From the IMG/VR virus record IMGVR_UViG_3300020202_000062, positions 1 to 64,000 of that record: a DNA stretch of 64,000 nt; one strand, written 5' to 3'. Positions 1 through 64,000 of this stretch are shown here, in pieces; the stretch's first letter is position 1; each line of letters begins with the position of its first letter. The notes below the pieces were generated by a model. The model was given only the letters and a program-made list of their open reading frames with translations. It did no database searches and was not told where the DNA came from. The position numbers and the translations under genes were made by a program. The stretch is from a virus.

Positions 1-330
1 CAGGCAGCAAACGGTAGTACAATTCTTCTGGGTGTCTGGGATACTAACAAGAATGACTGGTTCGGACATCTTCAGATCTCCCCAGTCGGCCCTGTAAAGA
101 TCACAGACCCGTATTACCGTGACAGGGGTAACACAAACACTAACTGGGAACTAAGAGTAAGTCAGTTCTACGGTAAGCGTAACTGTGCCTTGGACGCGGC
201 AACAAAGGAAGTGGTCCTAAACCATCTCCGTAGTGGAATTGCCCAGTGGAAAGAGAAACTGGAGCAAGAGGCGGCCGAGAAGGCTGCTGAAAAACAAGAG
301 AAAAAGGAAGCAATAGCACATGGCATCTAA
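1..330 (+). CDS. Hypothetical protein, C-terminal part (5' truncated)
   Basis: An open frame enters from the left edge and ends at TAA 328-330. It encodes at least 109 residues, including GVWDTNKNDWFGHLQISPVG and a C-terminal Lys/Glu/Ala-rich helix (KEKLEQEAAEKAAEKQEKKE) that looks like a coiled coil. The next gene starts inside its last codons (ATG 320), the overlap style used across the window. No family was recognised. The start codon lies outside the window. Confidence 0.75.
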   Translation, partial: QAANGSTILLGVWDTNKNDWFGHLQISPVGPVKITDPYYRDRGNTNTNWELRVSQFYGKRNCALDAATKEVVLNHLRSGIAQWKEKLEQEAAEKAAEKQEKKEAIAHGI

Positions 331-517
331 TGACGGTAAGCGTCTTTACGAATACCACGTCCTAGATCGTTCAGGCGAGAACACCGTAACGGTAGTCGAG
401 CCAACCACGGTCTTGGCATCAAGCGAGAGCGTTGCCCGCAATCTAGCTGTTCGTGCAGTCCCTGAGGCTGCCGCAGAGCACCTAGAAAAGCTGGAGATCG
501 TAGTTCGCGCCCTCTAG
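320..517 (+). CDS. Small protein of a LYEY-type paralogous family
   Basis: This 65-residue protein contains KRLYEYHVLDR followed by VVEPTTVLASSESVARNLAVRAVP and ends in EIVVRAL. The layout recurs in the next gene (563-988) and in the minus-strand gene at 56922-57254, so these look like copies of one small alpha/beta domain. It overlaps the previous gene by 11 bases and is probably co-translated with it. The function is unknown. A phage structural or head-tail role would be a guess. Confidence 0.8.
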   Translation: MASNDGKRLYEYHVLDRSGENTVTVVEPTTVLASSESVARNLAVRAVPEAAAEHLEKLEIVVRAL

Positions 518-562
518 TCGATAGACAAGAACTACTTAGTCTAACGACGAATAGGAGAAATC

Positions 563-988
563 GTGAACGACGGTAAGCAGTTATACGAGTACGCTGTACT
601 CCACCGCGATCCCGAGGGTCCTACCGAAGTAGTCCTTGAGCCAACCCACGTGTTGGCCAAGGACGAAAAGGTTGCCCGCATGATCGCAATCCGTGAGGTA
701 CCAGCCGACAAGGTGGAAGCCCTTGAGGAGATGGAAGTTCTTGTAAGCCCGTTCGCGGGTGGGTCAAGGACCGCCAATGCTTCGCTGGACAGCACAGTGT
801 CATCCTTTGTCGAGGGTGCTGGTGGTAAGGTAACGACGGTAGAATTCCGGTACGGTGGACAGACTCACCGTCTCCTGAAGGCTAACGTCAGCGGTGGCGT
901 AGGCTACTGCCCCATTGACCTGCTTCAGGCAGGCAACTGGGACCTTGCTGCTACGGTAGCCAAGGCTGCATTCGACAACGGGGTTTAG
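563..988 (+). CDS. LYEY-family protein with C-terminal extension
   Basis: The protein has 141 residues and starts at GTG 563 behind AGGAG (553-557). Residues 1-65 repeat the LYEY domain of the preceding gene (KQLYEYAVLHRDPEGP, then THVLAKDEKVARMIAIREVP, then EVLVSPF). A C-terminal domain of about 75 residues follows (VTTVEFRYGGQTHRLLKANV). The homologous minus-strand gene at 56.9 kb ends exactly at the domain boundary (VIVRPF) but has an extension in the -1 frame. A perfect terminator follows this gene. The function is unknown. Confidence 0.85.
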   Translation: MNDGKQLYEYAVLHRDPEGPTEVVLEPTHVLAKDEKVARMIAIREVPADKVEALEEMEVLVSPFAGGSRTANASLDSTVSSFVEGAGGKVTTVEFRYGGQTHRLLKANVSGGVGYCPIDLLQAGNWDLAATVAKAAFDNGV

Positions 989-990
989 TT

Positions 991-1018
991 GGAGGGGGCT
1001 TCGGCCCCCTTCTGCTAT
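991..1018 (+). terminator. Rho-independent terminator
   Basis: A 7-bp GC stem AGGGGGC/GCCCCCT (993-999 and 1004-1010) is closed by a TTCG tetraloop and followed by the pyrimidine-rich TTCTGCTATCT. It lies 2 bases after the stop of the LYEY gene and separates the left-edge genes from the NAD module. Confidence 0.85.
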
Positions 1019-1035
1019 CTCTTCTAGGAGATAAT

Positions 1036-1263
1036 ATGGAAAGAGATCCCGTTCAGATCAGGCGCATCTCAGACAAGATAGTCATGCTGTGGGAACTCAA
1101 TCCACAGTGGCGCATTGGAGAGTTGATCGACAATGCACATTTCCTCATCGAAGTAGAACACGGCGTAGATGAACTAGGTCGCGTATCCGATGAGCACATG
1201 GAAACAGCACTAGACGAACTCCTAGAGAGGAGCAAGAATGCCCCGAGTACTCGTAGTCGTTGA
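1036..1263 (+). CDS. Small conserved phage protein (DP-x-RI / LIDNA type)
   Basis: The protein has 75 residues and a strong AGGAG Shine-Dalgarno. The sequence MERDPVQIRRISDKIVMLWE, then NPQWRIGELIDNA, resembles the small YihD/DUF1040-like proteins (DP...RI...LW...NPxxRxxQLI.N) seen in bacteria and phages. That link is from memory of the pattern. Its last 26 bases overlap the nicotinamidase start, so it heads the NAD operon. The function is unknown. Confidence 0.8.
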   Translation: MERDPVQIRRISDKIVMLWELNPQWRIGELIDNAHFLIEVEHGVDELGRVSDEHMETALDELLERSKNAPSTRSR

Positions 1264-1837
1264 TGTACAGAATGACTTCTGCGAAGGCGGATCTCTTGCT
1301 GTGTCTGGTGGTACAAAGGTAGCACAACGAATCACTGATTTCGTTAATGCTTCTGGCGATAGATATGACTCGATTCTAGCAACTCGCGATTGGCATCCGG
1401 CTAATTGGCGTGAGATTGGATTCGGGCACTTCAGCGACGACCCCGACTACAAGGACACCTGGCCTCCACATTGTGTGGAGAAGACCTATGGTGCAGAGTT
1501 CCATCCTGACCTGCAAGTAACATTCCATGCAGAGTTCAAGAAGGGACAAGACGCAGCGGCCTATTCAGGCTTTGAAGGCAACTGGTCTCTGATGGGACGC
1601 CCATTCGGTATGGGTGAGTGGCTGGAGAACAACAGGATCACTCACGTTGACGTATGTGGTCTAGCCTTCGACTACTGTGTCAAGGCGACAGCACTAGATT
1701 CGGTAAGGTCAGGATACAGCACTGCTGTCATCACAGATCTAACCGCCTATGTGCATATGAACTCCTACGATTTGGCAGTCAATGAAATGATGATCGAAGG
1801 AGTCACCCTACAGACGGCGGCTTATTCGCTTTCCTAA
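1238..1837 (+). CDS. pncA: Nicotinamidase / isochorismatase-family amidohydrolase
   Basis: This 199-residue cysteine hydrolase probably deamidates nicotinamide to nicotinate. Visible PncA features are the N-terminal VVVDVQNDFCEGGSLAV with the catalytic Asp, the metal-site segment RDWHPANW, and DVCGLAFDYCVKATALDS carrying the nucleophilic Cys. PnuC, NadR-like and NAMPT-like genes follow, so it belongs to a nicotinamide/NAD cassette. PncA and NAMPT draw on the same nicotinamide pool but lead to nicotinate and NMN respectively, so having both is notable. An isochorismatase activity is less likely given the neighbours. Confidence 0.93.
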   Translation: MPRVLVVVDVQNDFCEGGSLAVSGGTKVAQRITDFVNASGDRYDSILATRDWHPANWREIGFGHFSDDPDYKDTWPPHCVEKTYGAEFHPDLQVTFHAEFKKGQDAAAYSGFEGNWSLMGRPFGMGEWLENNRITHVDVCGLAFDYCVKATALDSVRSGYSTAVITDLTAYVHMNSYDLAVNEMMIEGVTLQTAAYSLS

Positions 1838-1854
1838 CACTAAGGTAAACTACC

Positions 1855-2574
1855 ATGTTTGCTGCGGAATTTAGTCTAACCCAGTTGTTTACTGGGCCAC
1901 TAGAGTTCTTCGCGTTCATTACTTCTATTGCATGTGTGTGGCTTATCACAATCAAGAAGCCGCACCGAGTTGGAATCGGCAACTGGACTCTATTCCATTT
2001 CGACTTCAACTGGAACTGGCCGATCGGCATCATAACTTCGGTACTCTACTTCTTCATCTTCTGGAAGTACCACCTGTGGATGAATGCAATCCTTCAGATC
2101 TTCTACGTCCTCAGCGGTTTCTGGGGATGGTATCGATGGCTCAAGGGCTTCGATAAGAAGGATGAGATTCCGATCAAGCGTTTCGATACACCGAAAAGAA
2201 AGCCTGAGAATGGCTGGGGCTATGCTCAACATGCGTTGACGGGTTTCTGTATTGTGGCACTAGTTGCCATTTGCTATCCAGCCATGGTTCACTTCAAGGA
2301 TGCTGCTCCCTTCTGGGATAGCGTCCTGTTTGCAATGTCGGTCGTGGCACAGTTCGTCATGACCTGGAAGTACAAGGAACACTGGAAGATCTGGTTCGTT
2401 GAAGACATCATTGCGGTGTTCGTCTTCTGGAATCTAGGTCTTGGTGCAACGTCAGTCCTCTACGGTCTGTTCGCAATCAATGCAGTCCGTGGCATGGTGA
2501 CGTGGCGACAGATGGAAGCCGCAGAGCATCAAGGTAGGATGTCTCGCTATGCCGATAGTGATGGAAGAGCATAA
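1855..2574 (+). CDS. pnuC: Nicotinamide riboside/mononucleotide transporter PnuC
   Basis: This 239-residue polytopic membrane protein should facilitate uptake of nicotinamide riboside. About seven hydrophobic segments are visible, with the diagnostic FWGWYRWLKG loop and a Trp-rich substrate region (NWTLFHFDFNWNWPIGIITS). It sits between pncA and the NadR-like gene, which would trap imported riboside by phosphorylation. Its 3' end overlaps a small zinc-ribbon gene. Confidence 0.95.
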   Translation: MFAAEFSLTQLFTGPLEFFAFITSIACVWLITIKKPHRVGIGNWTLFHFDFNWNWPIGIITSVLYFFIFWKYHLWMNAILQIFYVLSGFWGWYRWLKGFDKKDEIPIKRFDTPKRKPENGWGYAQHALTGFCIVALVAICYPAMVHFKDAAPFWDSVLFAMSVVAQFVMTWKYKEHWKIWFVEDIIAVFVFWNLGLGATSVLYGLFAINAVRGMVTWRQMEAAEHQGRMSRYADSDGRA

Positions 2575-2755
2575 GGTAGAAGACCGTCCAGACACCTGCC
2601 CCGTCTGCAACACTAAGACGGTGGCAGGTGATCTGAGATCCTCAGTTTACATCTGGAATTGTGATGACTGTGGTGATTACTGGTCTTGTATACCTTGTGC
2701 CAAAGAAGACAGCAAGCGCCACGTAAAGGAACGCAAAGATGCCGAAGCCGTATAA
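2549..2755 (+). CDS. Zinc-ribbon protein
   Basis: The protein has 68 residues. Two CxxC pairs (CPVC, CDDC) are followed by CIPC, consistent with one treble-clef or ribbon zinc site and extra cysteines. It overlaps pnuC by 26 bases and the NadR-like gene by 17. ATG 2561 is a possible alternative start, but only ATG 2549 has a GGAT-type Shine-Dalgarno. The role in the NAD operon is unknown. Confidence 0.75.
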   Translation: MPIVMEEHKVEDRPDTCPVCNTKTVAGDLRSSVYIWNCDDCGDYWSCIPCAKEDSKRHVKERKDAEAV

Positions 2756-3764
2756 CGTAGGTGTTACAGCAGGCAAGTTCTATCCACCACACATGGGTCA
2801 TCACGGGTTGATTGATGAACTTTCCAGTCAGTGCGACGTTGGCTATGTTCTTGTTGTTTATCGCCATGACGAGAAGCCCGATATAGACCTTCGTCTCAAG
2901 TGGCTAGAGACTGAGCACGCGGGTCAAGGTAACCTAGTCTTCATCCCCGTGTCTGACATTCCTGGGCATGATGATGATTCAGTCGCATGGGCTAGGTATA
3001 CTCGCGAAGTTCTTCCTGAAGGAATTGCAATCGATGCGGTGTTCACTTCCGAGAACTATGGTGACACATGGGCAGCCGAACTGGGCTGCAAGCATGTCCA
3101 GTTTGATCTAGCGCGTGAGTCTTGGCCGGTGTCAGGGACTGCCGTTCGACTCGATCCTTATTCTAACTGGGAGTACCTCGGTTGGGATGCGAGACAGTAC
3201 TACGCCATGCGAGTCTGTATCGTAGGTGGCGAGTCAGTGGGCAAGTCAACAATGACTGAGCGCCTAGCAAAATACTTCCGAACCAAGAGTGTTGAGGAGT
3301 ATGGTCGCACCTATGTCGAGCGGCATGGAGTAGACCCTAAGGATCCAGTCATATGGCCTGCGATCCTACACAACCAGCCTCGCCTAGAAGATGAGGCTGC
3401 CTATGCCTCCAATGGTCTGGTGTTCTGCGATACAGACCTGATCACCACCATGATTTGGTATGAGCGTTGGGTGCACGACGGTAAGCAATTGTCGGCAGAA
3501 AAAGATCCCATGTATTGGGCTATCTATCGAGAGGCTGCGCGCCGCAGGTACGATCTTTACATCCTACTTCACCACGAAGATACAGACTGGGTGCAGGATG
3601 GGACCAGAACTGAGTCGGAACATCGCGCTTGGTTCACCAATCGAATCAAAGAAGAACTACTCTTTCACGCATGTCCACTCCGAGAAATCAAGGGTGGAAC
3701 ATGGGATGAGAAGTTCGAAGAAGCAAAGAACTACGTCTTTAGCAAATGGAAGATGCCACGATGA
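2739..3764 (+). CDS. nadR: NadR-like bifunctional NMN adenylyltransferase / ribosylnicotinamide kinase
   Basis: The protein has 341 residues. Residues 1-150 form a nucleotidyltransferase of the NMNAT type (GKFYPPHMGHHGLI with the HxGH signature at 18-21, and VSGTAVR matching the ISSTxxR motif at 131-137). Residues 157-340 form a P-loop kinase (GGESVGKST at 163-171). It lacks the N-terminal HTH of enterobacterial NadR, so it is probably purely enzymatic. It would convert NR to NMN and NMN to NAD, completing salvage with the NAMPT-like gene that overlaps by ATGA. Confidence 0.93.
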   Translation: MPKPYNVGVTAGKFYPPHMGHHGLIDELSSQCDVGYVLVVYRHDEKPDIDLRLKWLETEHAGQGNLVFIPVSDIPGHDDDSVAWARYTREVLPEGIAIDAVFTSENYGDTWAAELGCKHVQFDLARESWPVSGTAVRLDPYSNWEYLGWDARQYYAMRVCIVGGESVGKSTMTERLAKYFRTKSVEEYGRTYVERHGVDPKDPVIWPAILHNQPRLEDEAAYASNGLVFCDTDLITTMIWYERWVHDGKQLSAEKDPMYWAIYREAARRRYDLYILLHHEDTDWVQDGTRTESEHRAWFTNRIKEELLFHACPLREIKGGTWDEKFEEAKNYVFSKWKMPR

Positions 3765-5011
3765 CAGAACGTTTACCCGTAGAGACTTTTGACATTCCTG
3801 TCAGTGAAATTCGTCGGGGTTATAGGTCTGCCATCTACTTCAATCGGTCCAAGAAGGTACTTGAGCAGATCTCAACTGTTCCTTGCCCGAATGTAACGAT
3901 GCAGGTGTTTCAGAAAAAAGATGCTATCCTATGTGGCATCGATGAGGCTATCGCTGTTCTGAAGACATGCGCTGGACGGTGGAGTGATCTCGCTAAGGCT
4001 GAGAAACTCTTCGACGCTTACATGACTCACAAACTTCTTGCGCGGAAGTATCAGGCCACTAAGCACTTTGACAGGGCCGCTGACCAGTTGGCTAGCATGA
4101 TCTGGACAGAAGGACTTCTGGATGATCTGTGGGTGCCAAGTTGGGATAGGCTCGATGTAAAGGCATTGCATGATGGTGATGAGATCTCACCATGGGAACC
4201 GGTGATGCACATTGAAGGTCCTCTTGCGGATATTGTTCACCTTGAATCTGTTTACCTTGGTCTTCTGGCCAGACGAACAAAGGTTGCAACCAACGTTAAC
4301 CGCACGGTCACAGCCGCCAACGGGAAGCCGGTACTGTTCTTCGCAGATCGATTTGACCACTATGCAACACAAGGTGGAGATGGATACGCCGCTCATGTGG
4401 GTGGTGCTACATCAGTCGCATCCGATGCTATGGGTGCTTGGTGGGGCGACCACGGTATCGGCACCATGCCGCATGCTCTGATCGCAGCCTTTGATGGTGA
4501 TGTGGTCTGGGCTTCTAAGGCTTTCTCGAAGGTACTTCCTGAGGTGCCTCTGGTTGCTCTGGTCGACTTCAACAACGACTGTGTATATGACGCACTAGCA
4601 TGTGCTAAGGAGTTTGGCGATCGGCTTTATGCTGTTCGCCTAGACACTAGCGAGAACATGGTAGATCGTTCGATCTCACACATGAGCGAATACACTGCTG
4701 ACTATGCTGGCGGTATCACCTGGAAGTCTCCTGGCGATTATAAGCCAACTGGTGTCAACCCTCATCTCGTATGGAATGTACGTGAGGCGCTGGATAACGG
4801 TGGCTACGAGCATGTAAAGATCATTGTGTCAGGTGGTTTCGGGGTTGATAAGATCACAGCGTTTGAAGCAGATCATGTGCCGGTAGATTCCTATGCTGTT
4901 GGGTCGTCACTTCTTCAGGGGTCTTTTGACTTCACTGCTGACGTGGTCGACCCAGTATCAAAGGCTGGTCGCTGGTATCGAGAAAATGATCGACTGGAAA
5001 TAGTAGAATGA
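3761..5011 (+). CDS. nadV: Nicotinamide phosphoribosyltransferase (NAMPT/NadV-like)
   Basis: This PRTase-fold enzyme of about 416 residues is predicted to make NMN from nicotinamide and PRPP. Recognisable parts are RSAIYFNRSKKVLE near the N terminus, GGATSVASDAMGAWWGDHGI, GTMPHALIAAF, and the phosphate-binding VSGGFGVDKI near the C terminus. The start is taken as ATG 3761 (ATGA overlap with nadR) because GGAAG lies 8 bases upstream. The in-frame ATG 3746 has no ribosome-binding site. Nicotinate phosphoribosyltransferase is the alternative. NAMPT plus NMNAT is the minimal pathway described for phage NAD rebuilding. Confidence 0.88.
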   Translation: MTERLPVETFDIPVSEIRRGYRSAIYFNRSKKVLEQISTVPCPNVTMQVFQKKDAILCGIDEAIAVLKTCAGRWSDLAKAEKLFDAYMTHKLLARKYQATKHFDRAADQLASMIWTEGLLDDLWVPSWDRLDVKALHDGDEISPWEPVMHIEGPLADIVHLESVYLGLLARRTKVATNVNRTVTAANGKPVLFFADRFDHYATQGGDGYAAHVGGATSVASDAMGAWWGDHGIGTMPHALIAAFDGDVVWASKAFSKVLPEVPLVALVDFNNDCVYDALACAKEFGDRLYAVRLDTSENMVDRSISHMSEYTADYAGGITWKSPGDYKPTGVNPHLVWNVREALDNGGYEHVKIIVSGGFGVDKITAFEADHVPVDSYAVGSSLLQGSFDFTADVVDPVSKAGRWYRENDRLEIVE

Positions 5012-5199
5012 CACCAGGAGTTCTGACGCTTATCTTCATGGGTATAGTCATTGGTGTACAGGCGCTCATTTGGGTGCTATATCGCGCATACCACTGGCAC
5101 AAGAACACTTCACAACGCAATGCTGATGATGCTATGTTTGGTGTCTGCATCACGTTGTTTATGGGAATCGTATGGATAGCACTTCTGCTATTACTATAG
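5008..5199 (+). CDS. Small two-helix membrane protein
   Basis: The protein has 63 residues with an N-terminal hydrophobic segment (GVLTLIFMGIVIGVQALIWV), a polar middle (HWHKNTSQRNADD), and a second segment (ITLFMGIVWIALLLLL). It has an ATGA overlap with the NAMPT-like gene and is the last gene before tRNA-Gln. The function is unknown. Confidence 0.75.
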   Translation: MTPGVLTLIFMGIVIGVQALIWVLYRAYHWHKNTSQRNADDAMFGVCITLFMGIVWIALLLLL

Positions 5200-5207
5200 A
5201 AGTTCCT

Positions 5208-5281
5208 TCGGGGGTCGTCTAACGGTAAGACAATGGACTTTGGATCCATGAATGAGCGTTCGATTCGTTCCCCCCGAGCCA
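5208..5281 (+). tRNA. tRNA-Gln(TTG)
   Basis: The cloverleaf has acceptor TCGGGGG/CCCCCGA, D-arm GTCTAACGGTAAGAC, 7-base anticodon loop CTTTGGA (anticodon TTG), T-arm GAGCG-TTCGATT-CGTTC, discriminator G and encoded CCA. Confidence 0.93.
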
Positions 5282-5282
5282 T

Positions 5283-5357
5283 TCGGAGGTAGTTCAATGG
5301 TAGAACGTCGCCCTCTGGAGGCGAATGTTGGGGGTTCGAGCCCTCCCCTCCGAGCCA
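5283..5357 (+). tRNA. tRNA-Gln(CTG)
   Basis: Acceptor TCGGAGG/CCTCCGA, D-arm GTTCAATGGTAGAAC, anticodon stem TCGCC/GGCGA with loop CTCTGGA (CTG), encoded CCA. The last A of CCA is the first base of the next gene's ATG. The suppressor-type tRNA at 45598 shares its D-arm, the variable loop ATGTT and most of the anticodon arm. Confidence 0.93.
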
Positions 5358-5740
5358 TGAGAACAAAGATCACTGTTAAGCGAGTCCATAACCTTTCCTA
5401 CGAAGAGTATAGGGAGTGCTATAAGGCTAACTACGGTAGCAATGGTTCTATCCGAGATGATCTCGTAGATTTTCGATACAACCGCAAGATTCAGGCTCAT
5501 GTCCTGATGCTACGCGATGATGCCAACCGGCTAATGGCGTGGGCTTTGGTTGATTTCAAGGAAAGCCACCCTACTATTCAGATCTGGGTCAAGGGTCCAT
5601 ATCGTCGCAAGGGTTATGGCGCTCGGCTATTCAAAAAGGCTGAGAATAGATGGGGTACTCCGTATGTATTTCCACATAATGATGTCGCTTCTTCTTTCTT
5701 TCAAAAGATGGAAGTCCCCGCAGACCTCAAGATATACTAA
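5357..5740 (+). CDS. GNAT-family N-acetyltransferase
   Basis: The protein has 127 residues. The acetyl-CoA-binding motif A is visible as KGPYRRKGYGARLFKKAENR, preceded by the strands LMAWALVDF and PTIQIWVKG. The start ATG 5357 uses the terminal A of the upstream tRNA-Gln CCA (CCATGAG), so tRNA 3' processing should destroy this start codon. Upstream in-frame codons lie inside the tRNA. The acetylated substrate is unknown. Confidence 0.82.
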   Translation: MRTKITVKRVHNLSYEEYRECYKANYGSNGSIRDDLVDFRYNRKIQAHVLMLRDDANRLMAWALVDFKESHPTIQIWVKGPYRRKGYGARLFKKAENRWGTPYVFPHNDVASSFFQKMEVPADLKIY

Positions 5741-5901
5741 TGCCAAATCCTAAGCGTCTACCACTGAAGACATGCTCTCGATGCGGTGTTCAGAGCAGGA
5801 CTGTAGAGCGTGTCAAGAGAGCCAACAACGCACTACTGTGTGCTGAATGTATCATTGATGGAATACTGGACGTGTGGGAAGCGGATATAGATGCTGATTG
5901 A
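5740..5901 (+). CDS. Small zinc-ribbon protein
   Basis: The protein has 53 residues and starts in TAATG (stop of the GNAT gene). CSRCG near residue 12 and CAEC near residue 34 form a four-cysteine zinc site. ATG 5891 of the next gene overlaps its end. The function is unknown. Confidence 0.75.
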   Translation: MPNPKRLPLKTCSRCGVQSRTVERVKRANNALLCAECIIDGILDVWEADIDAD

Positions 5902-6106
5902 TGTCAACTTCAAGTGGTCAGACGAGCACGGTAGGTGTCAAGACTGTGGTCGTCCAGCGGCGTACAAAGTTCTAGGTATGTACCAGAGAGCCGACAGACC
6001 CGGAAGCGAGAACACTTTCGAGAAGATGTGTGCTGTCTGTGCCGCATACAATGTATGGGAATCTGGTAACTCTTATCGGTTAGAGTATCTGTTCGATCCG
6101 AACTAG
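5891..6106 (+). CDS. Small Cys-rich zinc-binding protein
   Basis: The protein has 71 residues. CQDCGRPAAY and CAVCAAYN form a zinc ribbon, and polar ends complete the protein. It overlaps the preceding zinc-ribbon gene by 11 bases and is followed by tRNA-Leu. The function is unknown. Confidence 0.78.
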   Translation: MLIDVNFKWSDEHGRCQDCGRPAAYKVLGMYQRADRPGSENTFEKMCAVCAAYNVWESGNSYRLEYLFDPN

Positions 6107-6111
6107 GTTTC

Positions 6112-6191
6112 GGGCCAGTGGCGCAATTGGCTGACGCGCATGACTCAAAATCATGTCCTTCGGGATGTGGGTTCGAATCCCACCTGGCTCA
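6112..6191 (+). tRNA. tRNA-Leu(CAA)
   Basis: Acceptor GGGCCAG/CTGGCTC, anticodon stem CATGA/TCATG with loop CTCAAAA (CAA), class II variable arm TCCTTCGGGA, T-loop TTCGAA. No CCA is encoded. Confidence 0.9.
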
Positions 6192-6203
6192 CTTGGAGAA
6201 GAA

Positions 6204-6710
6204 GTGTTAGTAGTAGACAAATGGCTAAGTCGACATGTCGACTGGTCTGAGGATCCTGTAACCTTCGAATCCCTCGAGAAGGATCCAGTAGGTGCACCTA
6301 TCACTCCTATCAATCTCTTTCAATTGCTAAACCTAGAAGAAGATCTGAGATCTCTGTTCCTCAAGACTGGTTTGGTTAAGTCTAACTCGGACATTAAGCG
6401 CCTGATCAAGCAGAATGGCCTTAGGGTCAACGGTGTTACAATATTAGAAGAGAATCTAACCTCAACTCTGTTGACATTGTTTTCTGCTGATCACCCAACA
6501 AAGATGCGACCTACGGTCGTGCTTCGTAGAGGGAAGTCAGATCTCTGGGTGTTCGAGATTGCTTCAACCAACAAGACTCCTACCTTTGTGATCTGTAAGG
6601 GTCAAGAACTCAGCAAACTGAAGTGGCTCAAGTTTTGGCAATGGCGCAAGCGTTGGGAGTGTCATTGGTCTAAGTGGCCATGCTATGAATGTGCTTATGG
6701 AGCAAAATGA
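6204..6710 (+). CDS. Free-standing S4-like RNA-binding protein
   Basis: The protein has 168 residues and starts at GTG 6204, 5 bases after GGAG; an upstream ATG in the same frame lies inside the tRNA. The middle, LFLKTGLVKSNSDIKRLIKQ followed by NGLRVNGVTI, matches the S4 fold known from the C terminus of tyrosyl-tRNA synthetase (GLVKS.SEARRLI.Q.GV.VNG). No synthetase catalytic domain is present. The C terminus is Trp/Lys-rich with CYEC. It probably binds tRNA or other structured RNA, fitting its place among tRNA genes. Confidence 0.8.
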   Translation: MLVVDKWLSRHVDWSEDPVTFESLEKDPVGAPITPINLFQLLNLEEDLRSLFLKTGLVKSNSDIKRLIKQNGLRVNGVTILEENLTSTLLTLFSADHPTKMRPTVVLRRGKSDLWVFEIASTNKTPTFVICKGQELSKLKWLKFWQWRKRWECHWSKWPCYECAYGAK

Positions 6711-6967
6711 AGAACTACGTAGCAGAACTATCCCAAGCGTGGAAAAATAACTACCCTTCTTGTGCAACCTATTCTGAGTATAATTGCTATCTCATAGAAT
6801 ACGTATGTGATGTGTCGGATGGTCACGGAATCAGTGCGCCTAAGGGTATGAGGTTCTGGTGGCGCAGCAAGACCATAACCGAGAGTAATTCCAATAGGTA
6901 CAAGTTAGTCTATGACGGTAGGTTAGACATCTCCTATGACGTACCTACATGCAAAAGGAAAGCCTGA
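6707..6967 (+). CDS. Small protein of a CKRK-tailed family
   Basis: The protein has 86 residues. ATG 6707 gives the ATGA overlap and has GGAG 6 bases upstream. It begins MKNYVAELSQAWK, contains GMRFWWRSKTIT and YKLVYDGRLDI, and ends TCKRKA. Proteins at 39340 and 39710 share the MxNY/aromatic core and a C(K/R)RK tail, indicating a small paralogous family. The function is unknown. Confidence 0.75.
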   Translation: MKNYVAELSQAWKNNYPSCATYSEYNCYLIEYVCDVSDGHGISAPKGMRFWWRSKTITESNSNRYKLVYDGRLDISYDVPTCKRKA

Positions 6968-7125
6968 TGGTAGCAGTATTGGTGATCAGCCTCATTCTGA
7001 TGTTCTTCGTATGCGTTATAGAGGACGACGCAGAAGTAGGTTGGAACCTACTTACTTTATGGCTGGTTATATGCGGGTTCTTTTTCTTGTTGGCAACGGT
7101 AGGGATTGCACTAAATGACAATTGA
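6967..7125 (+). CDS. Small two-TM membrane protein
   Basis: The protein has 52 residues and starts in TGATG. VAVLVISLILMFFVCVI and LLTLWLVICGFFFLLATVGI are separated by an acidic loop (EDDAEVG). It overlaps the sirtuin start by 11 bases. A membrane role next to an NAD-consuming enzyme is only a positional hint. Confidence 0.7.
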   Translation: MVAVLVISLILMFFVCVIEDDAEVGWNLLTLWLVICGFFFLLATVGIALNDN

Positions 7126-7846
7126 TGCTTCGAAGTTTCAGAAGATCGCTGTAGTTACTGGTGCGGGCATCTCAGCCCCCAGTGGGCTACCGACGTTCCG
7201 AGGTAAGGACGACAGTCTTTGGAACGACGAAGACTTCATGAACAAGTCCCACATCAACTACATCCGTTCTCATGTAGATCATGTAGATGAGATGTGGGGA
7301 TATTGGCGGCCATTCCGTGAAGGTTTAGCGACAGTCGAGCCAAACCCGGCACACTACGCTCTGGCCATCGCTGGTGAGCGTCAGCAGATCACGATCGGCA
7401 CGCAGAACATCGACGGCCTACATCAGAAGGCTGGATCTCATAACGTCTATGAACTGCACGGAACACTGTTCGAAGATAAGTGTCTAGATGAGTGCCAAGA
7501 GAATGAGTTCGGTAACTGGAACGTGAATGCTTGGCCCGCTGGTGAACATGATGCATGTCCAGAGTGTGGCGGTCCAATCCGACCTAACGCAGTGTTCTTT
7601 GGTGAGTTTCTACCACAGCGAGTAGTAGCAGCAGTAGAGAAGGCTGTCATTGAGTGTGACCTCTTTATGATGGTAGGTACATCTGGCATCGTATACCCAG
7701 TCGCCGGATATGTAGATGTAGCCTCCAAGTGGGGTAAGCCGACTCTCCTGGTCAACGATCAAGAGTGGGATCATCCTTATCCGTTTACTGAAAAGATCTT
7801 TGGCGACTGCGCCGAGATTCTTCCGGAGTTGTTCGGTGTCAACTAG
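7115..7846 (+). CDS. Sir2-family NAD-dependent deacylase (sirtuin)
   Basis: The protein has 243 residues. NAD-binding GAGISAPSGLPTFRG (16-30), TQNIDGLHQKAG, the catalytic His in VYELHGTLF, and a zinc module (KCLDEC, then CPECGGPI) are followed by VFFGE and MVGTSGIVYPVAG. This is the standard sirtuin order and length. It would consume NAD to deacylate proteins and release nicotinamide, which the nearby NAMPT-like gene could recycle. It could modify host proteins, or be an NADase. The catalytic residues look intact. Confidence 0.93.
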   Translation: MTIDASKFQKIAVVTGAGISAPSGLPTFRGKDDSLWNDEDFMNKSHINYIRSHVDHVDEMWGYWRPFREGLATVEPNPAHYALAIAGERQQITIGTQNIDGLHQKAGSHNVYELHGTLFEDKCLDECQENEFGNWNVNAWPAGEHDACPECGGPIRPNAVFFGEFLPQRVVAAVEKAVIECDLFMMVGTSGIVYPVAGYVDVASKWGKPTLLVNDQEWDHPYPFTEKIFGDCAEILPELFGVN

Positions 7847-8009
7847 TACTACTCTTGGGGTATTCAAAGAGTCTATCGATGGAGCAACAGAAACTGTGAA
7901 CACCACGGGCGGAACAACATTCTTAGAGATACTCATACCAGGCTTAATCCTATTGGGGTTGATTGTCTGGTCTCTAGTTGAGTACACAAAGAATCACAAC
8001 GACGACTAA
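7836..8009 (+). CDS. Single-TM small protein
   Basis: The protein has 57 residues and starts at GTG 7836, with GGAG 7 bases upstream inside the sirtuin end. A polar Thr-rich N terminus (TETVNTTGGTT) precedes one membrane segment (FLEILIPGLILLGLIVWSLV) and a short charged tail. The function is unknown. Confidence 0.7.
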   Translation: MSTSTTLGVFKESIDGATETVNTTGGTTFLEILIPGLILLGLIVWSLVEYTKNHNDD

Positions 8010-8025
8010 GACTCAGCCCCTACAA

Positions 8026-8102
8026 GGGGCGTGAGGCAGCTGGTTGAGCCGCCATTCTTATAAAATGGGATTACGAGACGGGTTCGATTCCCGTACGCCC
8101 TA
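8026..8102 (+). tRNA. tRNA-Ile(TAT)
   Basis: Acceptor GGGGCGT/ACGCCCT, D-arm GGCAGCTGGTTGAGCC, anticodon stem CCATT/AATGG with loop CTTATAA (anticodon TAT), T-arm ACGGG-TTCGATT-CCCGT. No CCA is encoded. It would read the rare AUA codon without the usual lysidine-modified CAT tRNA. Confidence 0.87.
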
Positions 8103-8114
8103 CTCGGAGTACAA

Positions 8115-8372
8115 ATGTTTCTTATCTATTACCTCCTAATCGGCATTGTGCTGTTGCCTTTGTTTGGTAGGTGGGCAATGTACATTGATCGCCTAGATCG
8201 AGGCGCATCTTCATCTGTTGATGGGGACTTGGTTTTTGTTGTGCTCGTCATGGGTGGACTTCTGTGGCCCTTGGGATTCCTTTTGTTCATTGGCTTACAT
8301 ATCTATGTTGCGGCCTCTATAGCACCTAAAGAAAATCTTATGAGTCGATTTATCTTCGGGAGAAAGAAATGA
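8115..8372 (+). CDS. Small membrane protein (about three TM segments)
   Basis: The protein has 85 residues. FLIYYLLIGIVLLPLFG, LVFVVLVMGGLLWPLGFLLF and FIGLHIYVAASIAP are hydrophobic; the end (FIFGRKK) is basic. CGGAG precedes the ATG and the ATGA overlaps the next gene. The function is unknown. Confidence 0.75.
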   Translation: MFLIYYLLIGIVLLPLFGRWAMYIDRLDRGASSSVDGDLVFVVLVMGGLLWPLGFLLFIGLHIYVAASIAPKENLMSRFIFGRKK

Positions 8373-8584
8373 AGGTCTGCGATGTGTGCATGCAGAAGGG
8401 TGATCTTAAAGATGTCGAGTGCCAACTAATTGTTGGTAGCGATGTCACCAGGATCCGATCTACCGAAGTCTGTCCAACCTGTATCGGCAAACTGCGATGG
8501 TCCTTCGATGGGGGCATCAAAAAGATGGCAGAGTTCAAACAGGTCGAGGAACGTTACTATGACCGTCTCTGGTCTAAAAAGTAA
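8369..8584 (+). CDS. Small zinc-ribbon protein
   Basis: The protein has 71 residues. CDVCMQKG and CPTCIGK, about 30 residues apart, form a four-cysteine ribbon resembling other phage YgiT/rubredoxin-like mini-proteins. Its stop TAA abuts tRNA-Ser. The function is unknown. Confidence 0.78.
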   Translation: MKVCDVCMQKGDLKDVECQLIVGSDVTRIRSTEVCPTCIGKLRWSFDGGIKKMAEFKQVEERYYDRLWSKK

Positions 8585-8672
8585 GGAAAGTTGGCCGAAC
8601 GGTAAGGCACCGGATTGCTAATCCGAGATCTCTCGCAAGGGGGAACAGGTTCAACTCCTGTACTTTCCGCCA
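8585..8672 (+). tRNA. tRNA-Ser(GCT)
   Basis: Acceptor GGAAAGT/ACTTTCC, anticodon loop TTGCTAA (GCT), long variable arm typical of serine tRNAs (TCTCTCGCAAGGGGG), T-loop TTCAACT, discriminator G and CCA. Confidence 0.9.
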
Positions 8673-8673
8673 C

Positions 8674-8788
8674 GGGACGTGAGCGACAGGGTCGTCGCGG
8701 GGCACCGCGTCTACGGGTTCGATTCCCGTTCGGTCCACTTCTTGGGCCGCTCTGGGCAGAGTAGGGGTTCGAGTCCCCCACGTTCCAC
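8674..8788 (+). pseudogene. Degenerate or nested tRNA remnants
   Basis: The acceptor-like GGGACGT (8674-8680) pairs with ACGTTCC about 100 bases downstream, and two T-arm-like blocks (ACGGG-TTCGATT-CCCGT, and GGGG-TTCGAGT-CCCC) lie between. Neither block has a normal 7-base anticodon loop: the first offers only a 4-base loop in CGCGG-GGCA-CCGCG. This looks like two tRNA genes merged by deletion, or one tRNA with an insert. Confidence 0.5.
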
Positions 8789-8789
8789 T

Positions 8790-8879
8790 GGAGGGTTGAC
8801 AGAAATGGCAATCGTGCCGGTCTTGAAAACCGAGGCCTCTCGCAAGGGAGTGGGGGTTCGAATCCCTTGCCCTCCGCCA
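8790..8879 (+). tRNA. tRNA-Ser(TGA)
   Basis: Acceptor GGAGGGT/GCCCTCC, anticodon loop CTTGAAA (TGA), long variable arm (CCTCTCGCAAGGGAG), T-loop TTCGAAT, discriminator G, CCA at 8877-8879. The final A starts the next gene's ATG. Confidence 0.9.
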
Positions 8880-9091
8880 TGAGAAAAGAAAATGCAGTCA
8901 TCATAGAACCAGATGGTTCGTTTGAGCGACCGTTTACAGACAAACGAGATCCACGGATCGAACTGGGCCATCATTTCAAGCGGGGCGACATGATCTATGT
9001 CGTATCGCACATTAGTCACGACGGTATGATTATGGATCCTCCAAAAGGAAACAAAATCTACGTCCGTTATTATTATCCATGGGAAACCTAA
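8879..9091 (+). CDS. Hypothetical protein starting in tRNA CCA
   Basis: The protein has 70 residues beginning MRKENAVIIEPDGSFER, with KRGDMIYVVSHISHDG and an aromatic end (VRYYYPW). The ATG shares its A with the CCA of tRNA-Ser (CCATGAG), the same arrangement as the GNAT gene at 5357 and the gene at 12382. No family was recognised. Confidence 0.7.
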   Translation: MRKENAVIIEPDGSFERPFTDKRDPRIELGHHFKRGDMIYVVSHISHDGMIMDPPKGNKIYVRYYYPWET

Positions 9092-9092
9092 A

Positions 9093-9386
9093 ATGGCATT
9101 CGACTACATCTATATCTCGACCGATCTTAAGGTTCTAGGGCGCAAAGTCCAAGACGAGTATCATACTGAAGATGGTGGGCAGATGCTCGGCAGGGGTGGA
9201 TCTATTGAGCGCTGTATGGAGATTGCTAACTACTGGTTGCGTTGCGAACCAATTCCCTACGGAGTGAAGTATAGTACCGACTTAGAGATCCCTATGGTGA
9301 TTCAGCGCGAGACTACCACTATGCCAATAGAAGAATGGCTAGAGCAGATGGCCGACATACGAGCACAGTTTAATAAAGTTGGCTGA
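9093..9386 (+). CDS. Hypothetical protein
   Basis: The protein has 97 residues, begins MAFDYIYISTDLKVLGRKVQ and contains SIERCMEIANYWLRCEPIPYG and EEWLEQMADIRAQF. It is a soluble mixed alpha/beta protein with no recognised family. It starts 1 base after the previous stop and overlaps the next frame by 8 bases. Confidence 0.75.
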   Translation: MAFDYIYISTDLKVLGRKVQDEYHTEDGGQMLGRGGSIERCMEIANYWLRCEPIPYGVKYSTDLEIPMVIQRETTTMPIEEWLEQMADIRAQFNKVG

Positions 9387-9567
9387 GATATTCGAACTAG
9401 TTCAGTTAAATAGATATGGGCGCACGGATATCCTCATTGTGGGCGGCAATAAAGACGGCCTTACTAAACTGCGACGTAAACATGGATACGGGGATAGTTG
9501 GGTACGAGACTACACCGGCAAACCAGTCGAGTTCCCTAAGCGAGGACAGTCCTCTCGCCAACGGTGA
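9379..9567 (+). CDS. Hypothetical protein (TTG start)
   Basis: The protein has 62 residues (MAEIFELVQLNRYGRTDILI). TTG 9379 is the only plausible start and its ribosome-binding site is weak. The last 13 bases form one arm of a long hairpin RNA (9555-9641), so translation should compete with that fold. No family was recognised. Confidence 0.55.
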   Translation: MAEIFELVQLNRYGRTDILIVGGNKDGLTKLRRKHGYGDSWVRDYTGKPVEFPKRGQSSRQR

Positions 9568-9641
9568 GTAGTATAGATAAGTTTTCTCTGAAGCTTTGAT
9601 AGCTTCCGTCTATCTGGGTAGAGTACTCACGTCTCTGGCGA
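9555..9641 (+). ncRNA. Putative structured RNA, long multi-part hairpin
   Basis: The region has nested perfect stems TCGCCA/TGGCGA (9555-9560, 9636-9641), GTGAGTA/TACTCAC (9564-9570, 9624-9630), AGATA/TATCT (9575-9579, 9611-9615) and GAAGC/GCTTC (9590-9594, 9602-9606), the last with a 7-base loop TTTGATA. No T-arm or known RNA family was recognised, and no gene occupies 9568-9682. Confidence 0.5.
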
Positions 9642-9682
9642 AGAACTTCGACTAGTTGACAGTTTATCACACGGGACCAAAC

Positions 9683-9853
9683 ATGGCCATTAAGATCAAG
9701 GCAGAAAAACCGACCTATCGGATATACTGTGAAGAGTGCAACAAGAGTCACGGTGGTCTCACTCTCGAAGAAGCAAAGAAGAATGCCGCATGGCACAACG
9801 GTTACCATAACGATGAGTTAGACATAATCCGAATACTTTCAAGCCATCGATAG
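9683..9853 (+). CDS. Small protein with CxxC
   Basis: The protein has 56 residues: MAIKIKAEKPTYRIYCEECN, then GGLTLEEAKKNAAWHNGYHND. One CEEC pair plus histidines could bind zinc. ATG 9683 is chosen over an upstream TTG, which has no Shine-Dalgarno. The function is unknown. Confidence 0.65.
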   Translation: MAIKIKAEKPTYRIYCEECNKSHGGLTLEEAKKNAAWHNGYHNDELDIIRILSSHR

Positions 9854-9860
9854 TAATCTA

Positions 9861-9932
9861 GCACCTCTAGCTCAATGGCAGAGCTACGGACTTTTAATCC
9901 GTTGGTTCTGGGTTCGAATCCCAGGGGGTGTA
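9861..9932 (+). tRNA. tRNA-Lys(TTT)
   Basis: Acceptor GCACCTC/GGGGTGT (with G-U pairs), D-arm GCTCAATGGCAGAGC, anticodon stem ACGGA/TCCGT with loop CTTTTAA (TTT), T-arm CTGGG-TTCGAAT-CCCAG. No CCA. Confidence 0.92.
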
Positions 9933-9935
9933 CTT

Positions 9936-10100
9936 ATGGAAGATAATGTATGTCTCGTCTGTAGCAAGACGATTATAGGTATCGGCGTAAACGTCAAGAA
10001 CTGCTGGTGGAGAGTTGGAGACAACGGCCAGATGGAACAAGCCAATGAAGATGGCCTTGTTTGCCTGCGTTGCCTACGAAAAGAACTTGCGGAGGCGTAA
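9936..10100 (+). CDS. Small zinc-ribbon protein
   Basis: The protein has 54 residues. CLVCSK at residues 6-9 and CLRCLRK near residue 43 give a CxxC...CxxC ribbon. Its TAA overlaps the next ATG (TAATG). The function is unknown. Confidence 0.72.
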   Translation: MEDNVCLVCSKTIIGIGVNVKNCWWRVGDNGQMEQANEDGLVCLRCLRKELAEA

Positions 10101-10276
10101 TGTCTCTACGTGAGCACTTCACTGAAGACGGCAGGCCAAAGACGGGCTTCAGAGACGAGCAAGTAGTTGCAGAGGCTGTAGAGAACATTCGAGAGTTCGA
10201 GCCAGACAAAAACATCGACTATTACACCTGCTCATTCTGTGGCGAATACCACATCGGAACTTGGAAGAAGAAATGA
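10100..10276 (+). CDS. Small zinc-knuckle-like protein
   Basis: The protein has 58 residues with FTEDGRPKTGFRDEQVVAEA and a C-terminal YYTCSFCGEYHIGTW that carries CxxC plus His. ATG 10100 (TAATG) is used; upstream in-frame codons lie in the previous gene. The function is unknown. Confidence 0.72.
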   Translation: MSLREHFTEDGRPKTGFRDEQVVAEAVENIREFEPDKNIDYYTCSFCGEYHIGTWKKK

Positions 10277-10446
10277 TCATCAATACGCTGATTACATTAG
10301 GTATATTTGCAGCGCTTGCTCTAGTGATCACCCTCATGATCATATGGCCTCCACTCATACTTGGGATAGCGGCTGCTCCTGCGTTTATGATGGTGTACTT
10401 ATTTGTAGATGAGGAAAGGAGAGGGCGTGCACGACGATCTAGGTGA
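10273..10446 (+). CDS. Small two-TM membrane protein
   Basis: The protein has 57 residues. Hydrophobic IINTLITLGIFAALALVITL and IIWPPLILGIAAAPAFMMVY are followed by an Arg-rich tail (EERRGRARRSR). ATG 10273 forms an ATGA overlap and has GGAAG upstream. It overlaps the Thg1-like gene by 20 bases. Confidence 0.7.
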   Translation: MIINTLITLGIFAALALVITLMIIWPPLILGIAAAPAFMMVYLFVDEERRGRARRSR

Positions 10447-11191
10447 TCGGATGAAACGGTACGAGCATGTGACTCGCGCCTACCTTCCTCGCCGTACATA
10501 TACAATCGTTCGTGTAGATGGTCGCGCTTTCCACACCCTCACCAAGGGCTGTGAACGTCCGTATGACGAGAATCTAGCGGACTACATGGATCTGACTGCT
10601 GTGGCTCTCTGCAAAGAGATGGCAGGTGCACAGTTTGCATTCGTGCAGTCTGATGAGATCTCTGTTCTTCTGACAGATTTTGCTTCGACGCACACTGAGC
10701 CTTGGTTCGGCGGCAATATCCAGAAGATCTGTTCCATCTCAGCAGCAGTAGCAACCGCCGCGTTCAACAACTATTGGTGGCCTGCTGCGCCATGGCAGGA
10801 CTTTAGAGGTACTGCTTATTTCGATTCCCGTGTATTCACCATACCTGACCCAACCGAAGTGCACAACTACTTCGTTTGGCGACAGAAGGATGCTACACGG
10901 AATTCGATCTCAATGGCCGCACAGTCCCATTTCAGCCACGCTGAATTGCAAGGACTGTCTTCTGATGCACTGCAAGAAAAGATGTGGGTAGAAAAAGATG
11001 TCAACTGGAACAACTATCCAGTAGGCTTCAAGCGCGGTCGTTTGATCCGCAAGGTGTCGTACGAGCGAGTGATTCCCGCAGTGAATGGTGCACCTGAAAA
11101 GGTTGTTCCATCGTGGCGCTGGGCTTCGACTGAGCCAGATGTATTTACGGCATCAGAACAATTAAAGGAACTTATTCCTTCATACTCTTGA
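10427..11191 (+). CDS. thg1: Thg1-like tRNA 3'-5' polymerase / tRNA-His guanylyltransferase family
   Basis: The protein has 254 residues. MHDDLGDRMKRYE, RRTYTIVRVDGRAFHTLTKG with metal-binding Asp residues, and FVQSDEISVLLTDF are the palm-domain signatures of Thg1/TLP enzymes, which add nucleotides to the 5' end of tRNA in the 3'-5' direction. GTG 10427 with GGAG 5 bases upstream is preferred to ATG 10409. With tRNA genes around it and an RNA ligase at 40 kb, it may repair or edit tRNA 5' ends. The substrate is inferred. Confidence 0.92.
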   Translation: MHDDLGDRMKRYEHVTRAYLPRRTYTIVRVDGRAFHTLTKGCERPYDENLADYMDLTAVALCKEMAGAQFAFVQSDEISVLLTDFASTHTEPWFGGNIQKICSISAAVATAAFNNYWWPAAPWQDFRGTAYFDSRVFTIPDPTEVHNYFVWRQKDATRNSISMAAQSHFSHAELQGLSSDALQEKMWVEKDVNWNNYPVGFKRGRLIRKVSYERVIPAVNGAPEKVVPSWRWASTEPDVFTASEQLKELIPSYS

Positions 11192-11212
11192 GATCTATGA
11201 TACTATAGATCT
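11191..11212 (+). repeat. Perfect inverted repeat before tmRNA
   Basis: AGATCTAT (11191-11198) and ATAGATCT (11205-11212) form an 8-bp arm pair with a 6-base spacer. It lies between the thg1 stop and the tmRNA 5' end. It could be a processing hairpin or an operator. It lacks a U-tract, so it is not a standard terminator. Confidence 0.6.
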
Positions 11213-11217
11213 CTCAC

Positions 11218-11592
11218 GGGGCCGACAGGCATCGACTTCGGTAAACTGAGTATCGATTTGCAACCCGAGTTCGTTGACAGACTCGTTAAACAGTTGACAA
11301 AAAACAAATGCAGATGAGAACCTGCTAGTTGCTGCCTAGTCTTCGGATTAGTAAACAGTAACTCTGTTAGTCCAAGAGACCGAACGGGGCTTGATCCAAA
11401 TGCCTGGCAACAGAATTGGATTTGACAAGCGGGAAAGACCCTTGACTCTGAGGAAAAGACTCCAGTGACTTCTAGGAATGAGACTAGACGAACGAGACCC
11501 GCTCGGTGCTAGCGTCAAGGCAGAACTCGGGAATGGTTGTATCGGAAAGATATGATGGCCGAAACACGGGGGTTCGATTCCCCCCGGCTCCA
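11218..11592 (+). ncRNA. ssrA: tmRNA (SsrA RNA)
   Basis: The 5' end GGGGCCGACAGGCATCGACT and 3' end with T-arm (TTCGATT loop) plus CGGCTCC form the tRNA-like domain; acceptor GGGGCCG pairs with CGGCTCC. A tag frame ends at TAG 11337-11339 and reads ADENLLVAA for the last nine codons. It stays open back to CAA 11298, so the resume codon lies within 11298-11312. Length is about 375 bases. It rescues stalled ribosomes and tags products for proteolysis. No CCA is encoded. Confidence 0.93.
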
Positions 11593-11595
11593 CTT

Positions 11596-11718
11596 ATGAT
11601 AGAAAAAGAGCAATATCAAGGTCCGGATGGTGGGTACTCTTCTATCGAAGATGTACGAAACGAAACTCGGGCTAGGTTTTTCAAGAGCAACGAGGAAGAC
11701 GATGTGCAAAGCGAATGA
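11596..11718 (+). CDS. Very small acidic protein
   Basis: The protein has 40 residues: MIEKEQYQGPDGGYSSIEDV, then RNETRARFFKSNEEDDVQSE. The start ATG is 4 bases after tmRNA and no strong Shine-Dalgarno is visible; upstream in-frame codons are inside tmRNA. It overlaps the next mini-gene by 17 bases. Confidence 0.5.
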   Translation: MIEKEQYQGPDGGYSSIEDVRNETRARFFKSNEEDDVQSE

Positions 11719-11788
11719 TTGCAAGAACTTAGCAGTAGGATTAGGTCTATGTTCGAAGCATCTAGCAGAGCACTTCAAGGGTCTGTAG
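11702..11788 (+). CDS. 28-residue Cys-containing mini-protein
   Basis: ATG 11702 follows GAGGAAG. The product is MCKANDCKNLAVGLGLCSKH, then LAEHFKGL. C2, C7, C17 and H20 could form one zinc site. It ends inside the acceptor stem of the following tRNA. It is a small-protein candidate and needs expression evidence. Confidence 0.45.
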   Translation: MCKANDCKNLAVGLGLCSKHLAEHFKGL

Positions 11789-11854
11789 CCCAATGGCAGA
11801 GGCACATGCCTTAGGAGCATGCAAGTGTGGGTTCGAATCCCACCAGACCTACCA
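11779..11854 (+). tRNA. tRNA with Leu anticodon TAG and short variable loop
   Basis: Acceptor GGGTCTG/CAGACCT, anticodon stem CATGC/GCATG with loop CTTAGGA (TAG, reads CUA), variable loop of only 5 bases (CAAGT), T-arm GTGGG-TTCGAAT-CCCAC, discriminator A and CCA. Bacterial leucine tRNAs normally have a long variable arm, so its charging identity is uncertain. Confidence 0.85.
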
Positions 11855-11856
11855 AT

Positions 11857-11930
11857 GGACGTGTCGCCAAGCGGTCTAAGGCACCGGCTTTACACGCCGA
11901 CATCCGCAGGTTCGAATCCTGCCACGTCTA
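11857..11930 (+). tRNA. tRNA-Val(TAC)
   Basis: Acceptor GGACGTG/CACGTCT, D-arm GCCAAGCGGTCTAAGGC, anticodon loop TTTACAC (TAC), T-arm GCAGG-TTCGAAT-CCTGC. No CCA. Confidence 0.9.
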
Positions 11931-11932
11931 CT

Positions 11933-12151
11933 ATGGGATTTAGAATAATCGAACCTAAACAAGTACCGCATAATTGCGAACGACCCAATCTGCTTAGCGG
12001 TACGTTCTCAAGAGATGGTAAAATGTATTCTGTCGGAACAAAGATCGAATGTGATGTTTGTGATGCAGTATGGGAAATAAAGAGTTGGTATCAATACAAC
12101 GAATCTGGGTACCAGTGGCAGAAGATCAAACAAGGTAGGCTAGACTACTAA
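11933..12151 (+). CDS. Small protein with CxxC
   Basis: The protein has 72 residues. MGFRIIEPKQVPHNCERPNL, KIECDVCDAVWEI and a C-terminal SGYQWQKIKQGRLDY suggest a zinc-ribbon-like fold, loosely similar to the protein at 26734 (SYECDLCKKSHGF). ATG 11933 follows the tRNA by 2 bases. The function is unknown. Confidence 0.7.
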   Translation: MGFRIIEPKQVPHNCERPNLLSGTFSRDGKMYSVGTKIECDVCDAVWEIKSWYQYNESGYQWQKIKQGRLDY

Positions 12152-12155
12152 CATT

Positions 12156-12226
12156 GCACCGGTGCCCGAGCGGCTAGGGGGCGGTTTGCAACACCGACTA
12201 CGTGGGTTCGAATCCCGCCTGGTGCT
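12156..12226 (+). tRNA. tRNA-Cys(GCA)
   Basis: Acceptor GCACCGG/CTGGTGC, anticodon loop TTGCAAC (GCA), T-loop TTCGAAT, discriminator T (U73 is the usual CysRS identity base). No CCA. Confidence 0.9.
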
Positions 12227-12243
12227 CTAAAAAGGTATGGTCT

Positions 12244-12300
12244 CCTATAGTTGGTTACTATAGGCACAGTCCGTGGAGAATTCACCACCTCGCGATGGAC
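12244..12300 (+). other. Two adjacent RNA hairpins between tRNAs
   Basis: CCTATAGT/ACTATAGG (12244-12251, 12257-12264) has a TGGTT loop. GTGG/CCAC (12273-12276, 12285-12288) is nested in GTCC/GGAC (12269-12272, 12297-12300). No reading frame or tRNA explains 12227-12304. It may be a processing element or an eroded tRNA. Confidence 0.45.
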
Positions 12301-12304
12301 ACAA

Positions 12305-12382
12305 CTACCCGTAGCGCAGTTTGGTCAGCGCGCCTGCTTTGGGAGCAGGAGGCCGCAGGTTCGAATCCTGCCGGGTAGACCA
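12305..12382 (+). tRNA. tRNA-Pro(TGG)
   Basis: Acceptor CTACCCG/CGGGTAG, anticodon stem CCTGC/GCAGG with loop TTTGGGA (TGG), T-arm GCAGG-TTCGAAT-CCTGC, discriminator A, CCA 12380-12382. The last A is also the A of the next ATG. Confidence 0.93.
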
Positions 12383-12525
12383 TGACAATTAGATTGAATC
12401 GTAACCGATACCCCTATTCAAGCAGTGCGCTTCGGAGATGGGGTCCTATTGCTGCTATAGTGGTGATCGTAGCAATCATCACAGCAGTAGTCCTCGCCGG
12501 TGGATCATCTATTCATAGATCCTGA
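12382..12525 (+). CDS. Single-TM small protein starting in tRNA CCA
   Basis: The protein has 47 residues: a basic N terminus (MTIRLNRNRYPYSSSALRRW) and one TM helix (GPIAAIVVIVAIITAVVLAG), then SSIHRS. The ATG is formed with the last A of tRNA-Pro (CCATGAC), the third such case in the window. The function is unknown. Confidence 0.65.
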   Translation: MTIRLNRNRYPYSSSALRRWGPIAAIVVIVAIITAVVLAGGSSIHRS

Positions 12526-12567
12526 AGGCTCATACGTCTTCACGTGTCCAGGCCCGTATAGGTAGAA

Positions 12568-12894
12568 ATGGAAAGTCCAGAAGAGATCCTATCCGACTAC
12601 ATTGTTAAGAAGTCTGGCTGGGACGACAACGCACACACGCGCAAGTTTGGGTGCACTGTCACAGCATCTAATGTAGTCGTCGGTACGGATGGTGACGGGT
12701 GCTGTGAGATGTGCTACAGTGAATACGCTGCGATCTTCTATGATCTAGAGTGCACGTGTCCAGCACAGGTGCCACAGAAGAAGAACCCAGAGAAGATGAC
12801 GGCCAACACAAACCGTGTCAACTTTAAGCGGGCATCGTTTAGTGCATACGACTTTCCGCTGCTTGATCTAGTCAACCATGTTCTAAGGACATAA
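12568..12894 (+). CDS. Cys-rich hypothetical protein
   Basis: The protein has 108 residues. EEILSDYIVKKSGWDDNAH precedes a Cys cluster (GDGCCEMCYSEYA, then ECTCPAQVPQKK) and a C-terminal SAYDFPLLDLVNHVLRT. It probably binds zinc. AGGTAG precedes ATG 12568. No family was recognised. Confidence 0.78.
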   Translation: MESPEEILSDYIVKKSGWDDNAHTRKFGCTVTASNVVVGTDGDGCCEMCYSEYAAIFYDLECTCPAQVPQKKNPEKMTANTNRVNFKRASFSAYDFPLLDLVNHVLRT

Positions 12895-12903
12895 ATAACA
12901 CGA

Positions 12904-12976
12904 TCCGGTAGGGCGGGACGGTGACCGCACCTGGCTCATAATCAGGATAATGTGGGTTCGATTCCCATTGCCGGTA
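12904..12976 (+). tRNA. tRNA with CAT anticodon (Met or Ile2)
   Basis: D-arm GCGG/CCGC, anticodon stem CCTGG/TCAGG with loop CTCATAA (CAT), T-loop TTCGATT. Acceptor TCCGGTA/TGCCGGT leaves the 1-72 pair open (T-T), a feature associated with initiator tRNA. It lacks the initiator GGG/CCC stem pairs, so it may be an elongator Met or lysidine-type Ile tRNA. Confidence 0.8.
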
Positions 12977-12983
12977 CTAAAAT

Positions 12984-13008
12984 CCCCAAGTGACCATTCA
13001 CAAGGGGG
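12984..13008 (+). promoter_or_regulatory. Hairpin masking a ribosome-binding site
   Basis: CCCC (12984-12987) pairs with GGGG (13004-13007), and GTGA/TCAC is nested around CCAT. The 3' arm contains AAGGGGG, the Shine-Dalgarno for ATG 13015. It could reduce hemerythrin translation unless melted. Confidence 0.5.
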
Positions 13009-13014
13009 TTATAT

Positions 13015-13425
13015 ATGACTAGTGATATTGTAGATCTGATCCGAATGGATCATAAAGCCGTAGAGGAACTCTTCGCAAAAGTGAGGACATGTCACTCTAG
13101 GCCAGACAAACTGCACCTAGCGGATAAGATCGCTATGGAACTCATGAAGCACATGGCTGCTGAAGAGAATGTAGTTTACCCCCATCTTCCTTTCGAAATG
13201 CGCCAACATGCTAAAGAAGAGCATTGTGACGCTCGTGAGTTCATCGACCGCATAATAACTGGCGTAGGTGATCTAGATACAACTCTAGAATCACTACACG
13301 AAGCCATTGTACATCATGTGGAAGAAGAAGAAACTGACATGATTCCGTGGTTGTGCAACAATCGCGAGCATCTAGACCTAGACAGTATGGGTGTCAAGTT
13401 CGAAGAGTTCAAGAAGGGGGTGTAA
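13015..13425 (+). CDS. Hemerythrin-like HHE cation-binding protein
   Basis: The protein has 136 residues and is all helical. DLIRMDHKAVEELFAKV, ELMKHMAAEENVVYPHL, AKEEHCDAREFIDRI and HEAIVHHVEEEETDMIPWL supply the spaced His/Glu ligands of the HHE fold, which binds a di-iron centre or senses oxygen or nitric oxide. A start after AAGGGGG is clear. It is unusual cargo for a phage and may act in redox or iron protection. The function in infection is unknown. Confidence 0.9.
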   Translation: MTSDIVDLIRMDHKAVEELFAKVRTCHSRPDKLHLADKIAMELMKHMAAEENVVYPHLPFEMRQHAKEEHCDAREFIDRIITGVGDLDTTLESLHEAIVHHVEEEETDMIPWLCNNREHLDLDSMGVKFEEFKKGV

Positions 13426-13487
13426 TGAATATCATTGCAGTCATTCTCATTGTTCTTCTAATCCTGATTCTTTTAGGCGCTCTGTAG
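13425..13487 (+). CDS. 20-residue single-TM peptide
   Basis: ATG 13425 is in TAATG and has GGGGG 5 bases upstream. The product MNIIAVILIVLLILILLGAL is one membrane helix with no soluble part. The spacing and coupling to the hemerythrin gene support translation, but length alone makes it tentative. Confidence 0.5.
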   Translation: MNIIAVILIVLLILILLGAL

Positions 13488-13498
13488 AGAGGTAAGTT

Positions 13499-13825
13499 GT
13501 GCCCGATTGTAGGCGAAAGCCAAAGCGTTCTTGTATCAATTGCGGCACAACTTACGTAGTGGATTTCTGCTGCGAGAAGGAAGCGCAGATAACCTGTCTA
13601 GATTGCTTCTATAAGGTATGCGAAGTGGGCATAGCCGAACAGAAGAAAAAGAAGAAGGATATCTGGAAGATGGCATTTGACGATGTCGTCAAATCTGGTA
13701 AAATAGTCTACAAGAACGACTATATCAAGGATTACACTACGTTACAGATTCCAAATGAGTATCTCTACGCACACTGGAATAGTGCGACAACAAATACTAC
13801 GTCAACGTTTGTAAATCCTTACTAA
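13499..13825 (+). CDS. Zinc-ribbon protein
   Basis: The protein has 108 residues and starts at GTG 13499 with AGAGG upstream. CRRK, CINCGTTYVV, CCEKEAQ and CLDCFYKVC form a zinc-binding N-terminal half, followed by a Lys-rich segment (QKKKKKDIWKMAFDDVV). It precedes the initiator-like tRNA. The function is unknown. Confidence 0.75.
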   Translation: MPDCRRKPKRSCINCGTTYVVDFCCEKEAQITCLDCFYKVCEVGIAEQKKKKKDIWKMAFDDVVKSGKIVYKNDYIKDYTTLQIPNEYLYAHWNSATTNTTSTFVNPY

Positions 13826-13836
13826 TACAAGATCGA

Positions 13837-13914
13837 CGCGGAGTGGTAGCAGTCTGGTAGCTCGCTAGCCTCATAAGCTAGAGGTCGCAGGTTCAAATCC
13901 TGCCTCCGCCACCA
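13837..13914 (+). tRNA. Initiator-like tRNA-Met(CAT)
   Basis: Acceptor CGCGGAG/CTCCGCC with an open C1-C72 pair, D-arm with TCTGGTAG, T-loop TTCAAAT and variable AGGTC closely follow bacterial initiator tRNA. The anticodon stem is CTAGC/GCTAG around CTCATAA, so the three G-C pairs required for efficient initiation are missing. CCA is encoded. Confidence 0.88.
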
Positions 13915-13933
13915 TTTTAAGGGATATTACTAA

Positions 13934-14371
13934 ATGGGTATAAAGGGTAAGATCAAGTATCATGCCCATTTCGGCAAATTAGCCCTAGAACGCAGAATGA
14001 ATAGGAACCGGCCCCCGAGGCCGGTTTCTTCATTTAGCCTTATTTACGATACCTACGACTACAACAAAAAAGACGGCTCTGTCCGTCAACGACGAATTAT
14101 CCTAGATAGCGCCAGATGGCGAAATTGTACTTTGGGTGATTTGCTCGATTTCTACAAATGTTCGGGTTTCCGGCCAAAATCACATTTGGTACATGGAACA
14201 CATTTGTCGTATGGGACCGTAGTGGCTCTAGATGTGCCACCGAGCGTAGGGCCTCAGATCGTAAAATCGACACCTTTGCTACGAGACACAATCATCGATG
14301 ATGTCTTTTTGTCGCATAAGAGCGTTTCTGTTTTCGTGAACAATGCAGTCCTAGACTTACCTGTCGACTAA
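13934..14371 (+). CDS. Hypothetical protein with terminator in its 5' coding region
   Basis: The protein has 145 residues: a basic N terminus (GIKGKIKYHAHFGKLALERR) and then a beta-rich region (LIYDTYDYNKKDGSVRQRRI). Codons 25-34 contain a perfect terminator hairpin. No family was recognised. A start after the hairpin cannot be excluded but no good codon with a ribosome-binding site was found. Confidence 0.6.
   Translation: MGIKGKIKYHAHFGKLALERRMNRNRPPRPVSSFSLIYDTYDYNKKDGSVRQRRIILDSARWRNCTLGDLLDFYKCSGFRPKSHLVHGTHLSYGTVVALDVPPSVGPQIVKSTPLLRDTIIDDVFLSHKSVSVFVNNAVLDLPVD
14006..14035 (+). terminator. Terminator/attenuator inside coding sequence
   Basis: AACCGGCC (14006-14013) and GGCCGGTT (14019-14026) form a perfect 8-bp stem with loop CCCGA, followed by TCTTCATTT. 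It closes tRNA cluster I but lies within the 13934 frame. Confidence 0.8.
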
Positions 14372-14469
14372 ATATATAGGTTTTTATAGGTCCTATATAG
14401 TAGAAATCGGGAAAAAAATTTGATGGGCCAAATGGCTTATGTAAATCCGATTTTGATTTTGGGGAAAGA
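14372..14469 (+). promoter_or_regulatory. AT-rich intergenic region with palindrome
   Basis: This gene-free gap after cluster I holds TATAGG-T-CCTATA (14385-14397), an operator-like palindrome, and AAATCGG/CCGATTT arms further on. No -35/-10 pair with good spacing was found, so a promoter is likely by position but not proven. Confidence 0.4.
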
Positions 14470-14748
14470 ATGGACTGTTCAAGTTGTGGCCAGCGCCTTA
14501 CAGGCGACCCGTGCTACTCAGTCTTCATGGTAGATTACTTCGGTAAAGGTACTGGCATGTGGGGGCATTACTGCTCTGCGACGTGCGTCTTCCGTGATGT
14601 AGGTAACGTACTTATGAATGAAGTAAAGAAAGAACAAAGAGAAGAAGAAGATCAGATCGAGATGGAACTTGCTATGTCAGACATAGAAGAATGTGCTGTA
14701 GCAAGCCTTGATCTAGCAAGCGTTCTTGCAGGCGACGAATTTGGGTAG
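14470..14748 (+). CDS. Zinc-finger protein with acidic helical tail
   Basis: The protein has 92 residues. CSSCGQRL, then CYSV and HYCSATCVFRD give a treble-clef-like site, followed by EVKKEQREEEDQIEMELAMS and DIEECAVASLDLASVLAGDE. GGGGAAAG lies upstream of the ATG. The function is unknown. Confidence 0.78.
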   Translation: MDCSSCGQRLTGDPCYSVFMVDYFGKGTGMWGHYCSATCVFRDVGNVLMNEVKKEQREEEDQIEMELAMSDIEECAVASLDLASVLAGDEFG

Positions 14749-14751
14749 GTA

Positions 14752-15351
14752 ATGGACACTCGTAATGTAGCCGACCAGTACAAAGGGTGGGAAGAAGATC
14801 TCATCAAGAAGGATCTTCAGTCGAAGTCTTTCCCATTCTCTGTGTGCATGTTGCAGTTGCAGGGCGACTTTAACATGGGGACTGTTGTTCGTAATGCCAA
14901 CGTCTTCGGTGCAGAGAAGGTCTTCTATGTCGGTAACAAGAAGTGGGATCGTCGCGGCGCAGTAGGAACATACCACTACACTGAAGTAGAGTGGTGGGAT
15001 AACTGGGAAGACCTAGCAGATGGCATCTGGACAACACATCTAGTGGTTGCACTAGAAGACCGTGCTTATGCCGAGGCTATCTGTGATCAGAGCGATCGCC
15101 AGAAGGTCTATGATCTCGATGAATTCAATTGGGCAATAACGCCGGTCGAAGATAGTCCGTTCTTGATGATCTTCGATAAGGTCTTGATGCTAGTTGGTGA
15201 AGAGGGTGCCGGTATCCCAGAAGAGATACTTAAGCGCGCCGACTATGTAGTATCAATCCCGCAGTTCGGATCAGTCAGGTCCTTGAACGCGGGTGTAGCA
15301 AGTGGCATTGCCATGTACGATTTCGTTAGTAAATACAAGAGGAATATATAA
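14752..15351 (+). CDS. SpoU/TrmH-family RNA 2'-O-methyltransferase
   Basis: The protein has 199 residues. SPOUT motif 1 (GDFNMGTVVRNANVFGA), motif 2 (LVGEEGAGIPEEIL) and motif 3 (IPQFGSVRSLNAGVASGIAM) are all present, giving the SAM-binding trefoil knot. It probably methylates a ribose in tRNA or rRNA. A tRNA target, such as the wobble base or position 18, is suggested by the adjacent tRNA clusters. Confidence 0.93.
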   Translation: MDTRNVADQYKGWEEDLIKKDLQSKSFPFSVCMLQLQGDFNMGTVVRNANVFGAEKVFYVGNKKWDRRGAVGTYHYTEVEWWDNWEDLADGIWTTHLVVALEDRAYAEAICDQSDRQKVYDLDEFNWAITPVEDSPFLMIFDKVLMLVGEEGAGIPEEILKRADYVVSIPQFGSVRSLNAGVASGIAMYDFVSKYKRNI

Positions 15352-15352
15352 A

Positions 15353-15733
15353 ATGTGGAACTCACCAGAGAAGACTAGCGCACAGTGGAAGGCCGATCCT
15401 TTCGGCGTATATGACATCAACCTTGATGTTGTAACGACCCCTGAGGCTACCGTTGCAGTACTGAGTGGCATTATCAACGGCGAGGCTTATACCTGGAATG
15501 GTGTATCAAAGCGTTTCCCTGGTGATCGTTACATCCCAGCCATCGGTATCAAGATTGCTGTAGGCCGTGCGTTCGCTCGTGCAGCCAAGCAGATGCTCAA
15601 GCAGGGCAACGGCCTTGTCAAGAACATGGACGATAATCGGGAGCGCCAGGCCGAACAAGCCAAGGCCCAGAAGGCATCGCCTCGCTACCACCGCGTCTCA
15701 CGTCGTCGTGAGCGTTCATCTTCGGCAGTTTAA
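15353..15733 (+). CDS. Hypothetical basic-tailed protein
   Basis: The protein has 126 residues. MWNSPEKTSAQWKADPFGVY, then VSKRFPGDRYIPAIGIKIAV, and a C-terminal basic tail (SPRYHRVSRRRERSSSAV) that suggests nucleic acid binding. ATG 15353 lies behind AGAGGAAT. It has no recognised family. Confidence 0.8.
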   Translation: MWNSPEKTSAQWKADPFGVYDINLDVVTTPEATVAVLSGIINGEAYTWNGVSKRFPGDRYIPAIGIKIAVGRAFARAAKQMLKQGNGLVKNMDDNRERQAEQAKAQKASPRYHRVSRRRERSSSAV

Positions 15734-15766
15734 ATATATAACTACGCTTAAGGATTCCTACTAGAG

Positions 15767-16960
15767 ATGACTGATACAATCATTAGCAAGTACATGGGCG
15801 ACATGAACGTCCAGGTACCGTGGGCCATGGAGAACGACTACGACTCCATCCCCACTAACTTGATGACCGCACAGGTTTCTAGTAGGAACCTCAAGCACAT
15901 GAGTTTCTTCAGTGTATCCGTTGAGGAAAACACCTTCACTTATGATTCTATTGCGAATCGTGATGAGTGGAACGTGGTCTTTTCTATCGGATACAATCAG
16001 AACTCTGAGGTTGCGTACTACGTTGAGATGGTGGGCGTCGATGCCGTAATGGTCATTCGATTCCGCCAGAACAAACTCAACTTCACTATGGCAGCCGACT
16101 CTGAGCAGACTGCCTCTGGCGTAGAGGCATGGGTGCGTGAGGCTTATCCTCAGCCCAAGATCCAGCGCAAGTCTGACAGTGTGCCTCTGGCATTCTGGTC
16201 GCAGTCTCCTCATGGTTTCATCAAGCGCGATAAGAAGATCGTTCCTCTCGTATGGGAAGAGATCCGCGGCAACTACACCGCAGAGGCGAGGAAGCAGGTT
16301 GATAACCTCGTTGCAGTACATCCACCTCTTGATGGTGGTCGCCTTCTTCTTTGGCACGGGCCTCCCGGTACGGGCAAGTCTTCTGCTATCCGTTCTCTCA
16401 TTCACCATTGGCTGCCTTGGTGTAATGCGTCTTACGTAGTAGATCCTGAGATGTTCTTCGGTTCAGCCGAGTACATGCTCAACGTCTTGCTTTCATCTAC
16501 CAACAAGCAGTACGACATCTATGATGAGGACTACGACGAAGACGAAGAAGAGGAGACTCGCTTCATCCTTCAGGGTGAGGAGCGTTGGAACCTTCTTATC
16601 ATCGAGGACGCTGATGAGTTTCTCGTGGCCGATGCTAAGGAGCGCACCGGTCAGGCTCTATCGCGACTACTGAACATGAGCGATGGTCTCATCGGCCAGG
16701 GCCTAAACTTCCTCTGCCTTATCACTACTAACGAACCGATCGCCAACATCCACCAGGCTGTTTCGCGTGAGGGTCGTTGCATGGCTAACATCAACTTCCC
16801 CGCACTTCCTCGTGACGAGGCTGAGGCATGGTTGGGTCAGAAGATCCCCGCATCTGTCGGCGGAACTGAGTTCCCTCTCGCTAAGTTGTTTGACATGCGC
16901 CGTGAACTAAGCCAGATCAAGACGGAAGTCAAGACCTACTCGACAGGAGTGTACCTGTAG
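15767..16960 (+). CDS. AAA+ ATPase
   Basis: The protein has 397 residues. An N-terminal domain of about 190 residues precedes an AAA core with Walker A HGPPGTGKSSAIRSL (near 197-211), an acidic insertion (YDEDYDEDEEEETRF), Walker B LLIIEDADEFLV, sensor-1 ITTNEP and an arginine-finger region (SREGRC). It is BCS1/CDC48-like in motif order. The substrate is unknown. It may act with the protein-tagging genes downstream, or in DNA metabolism. Confidence 0.88.
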   Translation: MTDTIISKYMGDMNVQVPWAMENDYDSIPTNLMTAQVSSRNLKHMSFFSVSVEENTFTYDSIANRDEWNVVFSIGYNQNSEVAYYVEMVGVDAVMVIRFRQNKLNFTMAADSEQTASGVEAWVREAYPQPKIQRKSDSVPLAFWSQSPHGFIKRDKKIVPLVWEEIRGNYTAEARKQVDNLVAVHPPLDGGRLLLWHGPPGTGKSSAIRSLIHHWLPWCNASYVVDPEMFFGSAEYMLNVLLSSTNKQYDIYDEDYDEDEEEETRFILQGEERWNLLIIEDADEFLVADAKERTGQALSRLLNMSDGLIGQGLNFLCLITTNEPIANIHQAVSREGRCMANINFPALPRDEAEAWLGQKIPASVGGTEFPLAKLFDMRRELSQIKTEVKTYSTGVYL

Positions 16961-17118
16961 TGCCTTGTCTCACCGAAGAAGAAACCGTAGTCGATCCAAT
17001 CAAAGAGATTCGCAGCAAAGTGATCGAGATGCTAGACAAGTTCAGCGGTCAGGAACTTTGCAGCAGTGATACGGTCTGCGATGACCTTTTAGACATACTA
17101 CTGTTAACGGACGATTAA
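16960..17118 (+). CDS. Small acidic protein
   Basis: The protein has 52 residues and starts at GTG 16960 overlapping the ATPase stop (TAGTG). MPCLTEEETVVDPIKEIRSK, then VIEMLDKFSGQELCSSDTVC, then DDLLDILLLTDD. It is predicted helical. The function is unknown. The tight placement between two genes supports it. Confidence 0.6.
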   Translation: MPCLTEEETVVDPIKEIRSKVIEMLDKFSGQELCSSDTVCDDLLDILLLTDD

Positions 17119-17454
17119 ATGGGACTTAAAGTACTCGACAACAAAGTGCAGCCAGACGGGGAACTAAGTACGCTCTCCGAACTGGCTGCGCTTATCTTCG
17201 GCCAGTACGCTGTAAGCGATTACAACAGTAACTTCAGTGTACTGAACGCCAAGTGCTGTGCGCTCATGTACTATGTGCTGACGGGCAAGGAAGCACCAAA
17301 GCCAGTCTACAATGCCAATAAGATCTCCAGGTGGGATCTTGAAAAGGTTATGCGGCTTTATGCCATGGCTCCTGATGACATCAAGGAGAGAATGGATCCC
17401 CAGATCGAGGTCTGGAAGAAGGAAGTCTACGGTGACCCTTACGCAAAAAGTTGA
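17119..17454 (+). CDS. Hypothetical protein
   Basis: The protein has 111 residues: MGLKVLDNKVQPDGELSTLS, then ALMYYVLTGKEAPKPVYNAN and RLYAMAPDDIKERMDPQIEV. It is a soluble helical protein without a recognised family. The ATG directly follows the previous TAA. Confidence 0.8.
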   Translation: MGLKVLDNKVQPDGELSTLSELAALIFGQYAVSDYNSNFSVLNAKCCALMYYVLTGKEAPKPVYNANKISRWDLEKVMRLYAMAPDDIKERMDPQIEVWKKEVYGDPYAKS

Positions 17455-17695
17455 TGTCTTTTTCACTATCGAGATACACGATCGAACTAGGCCCTATTCC
17501 AGCGTGCATAACTGGGACTTCAAGATCTTGCTTGGTGATGTTGACCTCTACTACAGTGATCTGTATTATGATTCGATAGCAGACGCACAGGCCGTAGCAG
17601 AACGCCTCTTAGCAAAGGCAATCACAGGTCATGCTAAACTGGATCACGAATCAGAAAGAGAACTCTTCGACGCATGTACGTACAGGTATTTGTAG
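17432..17695 (+). CDS. Hypothetical protein
   Basis: The protein has 87 residues and starts at GTG 17432, with GGAAG 6 bases upstream inside the previous gene. MTLTQKVDVFFTIEIHDRTR, DFKILLGDVDLYYSDLYYDS and ERLLAKAITGHAKLDHE suggest an alpha/beta fold. The function is unknown. It overlaps both neighbours. Confidence 0.72.
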   Translation: MTLTQKVDVFFTIEIHDRTRPYSSVHNWDFKILLGDVDLYYSDLYYDSIADAQAVAERLLAKAITGHAKLDHESERELFDACTYRYL

Positions 17696-18129
17696 ACGGC
17701 GCTTCCAGAGGGCAAGGTCAGAAAAAGGTGGGTGAAGCAGCGTGTGCTGCTGTGGTTTTCCGGAACCGCAAAAGAATTACTCACTATGCTCGGGGCTTAG
17801 GTAAGCGCAGTAACAATGAAGCAGAGTACGAAGCCCTACTCTTGGGTCTATTGATGTGTGCTATGGCAGACCTCAAGGATCCTGTAATCTATTCAGACTC
17901 TGCTGTAGTTGTGAACCAGGTCACCGGCAGGTGGGAGTGTAAGAATCCCAACCTGCTGCCACTACTGATGTCGATCAAAGATATCCAAAGTGAGTTCAGG
18001 TTTCGGCTGGAACAAGTCCCACGCAACATGGTCTATGTTGCCGATGAACTATGTAACGAGTTCTTAGATAATTTAGATGAGCAGAAGAGGCTCATCGTAC
18101 CTAAGAAACAAATCATTAAATCTAACTAG
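17674..18129 (+). CDS. rnhA: Ribonuclease HI
   Basis: The protein has 151 residues. VFVDGASRGQGQKKVGEAAC supplies the first catalytic Asp, RSNNEAEYEALLLGL the Glu, and VIYSDSAVVVNQVTGRWE the second Asp. The C-terminal part (VADELCNEFLD) corresponds to the last Asp helix. This is the standard RNase H order. It would remove RNA from RNA-DNA hybrids during phage replication. Confidence 0.9.
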   Translation: MYVQVFVDGASRGQGQKKVGEAACAAVVFRNRKRITHYARGLGKRSNNEAEYEALLLGLLMCAMADLKDPVIYSDSAVVVNQVTGRWECKNPNLLPLLMSIKDIQSEFRFRLEQVPRNMVYVADELCNEFLDNLDEQKRLIVPKKQIIKSN

Positions 18130-18134
18130 AGGTC

Positions 18135-18776
18135 ATGGTGTCTGCCAACCCTTACGCACACTTTGAAGACGACGACGAACTATTGGGCGTCAACACAGCA
18201 GCGACCCAGCACAACGGTGCTGTATTTGAACTCCGTGGCCCTCATGGTGAAGATCTTCCTGAAGAAATGCAGGAAGCGCTACAGAAATACCTGGGCTATA
18301 GCATCCCAGTACGATCAGAGACGGTCCCTCTGATCTTCCGTGCAATCACGGGAGTGTACGACTTCTTTGCGAACTTCGCAGACTATTCGACACAAGGACC
18401 GCTGCTAGCCGCCCTGGCAGAAGTAGTTGACGATCTAACAGACGGTAAACTCGGAGAGGTTTACAATCTGATCGAAGCCGAGCGTAAGATCCTTTACACT
18501 TGGGCCATCGAGAAGTTCCTTATTGCCATACTTCCCGAAGATGGGAACTGGGGTAAGGATCTCGCAGGAGATGCGAGCAATGAAGAAGTCGCGATGTATT
18601 TCGAGACTTACTTAGATGCTGTGCGCTTCGTTCGATCGAAGGCTAGTTCTATTTATTACAATCTATGTTCTAAACTCAATCGCCAGCCCGATGAAGGACT
18701 GGTCAACACTGGTATCTATTCTAAGCGTGATGAGATTCGTTACATCACACTGAACAAGCCACCAGTGGCACGTTAA
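18135..18776 (+). CDS. Hypothetical helical protein
   Basis: The protein has 213 residues: MVSANPYAHFEDDDELLGVN, RGPHGEDLPEEMQEALQKYL and AVRFVRSKASSIYYNLCSKL. It is mainly helical with an acidic N terminus. AGAGGTC precedes ATG 18135. No family was recognised. Confidence 0.82.
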   Translation: MVSANPYAHFEDDDELLGVNTAATQHNGAVFELRGPHGEDLPEEMQEALQKYLGYSIPVRSETVPLIFRAITGVYDFFANFADYSTQGPLLAALAEVVDDLTDGKLGEVYNLIEAERKILYTWAIEKFLIAILPEDGNWGKDLAGDASNEEVAMYFETYLDAVRFVRSKASSIYYNLCSKLNRQPDEGLVNTGIYSKRDEIRYITLNKPPVAR

Positions 18777-18799
18777 AACACAAAGGAACAAGAAGATAA

Positions 18800-19090
18800 A
18801 TGGCTAACACAGCATCGGTCCGGATCCTTCCGACCACAAACAACAACGCACGACGCTCACTTACTGAGGCTGGCATCAACAGCATCCTCGGTGACATCCT
18901 TGATTCAATGATCAAGTACCCCAAGCAGAGCACTGAAGAGCGTGCCTCAGAGACAGCACGTATCGCACGCAAGCGTAAGGTAACTAACCTTCAGGTTGCT
19001 GCCATCCGTGCCAACCTTTCACGTGGTACTTACGGTAACGTCCGCACTCTTATGAGGAACCGCAAGAACAGCCTCTCAGCATCTGCATAG
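18800..19090 (+). CDS. Small basic protein, possible DNA-binding
   Basis: The protein has 96 residues: SVRILPTTNNNARRSLTEAG, then ARIARKRKVTNLQVAAIRAN and RGTYGNVRTLMRNRKNSLSA. It is strongly basic with helix-turn-helix-like spacing. It lies immediately upstream of WhiB. A nucleoid-like or regulatory role is an inference from charge and position. Confidence 0.8.
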   Translation: MANTASVRILPTTNNNARRSLTEAGINSILGDILDSMIKYPKQSTEERASETARIARKRKVTNLQVAAIRANLSRGTYGNVRTLMRNRKNSLSASA

Positions 19091-19100
19091 AGCATCGTAG

Positions 19101-19478
19101 GTGACGGTGGATATCAGTTGGGAAGAATACAAAGATAAGCTGTATCGTTCTCGGTTAGACTGGCAGAACGATTCAGCCTGTCGGAGTATCGAAACAGCAA
19201 AGATGTATCCGTCATCTGAAAAGAATCAGGGGGTAGTTGCAGAGACAATCTGCGCTCCCTGCCCGGTTCGACTGAACTGTCTCGTCTATGCACTAGCATA
19301 TGACGAGCAGTTCGGTGTATGGGGTGGCACTACGGAAAAAGAACGAGCCAAGTTCCAGAAGGAACTTAAGGAGTTCACCACCCTATCTGTAAGAAGGAAG
19401 AACCTAGAGTCAATGGCTGCGCGTCACGTAGGTATTGCAGAGGTCTCCTCTCTTGCGGTGCAAGTAGTTAATGCTTAA
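19101..19478 (+). CDS. whiB: WhiB-family iron-sulfur transcriptional regulator
   Basis: The protein has 125 residues. Four cysteines, C27, then C51xxC54 and C60 (ICAPCPVRLNC), bind the 4Fe-4S cluster. GVWGGTTEKERAK is the WhiB signature turn. WhiB proteins are confined to actinobacteria and their phages and act with the primary sigma factor. It may reprogram host transcription. GTG 19107 is an alternative start. Confidence 0.93.
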   Translation: MTVDISWEEYKDKLYRSRLDWQNDSACRSIETAKMYPSSEKNQGVVAETICAPCPVRLNCLVYALAYDEQFGVWGGTTEKERAKFQKELKEFTTLSVRRKNLESMAARHVGIAEVSSLAVQVVNA

Positions 19479-19484
19479 TTAGAA

Positions 19485-19597
19485 GGATTGAATGTAGGTT
19501 AGAGAGTTATACATTTATACACAGCGGACTCATAAACCTCATTCAATCCGTCGACCTAAGTCTACTTTCTGAAACTGTAACTTCAACAGAAATAGAC
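19485..19597 (+). ncRNA. Tandem long hairpins, putative structured RNA or 5' leader
   Basis: Hairpin 1: GGATTGAATG-(T)-AGGTT (19485-19500) pairs with AACCTCATTCAATCC (19535-19549), 15 bp with one bulge. Hairpin 2: GTCTA-(C)-TTTCTG (19560-19571) pairs with CAGAAATAGAC (19587-19597), 11 bp with one bulge. Both fill the gene-free gap before ATG 19607. Confidence 0.6.
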
Positions 19598-19606
19598 AGG
19601 CAACAC

Positions 19607-19882
19607 ATGGTCAACAATACAGAGCTGGAACAGACAATCAGATCCAAGATAGAGACCTACGTTTCTATCGCCTACAAGGCTTTGACGGCTGGTCCGGCTA
19701 TCGGCGGAAGTAAGACGACAGAAGAGTACATCATCAGGTTCATCACTAGAGTGACTGAAGAGTACGTAGTGAAACTATTGACACGTTTTGCTATCAGTTT
19801 GAGTACTGCTTTCTGGTCTATAAAAGAACTATTTGACTACATTAACAATCGACGGGCACGGAAAGACTTAGTGCTCGTCTAA
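19607..19882 (+). CDS. Hypothetical helical protein
   Basis: The protein has 91 residues: NNTELEQTIRSKIETYVSIA, then TEEYIIRFITRVTEEYVVKL and FWSIKELFDYINNRRARKDL. It is amphipathic and probably all-helical. The structured leader upstream suggests post-transcriptional control. The function is unknown. Confidence 0.78.
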   Translation: MVNNTELEQTIRSKIETYVSIAYKALTAGPAIGGSKTTEEYIIRFITRVTEEYVVKLLTRFAISLSTAFWSIKELFDYINNRRARKDLVLV

Positions 19883-19910
19883 CGAGAGTTGTTCGAAAGA
19901 GCCTACCATC

Positions 19911-20336
19911 ATGAGTGGTTACACCGATACTCGTCCAGAGGATAGCGGAGTGATAGAAACGTTCACCTTTTCAACCAAGTTGATTCCAGATACTAAGGCA
20001 AACATTGACCTTCAATTAGAAGCGTTAAATGCTCGCCTTGAGAACCTGGTAGACAAGTGTAAGGTAGACTATCAAGACGGTAGGTACCCAATTCTCGCGA
20101 AAATCTTGGATGTAAGTCGCGATCGCACCGAACTGGAGCGCCTATCAAAGGGGCTCCAGATCGTGGCGTCGTTCATCGAAGAGTTTGACGTACTTCGTGA
20201 GCGACAGAATGTATTAGCAATGGCCCAGAAGGATCCAGGTTGGTTCGCTGCTGCCTTTGGCGACTTTGATAAAGACATCAACCATTTTCTAGATGTCATA
20301 ACTCAAGATGATGAGACTTTAACTAGCGAGGAATAG
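19911..20336 (+). CDS. Hypothetical coiled-coil-like protein
   Basis: The protein has 141 residues: SVIETF-like N terminus, then DLQLEALNARLENLVDKCKV, RTELERLSKGLQIVASFIEE and FDKDINHFLDVITQDDETLT. It is mostly helical. Its TAG overlaps the GTG start of the E2-like gene, so it heads the ubiquitin-like gene set. The function is unknown. Confidence 0.8.
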   Translation: MSGYTDTRPEDSGVIETFTFSTKLIPDTKANIDLQLEALNARLENLVDKCKVDYQDGRYPILAKILDVSRDRTELERLSKGLQIVASFIEEFDVLRERQNVLAMAQKDPGWFAAAFGDFDKDINHFLDVITQDDETLTSEE

Positions 20337-21892
20337 TGAAAACTGAGATCGTACTAGGTGCTGATGGCGTCCGTAAGGATGTCGACATGGGCACGGTGTC
20401 ACAGAGTGACTTCCGCGACATGGCCAGCACCTATAAGGAACTTTCAAAGATTGCTCTCTTCGATACTGGTATCCTACCCTTGCTAGGATCAGGTGTCCTA
20501 GCAATCCGCCATTGCCTCAATCATACACAGATTGTAGTCCAGCATGCTCCTGGAAAATACTACATCAACTGGTGTGACAACGAAGGTGATGAAGATGTAC
20601 AGACATACTACTTGGCTCAGCCATGGCGTATCGTTATCGGTGATATCAAGGACGACGAACTCTTAGGTGCTCGTACCTTCTATTCGCCTCACCCAATCCA
20701 GACATTAGAGCAGCCGCTCTATCACGTCAACCTACCTAACATCAACTGTGAAGGCTACGGCTATGCCTCTGAGCCTTATGGTGGGAACGGTGTAGGTTGG
20801 ATTTGCCTCTACCACACTGGTAGTTGGCACAACCTAACGATGGGTGAGAGGATCCGTGCTCTCATCGAGCGTGCCTCAGGCGTAGAAGTCTACAACGATG
20901 GCAACATGAGCGAGACAGACGGTCCTCGCTTTTACTTTAAGAACGAAAAGCCAGAATACGTTTGCTCCCCCGATGCCTGGCAGAAGAAGTCAGATGAAGA
21001 AGGATTTGAGTGGACGCTGGATGAGGATCTTTGGATTCCTGTCCTGGTTACTGGACGAGACAAGCAAGATCGGCACGACCCTGAGGGTGTACCGCTGACT
21101 CTAGAGATGGCAATGTATGGTGGCTATCGTGCGTACTACGAGGAGAATCTAGTACCGAAGCCAGTCAATGCATTTGGCCGCGACGATCTAGAGAATCCAA
21201 CGGGCAAGGAACTATTCAAGCATATCTCAAGCGCAGTATCCAAGGCGAACATCGCAACAACTGGACCCGTCAAGCCACAGGTAGTCGCGGTAGAGGAAGT
21301 TCTAGCAGAGAACATCTGCAAGTGCTGCGAAGAAGACGAAATTGATGACTACGACTTTGTTGTCATCCATGATGGCACTAAGATCTGCTCCAGATGTGCG
21401 AACGAAGGTTGCTACGTACCTTGCGAAGAGTGCCATGACTACTTCCACTACAAGTCTGCTAAGCCCTTCAGTGAGGATGAAGAACTCTGGGCGTGTAATG
21501 ATCACGCACACCTATTAGACACATGCTCTGGCTGTGGTGCATACTGGTGGAAGAATCCAGGTGCTGGAATTGATGACTGGAGACACTGCATAGACTGTGC
21601 CGTTCCTGTCGACTGTTCAAGCTGCGGTAACGTCGTTGCTGATTGTGATATCATCGTTGTAGAGGCTAAGGCTTCTCCAGACGATGAGCACACAATGGAG
21701 TTCTCTCTCTGTCACTCCTGTGCAGGTAGCACTAAGACCTGTGCATGTAATGTCTTGGTCAACGCCAAAGACACCGGCCCACTAAACGGCCTGTCGGTAT
21801 GTCAGCCATGCGTCGTGAATGACGATGAAGGCATCCCTTCTTATGTCCCACAGTCTGCCGTGAATGTCACGTTGACTACTACTACTTCCTAA
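20336..21892 (+). CDS. E2-like (UBC-fold) protein fused to multiple zinc ribbons
   Basis: The protein has 518 residues and a GTG start with GAGGAAT upstream. Residues 85-200 contain PWRIVIGDIKDD, LYHVNLPNINCEG (125-139) and GVGWICLYH (152-160), matching the E2 core order P-x-I/L-xHPNI...G-xICL; C157 is the candidate thioester cysteine. Residues 325-495 hold at least eight CxxC-type pairs (CSRC, CEEC, CSGC, CIDC, CSSC, CHSC, CQPC) and may form RING-like or ribbon zinc modules. JAB, E1-like and Ubl genes follow. The E2 call is pattern-based and needs structure prediction. Confidence 0.6.
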   Translation: MKTEIVLGADGVRKDVDMGTVSQSDFRDMASTYKELSKIALFDTGILPLLGSGVLAIRHCLNHTQIVVQHAPGKYYINWCDNEGDEDVQTYYLAQPWRIVIGDIKDDELLGARTFYSPHPIQTLEQPLYHVNLPNINCEGYGYASEPYGGNGVGWICLYHTGSWHNLTMGERIRALIERASGVEVYNDGNMSETDGPRFYFKNEKPEYVCSPDAWQKKSDEEGFEWTLDEDLWIPVLVTGRDKQDRHDPEGVPLTLEMAMYGGYRAYYEENLVPKPVNAFGRDDLENPTGKELFKHISSAVSKANIATTGPVKPQVVAVEEVLAENICKCCEEDEIDDYDFVVIHDGTKICSRCANEGCYVPCEECHDYFHYKSAKPFSEDEELWACNDHAHLLDTCSGCGAYWWKNPGAGIDDWRHCIDCAVPVDCSSCGNVVADCDIIVVEAKASPDDEHTMEFSLCHSCAGSTKTCACNVLVNAKDTGPLNGLSVCQPCVVNDDEGIPSYVPQSAVNVTLTTTTS

Positions 21893-21903
21893 GGATCATT
21901 TAA

Positions 21904-23133
21904 GTGAGTGAACCATTCGTAGCAGTTCCCATGGAGGAACTCAATTACTTCTGGGTCATCGAAGATGAGGTACCTTGCTTCATCGGTGACGTAGAAGACA
22001 TCACCAAGCACGCCGACACCTACGGTTATGAGATCTACTACGTTCTCGCTAACCGTGAGGTGACTACGAAGGGGGCAAACAATGTCGTCCATACTTCGTA
22101 CGAGCCAAGCACCTGGAAGGTTATCAACACCTTTGTCGGTCGCGCCATAGTCCCAGCAGATGGTGAAATCGCTCTTACTACTCTTGAGACCAACGCATGG
22201 TACAGCCTGCCGAAGATCCCGTGGGAACTAGTTCAGCGCATCGACACATTCTTCCGTGCAGTTGACAAGAAGCACTCGACTGAGTCTATTGTCATCCTCA
22301 CCTTTGATTCGACTAAGGACGATTCATCTGGTTGGGGTGTCTTGGTACCAAACCAGGAGAACTCAGCCGTAGATTGTGATTACGATCCCACCAGTGTGGC
22401 CGAGGCTAAGTCTGAGGCTGGCGAGCACATCAACATCGTAGGCTCAGTACATAGCCATCCCGATATGTCAGCCTATGCATCACACACTGACCACAAGGAT
22501 CAGGCCACCTTCCCTGGTATTCACATCACGCACGGCTGGTCTAACAAGACCGGTGGCGTTACTGAATACCACATCGAGTTCATGATGGGTGGTTACACCT
22601 GGGAGTTCAAGCCAGAGCAGGTATTCGCCAACATGCCACAGCCCGAGATCGTCGTAGACGAAGAGATCGAGGAGTGGATGTCTAAGGTGAAGCCAGCGAC
22701 GAAGACCTTCCCAAAAGCTGGGAGTGGCACCTTTGGCTCGACTTCTAGCCCTGGCGGCCACTCTTCGGGCTCTGGTAACGCTGCGCTAACTCGCATCACG
22801 TTACCCTCCGATGCTCCTAGCCTTGATGATACGATCATCATTGGTGAGATTGCTAGGGACTCGCGTAACTGCTTGCTTTGTGATGGGCTACTAATCGGTC
22901 CAGAACTGGACAAGCGTCGTTGCTTGTCTTGCCACTCGTATCTGCTTCTCCCAGAAGAGACCATCGCCAACCTCCTTGAGGTTCAGGCTGAGTATAAACT
23001 CTTCGCATGGGAGATCGATCCTAGCCAGAAGCCAGATAAGGCTATTGTCATTTGGCGGAAGACCGAGGATGGCAAGAACGTATACGAGAATGTCTACACT
23101 CCTGAATCTGAGTCAACCCTGGGAAAATCCTAA
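21904..23133 (+). CDS. JAB/JAMM metalloprotease (deubiquitinase-like), zero-frame product
   Basis: The protein has 409 residues and a GTG start behind AAGGAT. The JAMM site is intact: E127 (TESIVILTF), then VGSVHSHPDMSAYASHTDHK with H183, H185, S189 and D196. This is the zinc peptidase fold that removes ubiquitin-like tags. A Ser/Pro linker and a ribbon (NCLLCDG, then CLSCHSYLLL) follow. The last codons CTG GGA AAA TCC TAA contain an in-frame GGGAAAA slippery heptamer (23121-23127) that would join it to a 216-residue zinc-rich extension. It is placed between E2-like and E1-like genes. Confidence 0.87.
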   Translation: MSEPFVAVPMEELNYFWVIEDEVPCFIGDVEDITKHADTYGYEIYYVLANREVTTKGANNVVHTSYEPSTWKVINTFVGRAIVPADGEIALTTLETNAWYSLPKIPWELVQRIDTFFRAVDKKHSTESIVILTFDSTKDDSSGWGVLVPNQENSAVDCDYDPTSVAEAKSEAGEHINIVGSVHSHPDMSAYASHTDHKDQATFPGIHITHGWSNKTGGVTEYHIEFMMGGYTWEFKPEQVFANMPQPEIVVDEEIEEWMSKVKPATKTFPKAGSGTFGSTSSPGGHSSGSGNAALTRITLPSDAPSLDDTIIIGEIARDSRNCLLCDGLLIGPELDKRRCLSCHSYLLLPEETIANLLEVQAEYKLFAWEIDPSQKPDKAIVIWRKTEDGKNVYENVYTPESESTLGKS

Positions 23134-23196
23134 GGTGGCTCTCTAGGACAGGTGGATCCTCCGAGGGTCGGGAATATCTTTCCGGTCCCGGAGGGT
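23121..23196 (+). promoter_or_regulatory. Putative -1 programmed frameshift site with downstream stem-loop
   Basis: The slippery sequence is G-GGA-AAA (23121-23127), in phase with the JAB frame and 3 bases before its TAA. A 16-bp stem with one bulged A follows: ATCCTCCG/CGGAGGGT (23156-23163, 23189-23196) and GGGTCGGG/TCCGGTCC (23165-23172, 23181-23188), with G-U pairs. The 28-base spacer is longer than usual. Confidence 0.65.
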
Positions 23197-23777
23197 CTAT
23201 CCTAGACGTAGGCTTCTGCGTAGAGTGCGGCGAACTGACCGAAGGTGATGGTCCAGAAGACAGTCTATGCCCTAGTTGCTGGAAAGAACTACGCCCAGCA
23301 CAAGAAGCATTTGATTGGGAGTTTCAGTGCGATGAATGTCAAGAGCCTGTGGAGTTTGCTTCACTTCTCTGTCGCTCATGCAAGTATGTATTCCCAACTG
23401 ACCACTGGACTGGTTGGACTAACCTTAGTGCAGAGGCAGTAAGACAAGCAGAGCCACCTCCCTTCGAAATAGATCCATCAGAGATCTACGACTATATGTT
23501 GTGCTGTAACGAGTCCCAGTGGGATTGTCAGTGCGAAGGCAGACAGAAGATCTCCTGGGATATGCGGAATGATGTTCCCAGAGAAGTCATGCAGAGTGCA
23601 TACAAACTAAACTCCAGTTGTATGGGGTGCGAGTTCTACTACACCCCAGCCTGCATGCCCTTCCGTGCCTGGATAAAGAACACATTGCTCACCGGCGAAG
23701 TCGGTGTACAAATCACTACTTGTAGCGCCTTCAAAGCAGATGAGACCTATGGTGCATATGCTTTTGAGTATGTATAA
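23127..23777 (+). CDS. Zinc-rich -1 frame extension of the JAB protein
   Basis: This is a 216-codon open frame entered by a -1 slip at 23127 (ATC CTA AGG). It has no ATG, GTG or TTG before codon 75 (GTG 23349), yet the part before that codon already encodes clear zinc ribbons: GFCVECGELTEGDG, LCPSCWKEL, FQCDECQEPVEF. It continues with LLCRSCKYVF, MLCCNESQWDCQCEGRQK and a later Cys set (SSCMGCEFYY). The full fusion would be about 624 residues. If frameshifting does not occur, only a 142-residue protein from GTG 23349 could be made. Confidence 0.7.
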   Translation: MLRWLSRTGGSSEGREYLSGPGGSILDVGFCVECGELTEGDGPEDSLCPSCWKELRPAQEAFDWEFQCDECQEPVEFASLLCRSCKYVFPTDHWTGWTNLSAEAVRQAEPPPFEIDPSEIYDYMLCCNESQWDCQCEGRQKISWDMRNDVPREVMQSAYKLNSSCMGCEFYYTPACMPFRAWIKNTLLTGEVGVQITTCSAFKADETYGAYAFEYV

Positions 23778-23814
23778 AAACTCAGGGAAGGCATTAAGAA
23801 AGGTACTCTAAACC

Positions 23815-24585
23815 ATGCGCGATCCCTATCGTACCATTGTGGTAGGTTGTGGGGGTATCGGCACCTGGCTGATCGAAGGTCTGTGTCGACAGATCTCAGC
23901 ATCAGCCCCTGGTTCTGGCATCATCCTAATTGACGGCGATTCATTCGAAGAGAAGAATCGTGAGCGTCAGTTGTTCAATGGTGCTGGCAACAAGGCAGTG
24001 GTGCTTGCCCGAAACCTCACACCACAATTCCAGAACCTCATGATCGTTGGTCAGCCCTGGTGGGTTGTCGGTGGTGAGGTATCTGGTGAGCCTGAAGAGG
24101 CATCAGATGACGGGACCGTGGTGACACGAGTACCTGCCAAGAAGATTCTTCAGAACGGCGATGTAGTCTATGCTGTTGTCGACAACAACGCAGCACGTAA
24201 GGTGTTGCTTGAAGCGGCAATGGAGATCGACAACATTGATGTGTTCTGTGCCGGTAATGATGACATGTACTACGGTTCAGTCTATCACTACCAGAGGCGA
24301 GATGGCCGTGACATCACGGTCAATCCGCTAGAAAATCACCCGGAGTATGCTGATCCTCAGGATCGGAACCCCGGTGAAATGAGTTGCCAGGAGCGCGCTG
24401 AACTAGATAGTGGTACTCAGCTCGTGGCAACCAACATGGCCGTTGCGGCTTGGCTGCTCGGTCGTAATCATAAGAGCATTCTTATGGGTGACGAACCGGA
24501 TGTGACTCAGATCTATTTCGATCTAGGTCATGGGCTAGCCCAATCGAATGATCGACGTATTGAATACGCCACAACGGCATCCTAA
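23815..24585 (+). CDS. ThiF/MoeB/E1-like ubiquitin-activating enzyme
   Basis: The protein has 256 residues. The nucleotide-binding VVGCGGIGTWLIEGLCRQ (9-26), ILIDGDSFEEKNRERQLF (37-54, with the E1 Asp and Arg finger) and VVDNNAARKVL match the adenylating Rossmann fold that activates Ubl C termini. C191 in GEMSCQERAEL is a candidate catalytic cysteine. It lies between the JAB and Ubl genes, as in prokaryotic Ubl gene neighbourhoods (PRTRC-type). It would adenylate the 24615 protein. Confidence 0.88.
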   Translation: MRDPYRTIVVGCGGIGTWLIEGLCRQISASAPGSGIILIDGDSFEEKNRERQLFNGAGNKAVVLARNLTPQFQNLMIVGQPWWVVGGEVSGEPEEASDDGTVVTRVPAKKILQNGDVVYAVVDNNAARKVLLEAAMEIDNIDVFCAGNDDMYYGSVYHYQRRDGRDITVNPLENHPEYADPQDRNPGEMSCQERAELDSGTQLVATNMAVAAWLLGRNHKSILMGDEPDVTQIYFDLGHGLAQSNDRRIEYATTAS

Positions 24586-24614
24586 CCTAGGTTAAACTAC
24601 AGGAGATATATCTA

Positions 24615-24875
24615 ATGGAAATGGCTTCAGGCCCTCAGAAGAAGGCCACAGCAGCAGCGGCACAGCCGACGAAGATTCAGTTCGGCTTCTTCACACTGAC
24701 TGGTAACCAGTACGCTGGCAAGACCATCGGTGAGATCCGCGCACAGCGTGGTCCAATGTGGCAGATGCCCGAAGACACCGTCGCTATGATCGGTGGTCAG
24801 AAGGTTGATGACACTCGCGTTCTAGCAGAAGGCGATCAGTTGGAGTTCCACCGCAAGGCCGGTGAGAAGGGCTAG
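24615..24875 (+). CDS. Ubiquitin-like beta-grasp protein (MoaD/PRTRC-C-like)
   Basis: The protein has 86 residues with AGGAG upstream. After an Ala-rich lead, IQFGFFTLTGNQYAGKTIGE, TVAMIGGQKVDDTRVLAEGD and QLEFHRKAGEKG match the MoaD/ThiS pattern (VNGxxVxxDxVLxxGDxxxF). The C terminus is AGEKG rather than Gly-Gly; the last Gly could still be activated. It directly follows the E1-like gene. It is the likely modifier of this system. Confidence 0.75.
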   Translation: MEMASGPQKKATAAAAQPTKIQFGFFTLTGNQYAGKTIGEIRAQRGPMWQMPEDTVAMIGGQKVDDTRVLAEGDQLEFHRKAGEKG

Positions 24876-24892
24876 TCTCTTCATTAGTAGGA

Positions 24893-24932
24893 CTGAGGGT
24901 AGGGTTGGGGCGAATGGCAGCCCTACCCTCAG
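24893..24932 (+). other. Perfect 12-bp hairpin after the Ubl gene
   Basis: CTGAGGGTAGGG (24893-24904) pairs perfectly with CCCTACCCTCAG (24921-24932) around a 16-base loop. The downstream sequence is A-rich rather than U-rich, so it may stabilise or attenuate the Ubl transcript rather than terminate it. Confidence 0.65.
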
Positions 24933-24956
24933 AAATACATATTCCTAAGGCTTACT

Positions 24957-26129
24957 ATGACTTCACAATCTCTTGCTATAAATCGTTTTTTTAAAGAGCA
25001 GCCAGATTGTATGGCGCACAGTCGGAACGCAGACGAACTGAAAGAACGATTCGAAGCGTTAGTTGCAGTGCCAAAGAATACTACAAAGACTGGCACCGCC
25101 AAAGATAGGCTAGCAGTCTTCGCTAGCAAGGGACTAGCCGAAGGTACTCATTGGTTCAATATGGGTAAGGTGTTCGAACACAACTTCGCTCGCACATACC
25201 CTAACCCGACCATCAAGTACTGGCTAGAGAAACAAGTTGGCATTCCATCAGACCAGTGCCAACTGGCCTTCATGGACAACGGTGACATCTTCCTGTTTAA
25301 GATTGAACCCAAGAACATTGAAGCAGTAAAGATCAAAGCACTGCCTACGCTCGACGGCAAGGCTGTAGACTTCTCGGTGCAAGAGCGTCCTAAGAAGCGC
25401 GCCGCTGTCGACCCAAGGTTTGGGGACATGCCTGATGTATCTGGTATGGCAATCTGTATGCCTAATTATCATGGCGGTGATACTCCGTCTGATATCACGC
25501 GTCTCCATAATGCAGGCTTTCCGCACCGCCGTATCGTTGCGGTTGAGAAAGATAAGACAGTATATGGTAGACTTTACGAACAAGTGCGGGGGCTGGGAGT
25601 AATCACAGTCAACCAAGATGTCGAAGAAGTTGTATGGGATCTCGCTAACGACGGCGACCGTGTCTCATGCTACTACGCAGACTACTGTGGTCAGTTCACC
25701 AAGAAGGTTCTCCATGGCTTCGAAGGCTTGATGGGTAATCTTACTGACAACGCACGCGTTATGGCAACCTTCAGTCGCTGTCATGACTCAGTCAAGTTCG
25801 ATGATATCTATGGTCCGCTAATGTTTGAGAAGTTAGCGAAGATGCGTAAGCGCCACTTCTTTCCATCAGAAGCATATGCTACACCAGCAGCGTGCTTGTG
25901 GATAACGCTTGTGATCAACCACGCACTCGGTTTAACAGCAGAGCAGTTTGCTAACCGTGTCACTATGCCTACTCCTAAGACTGGTTATTATGTAGAGGTC
26001 AAGTCTATTGACTACTATGCTGACTCGGTTCCCATGGAGTTTTCGACCTTCGATCTTCGTAAGGTTGACGATCCAGCAGATCATCTGCCAGATATGATCA
26101 GGGATTTGATGATTTCGTTCAGTGCATAG
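24957..26129 (+). CDS. Hypothetical protein, possible Rossmann-like enzyme
   Basis: The protein has 390 residues. Motif-like stretches are GFPHRRIVAVEKDKTVYGRL, GVITVNQDVEEVVWDLANDG and RVSCYYADYCGQF, which resemble the strand-acid-residue pattern of class I methyltransferases. The catalytic motif is not clear. It follows the Ubl gene in the same direction. The function is unresolved. Confidence 0.75.
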   Translation: MTSQSLAINRFFKEQPDCMAHSRNADELKERFEALVAVPKNTTKTGTAKDRLAVFASKGLAEGTHWFNMGKVFEHNFARTYPNPTIKYWLEKQVGIPSDQCQLAFMDNGDIFLFKIEPKNIEAVKIKALPTLDGKAVDFSVQERPKKRAAVDPRFGDMPDVSGMAICMPNYHGGDTPSDITRLHNAGFPHRRIVAVEKDKTVYGRLYEQVRGLGVITVNQDVEEVVWDLANDGDRVSCYYADYCGQFTKKVLHGFEGLMGNLTDNARVMATFSRCHDSVKFDDIYGPLMFEKLAKMRKRHFFPSEAYATPAACLWITLVINHALGLTAEQFANRVTMPTPKTGYYVEVKSIDYYADSVPMEFSTFDLRKVDDPADHLPDMIRDLMISFSA

Positions 26130-26168
26130 TGGTATACTAGACCTCACCACAAATATGAGAGGTTTAGT

Positions 26169-26687
26169 ATGGCAACAGTTCAGAAGATTCTGGAGGCGAA
26201 GCGCGCTCTAGATGAACTTCTTGGTCCTGAGTTGACTGAGATCATCGAGGCTATGAAAGAAGAGCCCGGTCCAAAGAACAAGTACTTTGTTGAGATCCCT
26301 TCCGGTGAGAAGGTTGACTACTCCATCGAAGAGATGATGGCTCTAGTTGCCGTCACGTCTAACCGATATCAGCGAGCGGCTCGTGCAGCAGGTCTGGCAA
26401 GATCACTCTTCAAGATCTCTGAAGCACGGTATAAGTTGAAGTTTAAGACTTCACTCACAGGTAAGAACACAGCAGAGCGTGAAGCCAACGCAATGGAAGC
26501 TGCCACTCAGGAGTTTCTGGCACTAGCAGTTGTAGAATCCTGTGTTGAATTAGCTGAATCACTGGAGTCAGCAGCAAAGATGGCTAATGAATCTGCCAAG
26601 AAGATCTTGGATAAGATCCAGACGATGTATGTTGCTCAGCGTCGTGAAGAAAAAGGTGCCTACCGAGAAAGTGATTTTGGTAGATAA
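26169..26687 (+). CDS. Hypothetical helical protein
   Basis: The protein has 172 residues: VQKILEAKRALDELLGPELT, RAARAAGLARSLFKISEARY, KLKFKTSLTGKNTAEREANA and LAESLESAAKMANESAKKIL. It is almost all helix. A recombination-mediator (UvsY-like) role is conceivable from composition only. AGAGG precedes the ATG. Confidence 0.78.
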   Translation: MATVQKILEAKRALDELLGPELTEIIEAMKEEPGPKNKYFVEIPSGEKVDYSIEEMMALVAVTSNRYQRAARAAGLARSLFKISEARYKLKFKTSLTGKNTAEREANAMEAATQEFLALAVVESCVELAESLESAAKMANESAKKILDKIQTMYVAQRREEKGAYRESDFGR

Positions 26688-26693
26688 CTATGC

Positions 26694-26722
26694 TACAATA
26701 GTATATGTATGAATACATGTAT
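26694..26722 (+). promoter_or_regulatory. Putative operator/promoter region
   Basis: A TACAAT -10-like hexamer (26694-26699) precedes the perfect 10-bp palindrome ATACATGTAT (26713-26722), which is preceded by the offset ATGTAT. No convincing -35 at 17 bases was found. It is a possible binding site for a regulator of the genes from 26734. Confidence 0.35.
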
Positions 26723-26733
26723 AAAGGTGGCTA

Positions 26734-26991
26734 ATGGTGGTTAATCCTACTTACTACGGTGAATATCGGTCAAGCACGGTGTCTCAGACAGGCTGCATCA
26801 AGCAGTTCGTGACGACACCTGGTTCAAATCTACTCTTCCCGCCACAGGTCAGTTACGAATGTGATCTGTGTAAGAAGTCACATGGTTTCAGGCTGGTCCG
26901 AACATGGTCAGTCTCCACCGAGCGCCAAATCAAGCAATTTGAGAAGTATTGTCAAGATCACAAGATGGATCAAGACGTACCGCTTAACTAA
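26734..26991 (+). CDS. Small zinc-ribbon-like protein
   Basis: The protein has 85 residues: MVVNPTYYGEYRSSTVSQTG, then VSYECDLCKKSHGFRLVRTW and RQIKQFEKYCQDHKMD. One CxxC pair plus a later Cys/His could bind zinc. AAAGGTGG lies 3 bases upstream. A terminator follows. The function is unknown. Confidence 0.76.
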   Translation: MVVNPTYYGEYRSSTVSQTGCIKQFVTTPGSNLLFPPQVSYECDLCKKSHGFRLVRTWSVSTERQIKQFEKYCQDHKMDQDVPLN

Positions 26992-27013
26992 GTCTTTATC
27001 TATAACTACAGCG

Positions 27014-27043
27014 AAGGGACCAGCATCGTCTGGTCCTTTTGTA
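27014..27043 (+). terminator. Rho-independent terminator
   Basis: GGACCAG (27017-27023) and CTGGTCC (27030-27036) with loop CATCGT, extended by flanking A-T/G-U pairs and followed by TTTTGTATTT. It lies 25 bases after the 26734 gene. Confidence 0.88.
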
Positions 27044-27059
27044 TTTGAGAGGAAGTTTT

Positions 27060-28643
27060 GTGAGTCTAGCAGAACATCTGCATGTTGGTACTCCCCTGGT
27101 CTGGGTTGAAACAGATGAGCCTGACCGTATTACTGACATGATCGTGGCTCATTCACAGCGCCCCGTATTCCGTATCGATCCTTTCGAGGGTGTACTGGTC
27201 TACAAGAGGGGTCAATGGCGCAAGGTTCTGTTCAGTAACAACGGCGCTATGGATCTCTCCTGGAGATTCGAGGATGCAATCGCACACGTCTACAAAGAGC
27301 GTGGTGTATTCATCATCACCAATGCTCACAAGGTAGCAGAAGAAATCCCAGACCTGCTTCTGGGCGGTACGGCACAGTATCGTAGAGCATTCTACGATAA
27401 CAACAAAGATGACCTACCCTTGCAGTTGATCCTCCTCTCATGTGGTATGGATATCCCACCGGAGATTGCACGACACGCAGCAGTAGTGCCATCTTCTCTG
27501 CCTAACACAGCAGAACTAGCATACATCGTCACGCACATCTCTAATGAGGCTAACGAACCAGTTCTACCTGAGGCTGCTGACCTTACGCCTATCACTAGGG
27601 CTGGTCTAGGTCTCACCGAGTCTGAGTTCGTCCAGGCTTGTGTCCTATCTCTACGTGAGAGGGGCATCATCGATGCTGAGCACATCAACAATTTCAAGCG
27701 TGCCAAGGTTTCCTATGGTGGCATGCTTGAGATCCGTCGCCCTGAGATCAACTTCGATATGATCGGTGGCCTAGATCTGGCGAAGGAAACAATCAAGGCA
27801 GCAGTATGGGCGTGGCACAACCCGGAGCAGGCAGCAGAGTTTGGTGTATCACCTCTGCGCCGTATGCTTATGGTTGGTGTACCGGGCACTGGTAAGTCAG
27901 CGATCTGTGAGGCTACGGCCAATGAACTAGATCTAGAACTTGCAGTGCTCGGCGTAAGCAAGATGATGAGCAAGTGGATCGGTGAGTCTGAGTCCAACAT
28001 GCGTCGGGCTTTCGCTCAACTAGGAGCACTGAAGCCTGTTGTAGCATGGGATGATGAGTTCGGTCGATCAATGTCTGGCGGCGGTACGTCGAACGACGGA
28101 GGAACCACCGACCGTGTACACGGCGAGTTCCTTACTGGTCTACAAGAACTACCTGACGAAGTGTTCTACATGGCCGCCGCCAACCAAATCACAGGTCTAG
28201 CACCTGAGATCCTTCGAGCAGATCGTTTCGATAAGATCATGTTCGTGGGCTTCCCTACCGAAGAAGAACGTCAGAGCATCTTCGGTATCCACCTAGGTGA
28301 CCGTGCCTCTGAGCACAACCTAGAAGAACTTGCGGGGGCTACACGCTCCTTCACTGGCGCAGAGATCAAGGCACTTCTAAAGGAAGTTCGTAACAAGATC
28401 TCTGGTCCACAACGCCGACACATCACAGACGAAGACATTCTTCAGTTCGTTCCGAAGCAGAAGAACCGTATGTGGATCCGGCACAAACAAGACATCATAG
28501 CCATGTATCGACGTGCATTAGATGAATGGGATTGGGCATCCTCTGGCCAGTTGGCTGAGGCTCAAGACGTTATCAATGATCGTTTCGATGCTGGAGTACA
28601 TACCAAGAAACTAGCAAACGTTCAAGTTAAGAGATGGGCATAG
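27060..28643 (+). CDS. AAA+ unfoldase/segregase-like ATPase (CDC48/FtsH type)
   Basis: The protein has 527 residues and starts at GTG 27060 behind GAGAGGAAG. The N-terminal half (1-225) is a separate alpha/beta region. The AAA module has FDMIGGLDLAKETIKAAVW, Walker A MVGVPGTGKSA (271-281), pore-like SKMMSKWIGESE, Walker B VVAWDDEFGRS, and arginine finger LRADRFDKIM. This layout is typical of proteins that unfold tagged substrates. It sits in the Ubl region, so it could extract modified proteins. That link is by context only. Confidence 0.88.
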   Translation: MSLAEHLHVGTPLVWVETDEPDRITDMIVAHSQRPVFRIDPFEGVLVYKRGQWRKVLFSNNGAMDLSWRFEDAIAHVYKERGVFIITNAHKVAEEIPDLLLGGTAQYRRAFYDNNKDDLPLQLILLSCGMDIPPEIARHAAVVPSSLPNTAELAYIVTHISNEANEPVLPEAADLTPITRAGLGLTESEFVQACVLSLRERGIIDAEHINNFKRAKVSYGGMLEIRRPEINFDMIGGLDLAKETIKAAVWAWHNPEQAAEFGVSPLRRMLMVGVPGTGKSAICEATANELDLELAVLGVSKMMSKWIGESESNMRRAFAQLGALKPVVAWDDEFGRSMSGGGTSNDGGTTDRVHGEFLTGLQELPDEVFYMAAANQITGLAPEILRADRFDKIMFVGFPTEEERQSIFGIHLGDRASEHNLEELAGATRSFTGAEIKALLKEVRNKISGPQRRHITDEDILQFVPKQKNRMWIRHKQDIIAMYRRALDEWDWASSGQLAEAQDVINDRFDAGVHTKKLANVQVKRWA

Positions 28644-29264
28644 ATGGCAGACGTAGACGAATTAGGATTTAGTTTAGACGGCTTGGACGATCCCCCTGCT
28701 GCGCCACCGCAACAGCAGCAGGCTTTTGAAAAGGATCTGTACAAGAAGTGGTTCAGGACCAAGGACCGTGCAGGTTTCGTAAGCCTTCGACCATTCTTCA
28801 AGGCCGGTAAGGTTGTTATAGATATTGGTAAGGCTGATCCTAATTCGTCTGCTTTGCTCTCTTCTTCAGAGGCATACGTAGACGTAGTTCAGTTAGGCAC
28901 ATACCTGCGTGCGATTGTTGAAGGTCGCGCCGCGAAACTGTATCCCAAGAGCGATTACCTCAAGGTAGATACTGACGAAGGTCTAACGATCTTCGGTGGT
29001 AAGGGTACATTGAGTCGAGTCTTTAAGGCTCATCACTGGCCAGGCAAAGATAAGGGCACCTATGACTCTTCTGCGTTCCAGTGGAAGGTTGGTCATTTCG
29101 AAGGTAAAGAATCCTCAAACGGTTTGATCATGCCTGATTGGCAGAAGCCGAAGTCTGTTGATAGTATTAAGGTTACACGCACAGATATCGCAGAGATCTC
29201 ATACACTCTCGACATAGCGTTGCAAGCCTATGCTGTACAGAACAAGGATTGGTTACAAACATAA
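28644..29264 (+). CDS. Hypothetical protein
   Basis: The protein has 206 residues: MADVDELGFSLDGLDDPPAA with a Gln run, then GFVSLRPFFKAGKVVIDIGK, EAYVDVVQLGTYLRAIVEGR and DIAEISYTLDIALQAYAVQN. The beta-rich core with charged edges could be an OB-type nucleic-acid binder, but no motif confirms this. It starts right after the ATPase stop. Confidence 0.78.
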   Translation: MADVDELGFSLDGLDDPPAAPPQQQQAFEKDLYKKWFRTKDRAGFVSLRPFFKAGKVVIDIGKADPNSSALLSSSEAYVDVVQLGTYLRAIVEGRAAKLYPKSDYLKVDTDEGLTIFGGKGTLSRVFKAHHWPGKDKGTYDSSAFQWKVGHFEGKESSNGLIMPDWQKPKSVDSIKVTRTDIAEISYTLDIALQAYAVQNKDWLQT

Positions 29265-29650
29265 TGAGTCACGGAGAAGACATCCCCGCAAACTTCAGAG
29301 ACATCGAGGTTCTACGAAACCAGGTCACTGAAGCACTGAACAACTTCGCTAAGAACACAGCGAGTCGCTTCACTGAAATCGAAGAAAGATTAGAAGAAGC
29401 AGACAAGGTTGTTTCTGCTTTAGCCATGGGCTATGCGGAGATGGCTGTAATCCTCGACGCTGTAATTGCTCATGTTGGAACTAAGTCTCCCGATGAGCGT
29501 AAGGCTTTCTTGGAGTCGATAGAGTCAGGACGCAAGCAGATGCTGGGCGTCTTTTCGGAGTATGCAAATGTCGTGGAACGAACAGATCCAAGAACTGCCT
29601 CAACCATTCAAGACATGGTTAAGGAACAGCAAACTCCTACCTCCGATTAA
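29264..29650 (+). CDS. Hypothetical helical protein
   Basis: The protein has 128 residues from ATG 29264 in TAATG: MSHGEDIPANFRDIEVLRNQ, SRFTEIEERLEEADKVVSAL and IESGRKQMLGVFSEYANVVE. It is mostly coiled-coil-like helices. The function is unknown. Confidence 0.78.
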   Translation: MSHGEDIPANFRDIEVLRNQVTEALNNFAKNTASRFTEIEERLEEADKVVSALAMGYAEMAVILDAVIAHVGTKSPDERKAFLESIESGRKQMLGVFSEYANVVERTDPRTASTIQDMVKEQQTPTSD

Positions 29651-29876
29651 CTCAGTAGCACTCCTGGTGGTGGATGAGAATCTTAAGTTCTTGTCCACCT
29701 CCTTGGAGTTTTGTTCTGTTGCCTTCGGAGTAGCCAAGAAGATGTTCCCAGAGGCTAAGTCTATGCTGACTGTCTCTGGTCCTGAGTATCAATTGATCAT
29801 GTCGGGCGAAATAGAATTGCACGACATCAAACTACGACAAGAAAAAGATGAAGTCAACAGTTCAAATAGCCAATGA
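29568..29876 (+). CDS. Hypothetical protein
   Basis: The protein has 102 residues. ATG 29568 is preferred to ATG 29562 because GGAG (29557-29560) then has 7-base spacing. MSWNEQIQELPQPFKTWLRN, INSVALLVVDENLKFLSTSL and FPEAKSMLTVSGPEYQLIMS. It overlaps the previous gene by 83 bases. No family was recognised. Confidence 0.7.
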   Translation: MSWNEQIQELPQPFKTWLRNSKLLPPINSVALLVVDENLKFLSTSLEFCSVAFGVAKKMFPEAKSMLTVSGPEYQLIMSGEIELHDIKLRQEKDEVNSSNSQ

Positions 29877-30357
29877 AATCCTAACGCATCTAGTGGTGCG
29901 ATCCAGTAGTTCTTGGGCTGCTGCCCTACACGATCTGATGCTGTCTGAGGAAGCCACAAAATACACCGCTGCCCTCGCCCGTAAGTACAATACAGAGAAC
30001 GCCCGTACTTACACCAAAGGTTTCGCAGACCTGCATGCACAACTGCCCAATATCAGCAAGGAAGACTTCAAGGAGGCAACTTCTTTACTGAAGGAACGTG
30101 GCAAGATCGTTCAGTATGGCAAGGGTAAAGGTGTAGCCATCATCATTCTGGACAGCACTACAATCCCAGAAGAAGAGGGATGGATTAGGCCTGATGATTT
30201 CAGTGCGCTACTCAAAGCAGCAGCATCGTACGTGCCAGAGATGGAGCGGATGCAAATTGAGGTTACCAGGCTACGGTCAGACCTAGAAGAAGCAAACGAA
30301 ACTATCGCTGCTCTACAAGAGCAAGTAAAACTAAACTATCTTACAACTTGGAGTTAG
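29848..30357 (+). CDS. Hypothetical protein with C-terminal coiled coil
   Basis: The protein has 169 residues. STVQIANEILTHLVVRSSSS, a winged-helix-like stretch SLLKERGKIVQYGKGKGVAI, and a C-terminal heptad region (MERMQIEVTRLRSDLEEANE). It may bind nucleic acid through the winged-helix-like part. This is tentative. Confidence 0.76.
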   Translation: MKSTVQIANEILTHLVVRSSSSWAAALHDLMLSEEATKYTAALARKYNTENARTYTKGFADLHAQLPNISKEDFKEATSLLKERGKIVQYGKGKGVAIIILDSTTIPEEEGWIRPDDFSALLKAAASYVPEMERMQIEVTRLRSDLEEANETIAALQEQVKLNYLTTWS

Positions 30358-30363
30358 ACTCTA

Positions 30364-31260
30364 ATGCCTAGCATGGACGAACTCATCGAACTATATAACT
30401 CGGTGTCAGATGAGGAAGAAGTAGCAGCACCCAGCGAAGTTGACTGGGCCGCGATTCCTACAATCCTAATGGATGGGGCTGTAGATTATGCGGTCGATGA
30501 AGTAAAAGTAGAAGAAGAGCCTCTTCCAGAGTACTTCATCAATCCCATCTTCGATACCGATCACCCAGATTGTGGGTATGCACTAGTTGATGAAGAAAAC
30601 CCTATGCTTATCCATGTCCATCTAGCCGAAGGCTATGAGAGTACGGGCGTAAATGTGGCTCGTCTGCATGAGAAAGTGCAGGATGGGCAGAAGAAGTTTT
30701 CATCGTCCGCAGTCCTACGTACAAAGTTCGACCCGGCTAAGCAGGTGTCCTGTAAGTGGTTGGTGCCCAGTGTCGAGGCAGTGCAGATAGATAAGGCCGT
30801 CCTACCAGAGGACTACCCATACGATCGAGAGCCAGACTACCCGATCTGTATGAATCCTGCCATCAAGAAAAAGGTCAGCGTCAACATCCCCCCGTGCATG
30901 CACGCTGATCAGCCGCAGAACCAGTGTGATGGATACGAATCATCTAAGTGGACTAAGGTTCGAGAGACCCAAGTCGCCACTCCATCAGGTCTTTACACCT
31001 TGACAATAGAAACTCGTCTAAGCGGTGAAGCGGTACCTACAGCAAGAGTACTCCATACGAACAATGGTGCCACGATTCCAGTTCAGATCGTAGTCCTAAG
31101 GGCATCTGACTTTGATGAAGACTTCATCACGGTAGTGAATCAGTTCTTCGATGGATACATTCTAGAAAGCGAACCTATCGAAACTCATGAGGTCGAGATA
31201 GAAACTACAACTGTTGCTAAAGAAAAGGTAAAGTACCTTGAATACGTTCTCTCCTTCTGA
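30364..31260 (+). CDS. Hypothetical acidic protein
   Basis: The protein has 298 residues: MPSMDELIELYNSVSDEEEV, FINPIFDTDHPDCGYALVDE, then LYTLTIETRLSGEAVPTARV and DFDEDFITVVNQFFDGYILE. It is beta-rich with acidic termini. It directly precedes and overlaps the first of three E2-like genes, so it may partner them. The function is unknown. Confidence 0.78.
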   Translation: MPSMDELIELYNSVSDEEEVAAPSEVDWAAIPTILMDGAVDYAVDEVKVEEEPLPEYFINPIFDTDHPDCGYALVDEENPMLIHVHLAEGYESTGVNVARLHEKVQDGQKKFSSSAVLRTKFDPAKQVSCKWLVPSVEAVQIDKAVLPEDYPYDREPDYPICMNPAIKKKVSVNIPPCMHADQPQNQCDGYESSKWTKVRETQVATPSGLYTLTIETRLSGEAVPTARVLHTNNGATIPVQIVVLRASDFDEDFITVVNQFFDGYILESEPIETHEVEIETTTVAKEKVKYLEYVLSF

Positions 31261-32152
31261 CACGTCATTCAAACTCTCCATCAATCCAACGACTACAACT
31301 CTAGAGCACCCGATGGTAATGGGCGCTAGAGTTTCGGTTCCTACACAGTCGTTGGCAGAGGCTTTCTTTACGGCAACCGACCAGGATACTGATCTTCTTC
31401 CTCCTGTTACTCGTTACGTGTCGCCGGACTACCGTAGTTTCATCATCGAGCGCTCGCCCACGATGCAGAGGATCAAGGCCAAGAACGGTGTGCTCGATTC
31501 TGAGAGAGAGTACAAGGAATTCGAGATCCCAATTCCGTGGATGTACTACGCCATCGCCTTCTCTGATGATCAGCATCAGGAACTAGCGGAGTTCAGAATC
31601 TATTGCCGGACTGAGCAGATCTATCACCCCGATGAAGTTCTAGCATACCTCCCTCTCCCCAACTGTTACTCATGGGGTGAGGTGTGTCTTGGCGAGAACT
31701 ACATCGAGGAGGCTCTTCACGATGCTCGCGATGGCAATCTATCTTCAAAGATCAACGCATTGATCACGGCTTTCTGGGGGTCAGGTTTCAACCTTGACAC
31801 CATTGAGTTCGCTGAGGCAGGCAAAACTCCTGACGCTCTTGCTGAAGCAATGAAGAATCGCGACAATCCAGAACTAGAGTACCGAGACTATAACGACAGC
31901 AGCAAAATCTTAGACTACTTTGAGAATTGGTCTAAGATGTCGATGGAAGAGTTATTGTCGCTGGAATTCTACCAAGCTAAGGTATCAGTCATCTCTCCGG
32001 ATAATGGTAACTACACCACTGAAGTAGAGCATAACAGTATCAGTAGTATCATTAGGAGATGGGCCAGCTCAAGACAGATAGGCTGGACTTCTGGCGAGAC
32101 TCCGTTTCTAGACTACATGCGAAATCTGGTCGTAAGGATTCCGACACAATGA
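31238..32152 (+). CDS. E2-like protein, tandem paralogue 1
   Basis: The protein has 304 residues with a TTG start overlapping the previous gene; the in-frame ATG 31313 is an alternative. LLPPVTRYVSPDYRSFIIER, PIPWMYYAIAFSDDQ, and YLPLPNCYSWGEVCLG (137-152, candidate Cys150) follow the layout of prokaryotic E2 proteins of the PRTRC-B type. TAFWGSGFNLDTIEFAE follows. The next two genes share the same order of motifs, indicating tandem duplication. Confidence 0.62.
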   Translation: MNTFSPSDTSFKLSINPTTTTLEHPMVMGARVSVPTQSLAEAFFTATDQDTDLLPPVTRYVSPDYRSFIIERSPTMQRIKAKNGVLDSEREYKEFEIPIPWMYYAIAFSDDQHQELAEFRIYCRTEQIYHPDEVLAYLPLPNCYSWGEVCLGENYIEEALHDARDGNLSSKINALITAFWGSGFNLDTIEFAEAGKTPDALAEAMKNRDNPELEYRDYNDSSKILDYFENWSKMSMEELLSLEFYQAKVSVISPDNGNYTTEVEHNSISSIIRRWASSRQIGWTSGETPFLDYMRNLVVRIPTQ

Positions 32153-33009
32153 ACATAACGGTCCAAGACAAAGATGGAGTGTCTACCATCACCTATGGTT
32201 GGGCTGATGGTGCTACCGAAACTATCTCGGTAAATTCAAGAGCATTGATGGTAGAGTGCAGCCGTAATCTATGGCCAACAGAGGGGTTCTTACCTGCTGC
32301 GGTTCGTTGGATGAGCAAGAATCGGGACATAGTCCTGTTCGAGCGCCCGCCAATGCACGTAACAGTGGACATGGCATACGAGCGGCAAGAGTTAGCCGAG
32401 ATGGAAGGTACTCAGCGCGAAGTATTTCATCTTCCCATTCCTTGGACCTTGTATCTCGTACAGTTCAACTATGTATATGATCCAATTCAGATCAACGTGT
32501 TTACAAGACCAGGGCCTATTACGTCACTAGATGAAGAGATCTATCTTCTACCTCTACCGAACTTCTATATGAATGGTAAGTTGTGCAATCCAACTACACC
32601 TAAGGCTGAAGTTTTCTCTCCCGATATTCACACAGGTATCCAGAGAGCATTCAATATGGTATGGAACTCTGGTTACAACCAAGACCTGTACGATTTGATG
32701 AACATGGCACGAGATCTGCATCTCCCAGCCCATGGAGGGTACGGTGACTCATCCTACCTTCGTGCTTGGGAGTCCCTGAGTCTGTCTGAAGTTCTTGAGG
32801 CAGAATTTCCTTATGTGTTCACGTTTGATGATTTCGAAGAAGAAGAATACGACGAAAACGACGATCCTGTTACGGGCTACGGCAACAACGATGCTAAGTC
32901 ATTGCGTGATATGATCGAATACATTCAGAACTATAGCAAGTCGGTCAACAACCCATACAAATTCTCTACTACGCTAGTGAACATCGCTAGCCAACTATCC
33001 AATACCTAG
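32149..33009 (+). CDS. E2-like protein, tandem paralogue 2
   Basis: The protein has 286 residues from ATG 32149 (ATGA overlap; AAGGA upstream). FLPAAVRWMSKNRDIVLFER, LPIPWTLYLVQFNYVYDPIQ, and LLPLPNFYMNGKLC (133-146, candidate Cys146), then FNMVWNSGYNQDLYD, align with the neighbours. The acidic C-terminal part (DFEEEEYDENDDP) is distinct. It probably diverged after duplication. Confidence 0.64.
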   Translation: MNITVQDKDGVSTITYGWADGATETISVNSRALMVECSRNLWPTEGFLPAAVRWMSKNRDIVLFERPPMHVTVDMAYERQELAEMEGTQREVFHLPIPWTLYLVQFNYVYDPIQINVFTRPGPITSLDEEIYLLPLPNFYMNGKLCNPTTPKAEVFSPDIHTGIQRAFNMVWNSGYNQDLYDLMNMARDLHLPAHGGYGDSSYLRAWESLSLSEVLEAEFPYVFTFDDFEEEEYDENDDPVTGYGNNDAKSLRDMIEYIQNYSKSVNNPYKFSTTLVNIASQLSNT

Positions 33010-33017
33010 GAGTACAA

Positions 33018-33908
33018 GTGCAGCGTCAAGTAACGGTCTCTCGACCGGCAGGCTCTCGTGGTCTAAAGGTTGAGAACAGACTCCTCAACGGGACCTACCC
33101 TTCAGACGCTGATATGAGAGACGTAGTTGATGTTCCTGAAGTCCAGTTTCTGGAGTCACTTCAGGTAACACATGACGCGAATCTCCTACCCCCTGGTGTA
33201 TTGTGGATGTCGGCTGATGGTAAGTCCTTACTTATCCATGAGCCCCCAGCACGCAAGAGAATCAGCATGAGATGGGGAGCACTGGGTGAGTTCACGATTC
33301 CACTATCGAACTACGACCTACCCATGCCAGACCTAGTCTATGGTATCTCGCCAGCATCAAATGGCCTGCCTCATGTGAGTCATATATGGGCTGCTGAGTC
33401 TCGACCAGAAAGTTGGGAGTCCAGACTATATTGGATACCACTCCCTAATATGTGGCATACTGGTGCTATCTGTACGCATACTTTGCTTGCGGCAGAATCA
33501 GATGCGCCGTATCACTGGATGGTTAACTTAGCAATCAATGAGTTTTGGTCCTCTATCTTCAACCTCGACGTAGAGGTCTACCGAGAGAACCCACTCTATT
33601 GCTACATGCGTGACATCGTCAATGAGCCAATAGACTATCATGGTTGCGACTGCGATTACGAAGACTGTGAGGATCAGGGTGAACCCATCTACGGTGAATG
33701 GTTCGACAATCCCTACAGATTCTGGGAGTCATTGGAACTCAATGAGGTCTGGCGAAGGTTCGATGGCTACTGGCAGAGAAGTCATCGCCTGTATCAGGCA
33801 AAAGAGTTGATCAAGAACAACAGCGGCGAGTATGCTTTCGGTGGATCCGAGGCAGAGCGCCTGATGGCTGTGATGATTGCCAAAAGTTACGAAAATACTA
33901 TGGTCTAG
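33018..33908 (+). CDS. E2-like protein, tandem paralogue 3
   Basis: The protein has 296 residues and a GTG start with GGAG upstream. NLLPPGVLWMSADGKSLLIH, MPDLVYGISPASNG, and YWIPLPNMWHTGAICTH (138-154, candidate Cys152), then INEFWSSIFNLDVEVY, repeat the pattern of the two preceding genes. A Cys-containing acidic insert (CDCDYEDCEDQGE) is unique to this copy. It is the last gene before a strong promoter. Confidence 0.64.
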   Translation: MQRQVTVSRPAGSRGLKVENRLLNGTYPSDADMRDVVDVPEVQFLESLQVTHDANLLPPGVLWMSADGKSLLIHEPPARKRISMRWGALGEFTIPLSNYDLPMPDLVYGISPASNGLPHVSHIWAAESRPESWESRLYWIPLPNMWHTGAICTHTLLAAESDAPYHWMVNLAINEFWSSIFNLDVEVYRENPLYCYMRDIVNEPIDYHGCDCDYEDCEDQGEPIYGEWFDNPYRFWESLELNEVWRRFDGYWQRSHRLYQAKELIKNNSGEYAFGGSEAERLMAVMIAKSYENTMV

Positions 33909-33910
33909 TA

Positions 33911-33939
33911 TTGACGTTTTTGCGCGATTCCTCTATACT
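33911..33939 (+). promoter_or_regulatory. Sigma70-type promoter
   Basis: TTGACG (33911-33916), a 17-base spacer and TATACT (33934-33939) closely match the housekeeping consensus. It drives the MerR-like regulator, SSB and uracil-DNA glycosylase genes; transcription should start near 33946. Confidence 0.85.
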
Positions 33940-33973
33940 AAAGATGTAAAGATTAGTATAAAGGATGATATAG

Positions 33974-34276
33974 ATGGCGCAACAATCAAGCAGCAAAGAG
34001 CCTCTCTTCACTAGAGGGGATGTCGCCAAGATTCTAAATGTCACGCCTCTTACGATAGCGAACCGAGAGAAGACGAAGAAGTATCCTGAACCTAGGAGAG
34101 ATCTGAATAACTATCGGGTCTATTCGTTGAACGACGTTCTGAATCTACAACTGTTAACATACAATGCTCTAGATCCCAAGACGGTAATCGCTGTCATGTT
34201 CGACAAAGGTTACAAGGATCTTAAGGAATCTATGAAGATTATCGACGGAGCATTAGATAAAAGAGTGGGGGCATAG
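33974..34276 (+). CDS. MerR-like HTH protein
   Basis: The protein has 100 residues. LFTRGDVAKILNVTPLTIAN, REKTKKYPEPRRDLNNYRVY and SLNDVLNLQLLT give the winged-helix MerR pattern, including the pre-wing YRVYS segment. No effector domain follows. It has its own consensus promoter and may autoregulate. It resembles phage excisionase or MerR adapters. Confidence 0.8.
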   Translation: MAQQSSSKEPLFTRGDVAKILNVTPLTIANREKTKKYPEPRRDLNNYRVYSLNDVLNLQLLTYNALDPKTVIAVMFDKGYKDLKESMKIIDGALDKRVGA

Positions 34277-34473
34277 TGGAACAGGTTAGTGATGAGCCAG
34301 AGGCTCAAACCTATCCAGAAGAAATAGAAACAGCCATCGTTGGCTTGGTAATAACCCTATGCAACCAAAAGTCCTTGTCCATTGGTATGGATGCGGCGAA
34401 ACGAGAAGTGATCAATCTTCTCGAACGGATAGTTACGGGTTTAGCAACAAGTAACGAGACTGATAAAGGATGA
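34276..34473 (+). CDS. Hypothetical small protein
   Basis: The protein has 65 residues and starts at GTG in TAGTG: MEQVSDEPEAQTYPEEIETA, then IVGLVITLCNQKSLSIGMDA and REVINLLERIVTGLAT. It is helical and acidic. The function is unknown. Confidence 0.7.
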   Translation: MEQVSDEPEAQTYPEEIETAIVGLVITLCNQKSLSIGMDAAKREVINLLERIVTGLATSNETDKG

Positions 34474-34480
34474 ATATAGA

Positions 34481-34897
34481 ATGTTAGATCCAAAAAACAA
34501 CTGGACCGGTGTTGGTGGCGTCGTAGCAGACCCAGAGGTAATCAACGGCTCGATTCTCAAGATTCGAGTAGCAGTCGATTACGCTGGATCAGAGCGTGAC
34601 TCCAAGAACACCTCCGGTTACTTTGACGTTGTGTACTACCTGAACAACGAAGACAATGCACGCAATGCCAAGTGGGTTAAGTCCCAGGTTGAGGCAGGCA
34701 ACATCAAGAAGGGTTCACAGTTAGCCATTCTTGGTCGTCTAGTTCAGGAACGTTGGGAGAAGGACGGTAGCAAGGGTCAGCGTGTGGTAATCACCGCAGA
34801 AGCCCTAACCTATGCATCAAGTTCTAAGCCTGCTGGTGAGTCATCAACAGCATCAGCCGGAACTTCTAGTGTAGCAAGCCTGCCTGACGACTTCTAA
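34481..34897 (+). CDS. ssb: Single-stranded DNA-binding protein
   Basis: The protein has 138 residues. The OB-fold strands NWTGVGGVVADPEV, LKIRVAVDYAG, SGYFDVVYYL and GSQLAILGRLVQERWEK are followed by a Ser/Ala-rich linker and the acidic tail SLPDDF, which recruits partner proteins. It would coat replication intermediates. It is adjacent to uracil-DNA glycosylase. Confidence 0.9.
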   Translation: MLDPKNNWTGVGGVVADPEVINGSILKIRVAVDYAGSERDSKNTSGYFDVVYYLNNEDNARNAKWVKSQVEAGNIKKGSQLAILGRLVQERWEKDGSKGQRVVITAEALTYASSSKPAGESSTASAGTSSVASLPDDF

Positions 34898-34898
34898 A

Positions 34899-35651
34899 AT
34901 GGCGTCAGAAGAGTTCGATGAACAAGAGGTTATCAATCTGATAGCCCAGGCTCTGGCTGATGGAGGTGCAAGTGCTCTACAGCCAGAGCGAACTCTTCCA
35001 CTAGCCTTCAATGACAGCAGGTTATTGGAAGTTCTGGCAACAAGGCTTCCTAAGTATGTACCTGTTCCAGACGTGCAAGTCATACTAGATGAACTACGAG
35101 ATGAACTGTACTCGGATGTAAATCTAGGCACATTGAAACAACTCCATATCATAGCGAAGAACTGTAGAAGATGTCCCGCTATGATCCCAGAGCCGCAAAT
35201 GCCACAATGGAACCTAGTGGATCCAGATGTGGTTTTTGTTTTAGATCAGCCAACTAATCACAAAGAGTCTATAGATCTCTTCGTATCAACACTGAAAAAG
35301 GTTGGCTTCTCCTCCTCGCGAATTATGTTGACCTATGTCAACCGCTGCTCGATGCAATCACGACAGCGTCCAGGCGCTGAGGAAATCAAGAAGTGTACTC
35401 CGTATCTGTTTGCTGAGTTGCAAATAGTCCGTCCGAAGTTGATCATGCCCCTAGGTCTTGTGCCTACAGCGGCGATCCTAGGAACAGATGTCAAGTTAGC
35501 AGATGAGCGAGGACATCTCTGTTGGCTAGGCCCTTGGGCGATTCTTCCTACCGTCAGTCCGTCTTACGTACTGAAGGGTGGAGGACACATCAAGGAGAAT
35601 TTTGAACAGGACATGCAACAAGCCTTTAACTACCTTTACGGAGAGAAATAG
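34899..35651 (+). CDS. Uracil-DNA glycosylase, family 4/5-like
   Basis: The protein has 250 residues. An N-terminal helical extension (1-85) precedes NCRRCPAMIPEPQ with paired cysteines of the Fe-S type, PDVVFVLDQPTNHKES, YVNRCSMQSRQRPGAEEIKK, PKLIMPLGLVPTAAILG and LPTVSPSYVL. It would excise uracil from DNA. An alternative is a related glycosylase with another substrate. The Cys set supports family 4. Confidence 0.85.
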   Translation: MASEEFDEQEVINLIAQALADGGASALQPERTLPLAFNDSRLLEVLATRLPKYVPVPDVQVILDELRDELYSDVNLGTLKQLHIIAKNCRRCPAMIPEPQMPQWNLVDPDVVFVLDQPTNHKESIDLFVSTLKKVGFSSSRIMLTYVNRCSMQSRQRPGAEEIKKCTPYLFAELQIVRPKLIMPLGLVPTAAILGTDVKLADERGHLCWLGPWAILPTVSPSYVLKGGGHIKENFEQDMQQAFNYLYGEK

Positions 35652-36001
35652 TGTCAGAAGAAGAATTTAATGCGTTAGTTCAGAAAGACGTACGTCATGG
35701 ATGTACAGAAGATGAACTTAACGTACTCAAGGCGAACTTACGTGAGTGGCTCTCAGAACTAAACGCACTTAAGCGAGACGTTGAAGTCCAGTTAGGCGCA
35801 CAGAAGTCTAGAGTCTCGGCCACCCATGCAGAGATGCTCGAAAATGGATCATCTAAGGCTGATTGGCTGAAGTATAAGTCCAAAGAAGACTCATGGCGAA
35901 CAAGCGCAGTTCGATTTATGGTGTCAGTAGAGCAACGGATGCTACACGTCAAGAATCTACGAGCCGCAGCAAACGGTAACACGAAGGTAATGACTGCTTA
36001 A
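35651..36001 (+). CDS. Hypothetical coiled-coil protein
   Basis: The protein has 116 residues and a GTG start in TAGTG: SEEEFNALVQKDVRHGCTED, NLREWLSELNALKRDVEVQL and MVSVEQRMLHVKNLRAA. It is a highly charged helical protein. The function is unknown. Confidence 0.76.
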   Translation: MSEEEFNALVQKDVRHGCTEDELNVLKANLREWLSELNALKRDVEVQLGAQKSRVSATHAEMLENGSSKADWLKYKSKEDSWRTSAVRFMVSVEQRMLHVKNLRAAANGNTKVMTA

Positions 36002-36354
36002 TGTATAGACTGTCTGACATTTCAAAGAGTGGCAATACAGTGCCGTCTAATATGTCGGACACAATGTACAATGAGTTGAAACGAAACTCTATGGGCTGGC
36101 GCTACTACTCAGGCAAGCCCATAGAACCCATAGCGGAAGCATTCATAAACATGCACGCTGCGCTAAACTCTTCTCTGGGTTATGTCTATGGCCCACGTCC
36201 TGCTTTTATAATAAGATCTGATAGAATTGAAGGCTTGATCTATGCCAACGGAGCAGTTGTGTTAGGTCGCCACAACAATTATTTAGAGTTCTGGATCGCA
36301 GAAGATACCGCAAAGCTGTTCAGGTATCCAGACCCAGAATCTTTTACTAATTAA
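36001..36354 (+). CDS. Hypothetical protein
   Basis: The protein has 117 residues: MYRLSDISKSGNTVPSNMSD, YVYGPRPAFIIRSDRIEGLI and YANGAVVLGRHNNYLEFWIA. It is beta-rich and soluble. The ATG overlaps the preceding TAA. It lies just before tRNA cluster II. Confidence 0.75.
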   Translation: MYRLSDISKSGNTVPSNMSDTMYNELKRNSMGWRYYSGKPIEPIAEAFINMHAALNSSLGYVYGPRPAFIIRSDRIEGLIYANGAVVLGRHNNYLEFWIAEDTAKLFRYPDPESFTN

Positions 36355-36360
36355 CTTCAT

Positions 36361-36433
36361 CCGGGTGTAGCTCAGCGGATAGAGCAACCGCCTTCTAAGC
36401 GGTAGGTCGGGGGTTCGAATCCCTCCACCTGGG
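36361..36433 (+). tRNA. tRNA-Arg(TCT)
   Basis: Acceptor CCGGGTG/CACCTGG, D-arm GCTCAGCGGATAGAGC, anticodon stem ACCGC/GCGGT with loop CTTCTAA (TCT), T-loop TTCGAAT, discriminator G. No CCA. Confidence 0.93.
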
Positions 36434-36455
36434 CGCGAAACTAGAGGAGACGCGA

Positions 36456-36794
36456 ATGGTATATGATTACGACGAACAGTATGAGCACGGTAGAATCTCA
36501 GGGCCAGTGGTCGTGGATTTCTACGCTACATGGTGCCCGCCATGTAAAGCAATGTCGCCCATCTTGGAAGAGTTATCTAACGAGATGAACGAAGTCACAT
36601 TCCTCAAAGTGGATGTTGACACACACGAAGACCTAGTCAGACAGTATGAGATTCGATCTATGCCCACGTTCGTGGTACTGTACGATCAGGTTGAGATAGA
36701 CAGGATGATCGGTGCAACGTCAAAGGACAAGTTCCAAGAGTGGATAAGGGACTGCATCGACATAGAAGAAATCACACCCAGCCCAGACTTTTAA
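36456..36794 (+). CDS. Thioredoxin
   Basis: The protein has 112 residues. VVVDFYATWCPPCKAMSPIL carries the redox CPPC site (normal thioredoxin has CGPC). KVDVDTHEDLVRQYEIRSMP with the cis-Pro, and FVVLYDQVEIDRMIG complete the fold. It would reduce disulfides for phage or host enzymes. AGAGGAG precedes ATG 36456. Confidence 0.92.
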   Translation: MVYDYDEQYEHGRISGPVVVDFYATWCPPCKAMSPILEELSNEMNEVTFLKVDVDTHEDLVRQYEIRSMPTFVVLYDQVEIDRMIGATSKDKFQEWIRDCIDIEEITPSPDF

Positions 36795-36806
36795 AGGATA
36801 AACTTA

Positions 36807-37028
36807 ATGGCTGACAAACTAACCAAGGCCCAGAAGAGCGTCGATGGCGCTCTTTCTTCATTCCGCAAGGCTCACGCTGCACTAGAGAAGGCAGAGGCTT
36901 CACTCGATACTGAGGCCGAGAAGATCGCTGCCCAGATCGCAGACCTTCAGGCCAAGGCAGAGGCTGCTCAGGCACAGAAGGAGCGCACTGCTGCCGTCAA
37001 GGAAAAGATTGCGGAGTTCGTAGTCTAG
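36807..37028 (+). CDS. Small coiled-coil protein
   Basis: The protein has 73 residues, nearly all Ala/Lys/Glu/Gln heptads (SSFRKAHAALEKAEASLDTE, then AEKIAAQIADLQAKAEAAQA). It is likely a long helix that oligomerises. The function is unknown. AAAGGATAAAC lies upstream. Confidence 0.78.
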   Translation: MADKLTKAQKSVDGALSSFRKAHAALEKAEASLDTEAEKIAAQIADLQAKAEAAQAQKERTAAVKEKIAEFVV

Positions 37029-37453
37029 TGCCACAACCATCTATCGATATCGGTGGATGGGAACACGTCGGAAACTGTTACGTAGACGCGGGTCTCATTT
37101 GGATAGGAGACCCGTGCTACGTAATGGGCGACGATGCATCCAGCCGCGTAACTGACTGGTCAGAGTTTTGTGACAAATTGTTTGCTTGTGAAGTGGACAA
37201 CGTCGCAAAACCTCTAGGCGAAGGCACTGGCATTACAGTCGGTTCTGGGTATGGTGATGGCGAATATGCTGTCTATGTCCAGCGCAGCGACGGACGTATC
37301 GCACGTGCAATGATTGAGTTCATTGGTATGGACGACTACTACCTAGAGGACGACGAAGATCCTGAATGGGATCATGCTAAATGCGGAGAGTGTGGTGACT
37401 ACCTGGATGAGGTAGGATACTGCCCTAACTGCGAGCCAGAAGAACAATTCTAG
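37028..37453 (+). CDS. Conserved phage-type protein with zinc-ribbon tail
   Basis: The protein has 141 residues with a GTG start in TAGTG. CYVDAGLIWIGDPCYVMGDD and TVGSGYGDGEYAVYVQRSDG are typical of a phage protein family seen elsewhere. The C terminus adds KCGECGDYLDEVGYCPNCEP, a four-Cys ribbon. The function is unknown. Confidence 0.82.
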   Translation: MPQPSIDIGGWEHVGNCYVDAGLIWIGDPCYVMGDDASSRVTDWSEFCDKLFACEVDNVAKPLGEGTGITVGSGYGDGEYAVYVQRSDGRIARAMIEFIGMDDYYLEDDEDPEWDHAKCGECGDYLDEVGYCPNCEPEEQF

Positions 37454-37458
37454 TTCTC

Positions 37459-37529
37459 GTCTCCGTAGTATAGAGGTAGAACAGATCTCTCCTAAAGATC
37501 AGGCCTGGGTTCGACTCCCAGCGGAGATG
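37459..37529 (+). tRNA. tRNA-Arg(CCT)
   Basis: Acceptor GTCTCCG/CGGAGAT, anticodon stem GATCT/AGATC with loop CTCCTAA (CCT), T-arm CTGGG-TTCGACT-CCCAG, discriminator G. The D-arm is short (GTATAGAGGTAGAAC). Confidence 0.88.
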
Positions 37530-37531
37530 CT

Positions 37532-37741
37532 ATGATAAAATGTGACTGGAACGGCCACCACGACAAGGGATATGATCCCGACACCCTTTGTCATGGTCAA
37601 TCTATATTTGAATTGATCGATCCACCCATGACATATCAAATCTGTATAGATCACGCAGAAGCCGCCGAAAGGTATGTGGAACGTTCTGGTGGTAGATCCC
37701 GCATCGATAGCAAGCCTCAGTGTAGACGTGCAAAAGCCTAG
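37532..37741 (+). CDS. Small Cys/His protein
   Basis: The protein has 69 residues: MIKCDWNGHHDKGYDPDTLC, then HGQSIFELIDPPMTYQICID, HAEAAERYVERSGGRS. C4, H9/H10, C20/H21 and C38/H41 resemble zinc ligands. The start is 3 bases after tRNA-Arg. The function is unknown. Confidence 0.7.
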   Translation: MIKCDWNGHHDKGYDPDTLCHGQSIFELIDPPMTYQICIDHAEAAERYVERSGGRSRIDSKPQCRRAKA

Positions 37742-37871
37742 AAGTCTTTCAGATCTAATGAATGAGAGAGAAGAACTAGAGTGCTGCCTGCATTGTCAGG
37801 AAAACATCCTTGAGTTCTTCCGCCGAAACCCTACTTTCCTTGAGTATTTGATTACCGAGTGTGAGACATGA
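37728..37871 (+). CDS. Small Cys-containing protein
   Basis: The frame ends at TGA 37871; the start is uncertain. GTG 37728 (47 residues) limits overlap, while ATG 37674 and ATG 37758 are in the same frame. NEREELECCLHCQENILEFF has a CCxxC motif. It is coupled to the next gene by ATGA. Confidence 0.55.
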   Translation: MQKPRSLSDLMNEREELECCLHCQENILEFFRRNPTFLEYLITECET

Positions 37872-38017
37872 AAACCGTAGGCTACGATTGTACTTATTGT
37901 GGACTATTCATCCCTTCACTGGACGTACATTGTCCTCATGATGAAGAGTGTCCGAACCACGACTGGTGTCAATGTGACAACTATGCCCATTCTGAATGTT
38001 GCCCCGAGTGCATATGA
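37868..38017 (+). CDS. Cys-rich mini zinc protein
   Basis: The protein has 49 residues with ten cysteines: CTYCGLFI, HCPHDEECPNHDWCQCDNYA and CCPECI. It probably binds two or more zinc ions. ATGA overlaps lie on both sides. The function is unknown. Confidence 0.68.
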   Translation: MKTVGYDCTYCGLFIPSLDVHCPHDEECPNHDWCQCDNYAHSECCPECI

Positions 38018-38157
38018 GGATACTAGAAGGCATTAGATACTGCTCTATCTATGGCGGCATCGTGGAATGGGAAGAGGGCGAAGAAGCAGGCTGTCACTGG
38101 TGTGGCCCTGATACTTTCTTTGATCAGAATCATTCTGAAGTAGCAGTCCTAGAGTAA
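38014..38157 (+). CDS. Small hypothetical protein
   Basis: The protein has 47 residues: MRILEGIRYCSIYGGIVEWE, then EGEEAGCHWCGPDTFFDQNH. CHWC plus C10 may bind zinc. It starts by an ATGA overlap and ends 6 bases before a tRNA. The function is unknown. Confidence 0.6.
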   Translation: MRILEGIRYCSIYGGIVEWEEGEEAGCHWCGPDTFFDQNHSEVAVLE

Positions 38158-38163
38158 CACCCC

Positions 38164-38235
38164 GCCTCCTTAGTATAATGGCTATTACAGTTGCCTTGTA
38201 AGCTCCAGATCTCAGTTCGATTCTGGGAGGAGGCT
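38164..38235 (+). tRNA. tRNA-Thr(TGT), weak anticodon stem
   Basis: Acceptor GCCTCCT/AGGAGGC, D-arm GTATAATGGCTATTAC like that of tRNA-Thr(GGT) at 46626, loop CTTGTAA (TGT). The anticodon stem GTTGC/GCTCC has two mismatches in five pairs. T-arm CTCAG-TTCGATT-CTGGG. Confidence 0.75.
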
Positions 38236-38258
38236 CTCCCTAGTAAGAGAAAGATAGT

Positions 38259-38543
38259 ATGCAAATACTTGTTGTTGAAGACAAGCACGACACTTCTTAT
38301 TATGCGGCTGATACTGAAGAACACCTTTATGCTGCGGCCCTTAAGATAGTTAAAGAACGTTATAGCGATGGATGGTATTACTCTATGGGGGACGAAGTAG
38401 CATGGCTGCATAAAGCTCTTGATGGAAATAATCCACAAGAGTGTGGCATGGCTGCTTGGAGACTCCTCAAGGCTCGCAGGGATTATGAATATGAGAGATG
38501 TTATCTAGATGACGTATTCGTGGTGGAACCCGCAAATGTCTAG
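38259..38543 (+). CDS. Hypothetical protein
   Basis: The protein has 94 residues: MQILVVEDKHDTSYYAADTE, HLYAAALKIVKERYSDGWYY and GMAAWRLLKARRDYEYERCY. It is soluble alpha/beta. No family was recognised. AGTAAGAGAAAG lies upstream of ATG 38259. Confidence 0.74.
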   Translation: MQILVVEDKHDTSYYAADTEEHLYAAALKIVKERYSDGWYYSMGDEVAWLHKALDGNNPQECGMAAWRLLKARRDYEYERCYLDDVFVVEPANV

Positions 38544-38757
38544 GCGATCCAAGCGCAAGGCAGCAGAGAGAGCAGCAAGAGAGTGGGATAGGGAATACGA
38601 GAAGTGGTGGATGGAGCAGTTTGCTCAAGGCTACTCTCTCGGTCCTAGCATTCCCAAAGAACAGCAGATTGCAGAAGTGAATGCGATTGCTGTAGAGATT
38701 TTCGGCGGAAGATACTATTGCATCGGAGATGACGTTGAGTTCACGCTTAGTTCCTAA
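38536..38757 (+). CDS. Hypothetical basic-N-terminus protein
   Basis: The protein has 73 residues. ATG 38536 with GGAAC upstream is preferred to ATG 38509. MSRRSKRKAAERAAREWDRE, YEKWWMEQFAQGYSLGPSIP and FGGRYYCIGDDVEF. The start is basic and helical. The function is unknown. Confidence 0.68.
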   Translation: MSRRSKRKAAERAAREWDREYEKWWMEQFAQGYSLGPSIPKEQQIAEVNAIAVEIFGGRYYCIGDDVEFTLSS

Positions 38758-38965
38758 CGAACCCACGTATGATGAAGTCCCAGTAGACATCTATGACCAA
38801 CTAGAAGACATAGATAACGCTCCTTATTTTGACGAAGACGGAGATTTGATCTACTATCCATATGAAGACGATTACAACGAGTACTTCTCGTACGATGACG
38901 ATGAGTACCTGGGCGCTGAGGATGACTATCCTTACGACTGGGTCGATCCATATGGAGATACATAA
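38729..38965 (+). CDS. Highly acidic Tyr/Asp-rich protein
   Basis: The protein has 78 residues: YDQLEDIDNAPYFDEDGDLI, YYPYEDDYNEYFSYDDDEYL, GAEDDYPYDWVDPYGDT. About a third of residues are Asp/Glu. It could be a DNA mimic or a disordered linker; nothing proves either. The start is ATG 38729 or TTG 38735. Confidence 0.6.
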   Translation: MTLSSRLVPNEPTYDEVPVDIYDQLEDIDNAPYFDEDGDLIYYPYEDDYNEYFSYDDDEYLGAEDDYPYDWVDPYGDT

Positions 38966-38968
38966 CTA

Positions 38969-39343
38969 ATGGCATTCCTGGTTAGACTAGAAAAAGAAGA
39001 TGCAGAGTGGCTCGCCAATCTAATGGCGACAGGTATTGAAAAAGCCAGTCGGCTAGAGGGCGGTTGGGCCAACCACATCGAACGACTCTTGGCTATCCAG
39101 ACTGCATTAGAAGAGAAAGATAAGGCAGATCATCAACCTGGCGATAAGGTTGAGCGAACTCGCCGGACTAAAGAGGAGATCGAGGCAGAGAAGCGACAGG
39201 CACTCTGCCCCGATCATCCTAAGAACCAACTCAAGAAGCGCCCTAGCACGGATTGTGATGGATGCTGGAGTGCCTACGAGCGCCTAGAGCCTATGAAGTA
39301 TGAGGCCGCACGCAGATCCTACGAGGCTTCAAAGAGGAAATGA
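38969..39343 (+). CDS. Hypothetical protein with Cys motif
   Basis: The protein has 124 residues: MAFLVRLEKEDAEWLANLMA, VERTRRTKEEIEAEKRQALC and STDCDGCWSAYERLEPMKYE. CDGC and an upstream Cys/His may form a zinc site within a charged helical protein. The function is unknown. Confidence 0.76.
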   Translation: MAFLVRLEKEDAEWLANLMATGIEKASRLEGGWANHIERLLAIQTALEEKDKADHQPGDKVERTRRTKEEIEAEKRQALCPDHPKNQLKKRPSTDCDGCWSAYERLEPMKYEAARRSYEASKRK

Positions 39344-39615
39344 TGAAGAACTATATCGTAGATGAAGAATCCAGGAAATGGATCGAAAGCAACTACGGTA
39401 AGGGCTGCGAATATGCCTCTCCTGCCTATAGGGACAGTGCTCCTTACCTATTGGAGCGGGTTAAACAAGATCCCTATGGATACGGTCACGTCGGAATGCG
39501 GATGTGGTATGACACTCTACCCGGTAGCCAGAGTCAATGGAAATTGCTTTACGACGGCGGAACTGATACTATCATAGAGCCTTTCGATATTAAATTACAG
39601 TGTAGGCGTAAGTAA
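39340..39615 (+). CDS. CRRK-tailed family protein
   Basis: The protein has 91 residues: MMKNYIVDEESRKWIESNYG, GHVGMRMWYDTLPGSQSQWK and LLYDGGTDTIIEPFDIKLQC, then RRK. The MKNY start, GMR-W-aromatic core, LLYDG and C-terminal CRRK parallel the gene at 6707. ATGA overlap upstream. The function is unknown. Confidence 0.76.
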   Translation: MMKNYIVDEESRKWIESNYGKGCEYASPAYRDSAPYLLERVKQDPYGYGHVGMRMWYDTLPGSQSQWKLLYDGGTDTIIEPFDIKLQCRRK

Positions 39616-39620
39616 GTTCT

Positions 39621-39696
39621 GCGGCATTGGTGTTAATGGTTAGCATGTCAGTCTTCCAAACTGAAGGTAGGGGTTCGAATCCCCTATGCCGCTCCA
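39621..39696 (+). tRNA. tRNA-Gly(TCC)
   Basis: Acceptor GCGGCAT/ATGCCGC, anticodon stem TCAGT/ACTGA with loop CTTCCAA (TCC), T-arm AGGGG-TTCGAAT-CCCCT, discriminator T, CCA encoded. Confidence 0.93.
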
Positions 39697-39709
39697 AAGG
39701 AACAGGTTT

Positions 39710-40057
39710 GTGAATAATATAGTAGAATTAAAGGACACTCTTAGAGAGTGTCTTTCTTTTTGCCCGGACGACTACAGGGGTCCTGTATCCTTACATTCGA
39801 AGCCCGATGGTGCGAGTCTGTTTATCGTTTGGAATGGCGCATACTTTCCCACTATGAACCTACGCAGGGGTGTCTGTGGCTGGATTAGATCATATGATCT
39901 CTCCAATAATATCTGGAATCTCATCGGTCTCTATGACGAGAAGACTGGCCTTGTCAAGTGGACGGATAGCCAAGGTTATGTATATGGTTCTGTAGACGCA
40001 TTCCACAACATGGTATTCGGTAAGGGTAGACTGTCATGCAAGAGGAAAGTAAGTTAG
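39710..40057 (+). CDS. CKRK-tailed family protein with 5' terminator hairpin
   Basis: The protein has 115 residues from GTG 39710 behind AAAGGAACAGG. PDDYRGPVSLHSKPDGASLF, GVCGWIRSYDLSNNIWNLIG, LYDEKTGLVKWTDSQGYVYG and RLSCKRKVS. Codons 9-17 contain a complete terminator. It is related by its aromatic core and tail to the genes at 6707 and 39340. The function is unknown. Confidence 0.74.
   Translation: MNNIVELKDTLRECLSFCPDDYRGPVSLHSKPDGASLFIVWNGAYFPTMNLRRGVCGWIRSYDLSNNIWNLIGLYDEKTGLVKWTDSQGYVYGSVDAFHNMVFGKGRLSCKRKVS
39734..39761 (+). terminator. Terminator/attenuator inside coding sequence
   Basis: GACACTC (39734-39740) and GAGTGTC (39746-39752) around TTAGA are followed by TTTCTTTTT. It lies 24 bases into the 39710 frame, just after tRNA-Gly, as does the one at 14006 after the tRNA-Met. 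Confidence 0.85.
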
Positions 40058-40731
40058 TTAAGTATCCTCGTACCATGCACCTACCGTGGTCTCCTGGCTT
40101 ACAAAACGATGACAGAGTGATAGAAGATCTGTCAGTCCTAGAATCTTGTGACGATGTAGTAGTCACAGAGAAGATGGATGGAGAGAATACTACTCTCTAT
40201 TGCGATACGGCTCATGCTAGGTCTTTGACGAGCGGCCCGCATCCATCTCGCGCCAAAGTCAAAGAACTCTGGCAAAGTCTCCGTTGGGATATTCCCCCAG
40301 GTATGCGTATCTGTGGTGAGAATATGTACGCAAAGCATTCAATCTATTATGACAGCCTCAGATCCTACTTCCTCGTCTTCAATATCTGGCTCGGAGATGT
40401 ATGTCTCTCCTGGGAAGATACAATTCTCTGGTGTGGACTTCTCGGACTCGATACAGTCCCTGTCCTATACCGTGGCAAATGGAACGAATCAGTCTGGTCC
40501 GATCCATATCATGCCGAGCGGTGGATTCGTCAAGGGCGAGATGATCATGACGGTGGCTCCGAGCGGGAAGGATTTGTTGTCCGACTGGCTGAAGAAATAC
40601 GGCTTGACGACTTCGGAAGAAGTGTGGCCAAGTATGTACGCAAAGGTCACGTACAAACAGACGAACACTGGATGTCGCAGGAAATCACGCCAAATAAACT
40701 AAGTGCGAACGTAGATAAAGATATCTACTAA
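40036..40731 (+). CDS. RNA ligase (T4 Rnl-like nucleotidyltransferase)
   Basis: The protein has 231 residues. Motif I VVTEKMDGENTTLY with the adenylated Lys, GMRICGENMYAKHSIYYDSL, and REGFVVRLA matching motif IV, then SVAKYVRKGHV for motif V, define a covalent nucleotidyltransferase. It is likely an ATP-dependent RNA ligase that seals cleaved tRNA. It sits inside tRNA cluster II, which supports a tRNA-repair role against anticodon nucleases. Confidence 0.88.
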   Translation: MQEESKLVKYPRTMHLPWSPGLQNDDRVIEDLSVLESCDDVVVTEKMDGENTTLYCDTAHARSLTSGPHPSRAKVKELWQSLRWDIPPGMRICGENMYAKHSIYYDSLRSYFLVFNIWLGDVCLSWEDTILWCGLLGLDTVPVLYRGKWNESVWSDPYHAERWIRQGRDDHDGGSEREGFVVRLAEEIRLDDFGRSVAKYVRKGHVQTDEHWMSQEITPNKLSANVDKDIY

Positions 40732-40762
40732 TCCTACATAAACCTATCAAGGCGGTGATGAT

Positions 40763-41026
40763 ATGGAATTTGTAGGAACTTTTGGTGTTGATGACTATAG
40801 CGCACGTACTATCGAGGAACGTTTTGAGATCGATGGCTGGTTACAGTTCCATGGTATCCTGCCACTCAAAGTGCAGAGTATTCGCATCGAAGATAACCAC
40901 ATTATAGTCAACGAATATTACTTGTCATCTGAGAATAAGATGATGTACGATCGTAAGACTAAAGAAGTCGCTACTACTGAGCGTATGTATCGACTTAAGA
41001 AGGACCCTCCATTCTGGAAGGAATGA
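40763..41026 (+). CDS. Hypothetical protein
   Basis: The protein has 87 residues: MEFVGTFGVDDYSARTIEER, DGWLQFHGILPLKVQSIRIE and YDRKTKEVATTERMYRLKKD. It is beta-rich. No family was recognised. AGGCGG lies upstream. Confidence 0.74.
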   Translation: MEFVGTFGVDDYSARTIEERFEIDGWLQFHGILPLKVQSIRIEDNHIIVNEYYLSSENKMMYDRKTKEVATTERMYRLKKDPPFWKE

Positions 41027-41027
41027 T

Positions 41028-41153
41028 ATGTTCAAGTGTTCTGCATTGGGTCATAATTGGGTACCATTATGGTCAGGTATGGGTAGGCGTGGATGCTTGA
41101 GGTGCGGTAAGATATCTGAGGAGATCCCTAATGCACAGAAAAAACGCAAGTAA
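41028..41153 (+). CDS. Small zinc-ribbon protein
   Basis: The protein has 41 residues: MFKCSALGHNWVPLWSGMGR, then RGCLRCGKISEEIPNAQ. C4/H9 with CxxC form a classic mini ribbon. The start is 1 base after the previous stop. The function is unknown. Confidence 0.66.
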   Translation: MFKCSALGHNWVPLWSGMGRRGCLRCGKISEEIPNAQKKRK

Positions 41154-41185
41154 CCAATCGCAGGGATCGATTTAATCCCACTCAT

Positions 41186-41260
41186 TCCGGGGTAGTTCAG
41201 TGGTAGAACGGGTGACTGTTAATCACCATGTGGGGGGTTCGATTCCTCCCCCTGGAGCCA
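41186..41260 (+). tRNA. tRNA-Asn(GTT)
   Basis: Acceptor TCCGGGG/CCCTGGA, D-arm GTTCAGTGGTAGAAC, anticodon stem GGTGA/TCACC with loop CTGTTAA (GTT), T-loop TTCGATT, discriminator G and CCA. Confidence 0.93.
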
Positions 41261-41277
41261 AGTAGAATAGGATAGGT

Positions 41278-41460
41278 ATGTCTGCTAGAATCCATGTTTT
41301 CTGTAAGAAGCATAGCTGTTATATCGTTACCCATGAAGGACAGTTGAACATCAAACATCCGTTTGACCTACAGGACAGACGAGATATGTGGTGTCCTTAC
41401 TCTACCGAAAAGAACATGTGCGCCAACGATCCAAACGATTGGCGATTCATAATTACATAG
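41278..41460 (+). CDS. Small Cys/His-rich protein
   Basis: The protein has 60 residues: MSARIHVFCKKHSCYIVTHE, then DLQDRRDMWCPYSTEKNMCA. C9, H12, C14, C40 and C49 could bind zinc. AGGATAGGT precedes the ATG. The function is unknown. Confidence 0.68.
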   Translation: MSARIHVFCKKHSCYIVTHEGQLNIKHPFDLQDRRDMWCPYSTEKNMCANDPNDWRFIIT

Positions 41461-41465
41461 ATCAA

Positions 41466-41540
41466 GGTCCAGTGGTGAACTGGCGTATATCACACTAGTC
41501 TGTCGAACTAGAGTAGGGGGATCGATACCCCTCTGGACCG
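41466..41540 (+). tRNA. tRNA-Asp(GTC)
   Basis: Acceptor GGTCCAG/CTGGACC, anticodon stem CTAGT/ACTAG with loop CTGTCGA (GTC), discriminator G. The T-loop is ATCGATA instead of TTCRANN, a deviation at a conserved position. Confidence 0.86.
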
Positions 41541-41543
41541 CTT

Positions 41544-41597
41544 GGTATTGGAAGCATTAAGCGTCTTCCGACTCGAAACGGAATCTTATCCAATACC
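41544..41597 (+). other. tRNA-like mini hairpin
   Basis: GGTATTGG/CCAATACC (41544-41551, 41590-41597) forms a perfect 8-bp acceptor-like stem enclosing TTCCG/CGGAA (41566-41570, 41579-41583). There is no T-arm. A similar 8-bp element lies at 44606-44659. It may be a processing signal or an armless tRNA-like RNA. Confidence 0.45.
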
Positions 41598-41604
41598 ATA
41601 TCAA

Positions 41605-41678
41605 GCGGGTGTATCTCGGCGGTTAGAGCAACTGAATTTTAATCAGTTGGTCGGGGGTTCAAATCCCTTACGTATCGC
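41605..41678 (+). pseudogene. tRNA-Lys(TTT)-like gene with poor acceptor stem
   Basis: Anticodon stem ACTGA/TCAGT with loop ATTTTAA (TTT), T-loop TTCAAAT and D-arm remnants are clear. The ends GCGGGTG and GTATCGC pair only at 3-4 positions, so charging is doubtful. Confidence 0.55.
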
Positions 41679-41690
41679 GCGAGGTGGCTT

Positions 41691-41810
41691 ATGTTTATGA
41701 GAAACTTACGAATGTGGTTTTATGAAACTCTCATAGTTTGGGCATTCAAGAAACTTGGCTCTGATCAGTACATAAACTACAAAGAAAAAGTAAAGATCAC
41801 TAAAATCTAG
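41691..41810 (+). CDS. Small hydrophobic/basic protein
   Basis: The protein has 39 residues: MFMRNLRMWFYETLIVWAFK, then KLGSDQYINYKEKVKITKI. An amphipathic N-terminal helix precedes a basic tail. GAGGTGG precedes ATG 41691. The stop overlaps the next tRNA by one base. Confidence 0.6.
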   Translation: MFMRNLRMWFYETLIVWAFKKLGSDQYINYKEKVKITKI

Positions 41811-41885
41811 CACGTGTAGCTCAGTGGCTAGAGCAGACGGCTCTTAACCGTAAGGTCGCGGGTTCGAATCCCTCCACGTGTACCA
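41810..41885 (+). tRNA. tRNA-Lys(CTT)
   Basis: Acceptor GCACGTG/CACGTGT, D-arm GCTCAGTGGCTAGAGC, anticodon loop CTCTTAA (CTT), T-loop TTCGAAT, discriminator A and CCA. Confidence 0.93.
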
Positions 41886-41901
41886 AAAGAACAGGAAAAC
41901 C

Positions 41902-42420
41902 ATGTCGCAACTATACGATCCCACAAGAATCGACCTGAAATTAGATCCGTTCGAGATGCGGATGACAGGTACAGCAAGGCACGGAATGGTGCCCTTCGAT
42001 GTACCTTACATCTCAGAGATCGCAGACAATCTATTCCAGGGCGGATGTGCTAACGATCTACTACTGCCTGAGAACATCAAGCATGTAGTGTCGCTGTACA
42101 AATGGGAAGCATATTCCTGCGAACATGAGTTAGATTCTGTAACTGTCGTTACTATGTACGATTCAACGTCCACACCAATCAATAGAGATCAGGTTGTGGC
42201 ACTGGCAAACTGGGTGAATGTCTGTCGTAAGACTGGACCTACCTTAGTTCATTGTCAGGCTGGTTTGAATAGGTCTTCTTTGGTCGCGGCGCTTGCCCTG
42301 ATCTTGGGGGATGGTTTGACTCCTGAGGAAGCAATTGCTACCCTCAAGGAGAGGAGATCACCTGCTTGCTTATGCAATCATGTGTTCACTGAATGGCTAC
42401 TTGAAGAGAAGTATAAGTAG
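41902..42420 (+). CDS. Dual-specificity protein phosphatase-like
   Basis: The protein has 172 residues. The cysteine phosphatase loop LVHCQAGLNRSSLVAALAL (HCxxGxxRS) is intact, preceded by the general-acid segment VTMYDSTST. ISEIADNLFQGGCAND is the usual N-terminal DSP beta strand. ATG 41902 after CAGGAAAA is chosen because an upstream GTG lies in the tRNA. It may dephosphorylate protein or RNA ends. The substrate is unknown. Confidence 0.9.
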   Translation: MSQLYDPTRIDLKLDPFEMRMTGTARHGMVPFDVPYISEIADNLFQGGCANDLLLPENIKHVVSLYKWEAYSCEHELDSVTVVTMYDSTSTPINRDQVVALANWVNVCRKTGPTLVHCQAGLNRSSLVAALALILGDGLTPEEAIATLKERRSPACLCNHVFTEWLLEEKYK

Positions 42421-42427
42421 TCAACAC

Positions 42428-42501
42428 GGGCTTGTAGTTCCAATTGGCAGAACAGCTCCTTTGCACGGAGAAGGTTGGGGGTTCGAATCCCCCCTGGTCC
42501 A
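42428..42501 (+). tRNA. tRNA-Ala(TGC)
   Basis: Acceptor GGGCTTG/CTGGTCC (one T-T mismatch), anticodon stem GCTCC/GGAGA with loop TTTGCAC (TGC), T-arm GGGGG-TTCGAAT-CCCCC, discriminator A. No CCA. The usual G3-U70 alanine identity pair is present. Confidence 0.86.
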
Positions 42502-42565
42502 CGGGGTAGTAGTCGATGAAAGCAGAGCGTACGGCTGCATGAGGTTGCTATACCCAGTATTTCTT

Positions 42566-42621
42566 GGGCTAGTCGCATTGGTAAATACTAGTTGTTGCGG
42601 GTTCGAATCCCGTCTAGTCCA
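42566..42621 (+). pseudogene. Truncated tRNA lacking the anticodon arm
   Basis: A perfect acceptor GGGCTAG/CTAGTCC and T-arm GCGGG-TTCGAAT-CCCGT are separated by only 24 bases that cannot hold both D and anticodon arms. Bases 42502-42565 before it contain GGGTA/TACCC and GCAG/CTGC helices but no gene. Confidence 0.6.
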
Positions 42622-42623
42622 CT

Positions 42624-42845
42624 GTGGTGCCTTTAGGTTGGAGTCACACAAGATTAACCGAAGCACAATTGCATGGTAAAGTGACCTGTAAATCATGCAG
42701 CCACACAATACGGGTCGATAAAGTTGCGGCTGAGATCGACAGTTGGCGGAGTCCGCAAAACTCACGGTCAACAACATGGTCTATTCGTCTAGTGGTTAAG
42801 ACGCCAGATTCTCAATCTGGAAACGGGGTTTCGACTACCCCATAG
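42624..42845 (+). CDS. Uncertain small protein running through tRNA-Glu
   Basis: The frame has 73 codons from GTG 42624. The first part (GKVTCKSCSHTIRVDKVAAE) looks like a real zinc-binding protein, but the last 22 codons read tRNA-Glu. Either the gene overlaps the tRNA or it lost its stop. No Shine-Dalgarno was found. Confidence 0.35.
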   Translation: MVPLGWSHTRLTEAQLHGKVTCKSCSHTIRVDKVAAEIDSWRSPQNSRSTTWSIRLVVKTPDSQSGNGVSTTP

Positions 42846-42849
42846 ACTG
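42778..42849 (+). tRNA. tRNA-Glu(CTC)
   Basis: Acceptor GGTCTAT/ATAGACT, D-arm GTCTAGTGGTTAAGAC, anticodon stem CCAGA/TCTGG with loop TTCTCAA (CTC), T-arm GGGGT-TTCGACT-ACCCC, discriminator G. Confidence 0.92.
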
Positions 42850-42852
42850 CTT

Positions 42853-42963
42853 ATGGAAGAATATGAATGCGATCAAGAATGTGCCGTCCACTTTGATGGG
42901 TGTGACGGCTTTTGTGATCATCTCGACGGTCACGTAAACGGATGCTGGAGAAAAAGTGACTAA
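42853..42963 (+). CDS. Cys/His-rich mini-protein
   Basis: The protein has 36 residues: MEEYECDQECAVHFDGCDGF, then CDHLDGHVNGCWRKSD. Five Cys and three His residues suggest zinc binding. It starts 3 bases after tRNA-Glu and overlaps the next start. Confidence 0.55.
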   Translation: MEEYECDQECAVHFDGCDGFCDHLDGHVNGCWRKSD

Positions 42964-43102
42964 GGGTACTGGCAACAAGACAGAGATGTCGATAAACTGG
43001 GACTACTCAGAAAAAGCAAAGCGATGCCCAAAGGCATACAAGATCGTGAAGGGTCAATACCTTCGCGGTGGCCGCGGGGTAAAGAACATCTTCGGAAAGT
43101 AA
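42956..43102 (+). CDS. Small basic protein
   Basis: The protein has 48 residues and starts at GTG 42956 with GGAG 6 bases upstream: MTKGTGNKTEMSINWDYSEK, AKRCPKAYKIVKGQYLRGGR. It is strongly basic. It may bind nucleic acid. The function is unknown. Confidence 0.62.
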   Translation: MTKGTGNKTEMSINWDYSEKAKRCPKAYKIVKGQYLRGGRGVKNIFGK

Positions 43103-43106
43103 TACA

Positions 43107-43895
43107 ATGCGAATCATGATGGCAGGCGACACACATAGCAACTTTGAGCAGTGGGAGTACCTATTCCCCATCGCTAAGGACCTTAACGTTGATGTCATCA
43201 TGCAACTCGGAGACTTTGGATACTGGGCGCACACCAAGGGTGGACTTAACCACCTTGATGCTCTACACGATCTTGCTGTAGAGTACGATATCCCAATCTA
43301 CTGGCTGGATGGCAACCACGAGAACCATGTGCACCTACGGGTGAACAGGATCGCAGTATGGAATATGTTCTGTCTTATGGCAGGCGTAGATCCTGGGCCA
43401 TTCGTCCCGATCCGCGGCACGCATATTGTGCACACGCCGCGGGGTGCAACCTGGGAGTGGGACGGCGTTAAGTTCCTAGCAGTTGGCGGTGCGTTCAGTA
43501 TCGACAGAGGCTGGAGAGATGTTGGGGAGTCCTTCTGGTTTGAAGAGGAACTCACTGACGCTGAAGCAGACTATGCTTCTAGAGTTGGGAAGGTCGATGT
43601 GCTGGTGTCACACGACGTTCCGATGGGCACGGATATGGCGTACATGTTCATCCGACAGGGTAGGTCGTACAGACCTATTCCGCAGGCTGAACCTAACCGC
43701 CGACGCTTGAGGCAGGTGGTCGAGGCCACGAAGCCTAACTACATATACCATGGCCATTACCATATCTGCTATAAGAACTACCTCGAACTTAATAGCGGAC
43801 ACACCATTGTCGTCATGGGCCTCGGTGCTGATGGGATGGAACAGGATTCCTGGACTATTCTTGACACTGAGGACTTGACAAATCCGGTTGGATAG
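43107..43895 (+). CDS. Metallophosphoesterase
   Basis: The protein has 262 residues. MAGDTHSNFEQW, MQLGDFGYW, LDGNHENH, VLVSHDVPM and YHGHYHICY give all five metal-binding blocks of calcineurin-like phosphoesterases. It could hydrolyse cyclic or di-nucleotides, nucleic-acid ends or phosphoproteins. The substrate is unknown. A promoter for the next gene overlaps its 3' end. Confidence 0.92.
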   Translation: MRIMMAGDTHSNFEQWEYLFPIAKDLNVDVIMQLGDFGYWAHTKGGLNHLDALHDLAVEYDIPIYWLDGNHENHVHLRVNRIAVWNMFCLMAGVDPGPFVPIRGTHIVHTPRGATWEWDGVKFLAVGGAFSIDRGWRDVGESFWFEEELTDAEADYASRVGKVDVLVSHDVPMGTDMAYMFIRQGRSYRPIPQAEPNRRRLRQVVEATKPNYIYHGHYHICYKNYLELNSGHTIVVMGLGADGMEQDSWTILDTEDLTNPVG

Positions 43896-43903
43896 TTTAC
43901 TAT
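43875..43903 (+). promoter_or_regulatory. Sigma70-type promoter
   Basis: TTGACA (43875-43880), a 17-base spacer, TACTAT (43898-43903). It lies at the end of the phosphoesterase gene and would start transcripts near 43910, just ahead of the Pth2-like gene and tRNA block. Confidence 0.78.
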
Positions 43904-43935
43904 CAATAGACCGATGAGAAAAGGAAACACAAGAA

Positions 43936-44277
43936 ATGGAAAACACGTAGATTTCTAAACTGTATGTCATCACAAGATCAGACTTCAGTTGCGGCTATCA
44001 AGTAGCACAGTCTGTTCACGGTGGCATGGCATGGGCTATGGAAAAGTCCCATTTGCTAGATGAATGGTCAGGGACTGTAGTCTGTGTAACAGTAGAGTCT
44101 GAAGCCGATCTATATTGGTGGGCTTCTGAACTCGAATTACGTGGTCAAGAGGTATCCATTTTTAGAGAGCCAGACATTGGTGATCAACTAAGTTGCATTG
44201 CTGTTCTTCTGAATCAGGAGCAGGCACAGTGGCTTTGTAGGTTGCCCTTGGCTGGCTCTTGTGGTTTACCACCATAG
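43936..44277 (+). CDS. pth2: Peptidyl-tRNA hydrolase Pth2-like, with early in-frame TAG
   Basis: From codon 5 the frame reads ISKLYVITRSDFSCGYQVAQ, then SVHGGMAWAMEKSHLLDEWS, VVCVTVESEADLYWWASELE and FREPDIGDQL, the Pth2 pattern (VxRxDLxxGYxAAQxxHA...FxEPDL). ATG 43936 is followed by GAA AAC ACG and then TAG (43948-43950). The next conventional start, ATG 44026, would delete the conserved first strand and His region. Intact protein needs UAG suppression or an AUU start at 43951. A CTA-anticodon tRNA lies at 45598. It would recycle peptidyl-tRNA. An annotation from 44026 would give 83 residues. Confidence 0.75.
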
Positions 44278-44303
44278 GTATCGTCTCCGAAAGGAGGTGA
44301 TAC
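44278..44303 (+). promoter_or_regulatory. GNRA-capped hairpin sequestering a perfect Shine-Dalgarno
   Basis: GTATCGTCTCC (44278-44288) pairs over all 11 positions with GGAGGTGATAC (44293-44303) around a GAAA tetraloop. The 3' arm is the full anti-16S match AAAGGAGGTGAT for ATG 44307, so translation should require opening of the hairpin. Confidence 0.75.
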
Positions 44304-44306
44304 AGT

Positions 44307-44600
44307 ATGACTGAAATGGAACTTAAGGCTGAAGTAGCATCACTCCGAAATGAGTTAGCAACACTTCGTGACCTGATTGCAGGCGGCGATCTAGCGTCTG
44401 GCGTAAACCGCCTAGCACAAAAGATCGAACGTCAGCGTCAGGCTCTTGATAGACTGCACACCCGTGTGGTCAATCAGCGTTTCCACCTTCGCACTCTCGA
44501 TGAGTTAGGCCGCGGTCTAACCAAGGATGAGTACGAAACGGCTCGTGCAGCAGTGACTAACGAGCAGGTTAAGGATCGTCTAGTAGGCGTCATCGCTTAA
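44307..44600 (+). CDS. Coiled-coil protein under hairpin control
   Basis: The protein has 97 residues: MTEMELKAEVASLRNELATL, LAQKIERQRQALDRLHTRVV and GLTKDEYETARAAVTNEQVK. It is a long heptad helix. It has the best ribosome-binding site in the window, buried in a hairpin. The function is unknown. Confidence 0.8.
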   Translation: MTEMELKAEVASLRNELATLRDLIAGGDLASGVNRLAQKIERQRQALDRLHTRVVNQRFHLRTLDELGRGLTKDEYETARAAVTNEQVKDRLVGVIA

Positions 44601-44605
44601 CCAAT

Positions 44606-44659
44606 AGTGCCAGGTCAGACAGATCTAACGTAAAGTCGAGAATTGTAACTGCTGGCACT
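44606..44659 (+). other. tRNA-like mini hairpin
   Basis: AGTGCCAG/CTGGCACT (44606-44613, 44652-44659) is a perfect 8-bp stem with a 38-base interior, the same size as the element at 41544. It directly precedes a tRNA. No gene overlaps it. Confidence 0.42.
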
Positions 44660-44662
44660 CTC

Positions 44663-44762
44663 GCCCCGGTAGCTTAACGGTAAAGCAGCGGATAAAGAGA
44701 CTCAGTATCTCACGGTTTGGGTCTCTCCGTCGATGGTGGTTCGAATCCACCCTGGGGCACCA
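44663..44762 (+). tRNA. tRNA with 26-base insertion in the anticodon loop
   Basis: Acceptor GCCCCGG/CTGGGGC, D-arm GCTT/AAGC, anticodon stem GCGGA/TCCGT, variable CGAT, T-arm GGTGG-TTCGAAT-CCACC, discriminator A and CCA are all normal. The anticodon loop is 33 bases and contains GAGAC/GTCTC, or alternatively a mini arm GAGA-CTCAGTA-TCTC whose centre is CAG. The anticodon is unresolved; Leu(CAG) with a long variable arm is one reading. Confidence 0.68.
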
Positions 44763-44763
44763 T

Positions 44764-44831
44764 GGAAGAAATAGTGTAACCCGGTAGCACAGGCGACGGC
44801 CAGGCGAGGTTCGAATCCTCATCTTCCACCA
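44764..44831 (+). pseudogene. tRNA-like gene with collapsed anticodon arm
   Basis: Acceptor GGAAGA/TCTTCC, D-arm GTGT-AACCCGGTA-GCAC and T-arm GAGG-TTCGAAT-CCTC with CCA are present. The anticodon region is only GGC-GACG-GCC (3-bp stem, 4-base loop), so decoding is unlikely. Confidence 0.55.
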
Positions 44832-44832
44832 C

Positions 44833-44939
44833 GCCCCGATAGCTTAGTGGGAAAGCCTCTTTCTGGATCCTGTGAGGCTAGCAGGGAAAGGTTAGAGTAG
44901 CGCGCAAACACGGAGGTTCGATTCCTCCTCGGGGTACCA
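44833..44939 (+). tRNA. tRNA-like gene with extended anticodon-arm insertion
   Basis: Acceptor GCCCCGA/TCGGGGT, D-arm GCTT/AAGC, T-arm GGAGG-TTCGATT-CCTCC, discriminator A and CCA. Between D and T arms are 55 bases with CTCT/AGAG, CTTTC/GAAAG and CCTG/CAGG helices around TGAGGCTAG. No normal anticodon loop can be assigned. Confidence 0.58.
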
Positions 44940-44940
44940 A

Positions 44941-45082
44941 GAGCCTGTAGTGCACGCCGAAGCGTGACGTAACATGAGTAGCCATACGAATCCTAGGCCA
45001 CCCTTATGGCGAGGGGTGTTACGGTAGTGGGAGCACGACCGCCAGAAAGCGGTTAGGATGGGTTCGAATCCCATCAGGTTCA
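44941..45082 (+). tRNA. tRNA-like gene with structured D-loop insertion
   Basis: Acceptor GAGCCTG/CAGGTTC and T-arm ATGGG-TTCGAAT-CCCAT are perfect. The D-stem GTGC/GCAC encloses 79 bases holding CACGC-CGAA-GCGTG and nested CGTAACA/TGTTACG and GCCATA/TATGGC helices. The anticodon stem ACCGC/GCGGT has a 6-base loop CAGAAA without U33. Confidence 0.6.
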
Positions 45083-45083
45083 C

Positions 45084-45398
45084 ATGAAAACTAAAATAGA
45101 CAGAGACCTTTTATCAGAGTTAACAACCAGTACAGAACTTGAAGGCTGGACAGTGCTTCAGGATAAACACCTTCGCAACAAGAGGTGGACTGAACAGCGG
45201 CGCATCGTCCTAACCAATCCAGAGTTCCCTGGCATATGGGCTTTCGATTATGAAATTGGACTTACCGAGATGCAGGACTTCTCTTGGTATGACCACTACC
45301 CAGAAGAGATAGAGTTGTTCCAGGTTGTACCTAGAACAGAAACGGTAATGGTGTATGAAAAAGCCCCTGTGGAAGAGCACGATAGTAATCTGGACTGA
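45084..45398 (+). CDS. Hypothetical protein
   Basis: The protein has 104 residues: MKTKIDRDLLSELTTSTELE, RRIVLTNPEFPGIWAFDYEI and EMQDFSWYDHYPEEIELFQV. It is soluble alpha/beta. It starts one base after the tRNA discriminator. No family was recognised. Confidence 0.74.
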   Translation: MKTKIDRDLLSELTTSTELEGWTVLQDKHLRNKRWTEQRRIVLTNPEFPGIWAFDYEIGLTEMQDFSWYDHYPEEIELFQVVPRTETVMVYEKAPVEEHDSNLD

Positions 45399-45552
45399 GT
45401 TCGATCCATACGATACAGAGATCGACACTCTAGCGTGGCACGCAATGGAAGGCGACGGGTATTGTTCGCGCCACATTGCAGATCACATAGCAGATCCAGA
45501 GTCAGATCCCGATTGGGATGGAACAGAATTCTTCTGGGATCCAGAAGAGTAA
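45355..45552 (+). CDS. Hypothetical acidic protein
   Basis: The protein has 65 residues: MKKPLWKSTIVIWTEFDPYD, then TEIDTLAWHAMEGDGYCSRH and SDPDWDGTEFFWDPEE. It overlaps the previous gene by 44 bases. It is acidic at the C terminus. The function is unknown. Confidence 0.7.
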   Translation: MKKPLWKSTIVIWTEFDPYDTEIDTLAWHAMEGDGYCSRHIADHIADPESDPDWDGTEFFWDPEE

Positions 45553-45555
45553 GGC

Positions 45556-45593
45556 TTGAGGTAGGGTGTTCGGGTGTGTGCGCCCTGCCTCAA
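45556..45593 (+). other. 13-bp hairpin upstream of the suppressor-type tRNA
   Basis: TTGAGGTAGGGTG (45556-45568) pairs with CGCCCTGCCTCAA (45581-45593), including two T-G pairs. No U-tract follows, so it may be a processing or partial termination element. Confidence 0.6.
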
Positions 45594-45597
45594 ATTT

Positions 45598-45669
45598 GCT
45601 TCGGTAGTTCAATGGTAGAACAGCGCCCTCTAAAAGCGTATGTTGAGGGTTCGAATCCCTTCCGAGGCG
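45598..45669 (+). tRNA. Amber-suppressor-type tRNA (anticodon CTA), Gln-like body
   Basis: Acceptor GCTTCGG/CCGAGGC, D-arm GTTCAATGGTAGAAC and variable ATGTT identical to tRNA-Gln(CTG) at 5283, T-arm GAGGG-TTCGAAT-CCCTT. The anticodon loop is CTCTAAA, giving CTA that reads UAG. The stem GCGCC/AGCGT has one C-A mismatch next to the loop. No CCA is encoded. Confidence 0.85.
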
Positions 45670-45674
45670 CTCAA

Positions 45675-45858
45675 GATCACGTAGCTCAGGTGGATAGAGC
45701 AGCGCAAAAACGGAGGCGTGGTATCTAGAGAAGGTTTGCGGATGCACCGGGACCGGGCCGCATGCAGTAATGTATGTGGTTGGGGAACCTTAGCCCCCGG
45801 CAGGGAAGCGCGTTATCCTAACTCTAGCGTTGCGGAGGTTCGAGTCCTCCCGTGATCA
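45675..45858 (+). tRNA. tRNA-like gene with about 110-base structured insertion in the anticodon arm
   Basis: Acceptor GATCACG/CGTGATC, D-arm GCTCAGGTGGATAGAGC and T-arm GGAGG-TTCGAGT-CCTCC flank an anticodon arm GCGC/GCGT whose loop contains CTAGAG/CTCTAG, AAGGTT/AACCTT and TGCGG/CCGCA helices. An intron-like insertion is likely; the anticodon cannot be read until exact junctions are known. Confidence 0.6.
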
Positions 45859-45859
45859 C

Positions 45860-46033
45860 ATGAAAACATATCAAGATATATTCGAAAGCATTGTCGCATT
45901 ACTTGATGCTCCTGTTACAGATGACCCGGTGGACATTCTCAAGTTAATCGCGGCAGAGTGTGAATATCCAGGTGAGTACACCTACTTTGATAACAAGGGT
46001 CAGTGGGTAAGATACCCTATAGAAGGCGAGTAA
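45860..46033 (+). CDS. Hypothetical small protein
   Basis: The protein has 57 residues: MKTYQDIFESIVALLDAPVT, then DDPVDILKLIAAECEYPGEY. It starts one base after the tRNA discriminator (CACATGAAAAC), like the gene at 45084. It is helical and acidic. The function is unknown. Confidence 0.68.
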   Translation: MKTYQDIFESIVALLDAPVTDDPVDILKLIAAECEYPGEYTYFDNKGQWVRYPIEGE

Positions 46034-46034
46034 A

Positions 46035-46259
46035 ATGAATTTAGTTACCTGCACATGCGGTAATGATCAGATCATAATCGTAACTCCCGCAGTTCATAAG
46101 TCTAGCGAAGAGATTGAAATCGTAGACAACGGATATCAAGCCTGGAACAGTGACTCTAGTTGGGAAATATCTGACGAAGACGGAGCAAGGTTTGTTTGCG
46201 AAGAATGCGACCATTCTTGGAAAGTTGATCGTCCAGTTACTTGGGAGTGGATTAACTAG
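46035..46259 (+). CDS. Small zinc-ribbon protein
   Basis: The protein has 74 residues. TCTCGNDQIII and RFVCEECDHSWKV provide a CxC...CxxC ribbon. The start is 1 base after the previous stop. The function is unknown. Confidence 0.75.
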   Translation: MNLVTCTCGNDQIIIVTPAVHKSSEEIEIVDNGYQAWNSDSSWEISDEDGARFVCEECDHSWKVDRPVTWEWIN

Positions 46260-46538
46260 ATGAGTATGTCTACTAGAGTAGAAGCCTACAAAGATCCAGA
46301 AGACGAGAAGTACATACAGTACAAAGCCATCTGGGATGCATGTAGAGAAGCATACGTTCAGGTCCCTGATGAAGTGATGAGTTACTTCGGATATGAAACA
46401 CCTGATGAGCATGGTGTAAGGGTGAACTTAAAGCATGAGAAATTCTCTGATCGTGATTCGGTAAGTGATGGTATTATCATCAAGGTAGCAGACATACCTA
46501 AAGATGTAACTGTCATTAGGTTTGTGAACAGTTACTAA
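46260..46538 (+). CDS. Hypothetical protein
   Basis: The protein has 92 residues: MSMSTRVEAYKDPEDEKYIQ, AIWDACREAYVQVPDEVMSY and GIIIKVADIPKDVTVIRFVN. It is soluble. No family was recognised. It ends before the last tRNA block. Confidence 0.74.
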   Translation: MSMSTRVEAYKDPEDEKYIQYKAIWDACREAYVQVPDEVMSYFGYETPDEHGVRVNLKHEKFSDRDSVSDGIIIKVADIPKDVTVIRFVNSY

Positions 46539-46548
46539 TTAGTGACAA

Positions 46549-46621
<73 letters not shown>

Positions 46622-46625
46622 CCGC

Positions 46626-46701
46626 GCAGGGATAGTATAACGGTTCATTACATATCTATGGTACAGATATAATCAGGGTTCGATTCCCTGTTCCTGCTCC
46701 A
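46626..46701 (+). tRNA. tRNA-Thr(GGT)
   Basis: Acceptor GCAGGGA/TTCCTGC, anticodon stem TATCT/AGATA with loop ATGGTAC (GGT), T-loop TTCGATT, discriminator T and CCA. Confidence 0.9.
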
Positions 46702-46702
46702 A

Positions 46703-46778
46703 GGACCAGTAGCTCAGCCAGGCTTAGAGCATCCGTCTGATACACGGAAGGCCGGGGGTTCGAATCCCTCTTGGTCCA
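46703..46778 (+). tRNA. tRNA-Ile(GAT)
   Basis: Acceptor GGACCAG/TTGGTCC, D-arm GCTCAGCCAGGCTTAGAGC, anticodon stem TCCGT/ACGGA with loop CTGATAC (GAT), T-loop TTCGAAT, discriminator A. No CCA. Confidence 0.92.
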
Positions 46779-46782
46779 CTTG

Positions 46783-46812
46783 AAGGTCACGTTTATTCGT
46801 GGCCTTTTTCTA
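46783..46812 (+). terminator. Rho-independent terminator of tRNA cluster II
   Basis: AAGGTCACG (46783-46791) pairs with CGTGGCCTT (46798-46806) around TTTATT, followed by a U-rich tract. It closes the block of tRNAs. Confidence 0.88.
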
Positions 46813-46846
46813 TTTGTCCCCGTAGGTTTCTTTTTTAGGGCGCACA

Positions 46847-47509
46847 TTGACTAGCACATTTGTAATCCCAGACAGGTTGTACTTCTACTCTGAGCGTGTA
46901 GCGACTCAGAAGGTTGACGAGAAGCAGAAGTATGGCAAGGAGAACATCTCCGATGCGGTAGATCCTACTGAGGCCAACCTTATATCTTCTCTTCTTGAGA
47001 ATGGCAATCACGCGCCGGTCATTGATTTCGACTACCCGATCGAAGTCATCCCAAGCACTACGCTGGGACACTTCCATCTCTACATTCATAAAGAAGTAGA
47101 GTGGAACAAATACAAGAACGTACTTAATGCACTTGCCAATGCTGATCTTATAGAAAAAGGTTACGCCAAGGCATCAATGCATAAAGGTTTTAGTGCAGTG
47201 CGCCCACCTGGCGTGCAAAAGTTGAACGCACCAGAGGTATCAGATACTCTTGGTGAGTTGGCTAAGGCTAAGCGCCGCAACTTTGAACTAGAACTTGAAC
47301 TAACCAAACTGCAAGGGCAAGTAGCAATGCTCAAGGCTCAGTTGGGCCAGCAGGGTGAGCATACGTGCAAGTGGGACTGTGGCTACAGTACAGACGTGCT
47401 GACAGATCTCAACTACCATTACTTTGCTTACTGTCCTTTAGCAGAACAACAAACACCACCACCTGGAGAGGAGGCGAAACGCAATGGCACTATACAGGAC
47501 GCTTTTTAA
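46847..47509 (+). CDS. Hypothetical protein with coiled coil and zinc-like end
   Basis: The protein has 220 residues and a TTG start after AGGG. VDPTEANLISSLLENGNHAP, a heptad stretch (RRNFELELELTKLQGQVAML), and HTCKWDCGYSTDVLTDLNYH with Cys/His residues. It overlaps the nucleotidyltransferase gene. The function is unknown. Confidence 0.72.
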   Translation: MTSTFVIPDRLYFYSERVATQKVDEKQKYGKENISDAVDPTEANLISSLLENGNHAPVIDFDYPIEVIPSTTLGHFHLYIHKEVEWNKYKNVLNALANADLIEKGYAKASMHKGFSAVRPPGVQKLNAPEVSDTLGELAKAKRRNFELELELTKLQGQVAMLKAQLGQQGEHTCKWDCGYSTDVLTDLNYHYFAYCPLAEQQTPPPGEEAKRNGTIQDAF

Positions 47510-48158
47510 GGGAATCTGTGGGTCTATAGCCTACGGATTAAACCACGCAGACAGCGACGTAGATGAACGTGGCGTGTTCGCCTACCCTACCAATGTGGTC
47601 CTCGGGCTGGACATGCCAGCCGAAACCATCGAAGTACATGAGCCTGACGTGTGCCTACATGAGGTTGGGAAGTTCTTGCGCCTTGCAAGGGCGAACAACC
47701 CTAACATCCTAGAGATGTTCTGGCTCGAAGAGTATACAGAAATGACCCCTGAGGGCTATATGCTTCTCGGTGCTCGTGACATCTTCTTGTCTCAGAAGGT
47801 TCGTAAGACTTATGCGGGCTACGCTATGTCCCAGATCCATAGGCTAGAAGTCAGAGCAGAGAAGGGTGACGCATCCTTTGGGTCAGACCTTCGTAAGCGA
47901 TACTCTAAGCACGCGCGACATTGCTTCAGGTTAATTCAACAAGGGCGTATGATCCTTGAGACTGGTAAACTTGTCGTCAAGGTACCTAACCGAGATGAAC
48001 TGTTTGCCATAGGTGAGATGGAACCAGAAGCATTGATTGCGCGATTCAATGAAGAGTACGAAGACTTCAAGAACGTCAAATCTGACCTCCCAGAGGAACC
48101 AGACAGCGATAAGATCAATGAACTTCTTCTGAAGATCAGGCGACTGAACTACTCATGA
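47484..48158 (+). CDS. Predicted nucleotidyltransferase (Pol-beta superfamily)
   Basis: The protein has 224 residues. ICGSIAYGLNHADSDVDERG is the GS...DxD active site of the minimal/YcgL-type nucleotidyltransferases. A helical part follows (EVGKFLRLARANNPNILEMF), then SKHARHCFRLIQQGRMILET. It could adenylylate RNA or protein. The substrate is unknown. Confidence 0.84.
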   Translation: MALYRTLFKGICGSIAYGLNHADSDVDERGVFAYPTNVVLGLDMPAETIEVHEPDVCLHEVGKFLRLARANNPNILEMFWLEEYTEMTPEGYMLLGARDIFLSQKVRKTYAGYAMSQIHRLEVRAEKGDASFGSDLRKRYSKHARHCFRLIQQGRMILETGKLVVKVPNRDELFAIGEMEPEALIARFNEEYEDFKNVKSDLPEEPDSDKINELLLKIRRLNYS

Positions 48159-48433
48159 AGCGCATCATACATATCAACCAGCACAACATCAAGGCTAACG
48201 CTAAGAACGGGAGTGATCTACCCGTGATCACAGTCAAGACATACAAGTCCAATGACTATGGTCACGAGGTAGACATTCTCGACGCCGTGGGTAGAGTTGT
48301 GGCTAGGATCGTATACCCAGATAAACCTTTAGCCTGCGGCGCTAGAGTGTGGATAGAGACCGAGAACGATGTCAGAATCAGAACAAGAACTACCCAATCT
48401 AAACAACTGGGTAATGACAGCAGCATTTCGTAA
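48155..48433 (+). CDS. Hypothetical protein
   Basis: The protein has 92 residues: MKRIIHINQHNIKANAKNGS, DLPVITVKTYKSNDYGHEVD and ILDAVGRVVARIVYPDKPLA. It is beta-rich. ATGA overlap upstream. No family was recognised, but the pattern resembles a small phage beta-barrel. Confidence 0.74.
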   Translation: MKRIIHINQHNIKANAKNGSDLPVITVKTYKSNDYGHEVDILDAVGRVVARIVYPDKPLACGARVWIETENDVRIRTRTTQSKQLGNDSSIS

Positions 48434-48833
48434 AGAAGTTGTAACGATTGGTACGAAAATCTTTTGGCGTGATTACGTCTGGGAATCAGAGCAGGTAACT
48501 CTCTTCGATGACGGCTCCTACGAAATGGATCAGGTCATCTCCACAGTCTCAGAAGTAAGTAAGAAGTTCTTGCCTGGGCATTGCTGGTACAGGGTCAATA
48601 CCGAATGGGATTACGATTCCACCTATAGGTATGAATATGTCTCTGGATGGCGAAAGCAGACCGAAACAGAGCACAAAGATTACCTGAAACGCCTAGCCGC
48701 TCAGAAAGAGGCCGAGAAGAAGCGTGCGGCCAAAGAACGCGAACGCACTAAGAAGGCAAGAGCGCAACTAGAAGCAGAAGAACGAAAGACGTTAGAAAAG
48801 CTGCTAAAGAAATACGGAAAAGAAATACAATGA
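48369..48833 (+). CDS. Hypothetical protein with charged coiled-coil tail
   Basis: The protein has 154 residues: SESEQELPNLNNWVMTAAFR, then RYEYVSGWRKQTETEHKDYL, and a Lys/Glu/Ala tail (RLAAQKEAEKKRAAKERERT). It overlaps the preceding gene by 65 bases. The function is unknown. Confidence 0.74.
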   Translation: MSESEQELPNLNNWVMTAAFRKEVVTIGTKIFWRDYVWESEQVTLFDDGSYEMDQVISTVSEVSKKFLPGHCWYRVNTEWDYDSTYRYEYVSGWRKQTETEHKDYLKRLAAQKEAEKKRAAKERERTKKARAQLEAEERKTLEKLLKKYGKEIQ

Positions 48834-49411
48834 CCATATGGTTTACCAGTGACCTTCACTTCGGTCACGCTAACATAATCAAGTACTGTAACCGACCGTT
48901 TGAGTCTGTGGATCACATGAACCAGGAACTCATCCGGCGCTGGAACGAGAAGGTCCAGCCAGAGGATACGGTATGGGTGCTAGGTGACGTGGCTATGGGC
49001 AAGTTGAAGGAAACGGTTCCACTGGTCGCTCAACTAAATGGCGACAAGCATCTGGTTGCTGGTAACCATGACGGCTGCTGGAAGTACCACAAGAAGGCTG
49101 ACAAAATGGCAGCCCTCTACTTCGATGCCGGGTTCCGAAGCATATGGACCGAAGCATGGTCGACTCTTCCTTTCGGGGATAAAGACATAAAGTTTCAGAT
49201 GCACCACTTCCCCTTTGTCGGAGATAGTCACGACACTGATAGATACAGTGAGATGCGCCCGATCGATAAGGGTCAGATACTTCTTCATGGTCACGTACAC
49301 GATGCCTGGAAGGCAAAGCCACGCATGGTGAATGTGGGCTGTGACGTATGGGGCTACGCTCCTGTTACATTCGATCAACTGATGAGCGCAATCGCAGAAT
49401 GTGAAGACTAA
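48830..49411 (+). CDS. Metallophosphoesterase (UDP/YfcE-like class)
   Basis: The protein has 193 residues. FTSDLHFGHANIIKYC, VWVLGDVAMG, LVAGNHDG and LLHGHVHDAW are the metal-binding blocks; PFESVDHMNQELIRRWNEKV is typical of phage-encoded members. ATGA overlap upstream. It is a second phosphoesterase, distinct from the one at 43107. The substrate is unknown. Confidence 0.9.
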   Translation: MTIWFTSDLHFGHANIIKYCNRPFESVDHMNQELIRRWNEKVQPEDTVWVLGDVAMGKLKETVPLVAQLNGDKHLVAGNHDGCWKYHKKADKMAALYFDAGFRSIWTEAWSTLPFGDKDIKFQMHHFPFVGDSHDTDRYSEMRPIDKGQILLHGHVHDAWKAKPRMVNVGCDVWGYAPVTFDQLMSAIAECED

Positions 49412-49521
49412 TGATAGTAATTGATATCGTGTTTATGACTGTAGTGCTAATGTTCTGTGTTGCTTTCGCCCTTGGTTTGGCCATCTTAATCAAGATGCTC
49501 TGGCAGGAGTTGATGAAATGA
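49411..49521 (+). CDS. 36-residue membrane peptide
   Basis: It starts in TAATG: MIVIDIVFMTVVLMFCVAFA, then LGLAILIKMLWQELMK. It has one long membrane helix. Its end is coupled to the next gene by ATGA. The function is unknown. Confidence 0.6.
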   Translation: MIVIDIVFMTVVLMFCVAFALGLAILIKMLWQELMK

Positions 49522-49718
49522 AAGACTTGTATATGGTCGTCTGGTCTGGGGGGTATGAAGCCCCTCAGTACCAGGTGCTAGACACAGACATTGCTGCTTG
49601 GGCACTAGCACAGTCGTGGGCAGACGATATGGACGACGAAAGTGATTGGATTGATGTTCTACGCATCAACGGATCAGATCTTTCAGTAGAACGATTAGGT
49701 GAATTCCTTGAGCGATAA
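49518..49718 (+). CDS. Hypothetical small protein
   Basis: The protein has 66 residues: MKDLYMVVWSGGYEAPQYQV, LAQSWADDMDDESDWIDVLR. GGAG lies upstream. It is an acidic alpha/beta protein. The function is unknown. Confidence 0.7.
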   Translation: MKDLYMVVWSGGYEAPQYQVLDTDIAAWALAQSWADDMDDESDWIDVLRINGSDLSVERLGEFLER

Positions 49719-49863
49719 AGACGATTCATTTCAGGTAATGTTCCCCGGCAGCTACAGACCTGCCCTAGAACGTTGGCTTTCTAGCCTCAACAGAGAACTG
49801 GTCAAGTACCCTTTCACTGAAGATGATGACCTTCCCACTTACTTCCTGGGACTGCCAAAATGA
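49708..49863 (+). CDS. Hypothetical small protein (TTG start)
   Basis: The protein has 51 residues from TTG 49708 with AGGTGA 6 bases upstream: MSDKDDSFQVMFPGSYRPAL, ERWLSSLNRELVKYPFTEDD. It overlaps both neighbours. No family was recognised. Confidence 0.6.
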   Translation: MSDKDDSFQVMFPGSYRPALERWLSSLNRELVKYPFTEDDDLPTYFLGLPK

Positions 49864-50117
49864 CCTGGGTTGTCATAGAACAAGATGAAGGGCTAATGGT
49901 CGACTACCGTGCCCAGGCTGATATTGAAGTTCTGTTCATTGACTACGATGAGTCAAAACAGAACAAAGAGTACGCCAAAGAGAAGATGATCGATATCTTA
50001 ATCGGGCACTACGAAGAGATTCCTTCCTCTATTCTGGATGGAGTTGCCAAATGCTTAGAAAAGCAACATCCCGGACTCCGTGCGGAAATCTTTAGAGAAA
50101 TAGAAGGGAACATATGA
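49860..50117 (+). CDS. Hypothetical protein
   Basis: The protein has 85 residues: MTWVVIEQDEGLMVDYRAQA, DIEVLFIDYDESKQNKEYAK and GVAKCLEKQHPGLRAEIFRE. ATGA overlaps on both sides. It is a soluble acidic protein. The function is unknown. Confidence 0.74.
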   Translation: MTWVVIEQDEGLMVDYRAQADIEVLFIDYDESKQNKEYAKEKMIDILIGHYEEIPSSILDGVAKCLEKQHPGLRAEIFREIEGNI

Positions 50118-50716
50118 ATTACTTTGCGTGGTTTGATACAGAAACTACAGGACTGGATGACGACGCAGCACTCCTAGAAGTTGGCTTCGTTTTAACTGAC
50201 TCAGATCTGAACATCTTATGGCAGAAAGACTGGCTCACGGAGACTATTAAGACCTGTATGTTTGGTCCTGTCGATGGAGTCAGAGAAGAGCAGGCTCTCT
50301 GTAATGACTTTGTGCGAGAGATGCACAACAAGAACAATCTATGGGGCGATAGAATGACCAAGCCTCTAACAATGCCAGGAGCCATGCAAGAAGAGATTGC
50401 CACCAAGATCTACGAGTTGGGCATCGAGGCAAAAGAAGTTCCCATGGCAGGCAGTACGGTCGGATTCGATCGCGCCACTCTCAAAAGAGAGATACCCAAT
50501 CTAGAATCCATGTTTCACTACCGCAGTATAGATGTATCAAGCATCAAAGAACTAGCCAAAGTATGGAACCCAAGCGTGTATCGGCTCCGTCCGGGCCAAG
50601 ACGAATCCAAGAAAGAACACAGAGCCTTAGCTGATGTGTTAACCTCTATCGAAGAATTAAAGCACTACCGTAACCTCTTCTTCTTTCGTCAAGTATCTAG
50701 CGTATTAGGAAACTAA
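50114..50716 (+). CDS. Oligoribonuclease-like DEDDh 3'-5' exonuclease
   Basis: The protein has 200 residues. YFAWFDTETTGLDDDAALLE holds the DxE of Exo I, GSTVGFDRATLKREIPNLES Exo II, and SKKEHRALADVLTSIEEL the HxxxxD of Exo III. The MFHYRSIDVSSIKELAKVWN segment is typical of Orn. It would degrade short RNA or DNA to nucleotides for reuse. Confidence 0.9.
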   Translation: MNYFAWFDTETTGLDDDAALLEVGFVLTDSDLNILWQKDWLTETIKTCMFGPVDGVREEQALCNDFVREMHNKNNLWGDRMTKPLTMPGAMQEEIATKIYELGIEAKEVPMAGSTVGFDRATLKREIPNLESMFHYRSIDVSSIKELAKVWNPSVYRLRPGQDESKKEHRALADVLTSIEELKHYRNLFFFRQVSSVLGN

Positions 50717-50917
50717 ATGCCGCAAATGATCTATATTGCATTCTGGTGTGACTATGGCGACTGGGCTTTTGATACAGATGAAGAGACCGGTGGTTGGCTA
50801 GGCTTCTCAACTGAAGAAGCGTGCCAAAAGAGGATCGATTATCTCAACGAGCGTGACGGGACCTATCGTGGTTCACCTCGCTGGAGCATTGAAGAGATAG
50901 AGGTTCGCAATGCCTGA
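50717..50917 (+). CDS. Hypothetical small protein
   Basis: The protein has 66 residues: MPQMIYIAFWCDYGDWAFDT, DEETGGWLGFSTEEACQKRI. It follows the exonuclease stop directly. It is acidic. The function is unknown. Confidence 0.7.
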   Translation: MPQMIYIAFWCDYGDWAFDTDEETGGWLGFSTEEACQKRIDYLNERDGTYRGSPRWSIEEIEVRNA

Positions 50918-51311
50918 TATCATCAAGCCTACAGGAGACTACTTCTGGCAGTGTGGTGAGTGTGGTGTTCAGAGTCCTGAGGGCTCTGGTCTCTCCACCG
51001 AATATGATGCACAGCGTAGTTTATGGGCACACTACGATGAAGAGCATGAACTTCTTTGCGAACGCTGCGGCTACCCCGATAGTGGTGAATGGGGCGGACT
51101 ATTTCCCCTTACCGTAGAAGTAGGTGCATCGCATGAAGAAGGCTGGGAAAAATGGCAGCAATTCATGTGCGCCGACTGCTGGGATGAGATGCGAGATGAA
51201 CTAGAAAAGTTTGTCTATGAAGTATGGGGCATCGACAAGAAGAAACGCTTCGGCGGATGGTCTTTCCATGCCGAGTGGGAAGAGCGTGAGAACTCTAGGT
51301 ACAGATTATGA
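50910..51311 (+). CDS. Zinc-ribbon protein
   Basis: The protein has 133 residues. WQCGECGVQSPEG, LLCERCGYPDSG and MCADCWDEMRDE give three CxxC units, likely two zinc sites. The C terminus (KRFGGWSFHAEWEERENSRY) is charged. The function is unknown. Confidence 0.78.
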   Translation: MPDIIKPTGDYFWQCGECGVQSPEGSGLSTEYDAQRSLWAHYDEEHELLCERCGYPDSGEWGGLFPLTVEVGASHEEGWEKWQQFMCADCWDEMRDELEKFVYEVWGIDKKKRFGGWSFHAEWEERENSRYRL

Positions 51312-51442
51312 GAATATCTATATGGTGGCATAAACTAAAGGGCCACACCCTAGAGATGCGTAAGGTATCGGTGCCGCTCTTTGATATTTCTGCTCGTGGC
51401 GAACTATGGATCTGCTCGTGTAAGAAAAGATGGGCGCTATGA
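51308..51442 (+). CDS. Small basic protein
   Basis: The protein has 44 residues: MRISIWWHKLKGHTLEMRKV, then ELWICSCKKRWAL. CSC plus His may coordinate metal. ATGA overlaps at both ends support it. The function is unknown. Confidence 0.6.
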   Translation: MRISIWWHKLKGHTLEMRKVSVPLFDISARGELWICSCKKRWAL

Positions 51443-51708
51443 CCTTCGAAGAAGAAGTCGACGCAGTCACCCCCGAAGAAGTGGGTATGGCCATCCTTAA
51501 GATGTTCAACGCTCTTCTGTTACTGTATAAGTTCGACGGCACGGTGCCCTCCTGGGATCCCGAGGCGGAACCAATTCAGGTCCCCTTTGCGGATACTGTA
51601 GACGAAGCAGTAGAGGCTTTCGATAAGCCTGCTCTTCGTCGCAAGTTAACACAATTACTATGGCCGAACGGATACAGGAACAGTGGCATACAAAGTCAAG
51701 GATCTTAA
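51439..51708 (+). CDS. Hypothetical protein
   Basis: The protein has 89 residues from ATG 51439 (ATGA): MTFEEEVDAVTPEEVGMAIL, KMFNALLLLYKFDGTVPSWD and EAFDKPALRRKLTQLLWPNG. It is helical. No family was recognised. Confidence 0.72.
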   Translation: MTFEEEVDAVTPEEVGMAILKMFNALLLLYKFDGTVPSWDPEAEPIQVPFADTVDEAVEAFDKPALRRKLTQLLWPNGYRNSGIQSQGS

Positions 51709-51964
51709 AGATCTACTAGAGGGCCTACCAGACGATATGATGGTCGTCCTGTCTAGTGATGGAGAGGGAAACTCTTTTAGTCCCTTAAGTGGATACTGGG
51801 ATGAAGGTTACTACATCCCGGATAGCACTTGGAGTGGCGATGTTCGTTCCCTTGAGGATATGGAGGATGAACACGACGAAGATTATTACGACGATGAAGA
51901 TCAGCCCGAGTTCAAACTGCCAGAAGACGCACAGAAAGTACTGGTCCTATGGCCTACGAACTAA
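51683..51964 (+). CDS. Hypothetical acidic protein
   Basis: The protein has 93 residues with a GTG start behind AGGAAC: MAYKVKDLKDLLEGLPDDMM, VVLSSDGEGNSFSPLSGYWD and MEDEHDEDYYDDEDQPEFKL. It has an N-terminal fold like small phage domains of the pattern LxxLPDDxxVxLSxD. The function is unknown. Confidence 0.74.
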   Translation: MAYKVKDLKDLLEGLPDDMMVVLSSDGEGNSFSPLSGYWDEGYYIPDSTWSGDVRSLEDMEDEHDEDYYDDEDQPEFKLPEDAQKVLVLWPTN

Positions 51965-52137
51965 CTGACGAGGATCTACTTAGCCTCAAGTACACAGCCA
52001 TGGACATGGCAGAATACGAAGATGATAGTTGGTCATGTTGCGGCGAAGAACGTAGAGACCGAGTCTACAATTGGGAAGAAGTTGTTTCAGTTGTCATTAG
52101 GGAATACGAAAACATCAAGGCTAAAAATGCTGGTTGA
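51949..52137 (+). CDS. Hypothetical small protein
   Basis: The protein has 62 residues: MAYELTDEDLLSLKYTAMDM, AEYEDDSWSCCGEERRDRVY. It contains a CC pair and is helical and acidic. It overlaps the preceding gene by 16 bases. The function is unknown. Confidence 0.68.
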   Translation: MAYELTDEDLLSLKYTAMDMAEYEDDSWSCCGEERRDRVYNWEEVVSVVIREYENIKAKNAG

Positions 52138-52276
52138 GTTCCTGATAGGCACTGTGTCTTTATTGGCCGGAAGTCTTATATATGTTCTCTGGATGCTATA
52201 TCAGATAGCATCCTTGAAATGGCATCGACACCCACATGACCCAAACACCTACAGATATATTCAAGGACCACGATGA
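52127..52276 (+). CDS. Single-TM small protein
   Basis: The protein has 49 residues from ATG 52127: VEFLIGTVSLLAGSLIYVLW is one membrane helix, followed by MLYQIASLKWHRHPHDPNTY. The alternative upstream starts are inside the previous gene. ATGA overlap downstream. Confidence 0.66.
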   Translation: MLVEFLIGTVSLLAGSLIYVLWMLYQIASLKWHRHPHDPNTYRYIQGPR

Positions 52277-52452
52277 ACACACCTAATTGCCCAGAGTGCG
52301 GTAACCCCATGGCCATCATGGGTAAAGGCGGCAATGAGAACAATGGCATGATCTGGTATTGTGACGGACCCAGTTGGGAACCACCGCGGCCAGGATGCTA
52401 CTACACAATGAGCGCCATGCAGGTTTCAACTTTCACTGGTGAGGTTTTCTAA
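52273..52452 (+). CDS. Small zinc-ribbon protein
   Basis: The protein has 59 residues: NCPECGNPMAIMGKGGNENN, then GMIWYCDGPSWEPPRPGCYY. It has a CxxC plus two later cysteines. TAATG coupling to the next gene. The function is unknown. Confidence 0.7.
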   Translation: MNTPNCPECGNPMAIMGKGGNENNGMIWYCDGPSWEPPRPGCYYTMSAMQVSTFTGEVF

Positions 52453-52679
52453 TGACCAAGTTCATCGAACTAAAGTGTCTTGTTTCAGACCCAGGAACCT
52501 TCAATCAAACCGAGAGAATGGTTTTAGTGTCTTTGGATCACATCTCTCACGTATTTCCTCATAGGAATCTCAAGGATAGATGTGTACTGGTCCTGAATAG
52601 TAGGATCAACATGGCCATAATGGAATCTTACAAAGATGTCACGAGAAAGTTAAAGAGGCTATCCCCTACTAAAGTCTAG
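52452..52679 (+). CDS. Hypothetical protein
   Basis: The protein has 75 residues: MTKFIELKCLVSDPGTFNQT, ERMVLVSLDHISHVFPHRNL and KDVTRKLKRLSPTKV. It is beta-rich. Its last codons form the 5' arm of a strong terminator. No family was recognised. Confidence 0.76.
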   Translation: MTKFIELKCLVSDPGTFNQTERMVLVSLDHISHVFPHRNLKDRCVLVLNSRINMAIMESYKDVTRKLKRLSPTKV

Positions 52680-52697
52680 GGGATAACCTCTTTTTTT
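52654..52697 (+). terminator. Strong rho-independent terminator
   Basis: AGAGG-C-TATCCCCTA (52654-52668) pairs with TAGGGGATA-A-CCTCT (52677-52691), 14 paired bases with one mismatch, followed by seven T. It ends the long plus-strand gene array at the convergence with minus-strand genes. Confidence 0.95.
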
Positions 52698-52719
52698 ATA
52701 TAAAACGGGGGGATGATAT

Positions 52720-52959
52720 TTACTCTTGCTGTTTATTCTCCTCGTGCACTAGCACCTGTGCGCCCACGACAATGCCGATTCCTGTCATTGTGAGAGCAAA
52801 GGCACTCATTTCATAGATGAGCAATTGTTCGCCGCTGAAGGGTCCGTATACCATGAGTGGCAATGACAAGAGTACTAGTATTACACCCATCCTGAGTTGA
52901 GCATGGGCCGATAGTGAATGTAGGAGCCAATTACCAACCTTGTCAATATACTTCATCAT
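52720..52959 (-). CDS. Small two-TM membrane protein, holin candidate
   Basis: The protein has 79 residues from ATG 52959 (TAATG overlap with the upstream gene): MMKYIDKVGNWLLHSLSAHA, then GVILVLLSLPLMVYG, and FALTMTGIGIVVGAQVLV. Two TM segments and a charged tail fit a holin-like protein; two genes away lies the amidase. The role is inferred from position. Confidence 0.68.
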   Translation of the reverse strand: MMKYIDKVGNWLLHSLSAHAQLRMGVILVLLSLPLMVYGPFSGEQLLIYEMSAFALTMTGIGIVVGAQVLVHEENKQQE

Positions 52960-53378
52960 TAGAAACAGACCCCCATCATACATACTACTGTACCGTCTGG
53001 TTGTTCTGGTTCTTCTGGGTCATCCGGCGCTGGCTCAGGTTCTGGTTCTGTCACCGGCGCTGGCTGCGTCGTCGGGGGAGTCTGCTCTTCTTGGACAGGA
53101 GCAGAGCGGCCAGAACCACTATCACTGTCCCTGACAATAAAAGTGACGTTGGACTCCTCTGAATCTTCTTCCTGTTCATCCGCAGTTTCCTCCTCTGTTG
53201 GGTTTACTGTGGTTGTGGTAGTTCCGATACCAACTTGCTCTAGTCTGTCTTGCGCTAGAGCAAGATCATTCTTGGTCTCTGCGTACCGGTTTCCCACTAT
53301 GTAGGAAGATACCATCATGAATATGATGAAGATAACTATCGCCAATTCTCGCTTTGGTGTCAGTACTGCGTGAGCCAT
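52959..53378 (-). CDS. Membrane-anchored Pro/Glu-rich protein
   Basis: The protein has 139 residues. LAIVIFIIFMMVSSYIVG is an N-terminal TM anchor, followed by a Thr-rich turn, an acidic region and a Pro/Glu repeat (PAPVTEPEPEPAPDDPEEPE). AGGAGGG lies upstream. It sits between the amidase and the holin candidate, so a lysis-accessory role is plausible. Confidence 0.74.
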   Translation of the reverse strand: MAHAVLTPKRELAIVIFIIFMMVSSYIVGNRYAETKNDLALAQDRLEQVGIGTTTTTVNPTEEETADEQEEDSEESNVTFIVRDSDSGSGRSAPVQEEQTPPTTQPAPVTEPEPEPAPDDPEEPEQPDGTVVCMMGVCF

Positions 53379-53459
53379 AATCGTACCCTCCTACTATGAC
53401 TAGTACTAACTAACTACCAATTCAATAGTTTTTTTAAACCTTCATCTTAGATGCCTGGC
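53379..53459 (-). promoter_or_regulatory. Gap before the minus-strand membrane gene
   Basis: On the minus strand, TTGAAT is followed by repeated TTAGTTAGTACTAG and then AGGAGGGTACGATT before ATG 53378. The Shine-Dalgarno is strong. A promoter is possible but the -10 element is weak. Confidence 0.35.
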
Positions 53460-54275
53460 TTACTTAAAGACGTATGTGCCACCATCTTCAGCAAAGAGGA
53501 CGTATCCGTAGTATACCCCAGAACTATTTGTCAGTAACTCGAAACCACAAATAGGCTTGTTTAGGGTAATTCCCTTTGATGGAACGTCTCCTCGTAGCAC
53601 ATTGTTTCCTGCTACCTGATTGTAGGCATGGACTGTTCCGTCTGGCTTTACAGCGATGAACGTAAGCCTTCCATTGCTCTGTAGTTGTGCTCCTGGAACC
53701 ATTCTAGCCCCAATGTACTGTCCTGTCATCATTGCCTCCTGTGGCGTCTTTGCTAGTCTAATTGCTACTTCTCTGCGGAAGTCGTTCATGTCGATACCAT
53801 ATGGATCGATTTTTCTGGTCGGTGCCCATTCCTTGTGGCCGCATGTATAACTGGCATCGTTTCCAATTCCATCCAGCATTGCTGCTACAATTCTGTAGTA
53901 TGCTTCCAACTGAACCAGTGGCCAAGGCTCACCCCTACCGTCGTTGGCTGCTTCGATCCCTAGCGCCTGAGTGTTTAGAGTGAAGCCCTTCCATGATCCG
54001 GCACCGGCATGGTTTGCCTTACCTGATGCCACCATGTAGGCGGTGCCATCGCGACCTAGATACACCTGACACAGCGGTCCTGGCAGGTCAGACCTTCCGA
54101 CCGTAACCAGCCTCAAGCCTGGGGCGCTCGCTGGCCCTGCGATAGCGTCATGGTGTACAATTACTACTTCTGGATTGAGTGTGGCATCGCCACGGGTCGT
54201 CCAGCCATCAACGAGTTGTACTTTAACACCGTACTCTCTCATCTTATCTGGAAGCCATAAAACTCTTCCGCTCAT
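53460..54275 (-). CDS. N-acetylmuramoyl-L-alanine amidase endolysin (Amidase_2)
   Basis: The protein has 271 residues. EVVIVHHDAIAG, KANHAGAG, GIEAANDGRGEPWPL and YTCGHKEWAPTRKIDPYGID carry the zinc ligands and catalytic residues of the PGRP/amidase fold (about 35-190). The C-terminal 80 residues (TFIAVKPDGTVHAYNQVAGN) form a beta-rich domain that may bind cell wall. AAGGGGAT precedes ATG 54275. It would cut peptidoglycan at lysis. Confidence 0.92.
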   Translation of the reverse strand: MSGRVLWLPDKMREYGVKVQLVDGWTTRGDATLNPEVVIVHHDAIAGPASAPGLRLVTVGRSDLPGPLCQVYLGRDGTAYMVASGKANHAGAGSWKGFTLNTQALGIEAANDGRGEPWPLVQLEAYYRIVAAMLDGIGNDASYTCGHKEWAPTRKIDPYGIDMNDFRREVAIRLAKTPQEAMMTGQYIGARMVPGAQLQSNGRLTFIAVKPDGTVHAYNQVAGNNVLRGDVPSKGITLNKPICGFELLTNSSGVYYGYVLFAEDGGTYVFK

Positions 54276-54328
54276 ATTTATCCCCTTCGTTCGAATACAC
54301 TACAGATAGTAACCACAAAGGTGGTATA

Positions 54329-55138
54329 ATGGTTGACATGAATACACGATACTTTGACCAAGAACAGCCAATTGTTGTGGGACTCTTAGGTAATGCTGGT
54401 GCCGGGAAGACTAGTACCGCAGATGCCATTGTTCCTCAATCTCTTATCGCTTCTGAGGGTGTCGTAAGGTGGGATCATTTAGTATTGGCTACGCCACTCT
54501 ATGAAATGGTTACGACCAAGCGAATGACCACTGGAGAGATAAAGGGTAAAGAGAGGCAACTATATGCTCTCCATGACCTACTGGTAGATCTATTCGGTGG
54601 CAGCCCACTATATGGTGCACCCGACTATGACGATTTAGTAGATCTAGTCCGCTACATCCAAGGTGTCCCAGTGCCACTAGAAGGCAAACCCAGGACATTC
54701 ATGCAGAGTGTAGCAACCCTGTGCCGAGAATATGATCCAGACTGCTTTGCTAACAGAGTTCGCAAGACAGTGATGAAGCAGAACCTCCACTATCAAGAAC
54801 AGGACCTATTCTATGCGGCGCTTGTTTCTGATGTCAGGTTCATCAATGAAGTAAGCATGATTAAGAAGCAGCCAAATGGCGTAGTTATCAAGTTAGATGC
54901 TTCGCCTGAAGTCCGTGCTGCAAGGATCGAGAAGCGTGACGGTAAGGCTATGACTGCCGAAGAGTTGAGCCATGAGTCTGAGAAACTCGACATCCCCGAA
55001 GAGATGATTGATCTTCATATTGACACCGATCCGATTGGGATCCAGGATGTTGCCACCGCCGTCAAAAAGGCGTTGTTTGACATCTTCCCTGGTTTCCAGG
55101 ATCTAACCGTAACAGAGGAAGAATTAACGAATGCCTAA
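54329..55138 (+). CDS. Deoxynucleoside monophosphate kinase-like
   Basis: The protein has 269 residues. VVGLLGNAGAGKTSTADAIV is the P-loop, followed by RTFMQSVATLCREYDPDCFA, and LVSDVRFINEVSMIKKQPNG with the DxRF motif of T4-type dNMP kinases. It would phosphorylate dNMPs for phage DNA synthesis. AAAGGTGG lies upstream of ATG 54329. It runs opposite to its neighbours. Confidence 0.85.
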   Translation: MVDMNTRYFDQEQPIVVGLLGNAGAGKTSTADAIVPQSLIASEGVVRWDHLVLATPLYEMVTTKRMTTGEIKGKERQLYALHDLLVDLFGGSPLYGAPDYDDLVDLVRYIQGVPVPLEGKPRTFMQSVATLCREYDPDCFANRVRKTVMKQNLHYQEQDLFYAALVSDVRFINEVSMIKKQPNGVVIKLDASPEVRAARIEKRDGKAMTAEELSHESEKLDIPEEMIDLHIDTDPIGIQDVATAVKKALFDIFPGFQDLTVTEEELTNA

Positions 55139-55475
55139 CCAGTCAGTAGATGCAGCAGAGCAGGTAGAAGGGAACTTTGTAATACAAGAGTTCGAACGTG
55201 TTCTGCCTAACATCGTAGTGTCAGGTGTGCCGATCCTTACATCGGGCATCAACCGCAAGATTAACATCGGCAACTATGAGAACATCGATGTGTTCGCCGC
55301 TATTTCATTACCACTCCCCGAGACGAGCCTAGAAGAAGTAGAGGCCCTTAAAGAGATTGTGGCTATGGCTGCGGAACTAGGATTCTCTATGATGGCTAAG
55401 GAAATCAACGCACGTTATGCGGCCATCAAAGAACTACAGTCGCCACGTAAGACAGAGGATGAAGCGGCTACTTAA
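55131..55475 (+). CDS. Hypothetical protein
   Basis: The protein has 114 residues: VIQEFERVLPNIVVSGVPIL, NIGNYENIDVFAAISLPLPE and AMAAELGFSMMAKEINARYA. It is alpha/beta. Coupled to the kinase by overlap. It converges with the minus-strand gene that ends at 55468. Confidence 0.76.
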   Translation: MPNQSVDAAEQVEGNFVIQEFERVLPNIVVSGVPILTSGINRKINIGNYENIDVFAAISLPLPETSLEEVEALKEIVAMAAELGFSMMAKEINARYAAIKELQSPRKTEDEAAT

Positions 55476-55623
55476 CCACTACAACAGTATCAACCTTCGT
55501 CTTTAGACGATTAGTTGTTTGCCTAAGGGAATGAGTTACACTTTCTAACTGTTCCCTTAGGCTTTTTAGTTCTTCTAGGTCTTTTTCAGGTGACTCAGTC
55601 TTAGGCTTATTCCAGATAAACAT
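55468..55623 (-). CDS. Small coiled-coil protein
   Basis: The protein has 51 residues from ATG 55623: MFIWNKPKTESPEKDLEELK, SLREQLESVTHSLRQTTNRL, KTKVDTVVVVK. It is a heptad helix. It starts 4 bases after the upstream stop; an earlier in-frame ATG lies inside that gene. The function is unknown. Confidence 0.66.
   Translation of the reverse strand: MFIWNKPKTESPEKDLEELKSLREQLESVTHSLRQTTNRLKTKVDTVVVVK
55521..55567 (+). terminator. Rho-independent terminator (plus strand)
   Basis: GCCTAAGGGAA (55521-55531) pairs perfectly with TTCCCTTAGGC (55552-55562) and is followed by TTTTT. It ends the two-gene plus-strand island and lies within the opposing minus-strand gene. Confidence 0.93.
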
Positions 55624-55627
55624 AAGG

Positions 55628-55966
55628 TTATACTCTCTTTCTGAGTTCCTTCCGATTATCAGAAATTTCCTCGACCACGTCATGCATCACTTGATTCAAC
55701 TGCACTAGGGCAGGAACGATTTCTTTTCTGATGTTTTCGTTTAGAGTTTTTACTTCTACTTGAAGTTCTGAGTTCTCTTGGCGTAGGCGATCACGTTCGC
55801 CTGTGGTAGTGAGTTTGTCGAAGATAACGAGCAGGAGCACAACGCCAAATGGGCCGCCATGTGTAATGTATGTGACCCAATCGATGTCTGCGGGAGAGCT
55901 AGCCTGACCAAGAATTGAGACTACTCCCCAAACTGCTGTAATTGCTAGCGAGATAGCATATACCAT
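55628..55966 (-). CDS. Two-TM holin-like membrane protein with coiled coil
   Basis: The protein has 112 residues. MVYAISLAITAVWGVVSILG and GPFGVVLLLVIFDKL are membrane segments, followed by a long heptad helix (RDRLRQENSELQVEVKTLNE). This order resembles some actinophage holins. The amidase lies 1.3 kb downstream. The role is inferred. Confidence 0.72.
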   Translation of the reverse strand: MVYAISLAITAVWGVVSILGQASSPADIDWVTYITHGGPFGVVLLLVIFDKLTTTGERDRLRQENSELQVEVKTLNENIRKEIVPALVQLNQVMHDVVEEISDNRKELRKRV

Positions 55967-55981
55967 TTGAGGTTCCTAACG

Positions 55982-56569
55982 TTAAGGTGTCTTTGGATAT
56001 ATTCTGAAATTTACTGTAGTCCAACTACGAGAGACACCATTCGGCTCATCTGCTGGAGTTTCAACTCCCGTTATACGCCAAACAACATACTCTTTACCTT
56101 GTTCAAAGAACACACTAGAACGTTCTTCCACTTCCTTAGGTATAACGTTCTGATATATTTTCTCTACACAGCCCGGATCTCTAGTGCCTATGCCTTCTCC
56201 ACTCGCATAAGCACCACCCGGAGGCTCTACCGAAACCCAGGAAGAGCGACCTTCTACAGTTACTGGGTTGTTTGTATTATTACACTTGGTACCCACAACC
56301 TCTACTGTATCTCCCAACCTTAGAGCAGGAACATCCACGCCTGGTAACCTGTTCATAACTTCTTGAACTGGATACTCTCCAAGTGGGTCATACTGATCTG
56401 GTTGCGCGCTTAGGCGCAAGAAATAAAGTTGCCCCACAATAAGTAGGGCCACCAGGAAGAGTCTCAGTGACCAGTTGGTTGCCTTTGGTGTAGAAGGAGT
56501 GCTGCTCTCCTTGCCACCGTTGTAAATTCTGTTGTACACAGCCTCTTCGGATGTTGCCCCTAATGACAT
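55982..56569 (-). CDS. Membrane-anchored hypothetical protein
   Basis: The protein has 195 residues. A Ser/Thr-rich cytoplasmic part precedes one TM helix (LRLFLVALLIVGQLYFLRLS), followed by an extracellular-type beta domain (DVPALRLGDTVEVVGTKCNN) with two cysteines. It may be a cell-surface or exclusion protein. No family was recognised. Confidence 0.76.
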   Translation of the reverse strand: MSLGATSEEAVYNRIYNGGKESSTPSTPKATNWSLRLFLVALLIVGQLYFLRLSAQPDQYDPLGEYPVQEVMNRLPGVDVPALRLGDTVEVVGTKCNNTNNPVTVEGRSSWVSVEPPGGAYASGEGIGTRDPGCVEKIYQNVIPKEVEERSSVFFEQGKEYVVWRITGVETPADEPNGVSRSWTTVNFRIYPKTP

Positions 56570-56613
56570 AGAAACTCCTAGACCAATAAGAAAAAGAAAC
56601 TACATACAATAGT

Positions 56614-56645
56614 AAAAGGGACAAGCCAAAAAAGAGCCTGTCCCT
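56614..56645 (-). terminator. Rho-independent terminator (minus strand)
   Basis: On the minus strand, AGGGACAGGCT and GGCTTGTCCCT pair over 11 positions around CTTTTTT, followed by TTTACT. It ends transcripts from the IMPDH-like and LYEY-family genes. Confidence 0.85.
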
Positions 56646-56718
56646 ATATAAATCTATCTAGCTATGACATGACTATTTTAGTAGAATCACCAAGATAGTA
56701 CTGTCCCAAGTCTAAGAT

Positions 56719-56925
56719 TTAAGCATCTGCCCTAAGTACGTCTGCCGCTGACCTGTATAGCGTAGTGCCCGATGGCGACCCATATGTAACAATTGGGTTT
56801 GTCGAGGAAGAATTAGAGGTCGTCCAAATTGCATTGGCATTCAGTGTACCTGAATTATCAATGGTAAAACCTGGGCTAGTCAATGTCTTTACACTACCGC
56901 TAGGAGTTGCGACAGACCTCTTTAG
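56719..56925 (-). CDS. -1 frame extension of the LYEY-family gene (tail-fibre-like)
   Basis: This is a 68-codon open frame entered at minus-strand base 56925 (CTA AAG AGG) after the slippery heptamer C-CCT-TTC (56931-56925), which overlaps the last sense codons of the 56922 gene. It reads PSGSVKTLTSPGFTIDNSGT, then IWTTSNSSSTNPIVTYGSPS and TTLYRSAADVLRADA, a pattern like phage tail or fibre C termini. No standard start precedes it except an internal TTG. Confidence 0.55.
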   Translation of the reverse strand, partial: LKRSVATPSGSVKTLTSPGFTIDNSGTLNANAIWTTSNSSSTNPIVTYGSPSGTTLYRSAADVLRADA

Positions 56926-57254
56926 AAAGGGCGAACGATTACCTCTACACGGGTTAGATCGTCTACGTACTCTTCTGGAATTGCACGTGCTGCCAGCAAT
57001 GTTGCGGCATTCTGGTCAGAAGCGAGAACGCGGGTTACGTCTACGATAAGATCTGACTTACCCTTCTCACCCTCTTCTGGATGCAGTACTACTGCGTATT
57101 CAAATAACTTCACTTTGTTTCCTCTTTTTGCTTTCTTTATACTGTCCCACCAATCAGGTGGCATAGCGTTCAATGTCTGTAGGAGTATGCTAGCCTGTAA
57201 AGCGGTTGCTTCACGGTCTCTTTGGCGTTGCGTAATTGTTCCACAAAACGACAT
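56922..57254 (-). CDS. LYEY-family protein
   Basis: The protein has 110 residues. The C-terminal 63 residues (KLFEYAVVLHPEEGEKG, then VDVTRVLASDQNAATLLAAR, ending VEVIVRPF) repeat the domain found at 320 and 563. The N-terminal half (TQRQRDREATALQASILLQT) is helical. An internal GTG at 57113 has the strong site GAGGAAAC and would yield the domain alone. It ends in a CCCTTTC slippery site. Confidence 0.8.
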   Translation of the reverse strand: MSFCGTITQRQRDREATALQASILLQTLNAMPPDWWDSIKKAKRGNKVKLFEYAVVLHPEEGEKGKSDLIVDVTRVLASDQNAATLLAARAIPEEYVDDLTRVEVIVRPF

Positions 57255-58268
57255 CTACTTAACCCTTATATCGTGTGGAGCAGATTCTATCACACCATGA
57301 GGGGTTACACCAATCAGTTGTGCTTTCTCTTTGAACTCTGGGAGCGTGTGTGCACCCACATAAGACATTGCACTTCTTAGTCCGCCCATCAGGTAGTTGA
57401 TAACTTCTTTTACTGAGCCTCTATATGGTACAAATCCACTGACACCCTCAGCATGTTCTCTGCCGCTGGCTTCTGTAGACGCCATGCCACGGTAAGCCTT
57501 GACCTTTTCACCATCCAGTTCGATCACCTCACCAGGGGCTTCATCGGTCCCTGCAAATAGACTACCGATCATAACCACATCTGCACCAGCGGCAAAGGCT
57601 TTGGCTAGGTCACCTGGGTTGCGGATTCCACCGTCAGCGATGATTGATACATCAGCAAACTTTGCGGCCTCAGCGCAATCCATAATAGCAGTAACCTGAG
57701 GCACACCTACGCCAGTCATGACGCGGGTAGAGCATGCTGCTCCTGGGCCAATGCCGACCTTAACAGCATGAGCACCTGCACTAGCCATTGAAAATACGGC
57801 CTTGCCTGTGGCTACATTACCGGCCACAATCCAGACATTGTCTGCGTACTTGTTTGCGATGTACTCTATTGTATGCAAAGCATGCTGGGAATGGCCATGG
57901 GCAATGTCGAAGACAATAGAAGAAACCCCAGCATCCACTAGAGCATCGATTCTGTCGTAATCTTTAACCCCTACGGCAGCGCCTACAGCGAGGCCATCGT
58001 CGGCTAGGAACTTAACCTTCTTCACTTGCTTCGCTGCGTACATGTTCCTATGGATAATACCTAAGCCACCGTTGTAAGCCATGGTTGCAGCCATCGCCCC
58101 TTCGGTTACTGTGTCCATGTTAGCAGAGATAAGTGGGATCTGAAGATGAACAAACTTATCGCCTGCCTTCATCTTGGATGAAACGTCGCAATTGCTTCTT
58201 GATGCCACGGTTGAAAACTCGGGCACGATAAGAACGTCATCGAATGACAATCCCATACGTAGTGACAT
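57255..58268 (-). CDS. IMP dehydrogenase / GMP reductase family enzyme
   Basis: The protein has 337 residues and no CBS domains. [33 protein letters not shown] with the catalytic Cys, [20 protein letters not shown] and [17 protein letters not shown] define the family. GMP reductase converts GMP to IMP; IMPDH converts IMP to XMP. The loop resembles GMP reductase slightly more. Both use purine nucleotides and NAD(P), linking it to the NAD module. Confidence 0.92.
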
Positions 58269-58300
58269 AGTTCTTCCTCTCTTTAACAGAGGTAAGTTTA

Positions 58301-59146
58301 TCAGATGAGACCCTCGGCTACAAGTGCTTCGCGCACCTTTAGTCCGATCTTCTTGAAGTGCTCACGAACTGTGTTGGGATGCTCTGTGATCCTGTGTGCT
58401 ATGTCGGATGATTTCTGACCATCTACATACTTCCACTTAAGTAGCTGACGCTCCTGCATATTGAGAATGTCGAACGGGAACATAGCAGTATCGCCTATGA
58501 CCCAGAACTCATCGATGTCCTCTGCTCCTATCAGATCCTCCGCTGAAGGCTCTGACGGCCCCTGGAAGCCCTGTGGCTTGTCGTCTGTCTCACCGTCGCC
58601 AAAGTCTTCATCTGTTATTAGTGGGAATGTATTACGACCGTTCTGGTCGATTAAGAATACGTCTACATTCCTCTTCAGCTTGTAGAAGAAATAGCGGTAT
58701 AAGAATCCACTGAACGGTACGTGACCTCCAGCCTTAGATTCCTTACGCTTGTAAATGCTCACACATTCAAAGAGTGTCATGTTAACAGTCTGACGGATAT
58801 CTTCTTCGTCACCGTAACGCTGCACCATGTAATGGATACCACGTACTGTCTCGTTTACATGCTTGTGTCCCTTGGCATTGAGTTTGTTCTTGCGAAGGTA
58901 CATACCAACCATCTTATCAGTAACATACAGGCTGATGAACTGGCGAGCATCGTAGTCGGACAGTTTGTACTTGGCGTAATAGATTAGATTGACCCATTTG
59001 GTCAAGAAATTGGCGAAGATGTCGAGTAGTTGCTGTTGCGCTACCCCATCCCCGGCTTTCACCCTAGCGATAAGAGCCTGCATCTCTTCTTCTTCTAGGT
59101 TGTAGTAGGTTTCCTTAAAGGCTGGCTTCTTTTTGACTTCGGGCAT
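58301..59146 (-). CDS. Sigma-factor-like transcription protein
   Basis: The protein has 281 residues. ATG 59146 with AAGGA upstream is chosen; an upstream ATG would overlap the HNH gene by 167 bases. The N-terminal helical region (RQTVNMTLFECVSIYKRKES, then HVPFSGFLYRYFFYKLKRNV) is sigma region 2-like. The C terminus (LNMQERQLLKWKYVDGQKSS, DIAHRITEHPNTVREHFKKI) is a region 4 helix-turn-helix. It may direct RNA polymerase to phage promoters. Confidence 0.82.
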   Translation of the reverse strand: MPEVKKKPAFKETYYNLEEEEMQALIARVKAGDGVAQQQLLDIFANFLTKWVNLIYYAKYKLSDYDARQFISLYVTDKMVGMYLRKNKLNAKGHKHVNETVRGIHYMVQRYGDEEDIRQTVNMTLFECVSIYKRKESKAGGHVPFSGFLYRYFFYKLKRNVDVFLIDQNGRNTFPLITDEDFGDGETDDKPQGFQGPSEPSAEDLIGAEDIDEFWVIGDTAMFPFDILNMQERQLLKWKYVDGQKSSDIAHRITEHPNTVREHFKKIGLKVREALVAEGLI

Positions 59147-59549
59147 CCCTGTATCCTTGGGCGTTAATGCGACTACACTCTCTACAGAATCTATGCCGCG
59201 CTGTATTGTAATAAGTATTATCTTCGGTGTATTCGTGCCCCTTAGGGCAGTGTGTGATGAGTCTCTTACCTCTAGAAACATTCTCTTTGCATGTTACCGC
59301 TTCTAGATGCTCTGGCCTTACACACTTCCTGTTCCTGCACAAATGATCAATATGCAATCCGTCTGGTATGGGTCCAAAAGACAATTCATACGATACTCTA
59401 TGAGCGTATTTGTTTTTTGACTTCCCATTCTCACGAACCATGAACTGACCGTAACCGGTAGGTTGACATGACGCCGTCCAAATCCAGCAGGCATCTGTTC
59501 TGTCTACCTTAGACCAAAATCTATCTGGCTTAGGCTTAGTGGTAGACAT
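59115..59549 (-). CDS. HNH endonuclease
   Basis: The protein has 144 residues from ATG 59549 (TAATG). RFWSKVDRTDACWIWTASCQ, KYAHRVSYELSFGPIPDGLH, IDHLCRNRKCVRPEHLEAV and CPKGHEYTEDNTYYNTARHR carry the HNH core and zinc pairs typical of phage homing or free-standing nucleases. It overlaps the sigma-like gene start. It may be mobile. Confidence 0.92.
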   Translation of the reverse strand: MSTTKPKPDRFWSKVDRTDACWIWTASCQPTGYGQFMVRENGKSKNKYAHRVSYELSFGPIPDGLHIDHLCRNRKCVRPEHLEAVTCKENVSRGKRLITHCPKGHEYTEDNTYYNTARHRFCRECSRINAQGYRDARSQKEASL

Positions 59550-60154
59550 TATTGGCCTTCCCATGTAGGTATACGATCTTTGTACTCTTTCCTCATATCC
59601 TGGTAATACATAAGGATTGGAATCCCTAGACGCTTGAAGAACTTATCTGCCTTAGTGCCCTTCTCGCAGATAGCATATAGTTTGGCAAACTCTTCGGGGT
59701 AATTCTCTTTAAACCCCATCAACTTAGAGAACGTGCCTGGCATAACGCGACCCTTTACCTCTACCCAGATCTCTTCTCCTTCATAGTCGAGTATGTGGAA
59801 GTCGGGTAGATAGGCCACAGCAGAATTCTTAGGTCTGTCGAATTCAAATAACTTACTCTCGTATTCCCACTTGATCTTATTCAACTTCAGAACTCTTGCA
59901 AAGTTCCTCTCCCATCCGCTACGATACACCGTCTTCCCCAGGTCTGGGGCAGTACCGGCTCCGATACGTCGGGGCTTGCTAGAAACTTTTACGGTTTTGA
60001 TTTGACTTTCCCTAGAGAGAGCGAGTATTCTGCTCCGCACTGAGGTTTCCGACCGGTTAGGAAGAATGAGGGCCAGATCTGAGACAGTAAGAAGTCCCGC
60101 ATTTCTGCGGATGATTTCATCTTCTCGTTTGGTCCACGCCCTTCTTCTAGCCAT
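59549..60154 (-). CDS. PD-(D/E)XK endonuclease with Myb-like N terminus
   Basis: The protein has 201 residues. RRAWTKREDEIIRRNAGLLT and SDLALILPNRSETSVRSRIL form an N-terminal SANT/HTH-like region. VYRSGWERNFARVLKLNKIK, YLPDFHILDYEGEEIWVEVK give the PD...ExK active site of EDxHD/Vsr-like nucleases. It is likely a free-standing homing or repair endonuclease. A consensus promoter lies upstream. Confidence 0.88.
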   Translation of the reverse strand: MARRRAWTKREDEIIRRNAGLLTVSDLALILPNRSETSVRSRILALSRESQIKTVKVSSKPRRIGAGTAPDLGKTVYRSGWERNFARVLKLNKIKWEYESKLFEFDRPKNSAVAYLPDFHILDYEGEEIWVEVKGRVMPGTFSKLMGFKENYPEEFAKLYAICEKGTKADKFFKRLGIPILMYYQDMRKEYKDRIPTWEGQ

Positions 60155-60189
60155 AGTGAGTATCCTTAAGTGTTAGTTAATATAACTAC

Positions 60190-60218
60190 AGAATACAGTA
60201 GTCACAGAAAAAAGTCAA
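60190..60218 (-). promoter_or_regulatory. Sigma70-type promoter (minus strand)
   Basis: On the minus strand, TTGACT (60218-60213), a 17-base spacer and TATTCT (60195-60190). It should drive the endonuclease, HNH, sigma-like and IMPDH-like genes. Confidence 0.8.
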
Positions 60219-60273
60219 AAAAAGATACATTTCAACTTGCAAAGACCCATATAAAGGTAGTAAAGTAACCGAC

Positions 60274-60483
60274 ATGAACACATTAGACAACTTCACATCA
60301 TCAATCGCAACCGAAATCCTAGACAATGTCTACACGACTTTGATTGACGCAGGACTCGACCCAGGTGTCGCTTACCAGCGTGCATTCAACTCAGACTATG
60401 ACTTTGCTCTAGACTTGGCAGAGAACCCAGTCTCAGCAGAAGAGGCCGAGGACGAGTTAGACGCTTGGGTTCCTAGCGTCTAA
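60274..60483 (+). CDS. Small acidic protein
   Basis: The protein has 69 residues: TLDNFTSSIATEILDNVYTT, VAYQRAFNSDYDFALDLAEN and SAEEAEDELDAWVPSV. It is a lone plus-strand gene between two minus operons, overlapping the next by 11 bases. The function is unknown. The upstream region has TATAAA but no certain -35. Confidence 0.72.
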   Translation: MNTLDNFTSSIATEILDNVYTTLIDAGLDPGVAYQRAFNSDYDFALDLAENPVSAEEAEDELDAWVPSV

Positions 60484-61273
60484 TCTCTACCCTTGAAGCC
60501 CTAGCCGTCCCTGTCGAACATACCCCGTTGTTAAAGTCACACCAGGAGCAGATTCGTTTATTAGACGTGGTATGAAAATGCCGTTTGTTTACAATCTCGG
60601 CAGTAATTTCCAACAACCTAGACTCAACTTCATCAAGGTCACTCCTGCTAAAGGTGTGGCCTTTTTGAGCGCCCGAGCGCAAGTAGTAAAGGTTGGCCGT
60701 AACGGGCTTGCCTCCGAAGATCTTGTCTGCTGCTAGAGCATAGATACCTAACTGTAGATTCTTGGGGGCTCCTTTTTTGGATACCTCATGCTTACCGGTC
60801 TTGTAGTCGGTGATGACAATCCTATCGTCGTACTCGTCTACACGGTCGATAAATCCGTTGATAAGAGCAGAGCCTACCACAATTGAGAACGGCATCTCTT
60901 TACTGTGAATGGGGATCTCATCGTCTTGATGGCGATCAGCAAACTCAGTAAGGATCTGCTTGCCTACCTCTATTAGTTCTTGGCCTACCTGATCGTCTGG
61001 ATCCCACTTAGGTACCTGGGCTTCAAACTCTTCCATCAGTTGTTCTAGAGTGAACTTCTCATTAGGCTGTAAACGTTCCTCTAGGGTGCTATGAACTATG
61101 TTACCAAGGGTAGCAGCAGCGCCGAACTGACGCGGCTCCTTAACGATGTAGGTGTAGTAATACTTAGCCCAGCATCCAAAACTACCGTAGACTGTCTCGA
61201 TCCTCGTGTTGCTCATGTCGATCAGGCTCAATCGCTCCAGATCGCTTACTTCCTCCAGCAGCCTTACTGCCAT
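60473..61273 (-). CDS. RecB/Cas4-like PD-(D/E)XK nuclease
   Basis: The protein has 266 residues. YGSFGCWAKYYYTYIVKEPR, ATLGNIVHSTLEERL, then NGFIDRVDEYDDRIVITDYK and the QLGIYALAAD segment are the Cas4/RecB nuclease order, with C-terminal cysteines (RICSWCDFNNGVC) that may hold an Fe-S cluster. ATG 61273 follows GGGAG. It could process DNA ends in replication or recombination. Confidence 0.88.
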   Translation of the reverse strand: MAVRLLEEVSDLERLSLIDMSNTRIETVYGSFGCWAKYYYTYIVKEPRQFGAAATLGNIVHSTLEERLQPNEKFTLEQLMEEFEAQVPKWDPDDQVGQELIEVGKQILTEFADRHQDDEIPIHSKEMPFSIVVGSALINGFIDRVDEYDDRIVITDYKTGKHEVSKKGAPKNLQLGIYALAADKIFGGKPVTANLYYLRSGAQKGHTFSRSDLDEVESRLLEITAEIVNKRHFHTTSNKRICSWCDFNNGVCSTGTARASRVEIRR

Positions 61274-61631
61274 ATGTTCTCCCTGTTAGGTACTCAACTA
61301 GTTTTGGATTGTTCTGTAGCGCATTTAGTAGTCCTGCTGTCATCGTGGATACGATACGCTCTTCTAGGCCCGAATCAAAGTTCTGTGGACCTCCAGCCTG
61401 CGCCCATACAACATGCAGTGTCTCATGCAGTAATGTATCCTGCATACACTCATGCGTCTGGTCTGGATCTAAGAGGATTCTTCCTCCCCTGTAGTCCATG
61501 TATCCAAAGACCTCATGCTCGTCATGTTTACGAGCGAACTCATAGTAGTCTTCCTTGTCGGAACTTACTTCAAACTTCATAGGCCCGACAACTAATGTCT
61601 TTGGGTGAGGTAATACTTCCTGCTTAGGCAT
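61182..61631 (-). CDS. Zincin-like metalloprotease (HExxH)
   Basis: The protein has 149 residues. DTLLHETLHVVWAQAGG holds the HExxH zinc motif after GGRILLDPDQTHECMQ. The size and motif match ImmA/IrrE or SprT-like short zincins. It overlaps the nuclease gene by 92 bases. The substrate is unknown. Confidence 0.84.
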   Translation of the reverse strand: MPKQEVLPHPKTLVVGPMKFEVSSDKEDYYEFARKHDEHEVFGYMDYRGGRILLDPDQTHECMQDTLLHETLHVVWAQAGGPQNFDSGLEERIVSTMTAGLLNALQNNPKLVEYLTGRTYGSKAAGGSKRSGAIEPDRHEQHEDRDSLR

Positions 61632-62172
61632 TCGCTTTCTCCAACTTCTCCTGGATGCGGTTGATCATAAAGTTCAAATTGAAATCTATATGATCTCGAT
61701 TTGCTTCAAGATAATCACAGATCACACCGTGCTTTTTCAGCAGGTTTTTGAGTGCTTCGTCAATGACAATTGCCTCTTCTTCTGTCTGTGTTCTACCTTT
61801 TGGATTGTAGGTCCTACTCTTATGTCTTTTCAAAAACACGTTGTAGTTGTTAAACGTATTGAAGGTATGTAACACAAACCTCTCAAACTCAGGACCCCAA
61901 TGCTTGCCGTATTCTAAGAGCAAGAAGAGTGGCGAGTCTGTAACGATGACATCTACCTTGTCATCTAGAATAAACTGCTTATGGTGCTGCTTCCCCAAGA
62001 GGTACAACTGATCCTTAAGGACTGCTATACTCTCTTCCCAAACCTTATGCTTGGCGAATTCCGAAACTAGCTCGCAGTTATAACCGCGCCACTTGAGTTC
62101 GGCAAACAACTGTGCTGCCGTAGTGCTCTTCCCTGTTCCGGGACCGCCATATAGGTTAACTACTAGGGCCAT
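61624..62172 (-). CDS. P-loop ATPase/kinase (AAA_28-like)
   Basis: The protein has 182 residues. VVNLYGGPGTGKSTTAAQLF is the P-loop; VDVIVTDSPLFLLLEYGKHW supplies a Walker B-like strand, followed by NVFLKRHKSRTYNPKGRTQT. It resembles small NadR-type nucleoside kinases. The substrate is unknown. It overlaps both neighbours. Confidence 0.86.
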   Translation of the reverse strand: MALVVNLYGGPGTGKSTTAAQLFAELKWRGYNCELVSEFAKHKVWEESIAVLKDQLYLLGKQHHKQFILDDKVDVIVTDSPLFLLLEYGKHWGPEFERFVLHTFNTFNNYNVFLKRHKSRTYNPKGRTQTEEEAIVIDEALKNLLKKHGVICDYLEANRDHIDFNLNFMINRIQEKLEKANA

Positions 62173-62293
62173 CTTCGTCCTCGTCTTCGAAGTCTTCGGG
62201 ATCTAAGATCTCGTTGGTCAGAGTGTTTAGGTAGCGGCCATCCTCTAATGCGACTAGGCCAGTTTTACCAATTTCCATGTAATCTTTTTCCAT
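62156..62293 (-). CDS. Small acidic protein
   Basis: The protein has 45 residues from ATG 62293 (TAATG): MEKDYMEIGKTGLVALEDGR, YLNTLTNEILDPEDFEDEDE, DGPSS. It is acidic at its C terminus. The function is unknown. Confidence 0.6.
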   Translation of the reverse strand: MEKDYMEIGKTGLVALEDGRYLNTLTNEILDPEDFEDEDEDGPSS

Positions 62294-62592
62294 TATATCA
62301 CCACCGATCCTAGCACAAGTAGAACACCGAGTAGCACCACAGTAGCAATGAATATCATTAGCCAATTGGGTCCACCACCCCCGAACATGCTGTGCTCTTC
62401 TTTTTCGTATAGTTTCATAACTTCCCTAAGGCCGTGGAACTCTGGCTCTCTAAACTCTAAGCCACAGCACCCTCCAGCCCTAAGGAAGTATCTGTTGTGC
62501 AGGTGAGGCTTGGTGTAGTGATAGATTCTCAACTGCACGTTAGACTCATCTGCGTCGTAATACGAGATTGAATCCGCTTCTACCTGGCTCAT
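62293..62592 (-). CDS. Tail-anchored membrane protein
   Basis: The protein has 99 residues from ATG 62592 (TAATG): MSQVEADSISYYDADESNVQ, RAGGCCGLEFREPEFHGLRE, and a C-terminal membrane helix (WLMIFIATVVLLGVLLVLGS). An earlier in-frame ATG lies in the upstream gene. The function is unknown. Confidence 0.72.
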   Translation of the reverse strand: MSQVEADSISYYDADESNVQLRIYHYTKPHLHNRYFLRAGGCCGLEFREPEFHGLREVMKLYEKEEHSMFGGGGPNWLMIFIATVVLLGVLLVLGSVVI

Positions 62593-62963
62593 TATTCGTT
62601 GTATACCTTGATGGGATTCCAGTTGGGATTGTCCAACTTCTCCTGCATGTCGGCAACATACGAATCCCAATCGCGTTCGTCTTCGGTCTTAGATTCTCTC
62701 TGAATCGATCCTCGGAACGGATTGCGACCATACTTAGTGATGATGACGCGGCCTTCCTGAGTCCTCCATCGGAGAACGCCCTGGGTGCACTGACAAAAGT
62801 CATCCAAGTGTGGATCGATCTTGCCGTTCATGTCGAATCTACCACTGCATGAGTTGGGTAGTGGGCATGCTGAAGTGCCCTTCTTACTGCATCTACCACA
62901 CGCTGTGCAAGTCTCCCAGCACCCCCGTGTAGAAGGATCTCTATATGTGCCTGGTGCGGCCAT
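62592..62963 (-). CDS. Cys-rich zinc-binding protein
   Basis: The protein has 123 residues. CWETCTACGRCSKKGTSACP is a zinc cluster, followed by DDFCQCTQGVLRWRTQEGRV and RDWDSYVADMQEKLDNPNWN. It lies directly downstream of the polymerase gene. The function is unknown. Confidence 0.76.
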   Translation of the reverse strand: MAAPGTYRDPSTRGCWETCTACGRCSKKGTSACPLPNSCSGRFDMNGKIDPHLDDFCQCTQGVLRWRTQEGRVIITKYGRNPFRGSIQRESKTEDERDWDSYVADMQEKLDNPNWNPIKVYNE

Positions 62964-62971
62964 CTGTACTC

Positions 62972-64000
62972 CTAAACCATATTCTCGATGTTATTGAGGG
63001 CAACGATGGTTTGCAGCCTATCTTCTACTTCGATAGAAGTGCTAGCCTTAAACTTGATCGTTACCCTGTGAGTCCCTTCGGGGTATTCGTAATACACCGG
63101 AGAGTCACCATTCACGCTATTGATTATAGCACTTATCTTGTGAATCTGCTGCTCTGTCAACTTAGAATTACCCTTCAAGAAGATGGGCCTGCTACCCCTT
63201 AGGTATGCGGCGTCCATCTTAGAGAAATCCAAGTAGTATATCTTGTAGATCGCACTCTCATCTTCGCCCTCCTTAGCAACCGTACCTTGTAGGATTCCGA
63301 TTTCGCCTGTCTGGAAGAAGTCCTCTGAGACCTTGTCGGCATTGTTGGGGAATACGATTACCTCAACCTCGCCGGTAAGATCACTGAACGTCAAGTAGTA
63401 CATCTTCTTGCCGCTCTTGGTTGTCTTCTTCTTTACTGATGTTATGATTCCGGCGACCTTCACAATACCCATCGTCTCTTCTAGGTCAGACAAGACTGTG
63501 TTGGTCTGGTTCTCTAGGTAATCCCACACCTCCAATAGAGGATGGTCTGTTACGTAGATGCCCAACTCATCCTTCTCGCGATTCAAGAGATCAATCTTGA
63601 TCTGCCTGTCTACTCTGGGCTGCTTGAACCAGTCAGGAATGATTTCGTCAAAGGCACCTGAGCCTGCAAGGTGGTCCATAGTTCTCTTATTGAGTAGGAC
63701 TGGATCACACTTACGTAGGAAGTCATAGATGCTCGTGTACTCCCTGTCTTCTTCTCTCAGCATGGCGTTAACCATAGCGTCACCCATACCTTCAATAGCG
63801 CCAAGACCAAAGAGAATCTGCTTCTCTCCTGAGACTGTGAAATCTCTCTCTGAGCGCCTGATAGATGGCGACTGAACCTCTAGACCTAGCCTTCTGCACT
63901 CGTTCAAGTAGAGCGACAACTTGTCCTTACTGTCCGTAACACTAGACAGTAGGGCGGCCATATACTCTTCTGGGTAATGAGTCTTCAGGTAGGCCGTAAC
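62972..64000 (-). CDS. dnaE: DNA polymerase III alpha subunit, C-terminal part (5' truncated)
   Basis: The frame runs off the right edge (VTAYLKTHYPEEYMAALLSS) and encodes at least 342 residues. RRSERDFTVSGEKQILFGLG, AIEGMGDAMVNAMLREEDRE (finger/HhH region), ELGIYVTDHPLLEVWDYLEN, and an OB domain (GIVKVAGIITSVKKKTTKSG) are typical of DnaE. It is the phage replicative polymerase. The active-site palm would lie outside the window. Confidence 0.95.
   Translation of the reverse strand, partial: VTAYLKTHYPEEYMAALLSSVTDSKDKLSLYLNECRRLGLEVQSPSIRRSERDFTVSGEKQILFGLGAIEGMGDAMVNAMLREEDREYTSIYDFLRKCDPVLLNKRTMDHLAGSGAFDEIIPDWFKQPRVDRQIKIDLLNREKDELGIYVTDHPLLEVWDYLENQTNTVLSDLEETMGIVKVAGIITSVKKKTTKSGKKMYYLTFSDLTGEVEVIVFPNNADKVSEDFFQTGEIGILQGTVAKEGEDESAIYKIYYLDFSKMDAAYLRGSRPIFLKGNSKLTEQQIHKISAIINSVNGDSPVYYEYPEGTHRVTIKFKASTSIEVEDRLQTIVALNNIENMV

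Follow-up and report, generated by a model that had tools for sequence, protein, structure and literature searches.

The window analysed here, the first 64,000 nucleotides of a 158.9-kb myophage record in IMG/VR (IMGVR_UViG_3300020202_000062), harbours a block of co-directional genes at positions 20336–33908 which encode an E2-like/zinc protein (E2zn), a JAMM/JAB protease, a ThiF/E1-like enzyme, an 86-residue ubiquitin-like protein (Ubl), a Cdc48-like AAA ATPase and three tandem E2-like proteins (Table 1). All genes of this set named in an earlier note on the same DNA were recovered at their positions and in one direction. The block is flanked by RNase H and WhiB genes on one side and by MerR, SSB and UDG genes on the other and lies on the strand opposite to that of the structural genes. 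The record contains WhiB and 26 tRNA genes, which suggest an actinobacterial host. Homology is supported for each part of the system, the E2/zinc protein being the weakest case. A comparison of the block proteins with PHROGs was informative for the AAA ATPase only, and a promoter scan gave a motif count no higher than in shuffled sequences.

Table 1. Predicted features of the Ubl block and its flank (positions refer to the window)
Feature	Position	Strand	Evidence and remarks
E2zn: E2-like with C-terminal zinc-binding CxxC repeats	20336..21892	+	LPNINC..GVGWICLYH motif
JAMM/JAB, predicted isopeptidase, Zn-ribbon C-terminus	21904..23133	+	PF14464; HSHPDMSAYASHTD
Cys-rich protein	23349..23777	+	split-off C-terminal domain of JAB; frame open upstream into JAB end, start tentative
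E1-like, ThiF-fold, putative Ubl-activating enzyme	23815..24585	+	PF00899; GCGGIG, DGD, NRERQ, K60, D123, Cys191
Ubl	24615..24875	+	86 aa, C-terminus EFHRKAGEKG
Protein, 390 aa	24957..26129	+	among compared loci only in window phage; insertion in block; no Pfam match
Conserved protein p172	26169..26687	+	nearest subgroup only (loci L016, L020, L034); blastp 45–49%
Cdc48-like AAA ATPase with one AAA module and its own N-domain	27060..28643	+	PF00004, TIGR01243
p206, directly 3' of AAA	28644..29264	+	kept in 44 clade loci; 39–46% identity
p104, small conserved protein	29562..29876	+	27–43% identity, 12 representative loci
p298	30364..31260	+	common to nearest subgroup
Tandem E2-like 1	31238..32152	+	LPNCYSWGEVC; PF14460 below cut-off; blastp to copies 2, 3
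Tandem E2-like 2	32149..33009	+	LPNFYMNGKLC; blastp to copies 1, 3 ~5e-12; catalytic column
Tandem E2-like 3	33018..33908	+	LPNMWHTGAIC; PF14460 above cut-off
MerR-like HTH	33974..34276	+	PF00376 4e-4; relatives 56–73% identity; closes block in nearly all relatives
SSB-like, conserved flank	34481..34897	+	PF00436 24.8 bits vs 26 cut-off; 48–54% identity

The Ubl has no Pfam match. Its AF2 model (pLDDT 84) adopts a beta-grasp fold, on which the earlier note had made its proposal depend, and the best PDB matches of the model are ubiquitin or ubiquitin-like proteins, with Caldiarchaeum ubiquitin (6fnn/6fj7) on top of the Foldseek results. The C-terminal tail is nearly invariant among relatives, most of which end in EFHRRAGEKG with a terminal glycine; a few relatives' Ubls carry two additional residues beyond it. 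The E1-like protein matches the ThiF family PF00899 with 34.1 bits (gathering score 28.1), and a profile search of the PDB with it led to MoeB, UBA5 and SAE2. Residues G11, G13, G14, D40, D42, R51, K60, D123 and C191 are kept in 20 of 20 homologues, and the E1s of the phage clade form a single clade in the E1 tree (support 100/100). As the combination of a ThiF/E1 protein with a small Ubl also resembles ThiF/ThiS and MoeB/MoaD, and as tRNA genes abound in the phage (26, plus a tmRNA gene, in the window), the pair might instead serve as a sulfur carrier system, in which a Ubl thiocarboxylate would support thiolation of tRNAs or metabolites, the JAB protein would perform trimming and the E2-like proteins would be otherwise employed. 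This function appears highly improbable in view of four E2-like proteins with invariant Asn/Cys residues and of the record, in which neither a rhodanese nor a TtuA/TilS-type ATPase was found, although host enzymes could substitute for them.

The Asn/Cys pair of the tandem E2-like proteins is invariant in all 63 copies of the phage clade, and in most of them the Asn is located at exactly Cys-8, the spacing also found in the HPN...C site of eukaryotic E2s. Downstream of the Cys, columns of N and D are invariant, while His occurs in at most ~14% of the 63 copies at any column. The Prok-E2_D family PF14460 is matched by the third tandem protein with 35.7 bits (cut-off 25), by the first with 20.4 bits (E 4.6e-4), thus below the cut-off, and by 11 of 23 E2 members; the middle protein has no Pfam match. 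Blastp connects the first copy with the other two (1.5e-12 and 4.3e-12). The second copy likely starts at 32149, in 4-bp overlap with the preceding stop, and not at 32059 where the reading frame opens, as judged from the alignment to relatives. E2zn has no Pfam match either, and its LPN and Cys residues are nearly invariant across 13 homologues. Its N-terminus was found by the model of the clade's tandem copies at 3.8e-5, and hhalign related E2zn to the tandem E2s (95% probability, E 2.4e-8) along the segment running into the LPN motif. We consider E2zn as a putative E2 with a built-in adaptor or E3-like part; no E3 family was identified. The E2-like character ascribed to these proteins earlier is supported by PF14460 and the profile links, from which the predicted assignment derives, whereas a UBC fold did not emerge from structure: the AF2 model of E2zn is poor (pLDDT 61) and gave no PDB match in Foldseek. 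The tandem-E2 profile likewise found no E2 in the PDB.

The JAB protein reaches 26.7 bits with PF14464 (gathering score 25). The intact JAMM site claimed previously is present as HSH-x7-S-x2-D, and the motif is whole in every listed JAB relative save one (L009). By HMM comparison, the product of the adjacent Cys-rich gene corresponds to the C-terminal part of the fused, 551–582-residue JAB proteins of relatives. The 390-residue protein was rejected as a part of the system since it was found, among the compared loci, in the window phage alone.

About 45 related loci show the same gene order together with the MerR, SSB and UDG flanks. Because the order recurs in 44 loci other than that of the window, the assembly of the Ubl block is not due to chance. 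The same portal family is present in 17 of 20 contigs bearing the cluster; further portal relatives are located on fragments of at most 59 kb without an E1, a size which makes the absence of E1 uninformative. The Ubl system thus constitutes core equipment of one lineage of large myophages. Outside this clade, AAA-E2-JAB-E1-Ubl operons also occur in Methylomirabilota-type MAGs, and the set without this AAA in further large phages (up to 527 kb) and some MAGs. Neither megablast nor tblastn retrieved the E1 or the last E2 from 50,697 named phages, and no description of a full phage-encoded Ubl system was found in the open-access literature, to which the search was confined (paywalled papers and preprints lay outside it). 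A full E1-E2-Ubl-JAB set, its catalytic residues intact, shares one phage block with a Cdc48-like AAA, and the E2-like proteins number four in all. The composition, which had been called unusual, is not peculiar to a single phage, as the gene order is clade-wide.

The AAA ATPase matches PF00004 with 74.3 bits (vs 21.2; E 1.6e-20) and the CDC48 model TIGR01243 at 1.5e-36; the motifs GVPGTGKS, Walker B DE and RADRF are all conserved. Its start is probably the GTG at 27060, according to the alignment to relatives, the reading frame being open from the TTG at 27039. No HbYX-like motif was found at its C-terminus, and a coupling to a proteasome was rejected as the 158.9-kb record contains no proteasome gene. 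The nearest named relatives belong to Corndogvirus and to Rhizobium, Rhodobacter, Agrobacterium, Pseudomonas and Aeromonas phages. The AAA proteins of Corndogvirus and the Rhizobium/Rhodobacter phages (related to phrog_8638) share ~30% identity over 60–65% and are likewise followed by a ~200-residue protein in most loci read. The p206 HMM detected no p206-like protein beside the AAA in named phages. In contrast to the block described here, no Ubl, E1, E2 or JAB gene was found in the ~19 kb examined around these relatives, several of which lie near DnaB and DNA polymerase genes. For this reason, the AAA cannot be regarded as a component specific to Ubl systems in phages generally. AAA and p206 might accordingly act as an independent machine for DNA replication or assembly which is not fed by the neighbouring Ubl block, a proposal compatible with protein tagging by the remaining components. 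The absence of this AAA family from most other phages with a Ubl module and of the E1 from the named phages points in the same direction. However, members of the clade retain the AAA 3' of the Ubl, and MAG operons outside the clade likewise link an AAA with E2, JAB, E1 and Ubl, two of them showing 4-bp gene overlaps. In 16 loci retrieved through the AAA alone, the Ubl block is present wherever the contig extends. We rate the independence of AAA and p206 only slightly below even chances, and their coupling to Ubl tagging as possible but somewhat less probable still.

On the basis of the genes, their folds or families, the catalytic residues, conservation and synteny, we consider it likely that the block encodes a reversible Ubl protein-conjugation pathway, and we infer its enzymatic steps as follows. 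The Ubl, produced with its C-terminal glycine already free, would be adenylated by the ThiF-fold E1 and subsequently held as a thioester on Cys191. It would then move to the catalytic Cys of an E2-like protein and onto its targets, the Asn at Cys-8 serving as oxyanion residue, whereby target choice might be set by the zinc part of E2zn and by the tandem E2s. The JAMM protease would remove the tag and trim those few Ubls of relatives with two residues past the glycine. Tagged complexes may be the substrate of the Cdc48-like AAA and p206. Host or phage proteins may be tagged in this way during infection, as envisaged in the earlier note. Because the block is placed between RNase H/WhiB and MerR/SSB/UDG and opposite to the structural genes, we tentatively propose that it remodels replication or transcription proteins in the DNA-metabolism phase. 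A viral ubiquitin–Cdc48 pathway may even be conceived, in which Ubl, E1 and specialised E2s mark replication or transcription complexes, the AAA dismantles them and JAB resets the mark; such a pathway, which would be the first complete core machinery of this type in a bacterial virus, is less likely than not. Bacterial Ubl kits have so far come chiefly from anti-phage defence and mobile elements (plasmids) and not from viral core gear. If correct, the proposal would imply that bacterial viruses also employ protein tagging in their own replication cycle, offer a compact model of a ubiquitin–unfoldase pathway and enlarge the pool of possible origins for ubiquitin signalling.

Several known systems are related to the phage block to varying degrees. 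The PRTRC cassettes (TIGR03735–TIGR03738 and related) share its enzyme classes, and PRTRC_ThiF, PRTRC_A and PRTRC_B are weakly matched. Membership in PRTRC was nevertheless rejected: the scores (29.3, 17.7 and 21.2 bits) are far below the curated cut-offs (144.75, 101.8 and 131.45 bits), PRTRC_C has no match, and ParB (PF02195) was not found in the 158.9-kb record, which may be incomplete, with controls being detected. The Caldiarchaeum ubiquitin/Rpn11 system is similar with respect to the Ubl fold and to a weak match of the JAB profile to an Rpn11-like protein; it differs in that the phage record has no proteasome, E1 and E2 originate from other families and no RING E3 was found.

BilABCD acts on phages. 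With it and with Cap2/Cap3 (CBASS) the block has in common the logic of E1, E2 and JAB and, in the case of Bil, an own Ubl. In contrast to both, the phage E1 is a short single-domain ThiF protein unfused to E2, the Ubl has a single domain, and several E2s are present as core genes of a phage. The function of the enzyme-class relatives Cap2/Cap3 (PMC10097602) and, as summarised in PMC11354881, of the Bil operon in anti-phage immunity raises the question of counter-defence or superinfection exclusion, either by tagging host immune or rival-phage structural proteins or by JAB stripping Ubl-type immune conjugates of the host. The E1 indeed matches the E1-E2 models of PADLOC, but weakly and at the ATP site only, and the PADLOC models for E2, JAB and Ubl (BilABCD/CBASS type II) gave no match. 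Moreover, the E2 copies, upon inspection, do not display the Bil-type Cys-Glu-His-His spacing, and a clade-wide block beside replication genes resembles a core function rather than arms-race cargo. We therefore regard counter-defence as unlikely, and the conjugation pathway proposed above as the preferred interpretation.

Type 6d operons are prokaryotic Ubl operons with an E2 of family D/PF14460, defined by an absolutely conserved His downstream of the E2 Cys, strictly conserved Arg and Trp residues in the JAB N-domain and an alpha-helical partner whose charged residues are conserved (Iyer, Burroughs, Aravind 2006; PMC1779556). The phage block corresponds to them in that a small Ubl ending in Gly, an E1-like enzyme, JAB and E2-like proteins are each encoded by a gene of their own, and in E2s which match PF14460 and have a conserved Cys without the classical His. 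p172 or p206 might be candidates for the alpha-helical partner. Two tested features deviate, since the E2s have no invariant His downstream of the Cys and, in an alignment of 14 JAB proteins, no Arg or Trp of the N-domain is invariant. The block is further distinguished from type 6d operons by its location in a phage, its three to four E2-like genes, the fusion of an E2 with a zinc part and the presence of the AAA ATPase and p206.

All protein kinds that an earlier note had claimed for bases 20336-33908 were recovered, in the claimed order and on one strand. JAB, ThiF and AAA domains, as well as Prok-E2_D in the last tandem E2-like protein, score above the Pfam cut-offs, and the first tandem E2 lies slightly below that of Prok-E2_D. 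The three tandem E2s match each other pairwise at about 1e-12. The N-terminus of the E2-like/zinc protein (E2zn) scores 3.8e-5 against a profile built from the tandem E2s alone and is aligned with them by hhalign (probability 95%, E 2.4e-8) over a stretch ending in an LPN motif. The ubiquitin-like protein (Ubl) is assigned to no family in any library searched; its model (pLDDT 84) shows a beta-grasp followed by a flexible tail. Among solved structures, Caldiarchaeum ubiquitin (6fnn, 6fj7) is the best match, and the remaining matches in the top 50 are ubiquitin, SUMO, or folds and designs of this type. The AAA ATPase is closest in NCBIfam to CDC48 and proteasome-activating nucleotidases. JAB and the Cys-rich protein are fused in most relatives; in the window, the frame of the latter continues upstream without a stop past the end of JAB, the open part containing CVEC...CPSCW, and a non-standard start or a frameshift is possible.

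Features of the Ubl block and of other regions of the window
Feature	Position	Strand	Remark
NMN adenylyltransferase/NadR-like	2739-3764		
QRPTase-like phosphoribosyltransferase	3746-5011		
Sir2 protein	7115-7846		
Thg1-type tRNA-His guanylyltransferase	10409-11191		in tRNA-rich region
Second AAA ATPase	15767-16960		DUF5925 N-domain
E2zn	20336-21892	+	
JAB protease	21904-23133	+	
Cys-rich protein	23349-23777	+	open frame 23121-23777
E1 (ThiF fold)	23815-24585	+	
Ubl	24615-24875	+	
390-aa protein	24957-26129	+	between Ubl and AAA; no relative in compared loci, no match in family libraries searched
AAA ATPase	27060-28643 (start probable)	+	
p206	28644-29264	+	conserved
p104	29562-29876	+	conserved, small
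tRNA, CTA anticodon (tRNA-Pyl type)	45598-45670		ARAGORN
IMP dehydrogenase/GMP reductase family	57255-58268	-	E 1.4e-113

An alignment of 20 E1 proteins shows no variation at the nucleotide-binding glycines, D40, D42, R51, K60, D123 and Cys191, the candidate catalytic cysteine. Each of the 63 tandem E2s of this phage clade retains Pro, Asn and Cys in the P...N-x7-C site as well as a later N-x-D pair; eukaryotic E2s have the same Asn-to-Cys spacing in their HPN...C site. The window protein and almost all of its relatives have an intact JAMM motif, HSH-x7-S-x2-D. Most relatives have a Ubl tail of the sequence EFHRRAGEKG, against EFHRKAGEKG in the window phage; the tail mostly terminates at the Gly and in a few cases carries two extra residues, as would be expected if precursors can be trimmed by the JAB protease. 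Reversible protein tagging is the simplest and most likely reading: the Ubl would be charged by E1, carried by the E2s and taken off again by JAB. The main chemical alternative, sulfur transfer, leaves the four E2-like proteins unexplained, nor does it account for the finding that the record has no rhodanese or TtuA/TilS-type gene.

Scanning viral contigs with E1, E2 and AAA yielded two sets of loci. The first set, which numbered 45 loci when last scanned, shows, wherever the contig reaches, the order E2zn-JAB-E1-Ubl-AAA-p206-p104-E2-E2-MerR-SSB-UDG with collinear flanking genes, on contigs reaching >200 kb, 17 of the 20 tested sharing one portal family. Its E1 proteins form a single clade (support 100/100, tree of 99 sequences), in which the window phage branches first; only this phage has the third tandem E2 and the 390-aa gene. 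No E1 match was found among 50,697 named phages. One contig (IMGVR_UViG_3300042868_009074, 267,766 bases) carries two differing copies of the whole cluster, L018 and L021, reflecting either the assembly of two phages into one contig or a genuine duplication. The second set comprises about 40 further phage loci with E2-JAB-E1-Ubl and without this AAA family; a second E1-like gene is frequent. The contigs, of large and jumbo phages (L118-L149), reach 527 kb.

A scan of cellular genomes recovered the module on 27 MAG contigs (candidate phyla, Methylomirabilota, Chloroflexota and others), which may be chromosomal, plasmid or viral. On several Methylomirabilota-type contigs the gene directly before E2 or JAB encodes an AAA; L053 and L054 have 4-bp overlaps. 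AAA is joined to E2-JAB-E1-Ubl in L053, L054, L055, L058 and L060 (Methylomirabilota-type and unclassified), some having a second AAA on the opposite strand. The closest named relatives of the AAA in the block are Corndogvirus proteins, e.g. Catdawg gp97, and those of Agrobacterium, Rhizobium, Rhodobacter, Pseudomonas and Aeromonas phages (ca. 30% identity across 50–65% of length). Because no Ubl, E1, E2 or JAB genes were detected in the six named-phage loci examined, the AAA in other phages either predates its association with the Ubl or is unconnected with it. Strict synteny in the clade and the analogous MAG operons are what speaks for a possible role as Ubl-dedicated unfoldase; a search of the 158,928-base record for proteasome genes was negative.

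The window covers bases 1-64000 of this IMG/VR virus record. Genes for portal, major head, tail sheath and baseplate wedge proteins in its remaining part identify a contractile-tailed phage; DnaB, a DNA polymerase and a ribonucleotide reductase are encoded there too. The structural genes are all read from the minus strand, opposite to the Ubl block on the plus strand. The host is probably an actinobacterium, to judge by WhiB, the DUF5925-AAA protein, the 26 tRNA genes and the tmRNA. The CTA-anticodon tRNA is possibly an amber suppressor, and the NadR-like, QRPTase-like and Sir2 genes may constitute an NAD salvage and NAD-consuming set. Since the block lies among SSB, UDG, RNase H and MerR genes, it may act in the DNA-metabolism phase. 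E2zn of most relatives (e.g. L018:5222-7144, L024:5706-7094, L021:5372-7186) and, in a few cases, a tandem E2 terminate in a [D/E]-x-P-F-like tip similar to the C-terminal end of bacterial SSB. Such a tip would be consistent with docking where replication takes place; it is missing in E2zn of the window phage, L016, L020 and L034.

Identification as a Bil or CBASS system was rejected, as was a PRTRC cassette, the NCBIfam similarity to PRTRC_A, PRTRC_B and PRTRC_ThiF being weak. A phage-encoded E1-E2-Ubl-JAB set was not found reported in the open-access literature searched, although paywalled work could hold one; in the consulted passages of the 2006 survey (PMC1779556) phages figure solely in connection with tail-assembly Ubl/JAB proteins, and ubiquitin goes unmentioned in the huge-phage survey (PMC7162821). 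The block would work in the manner of the type 6d operons that Iyer and colleagues predicted (PMC1779556), and its E2s are members of their family D. These authors described two features as strictly conserved: a His downstream of the E2 Cys, and an Arg and a Trp in the JAB N-domain. In contrast, no such His is invariant in the tandem E2s of the clade of the window phage, nor is an Arg or Trp in the JAB N-domain of this phage and its relatives. The block is a real and conserved variant with a predicted tagging chemistry, new within the known kinds of Ubl system.
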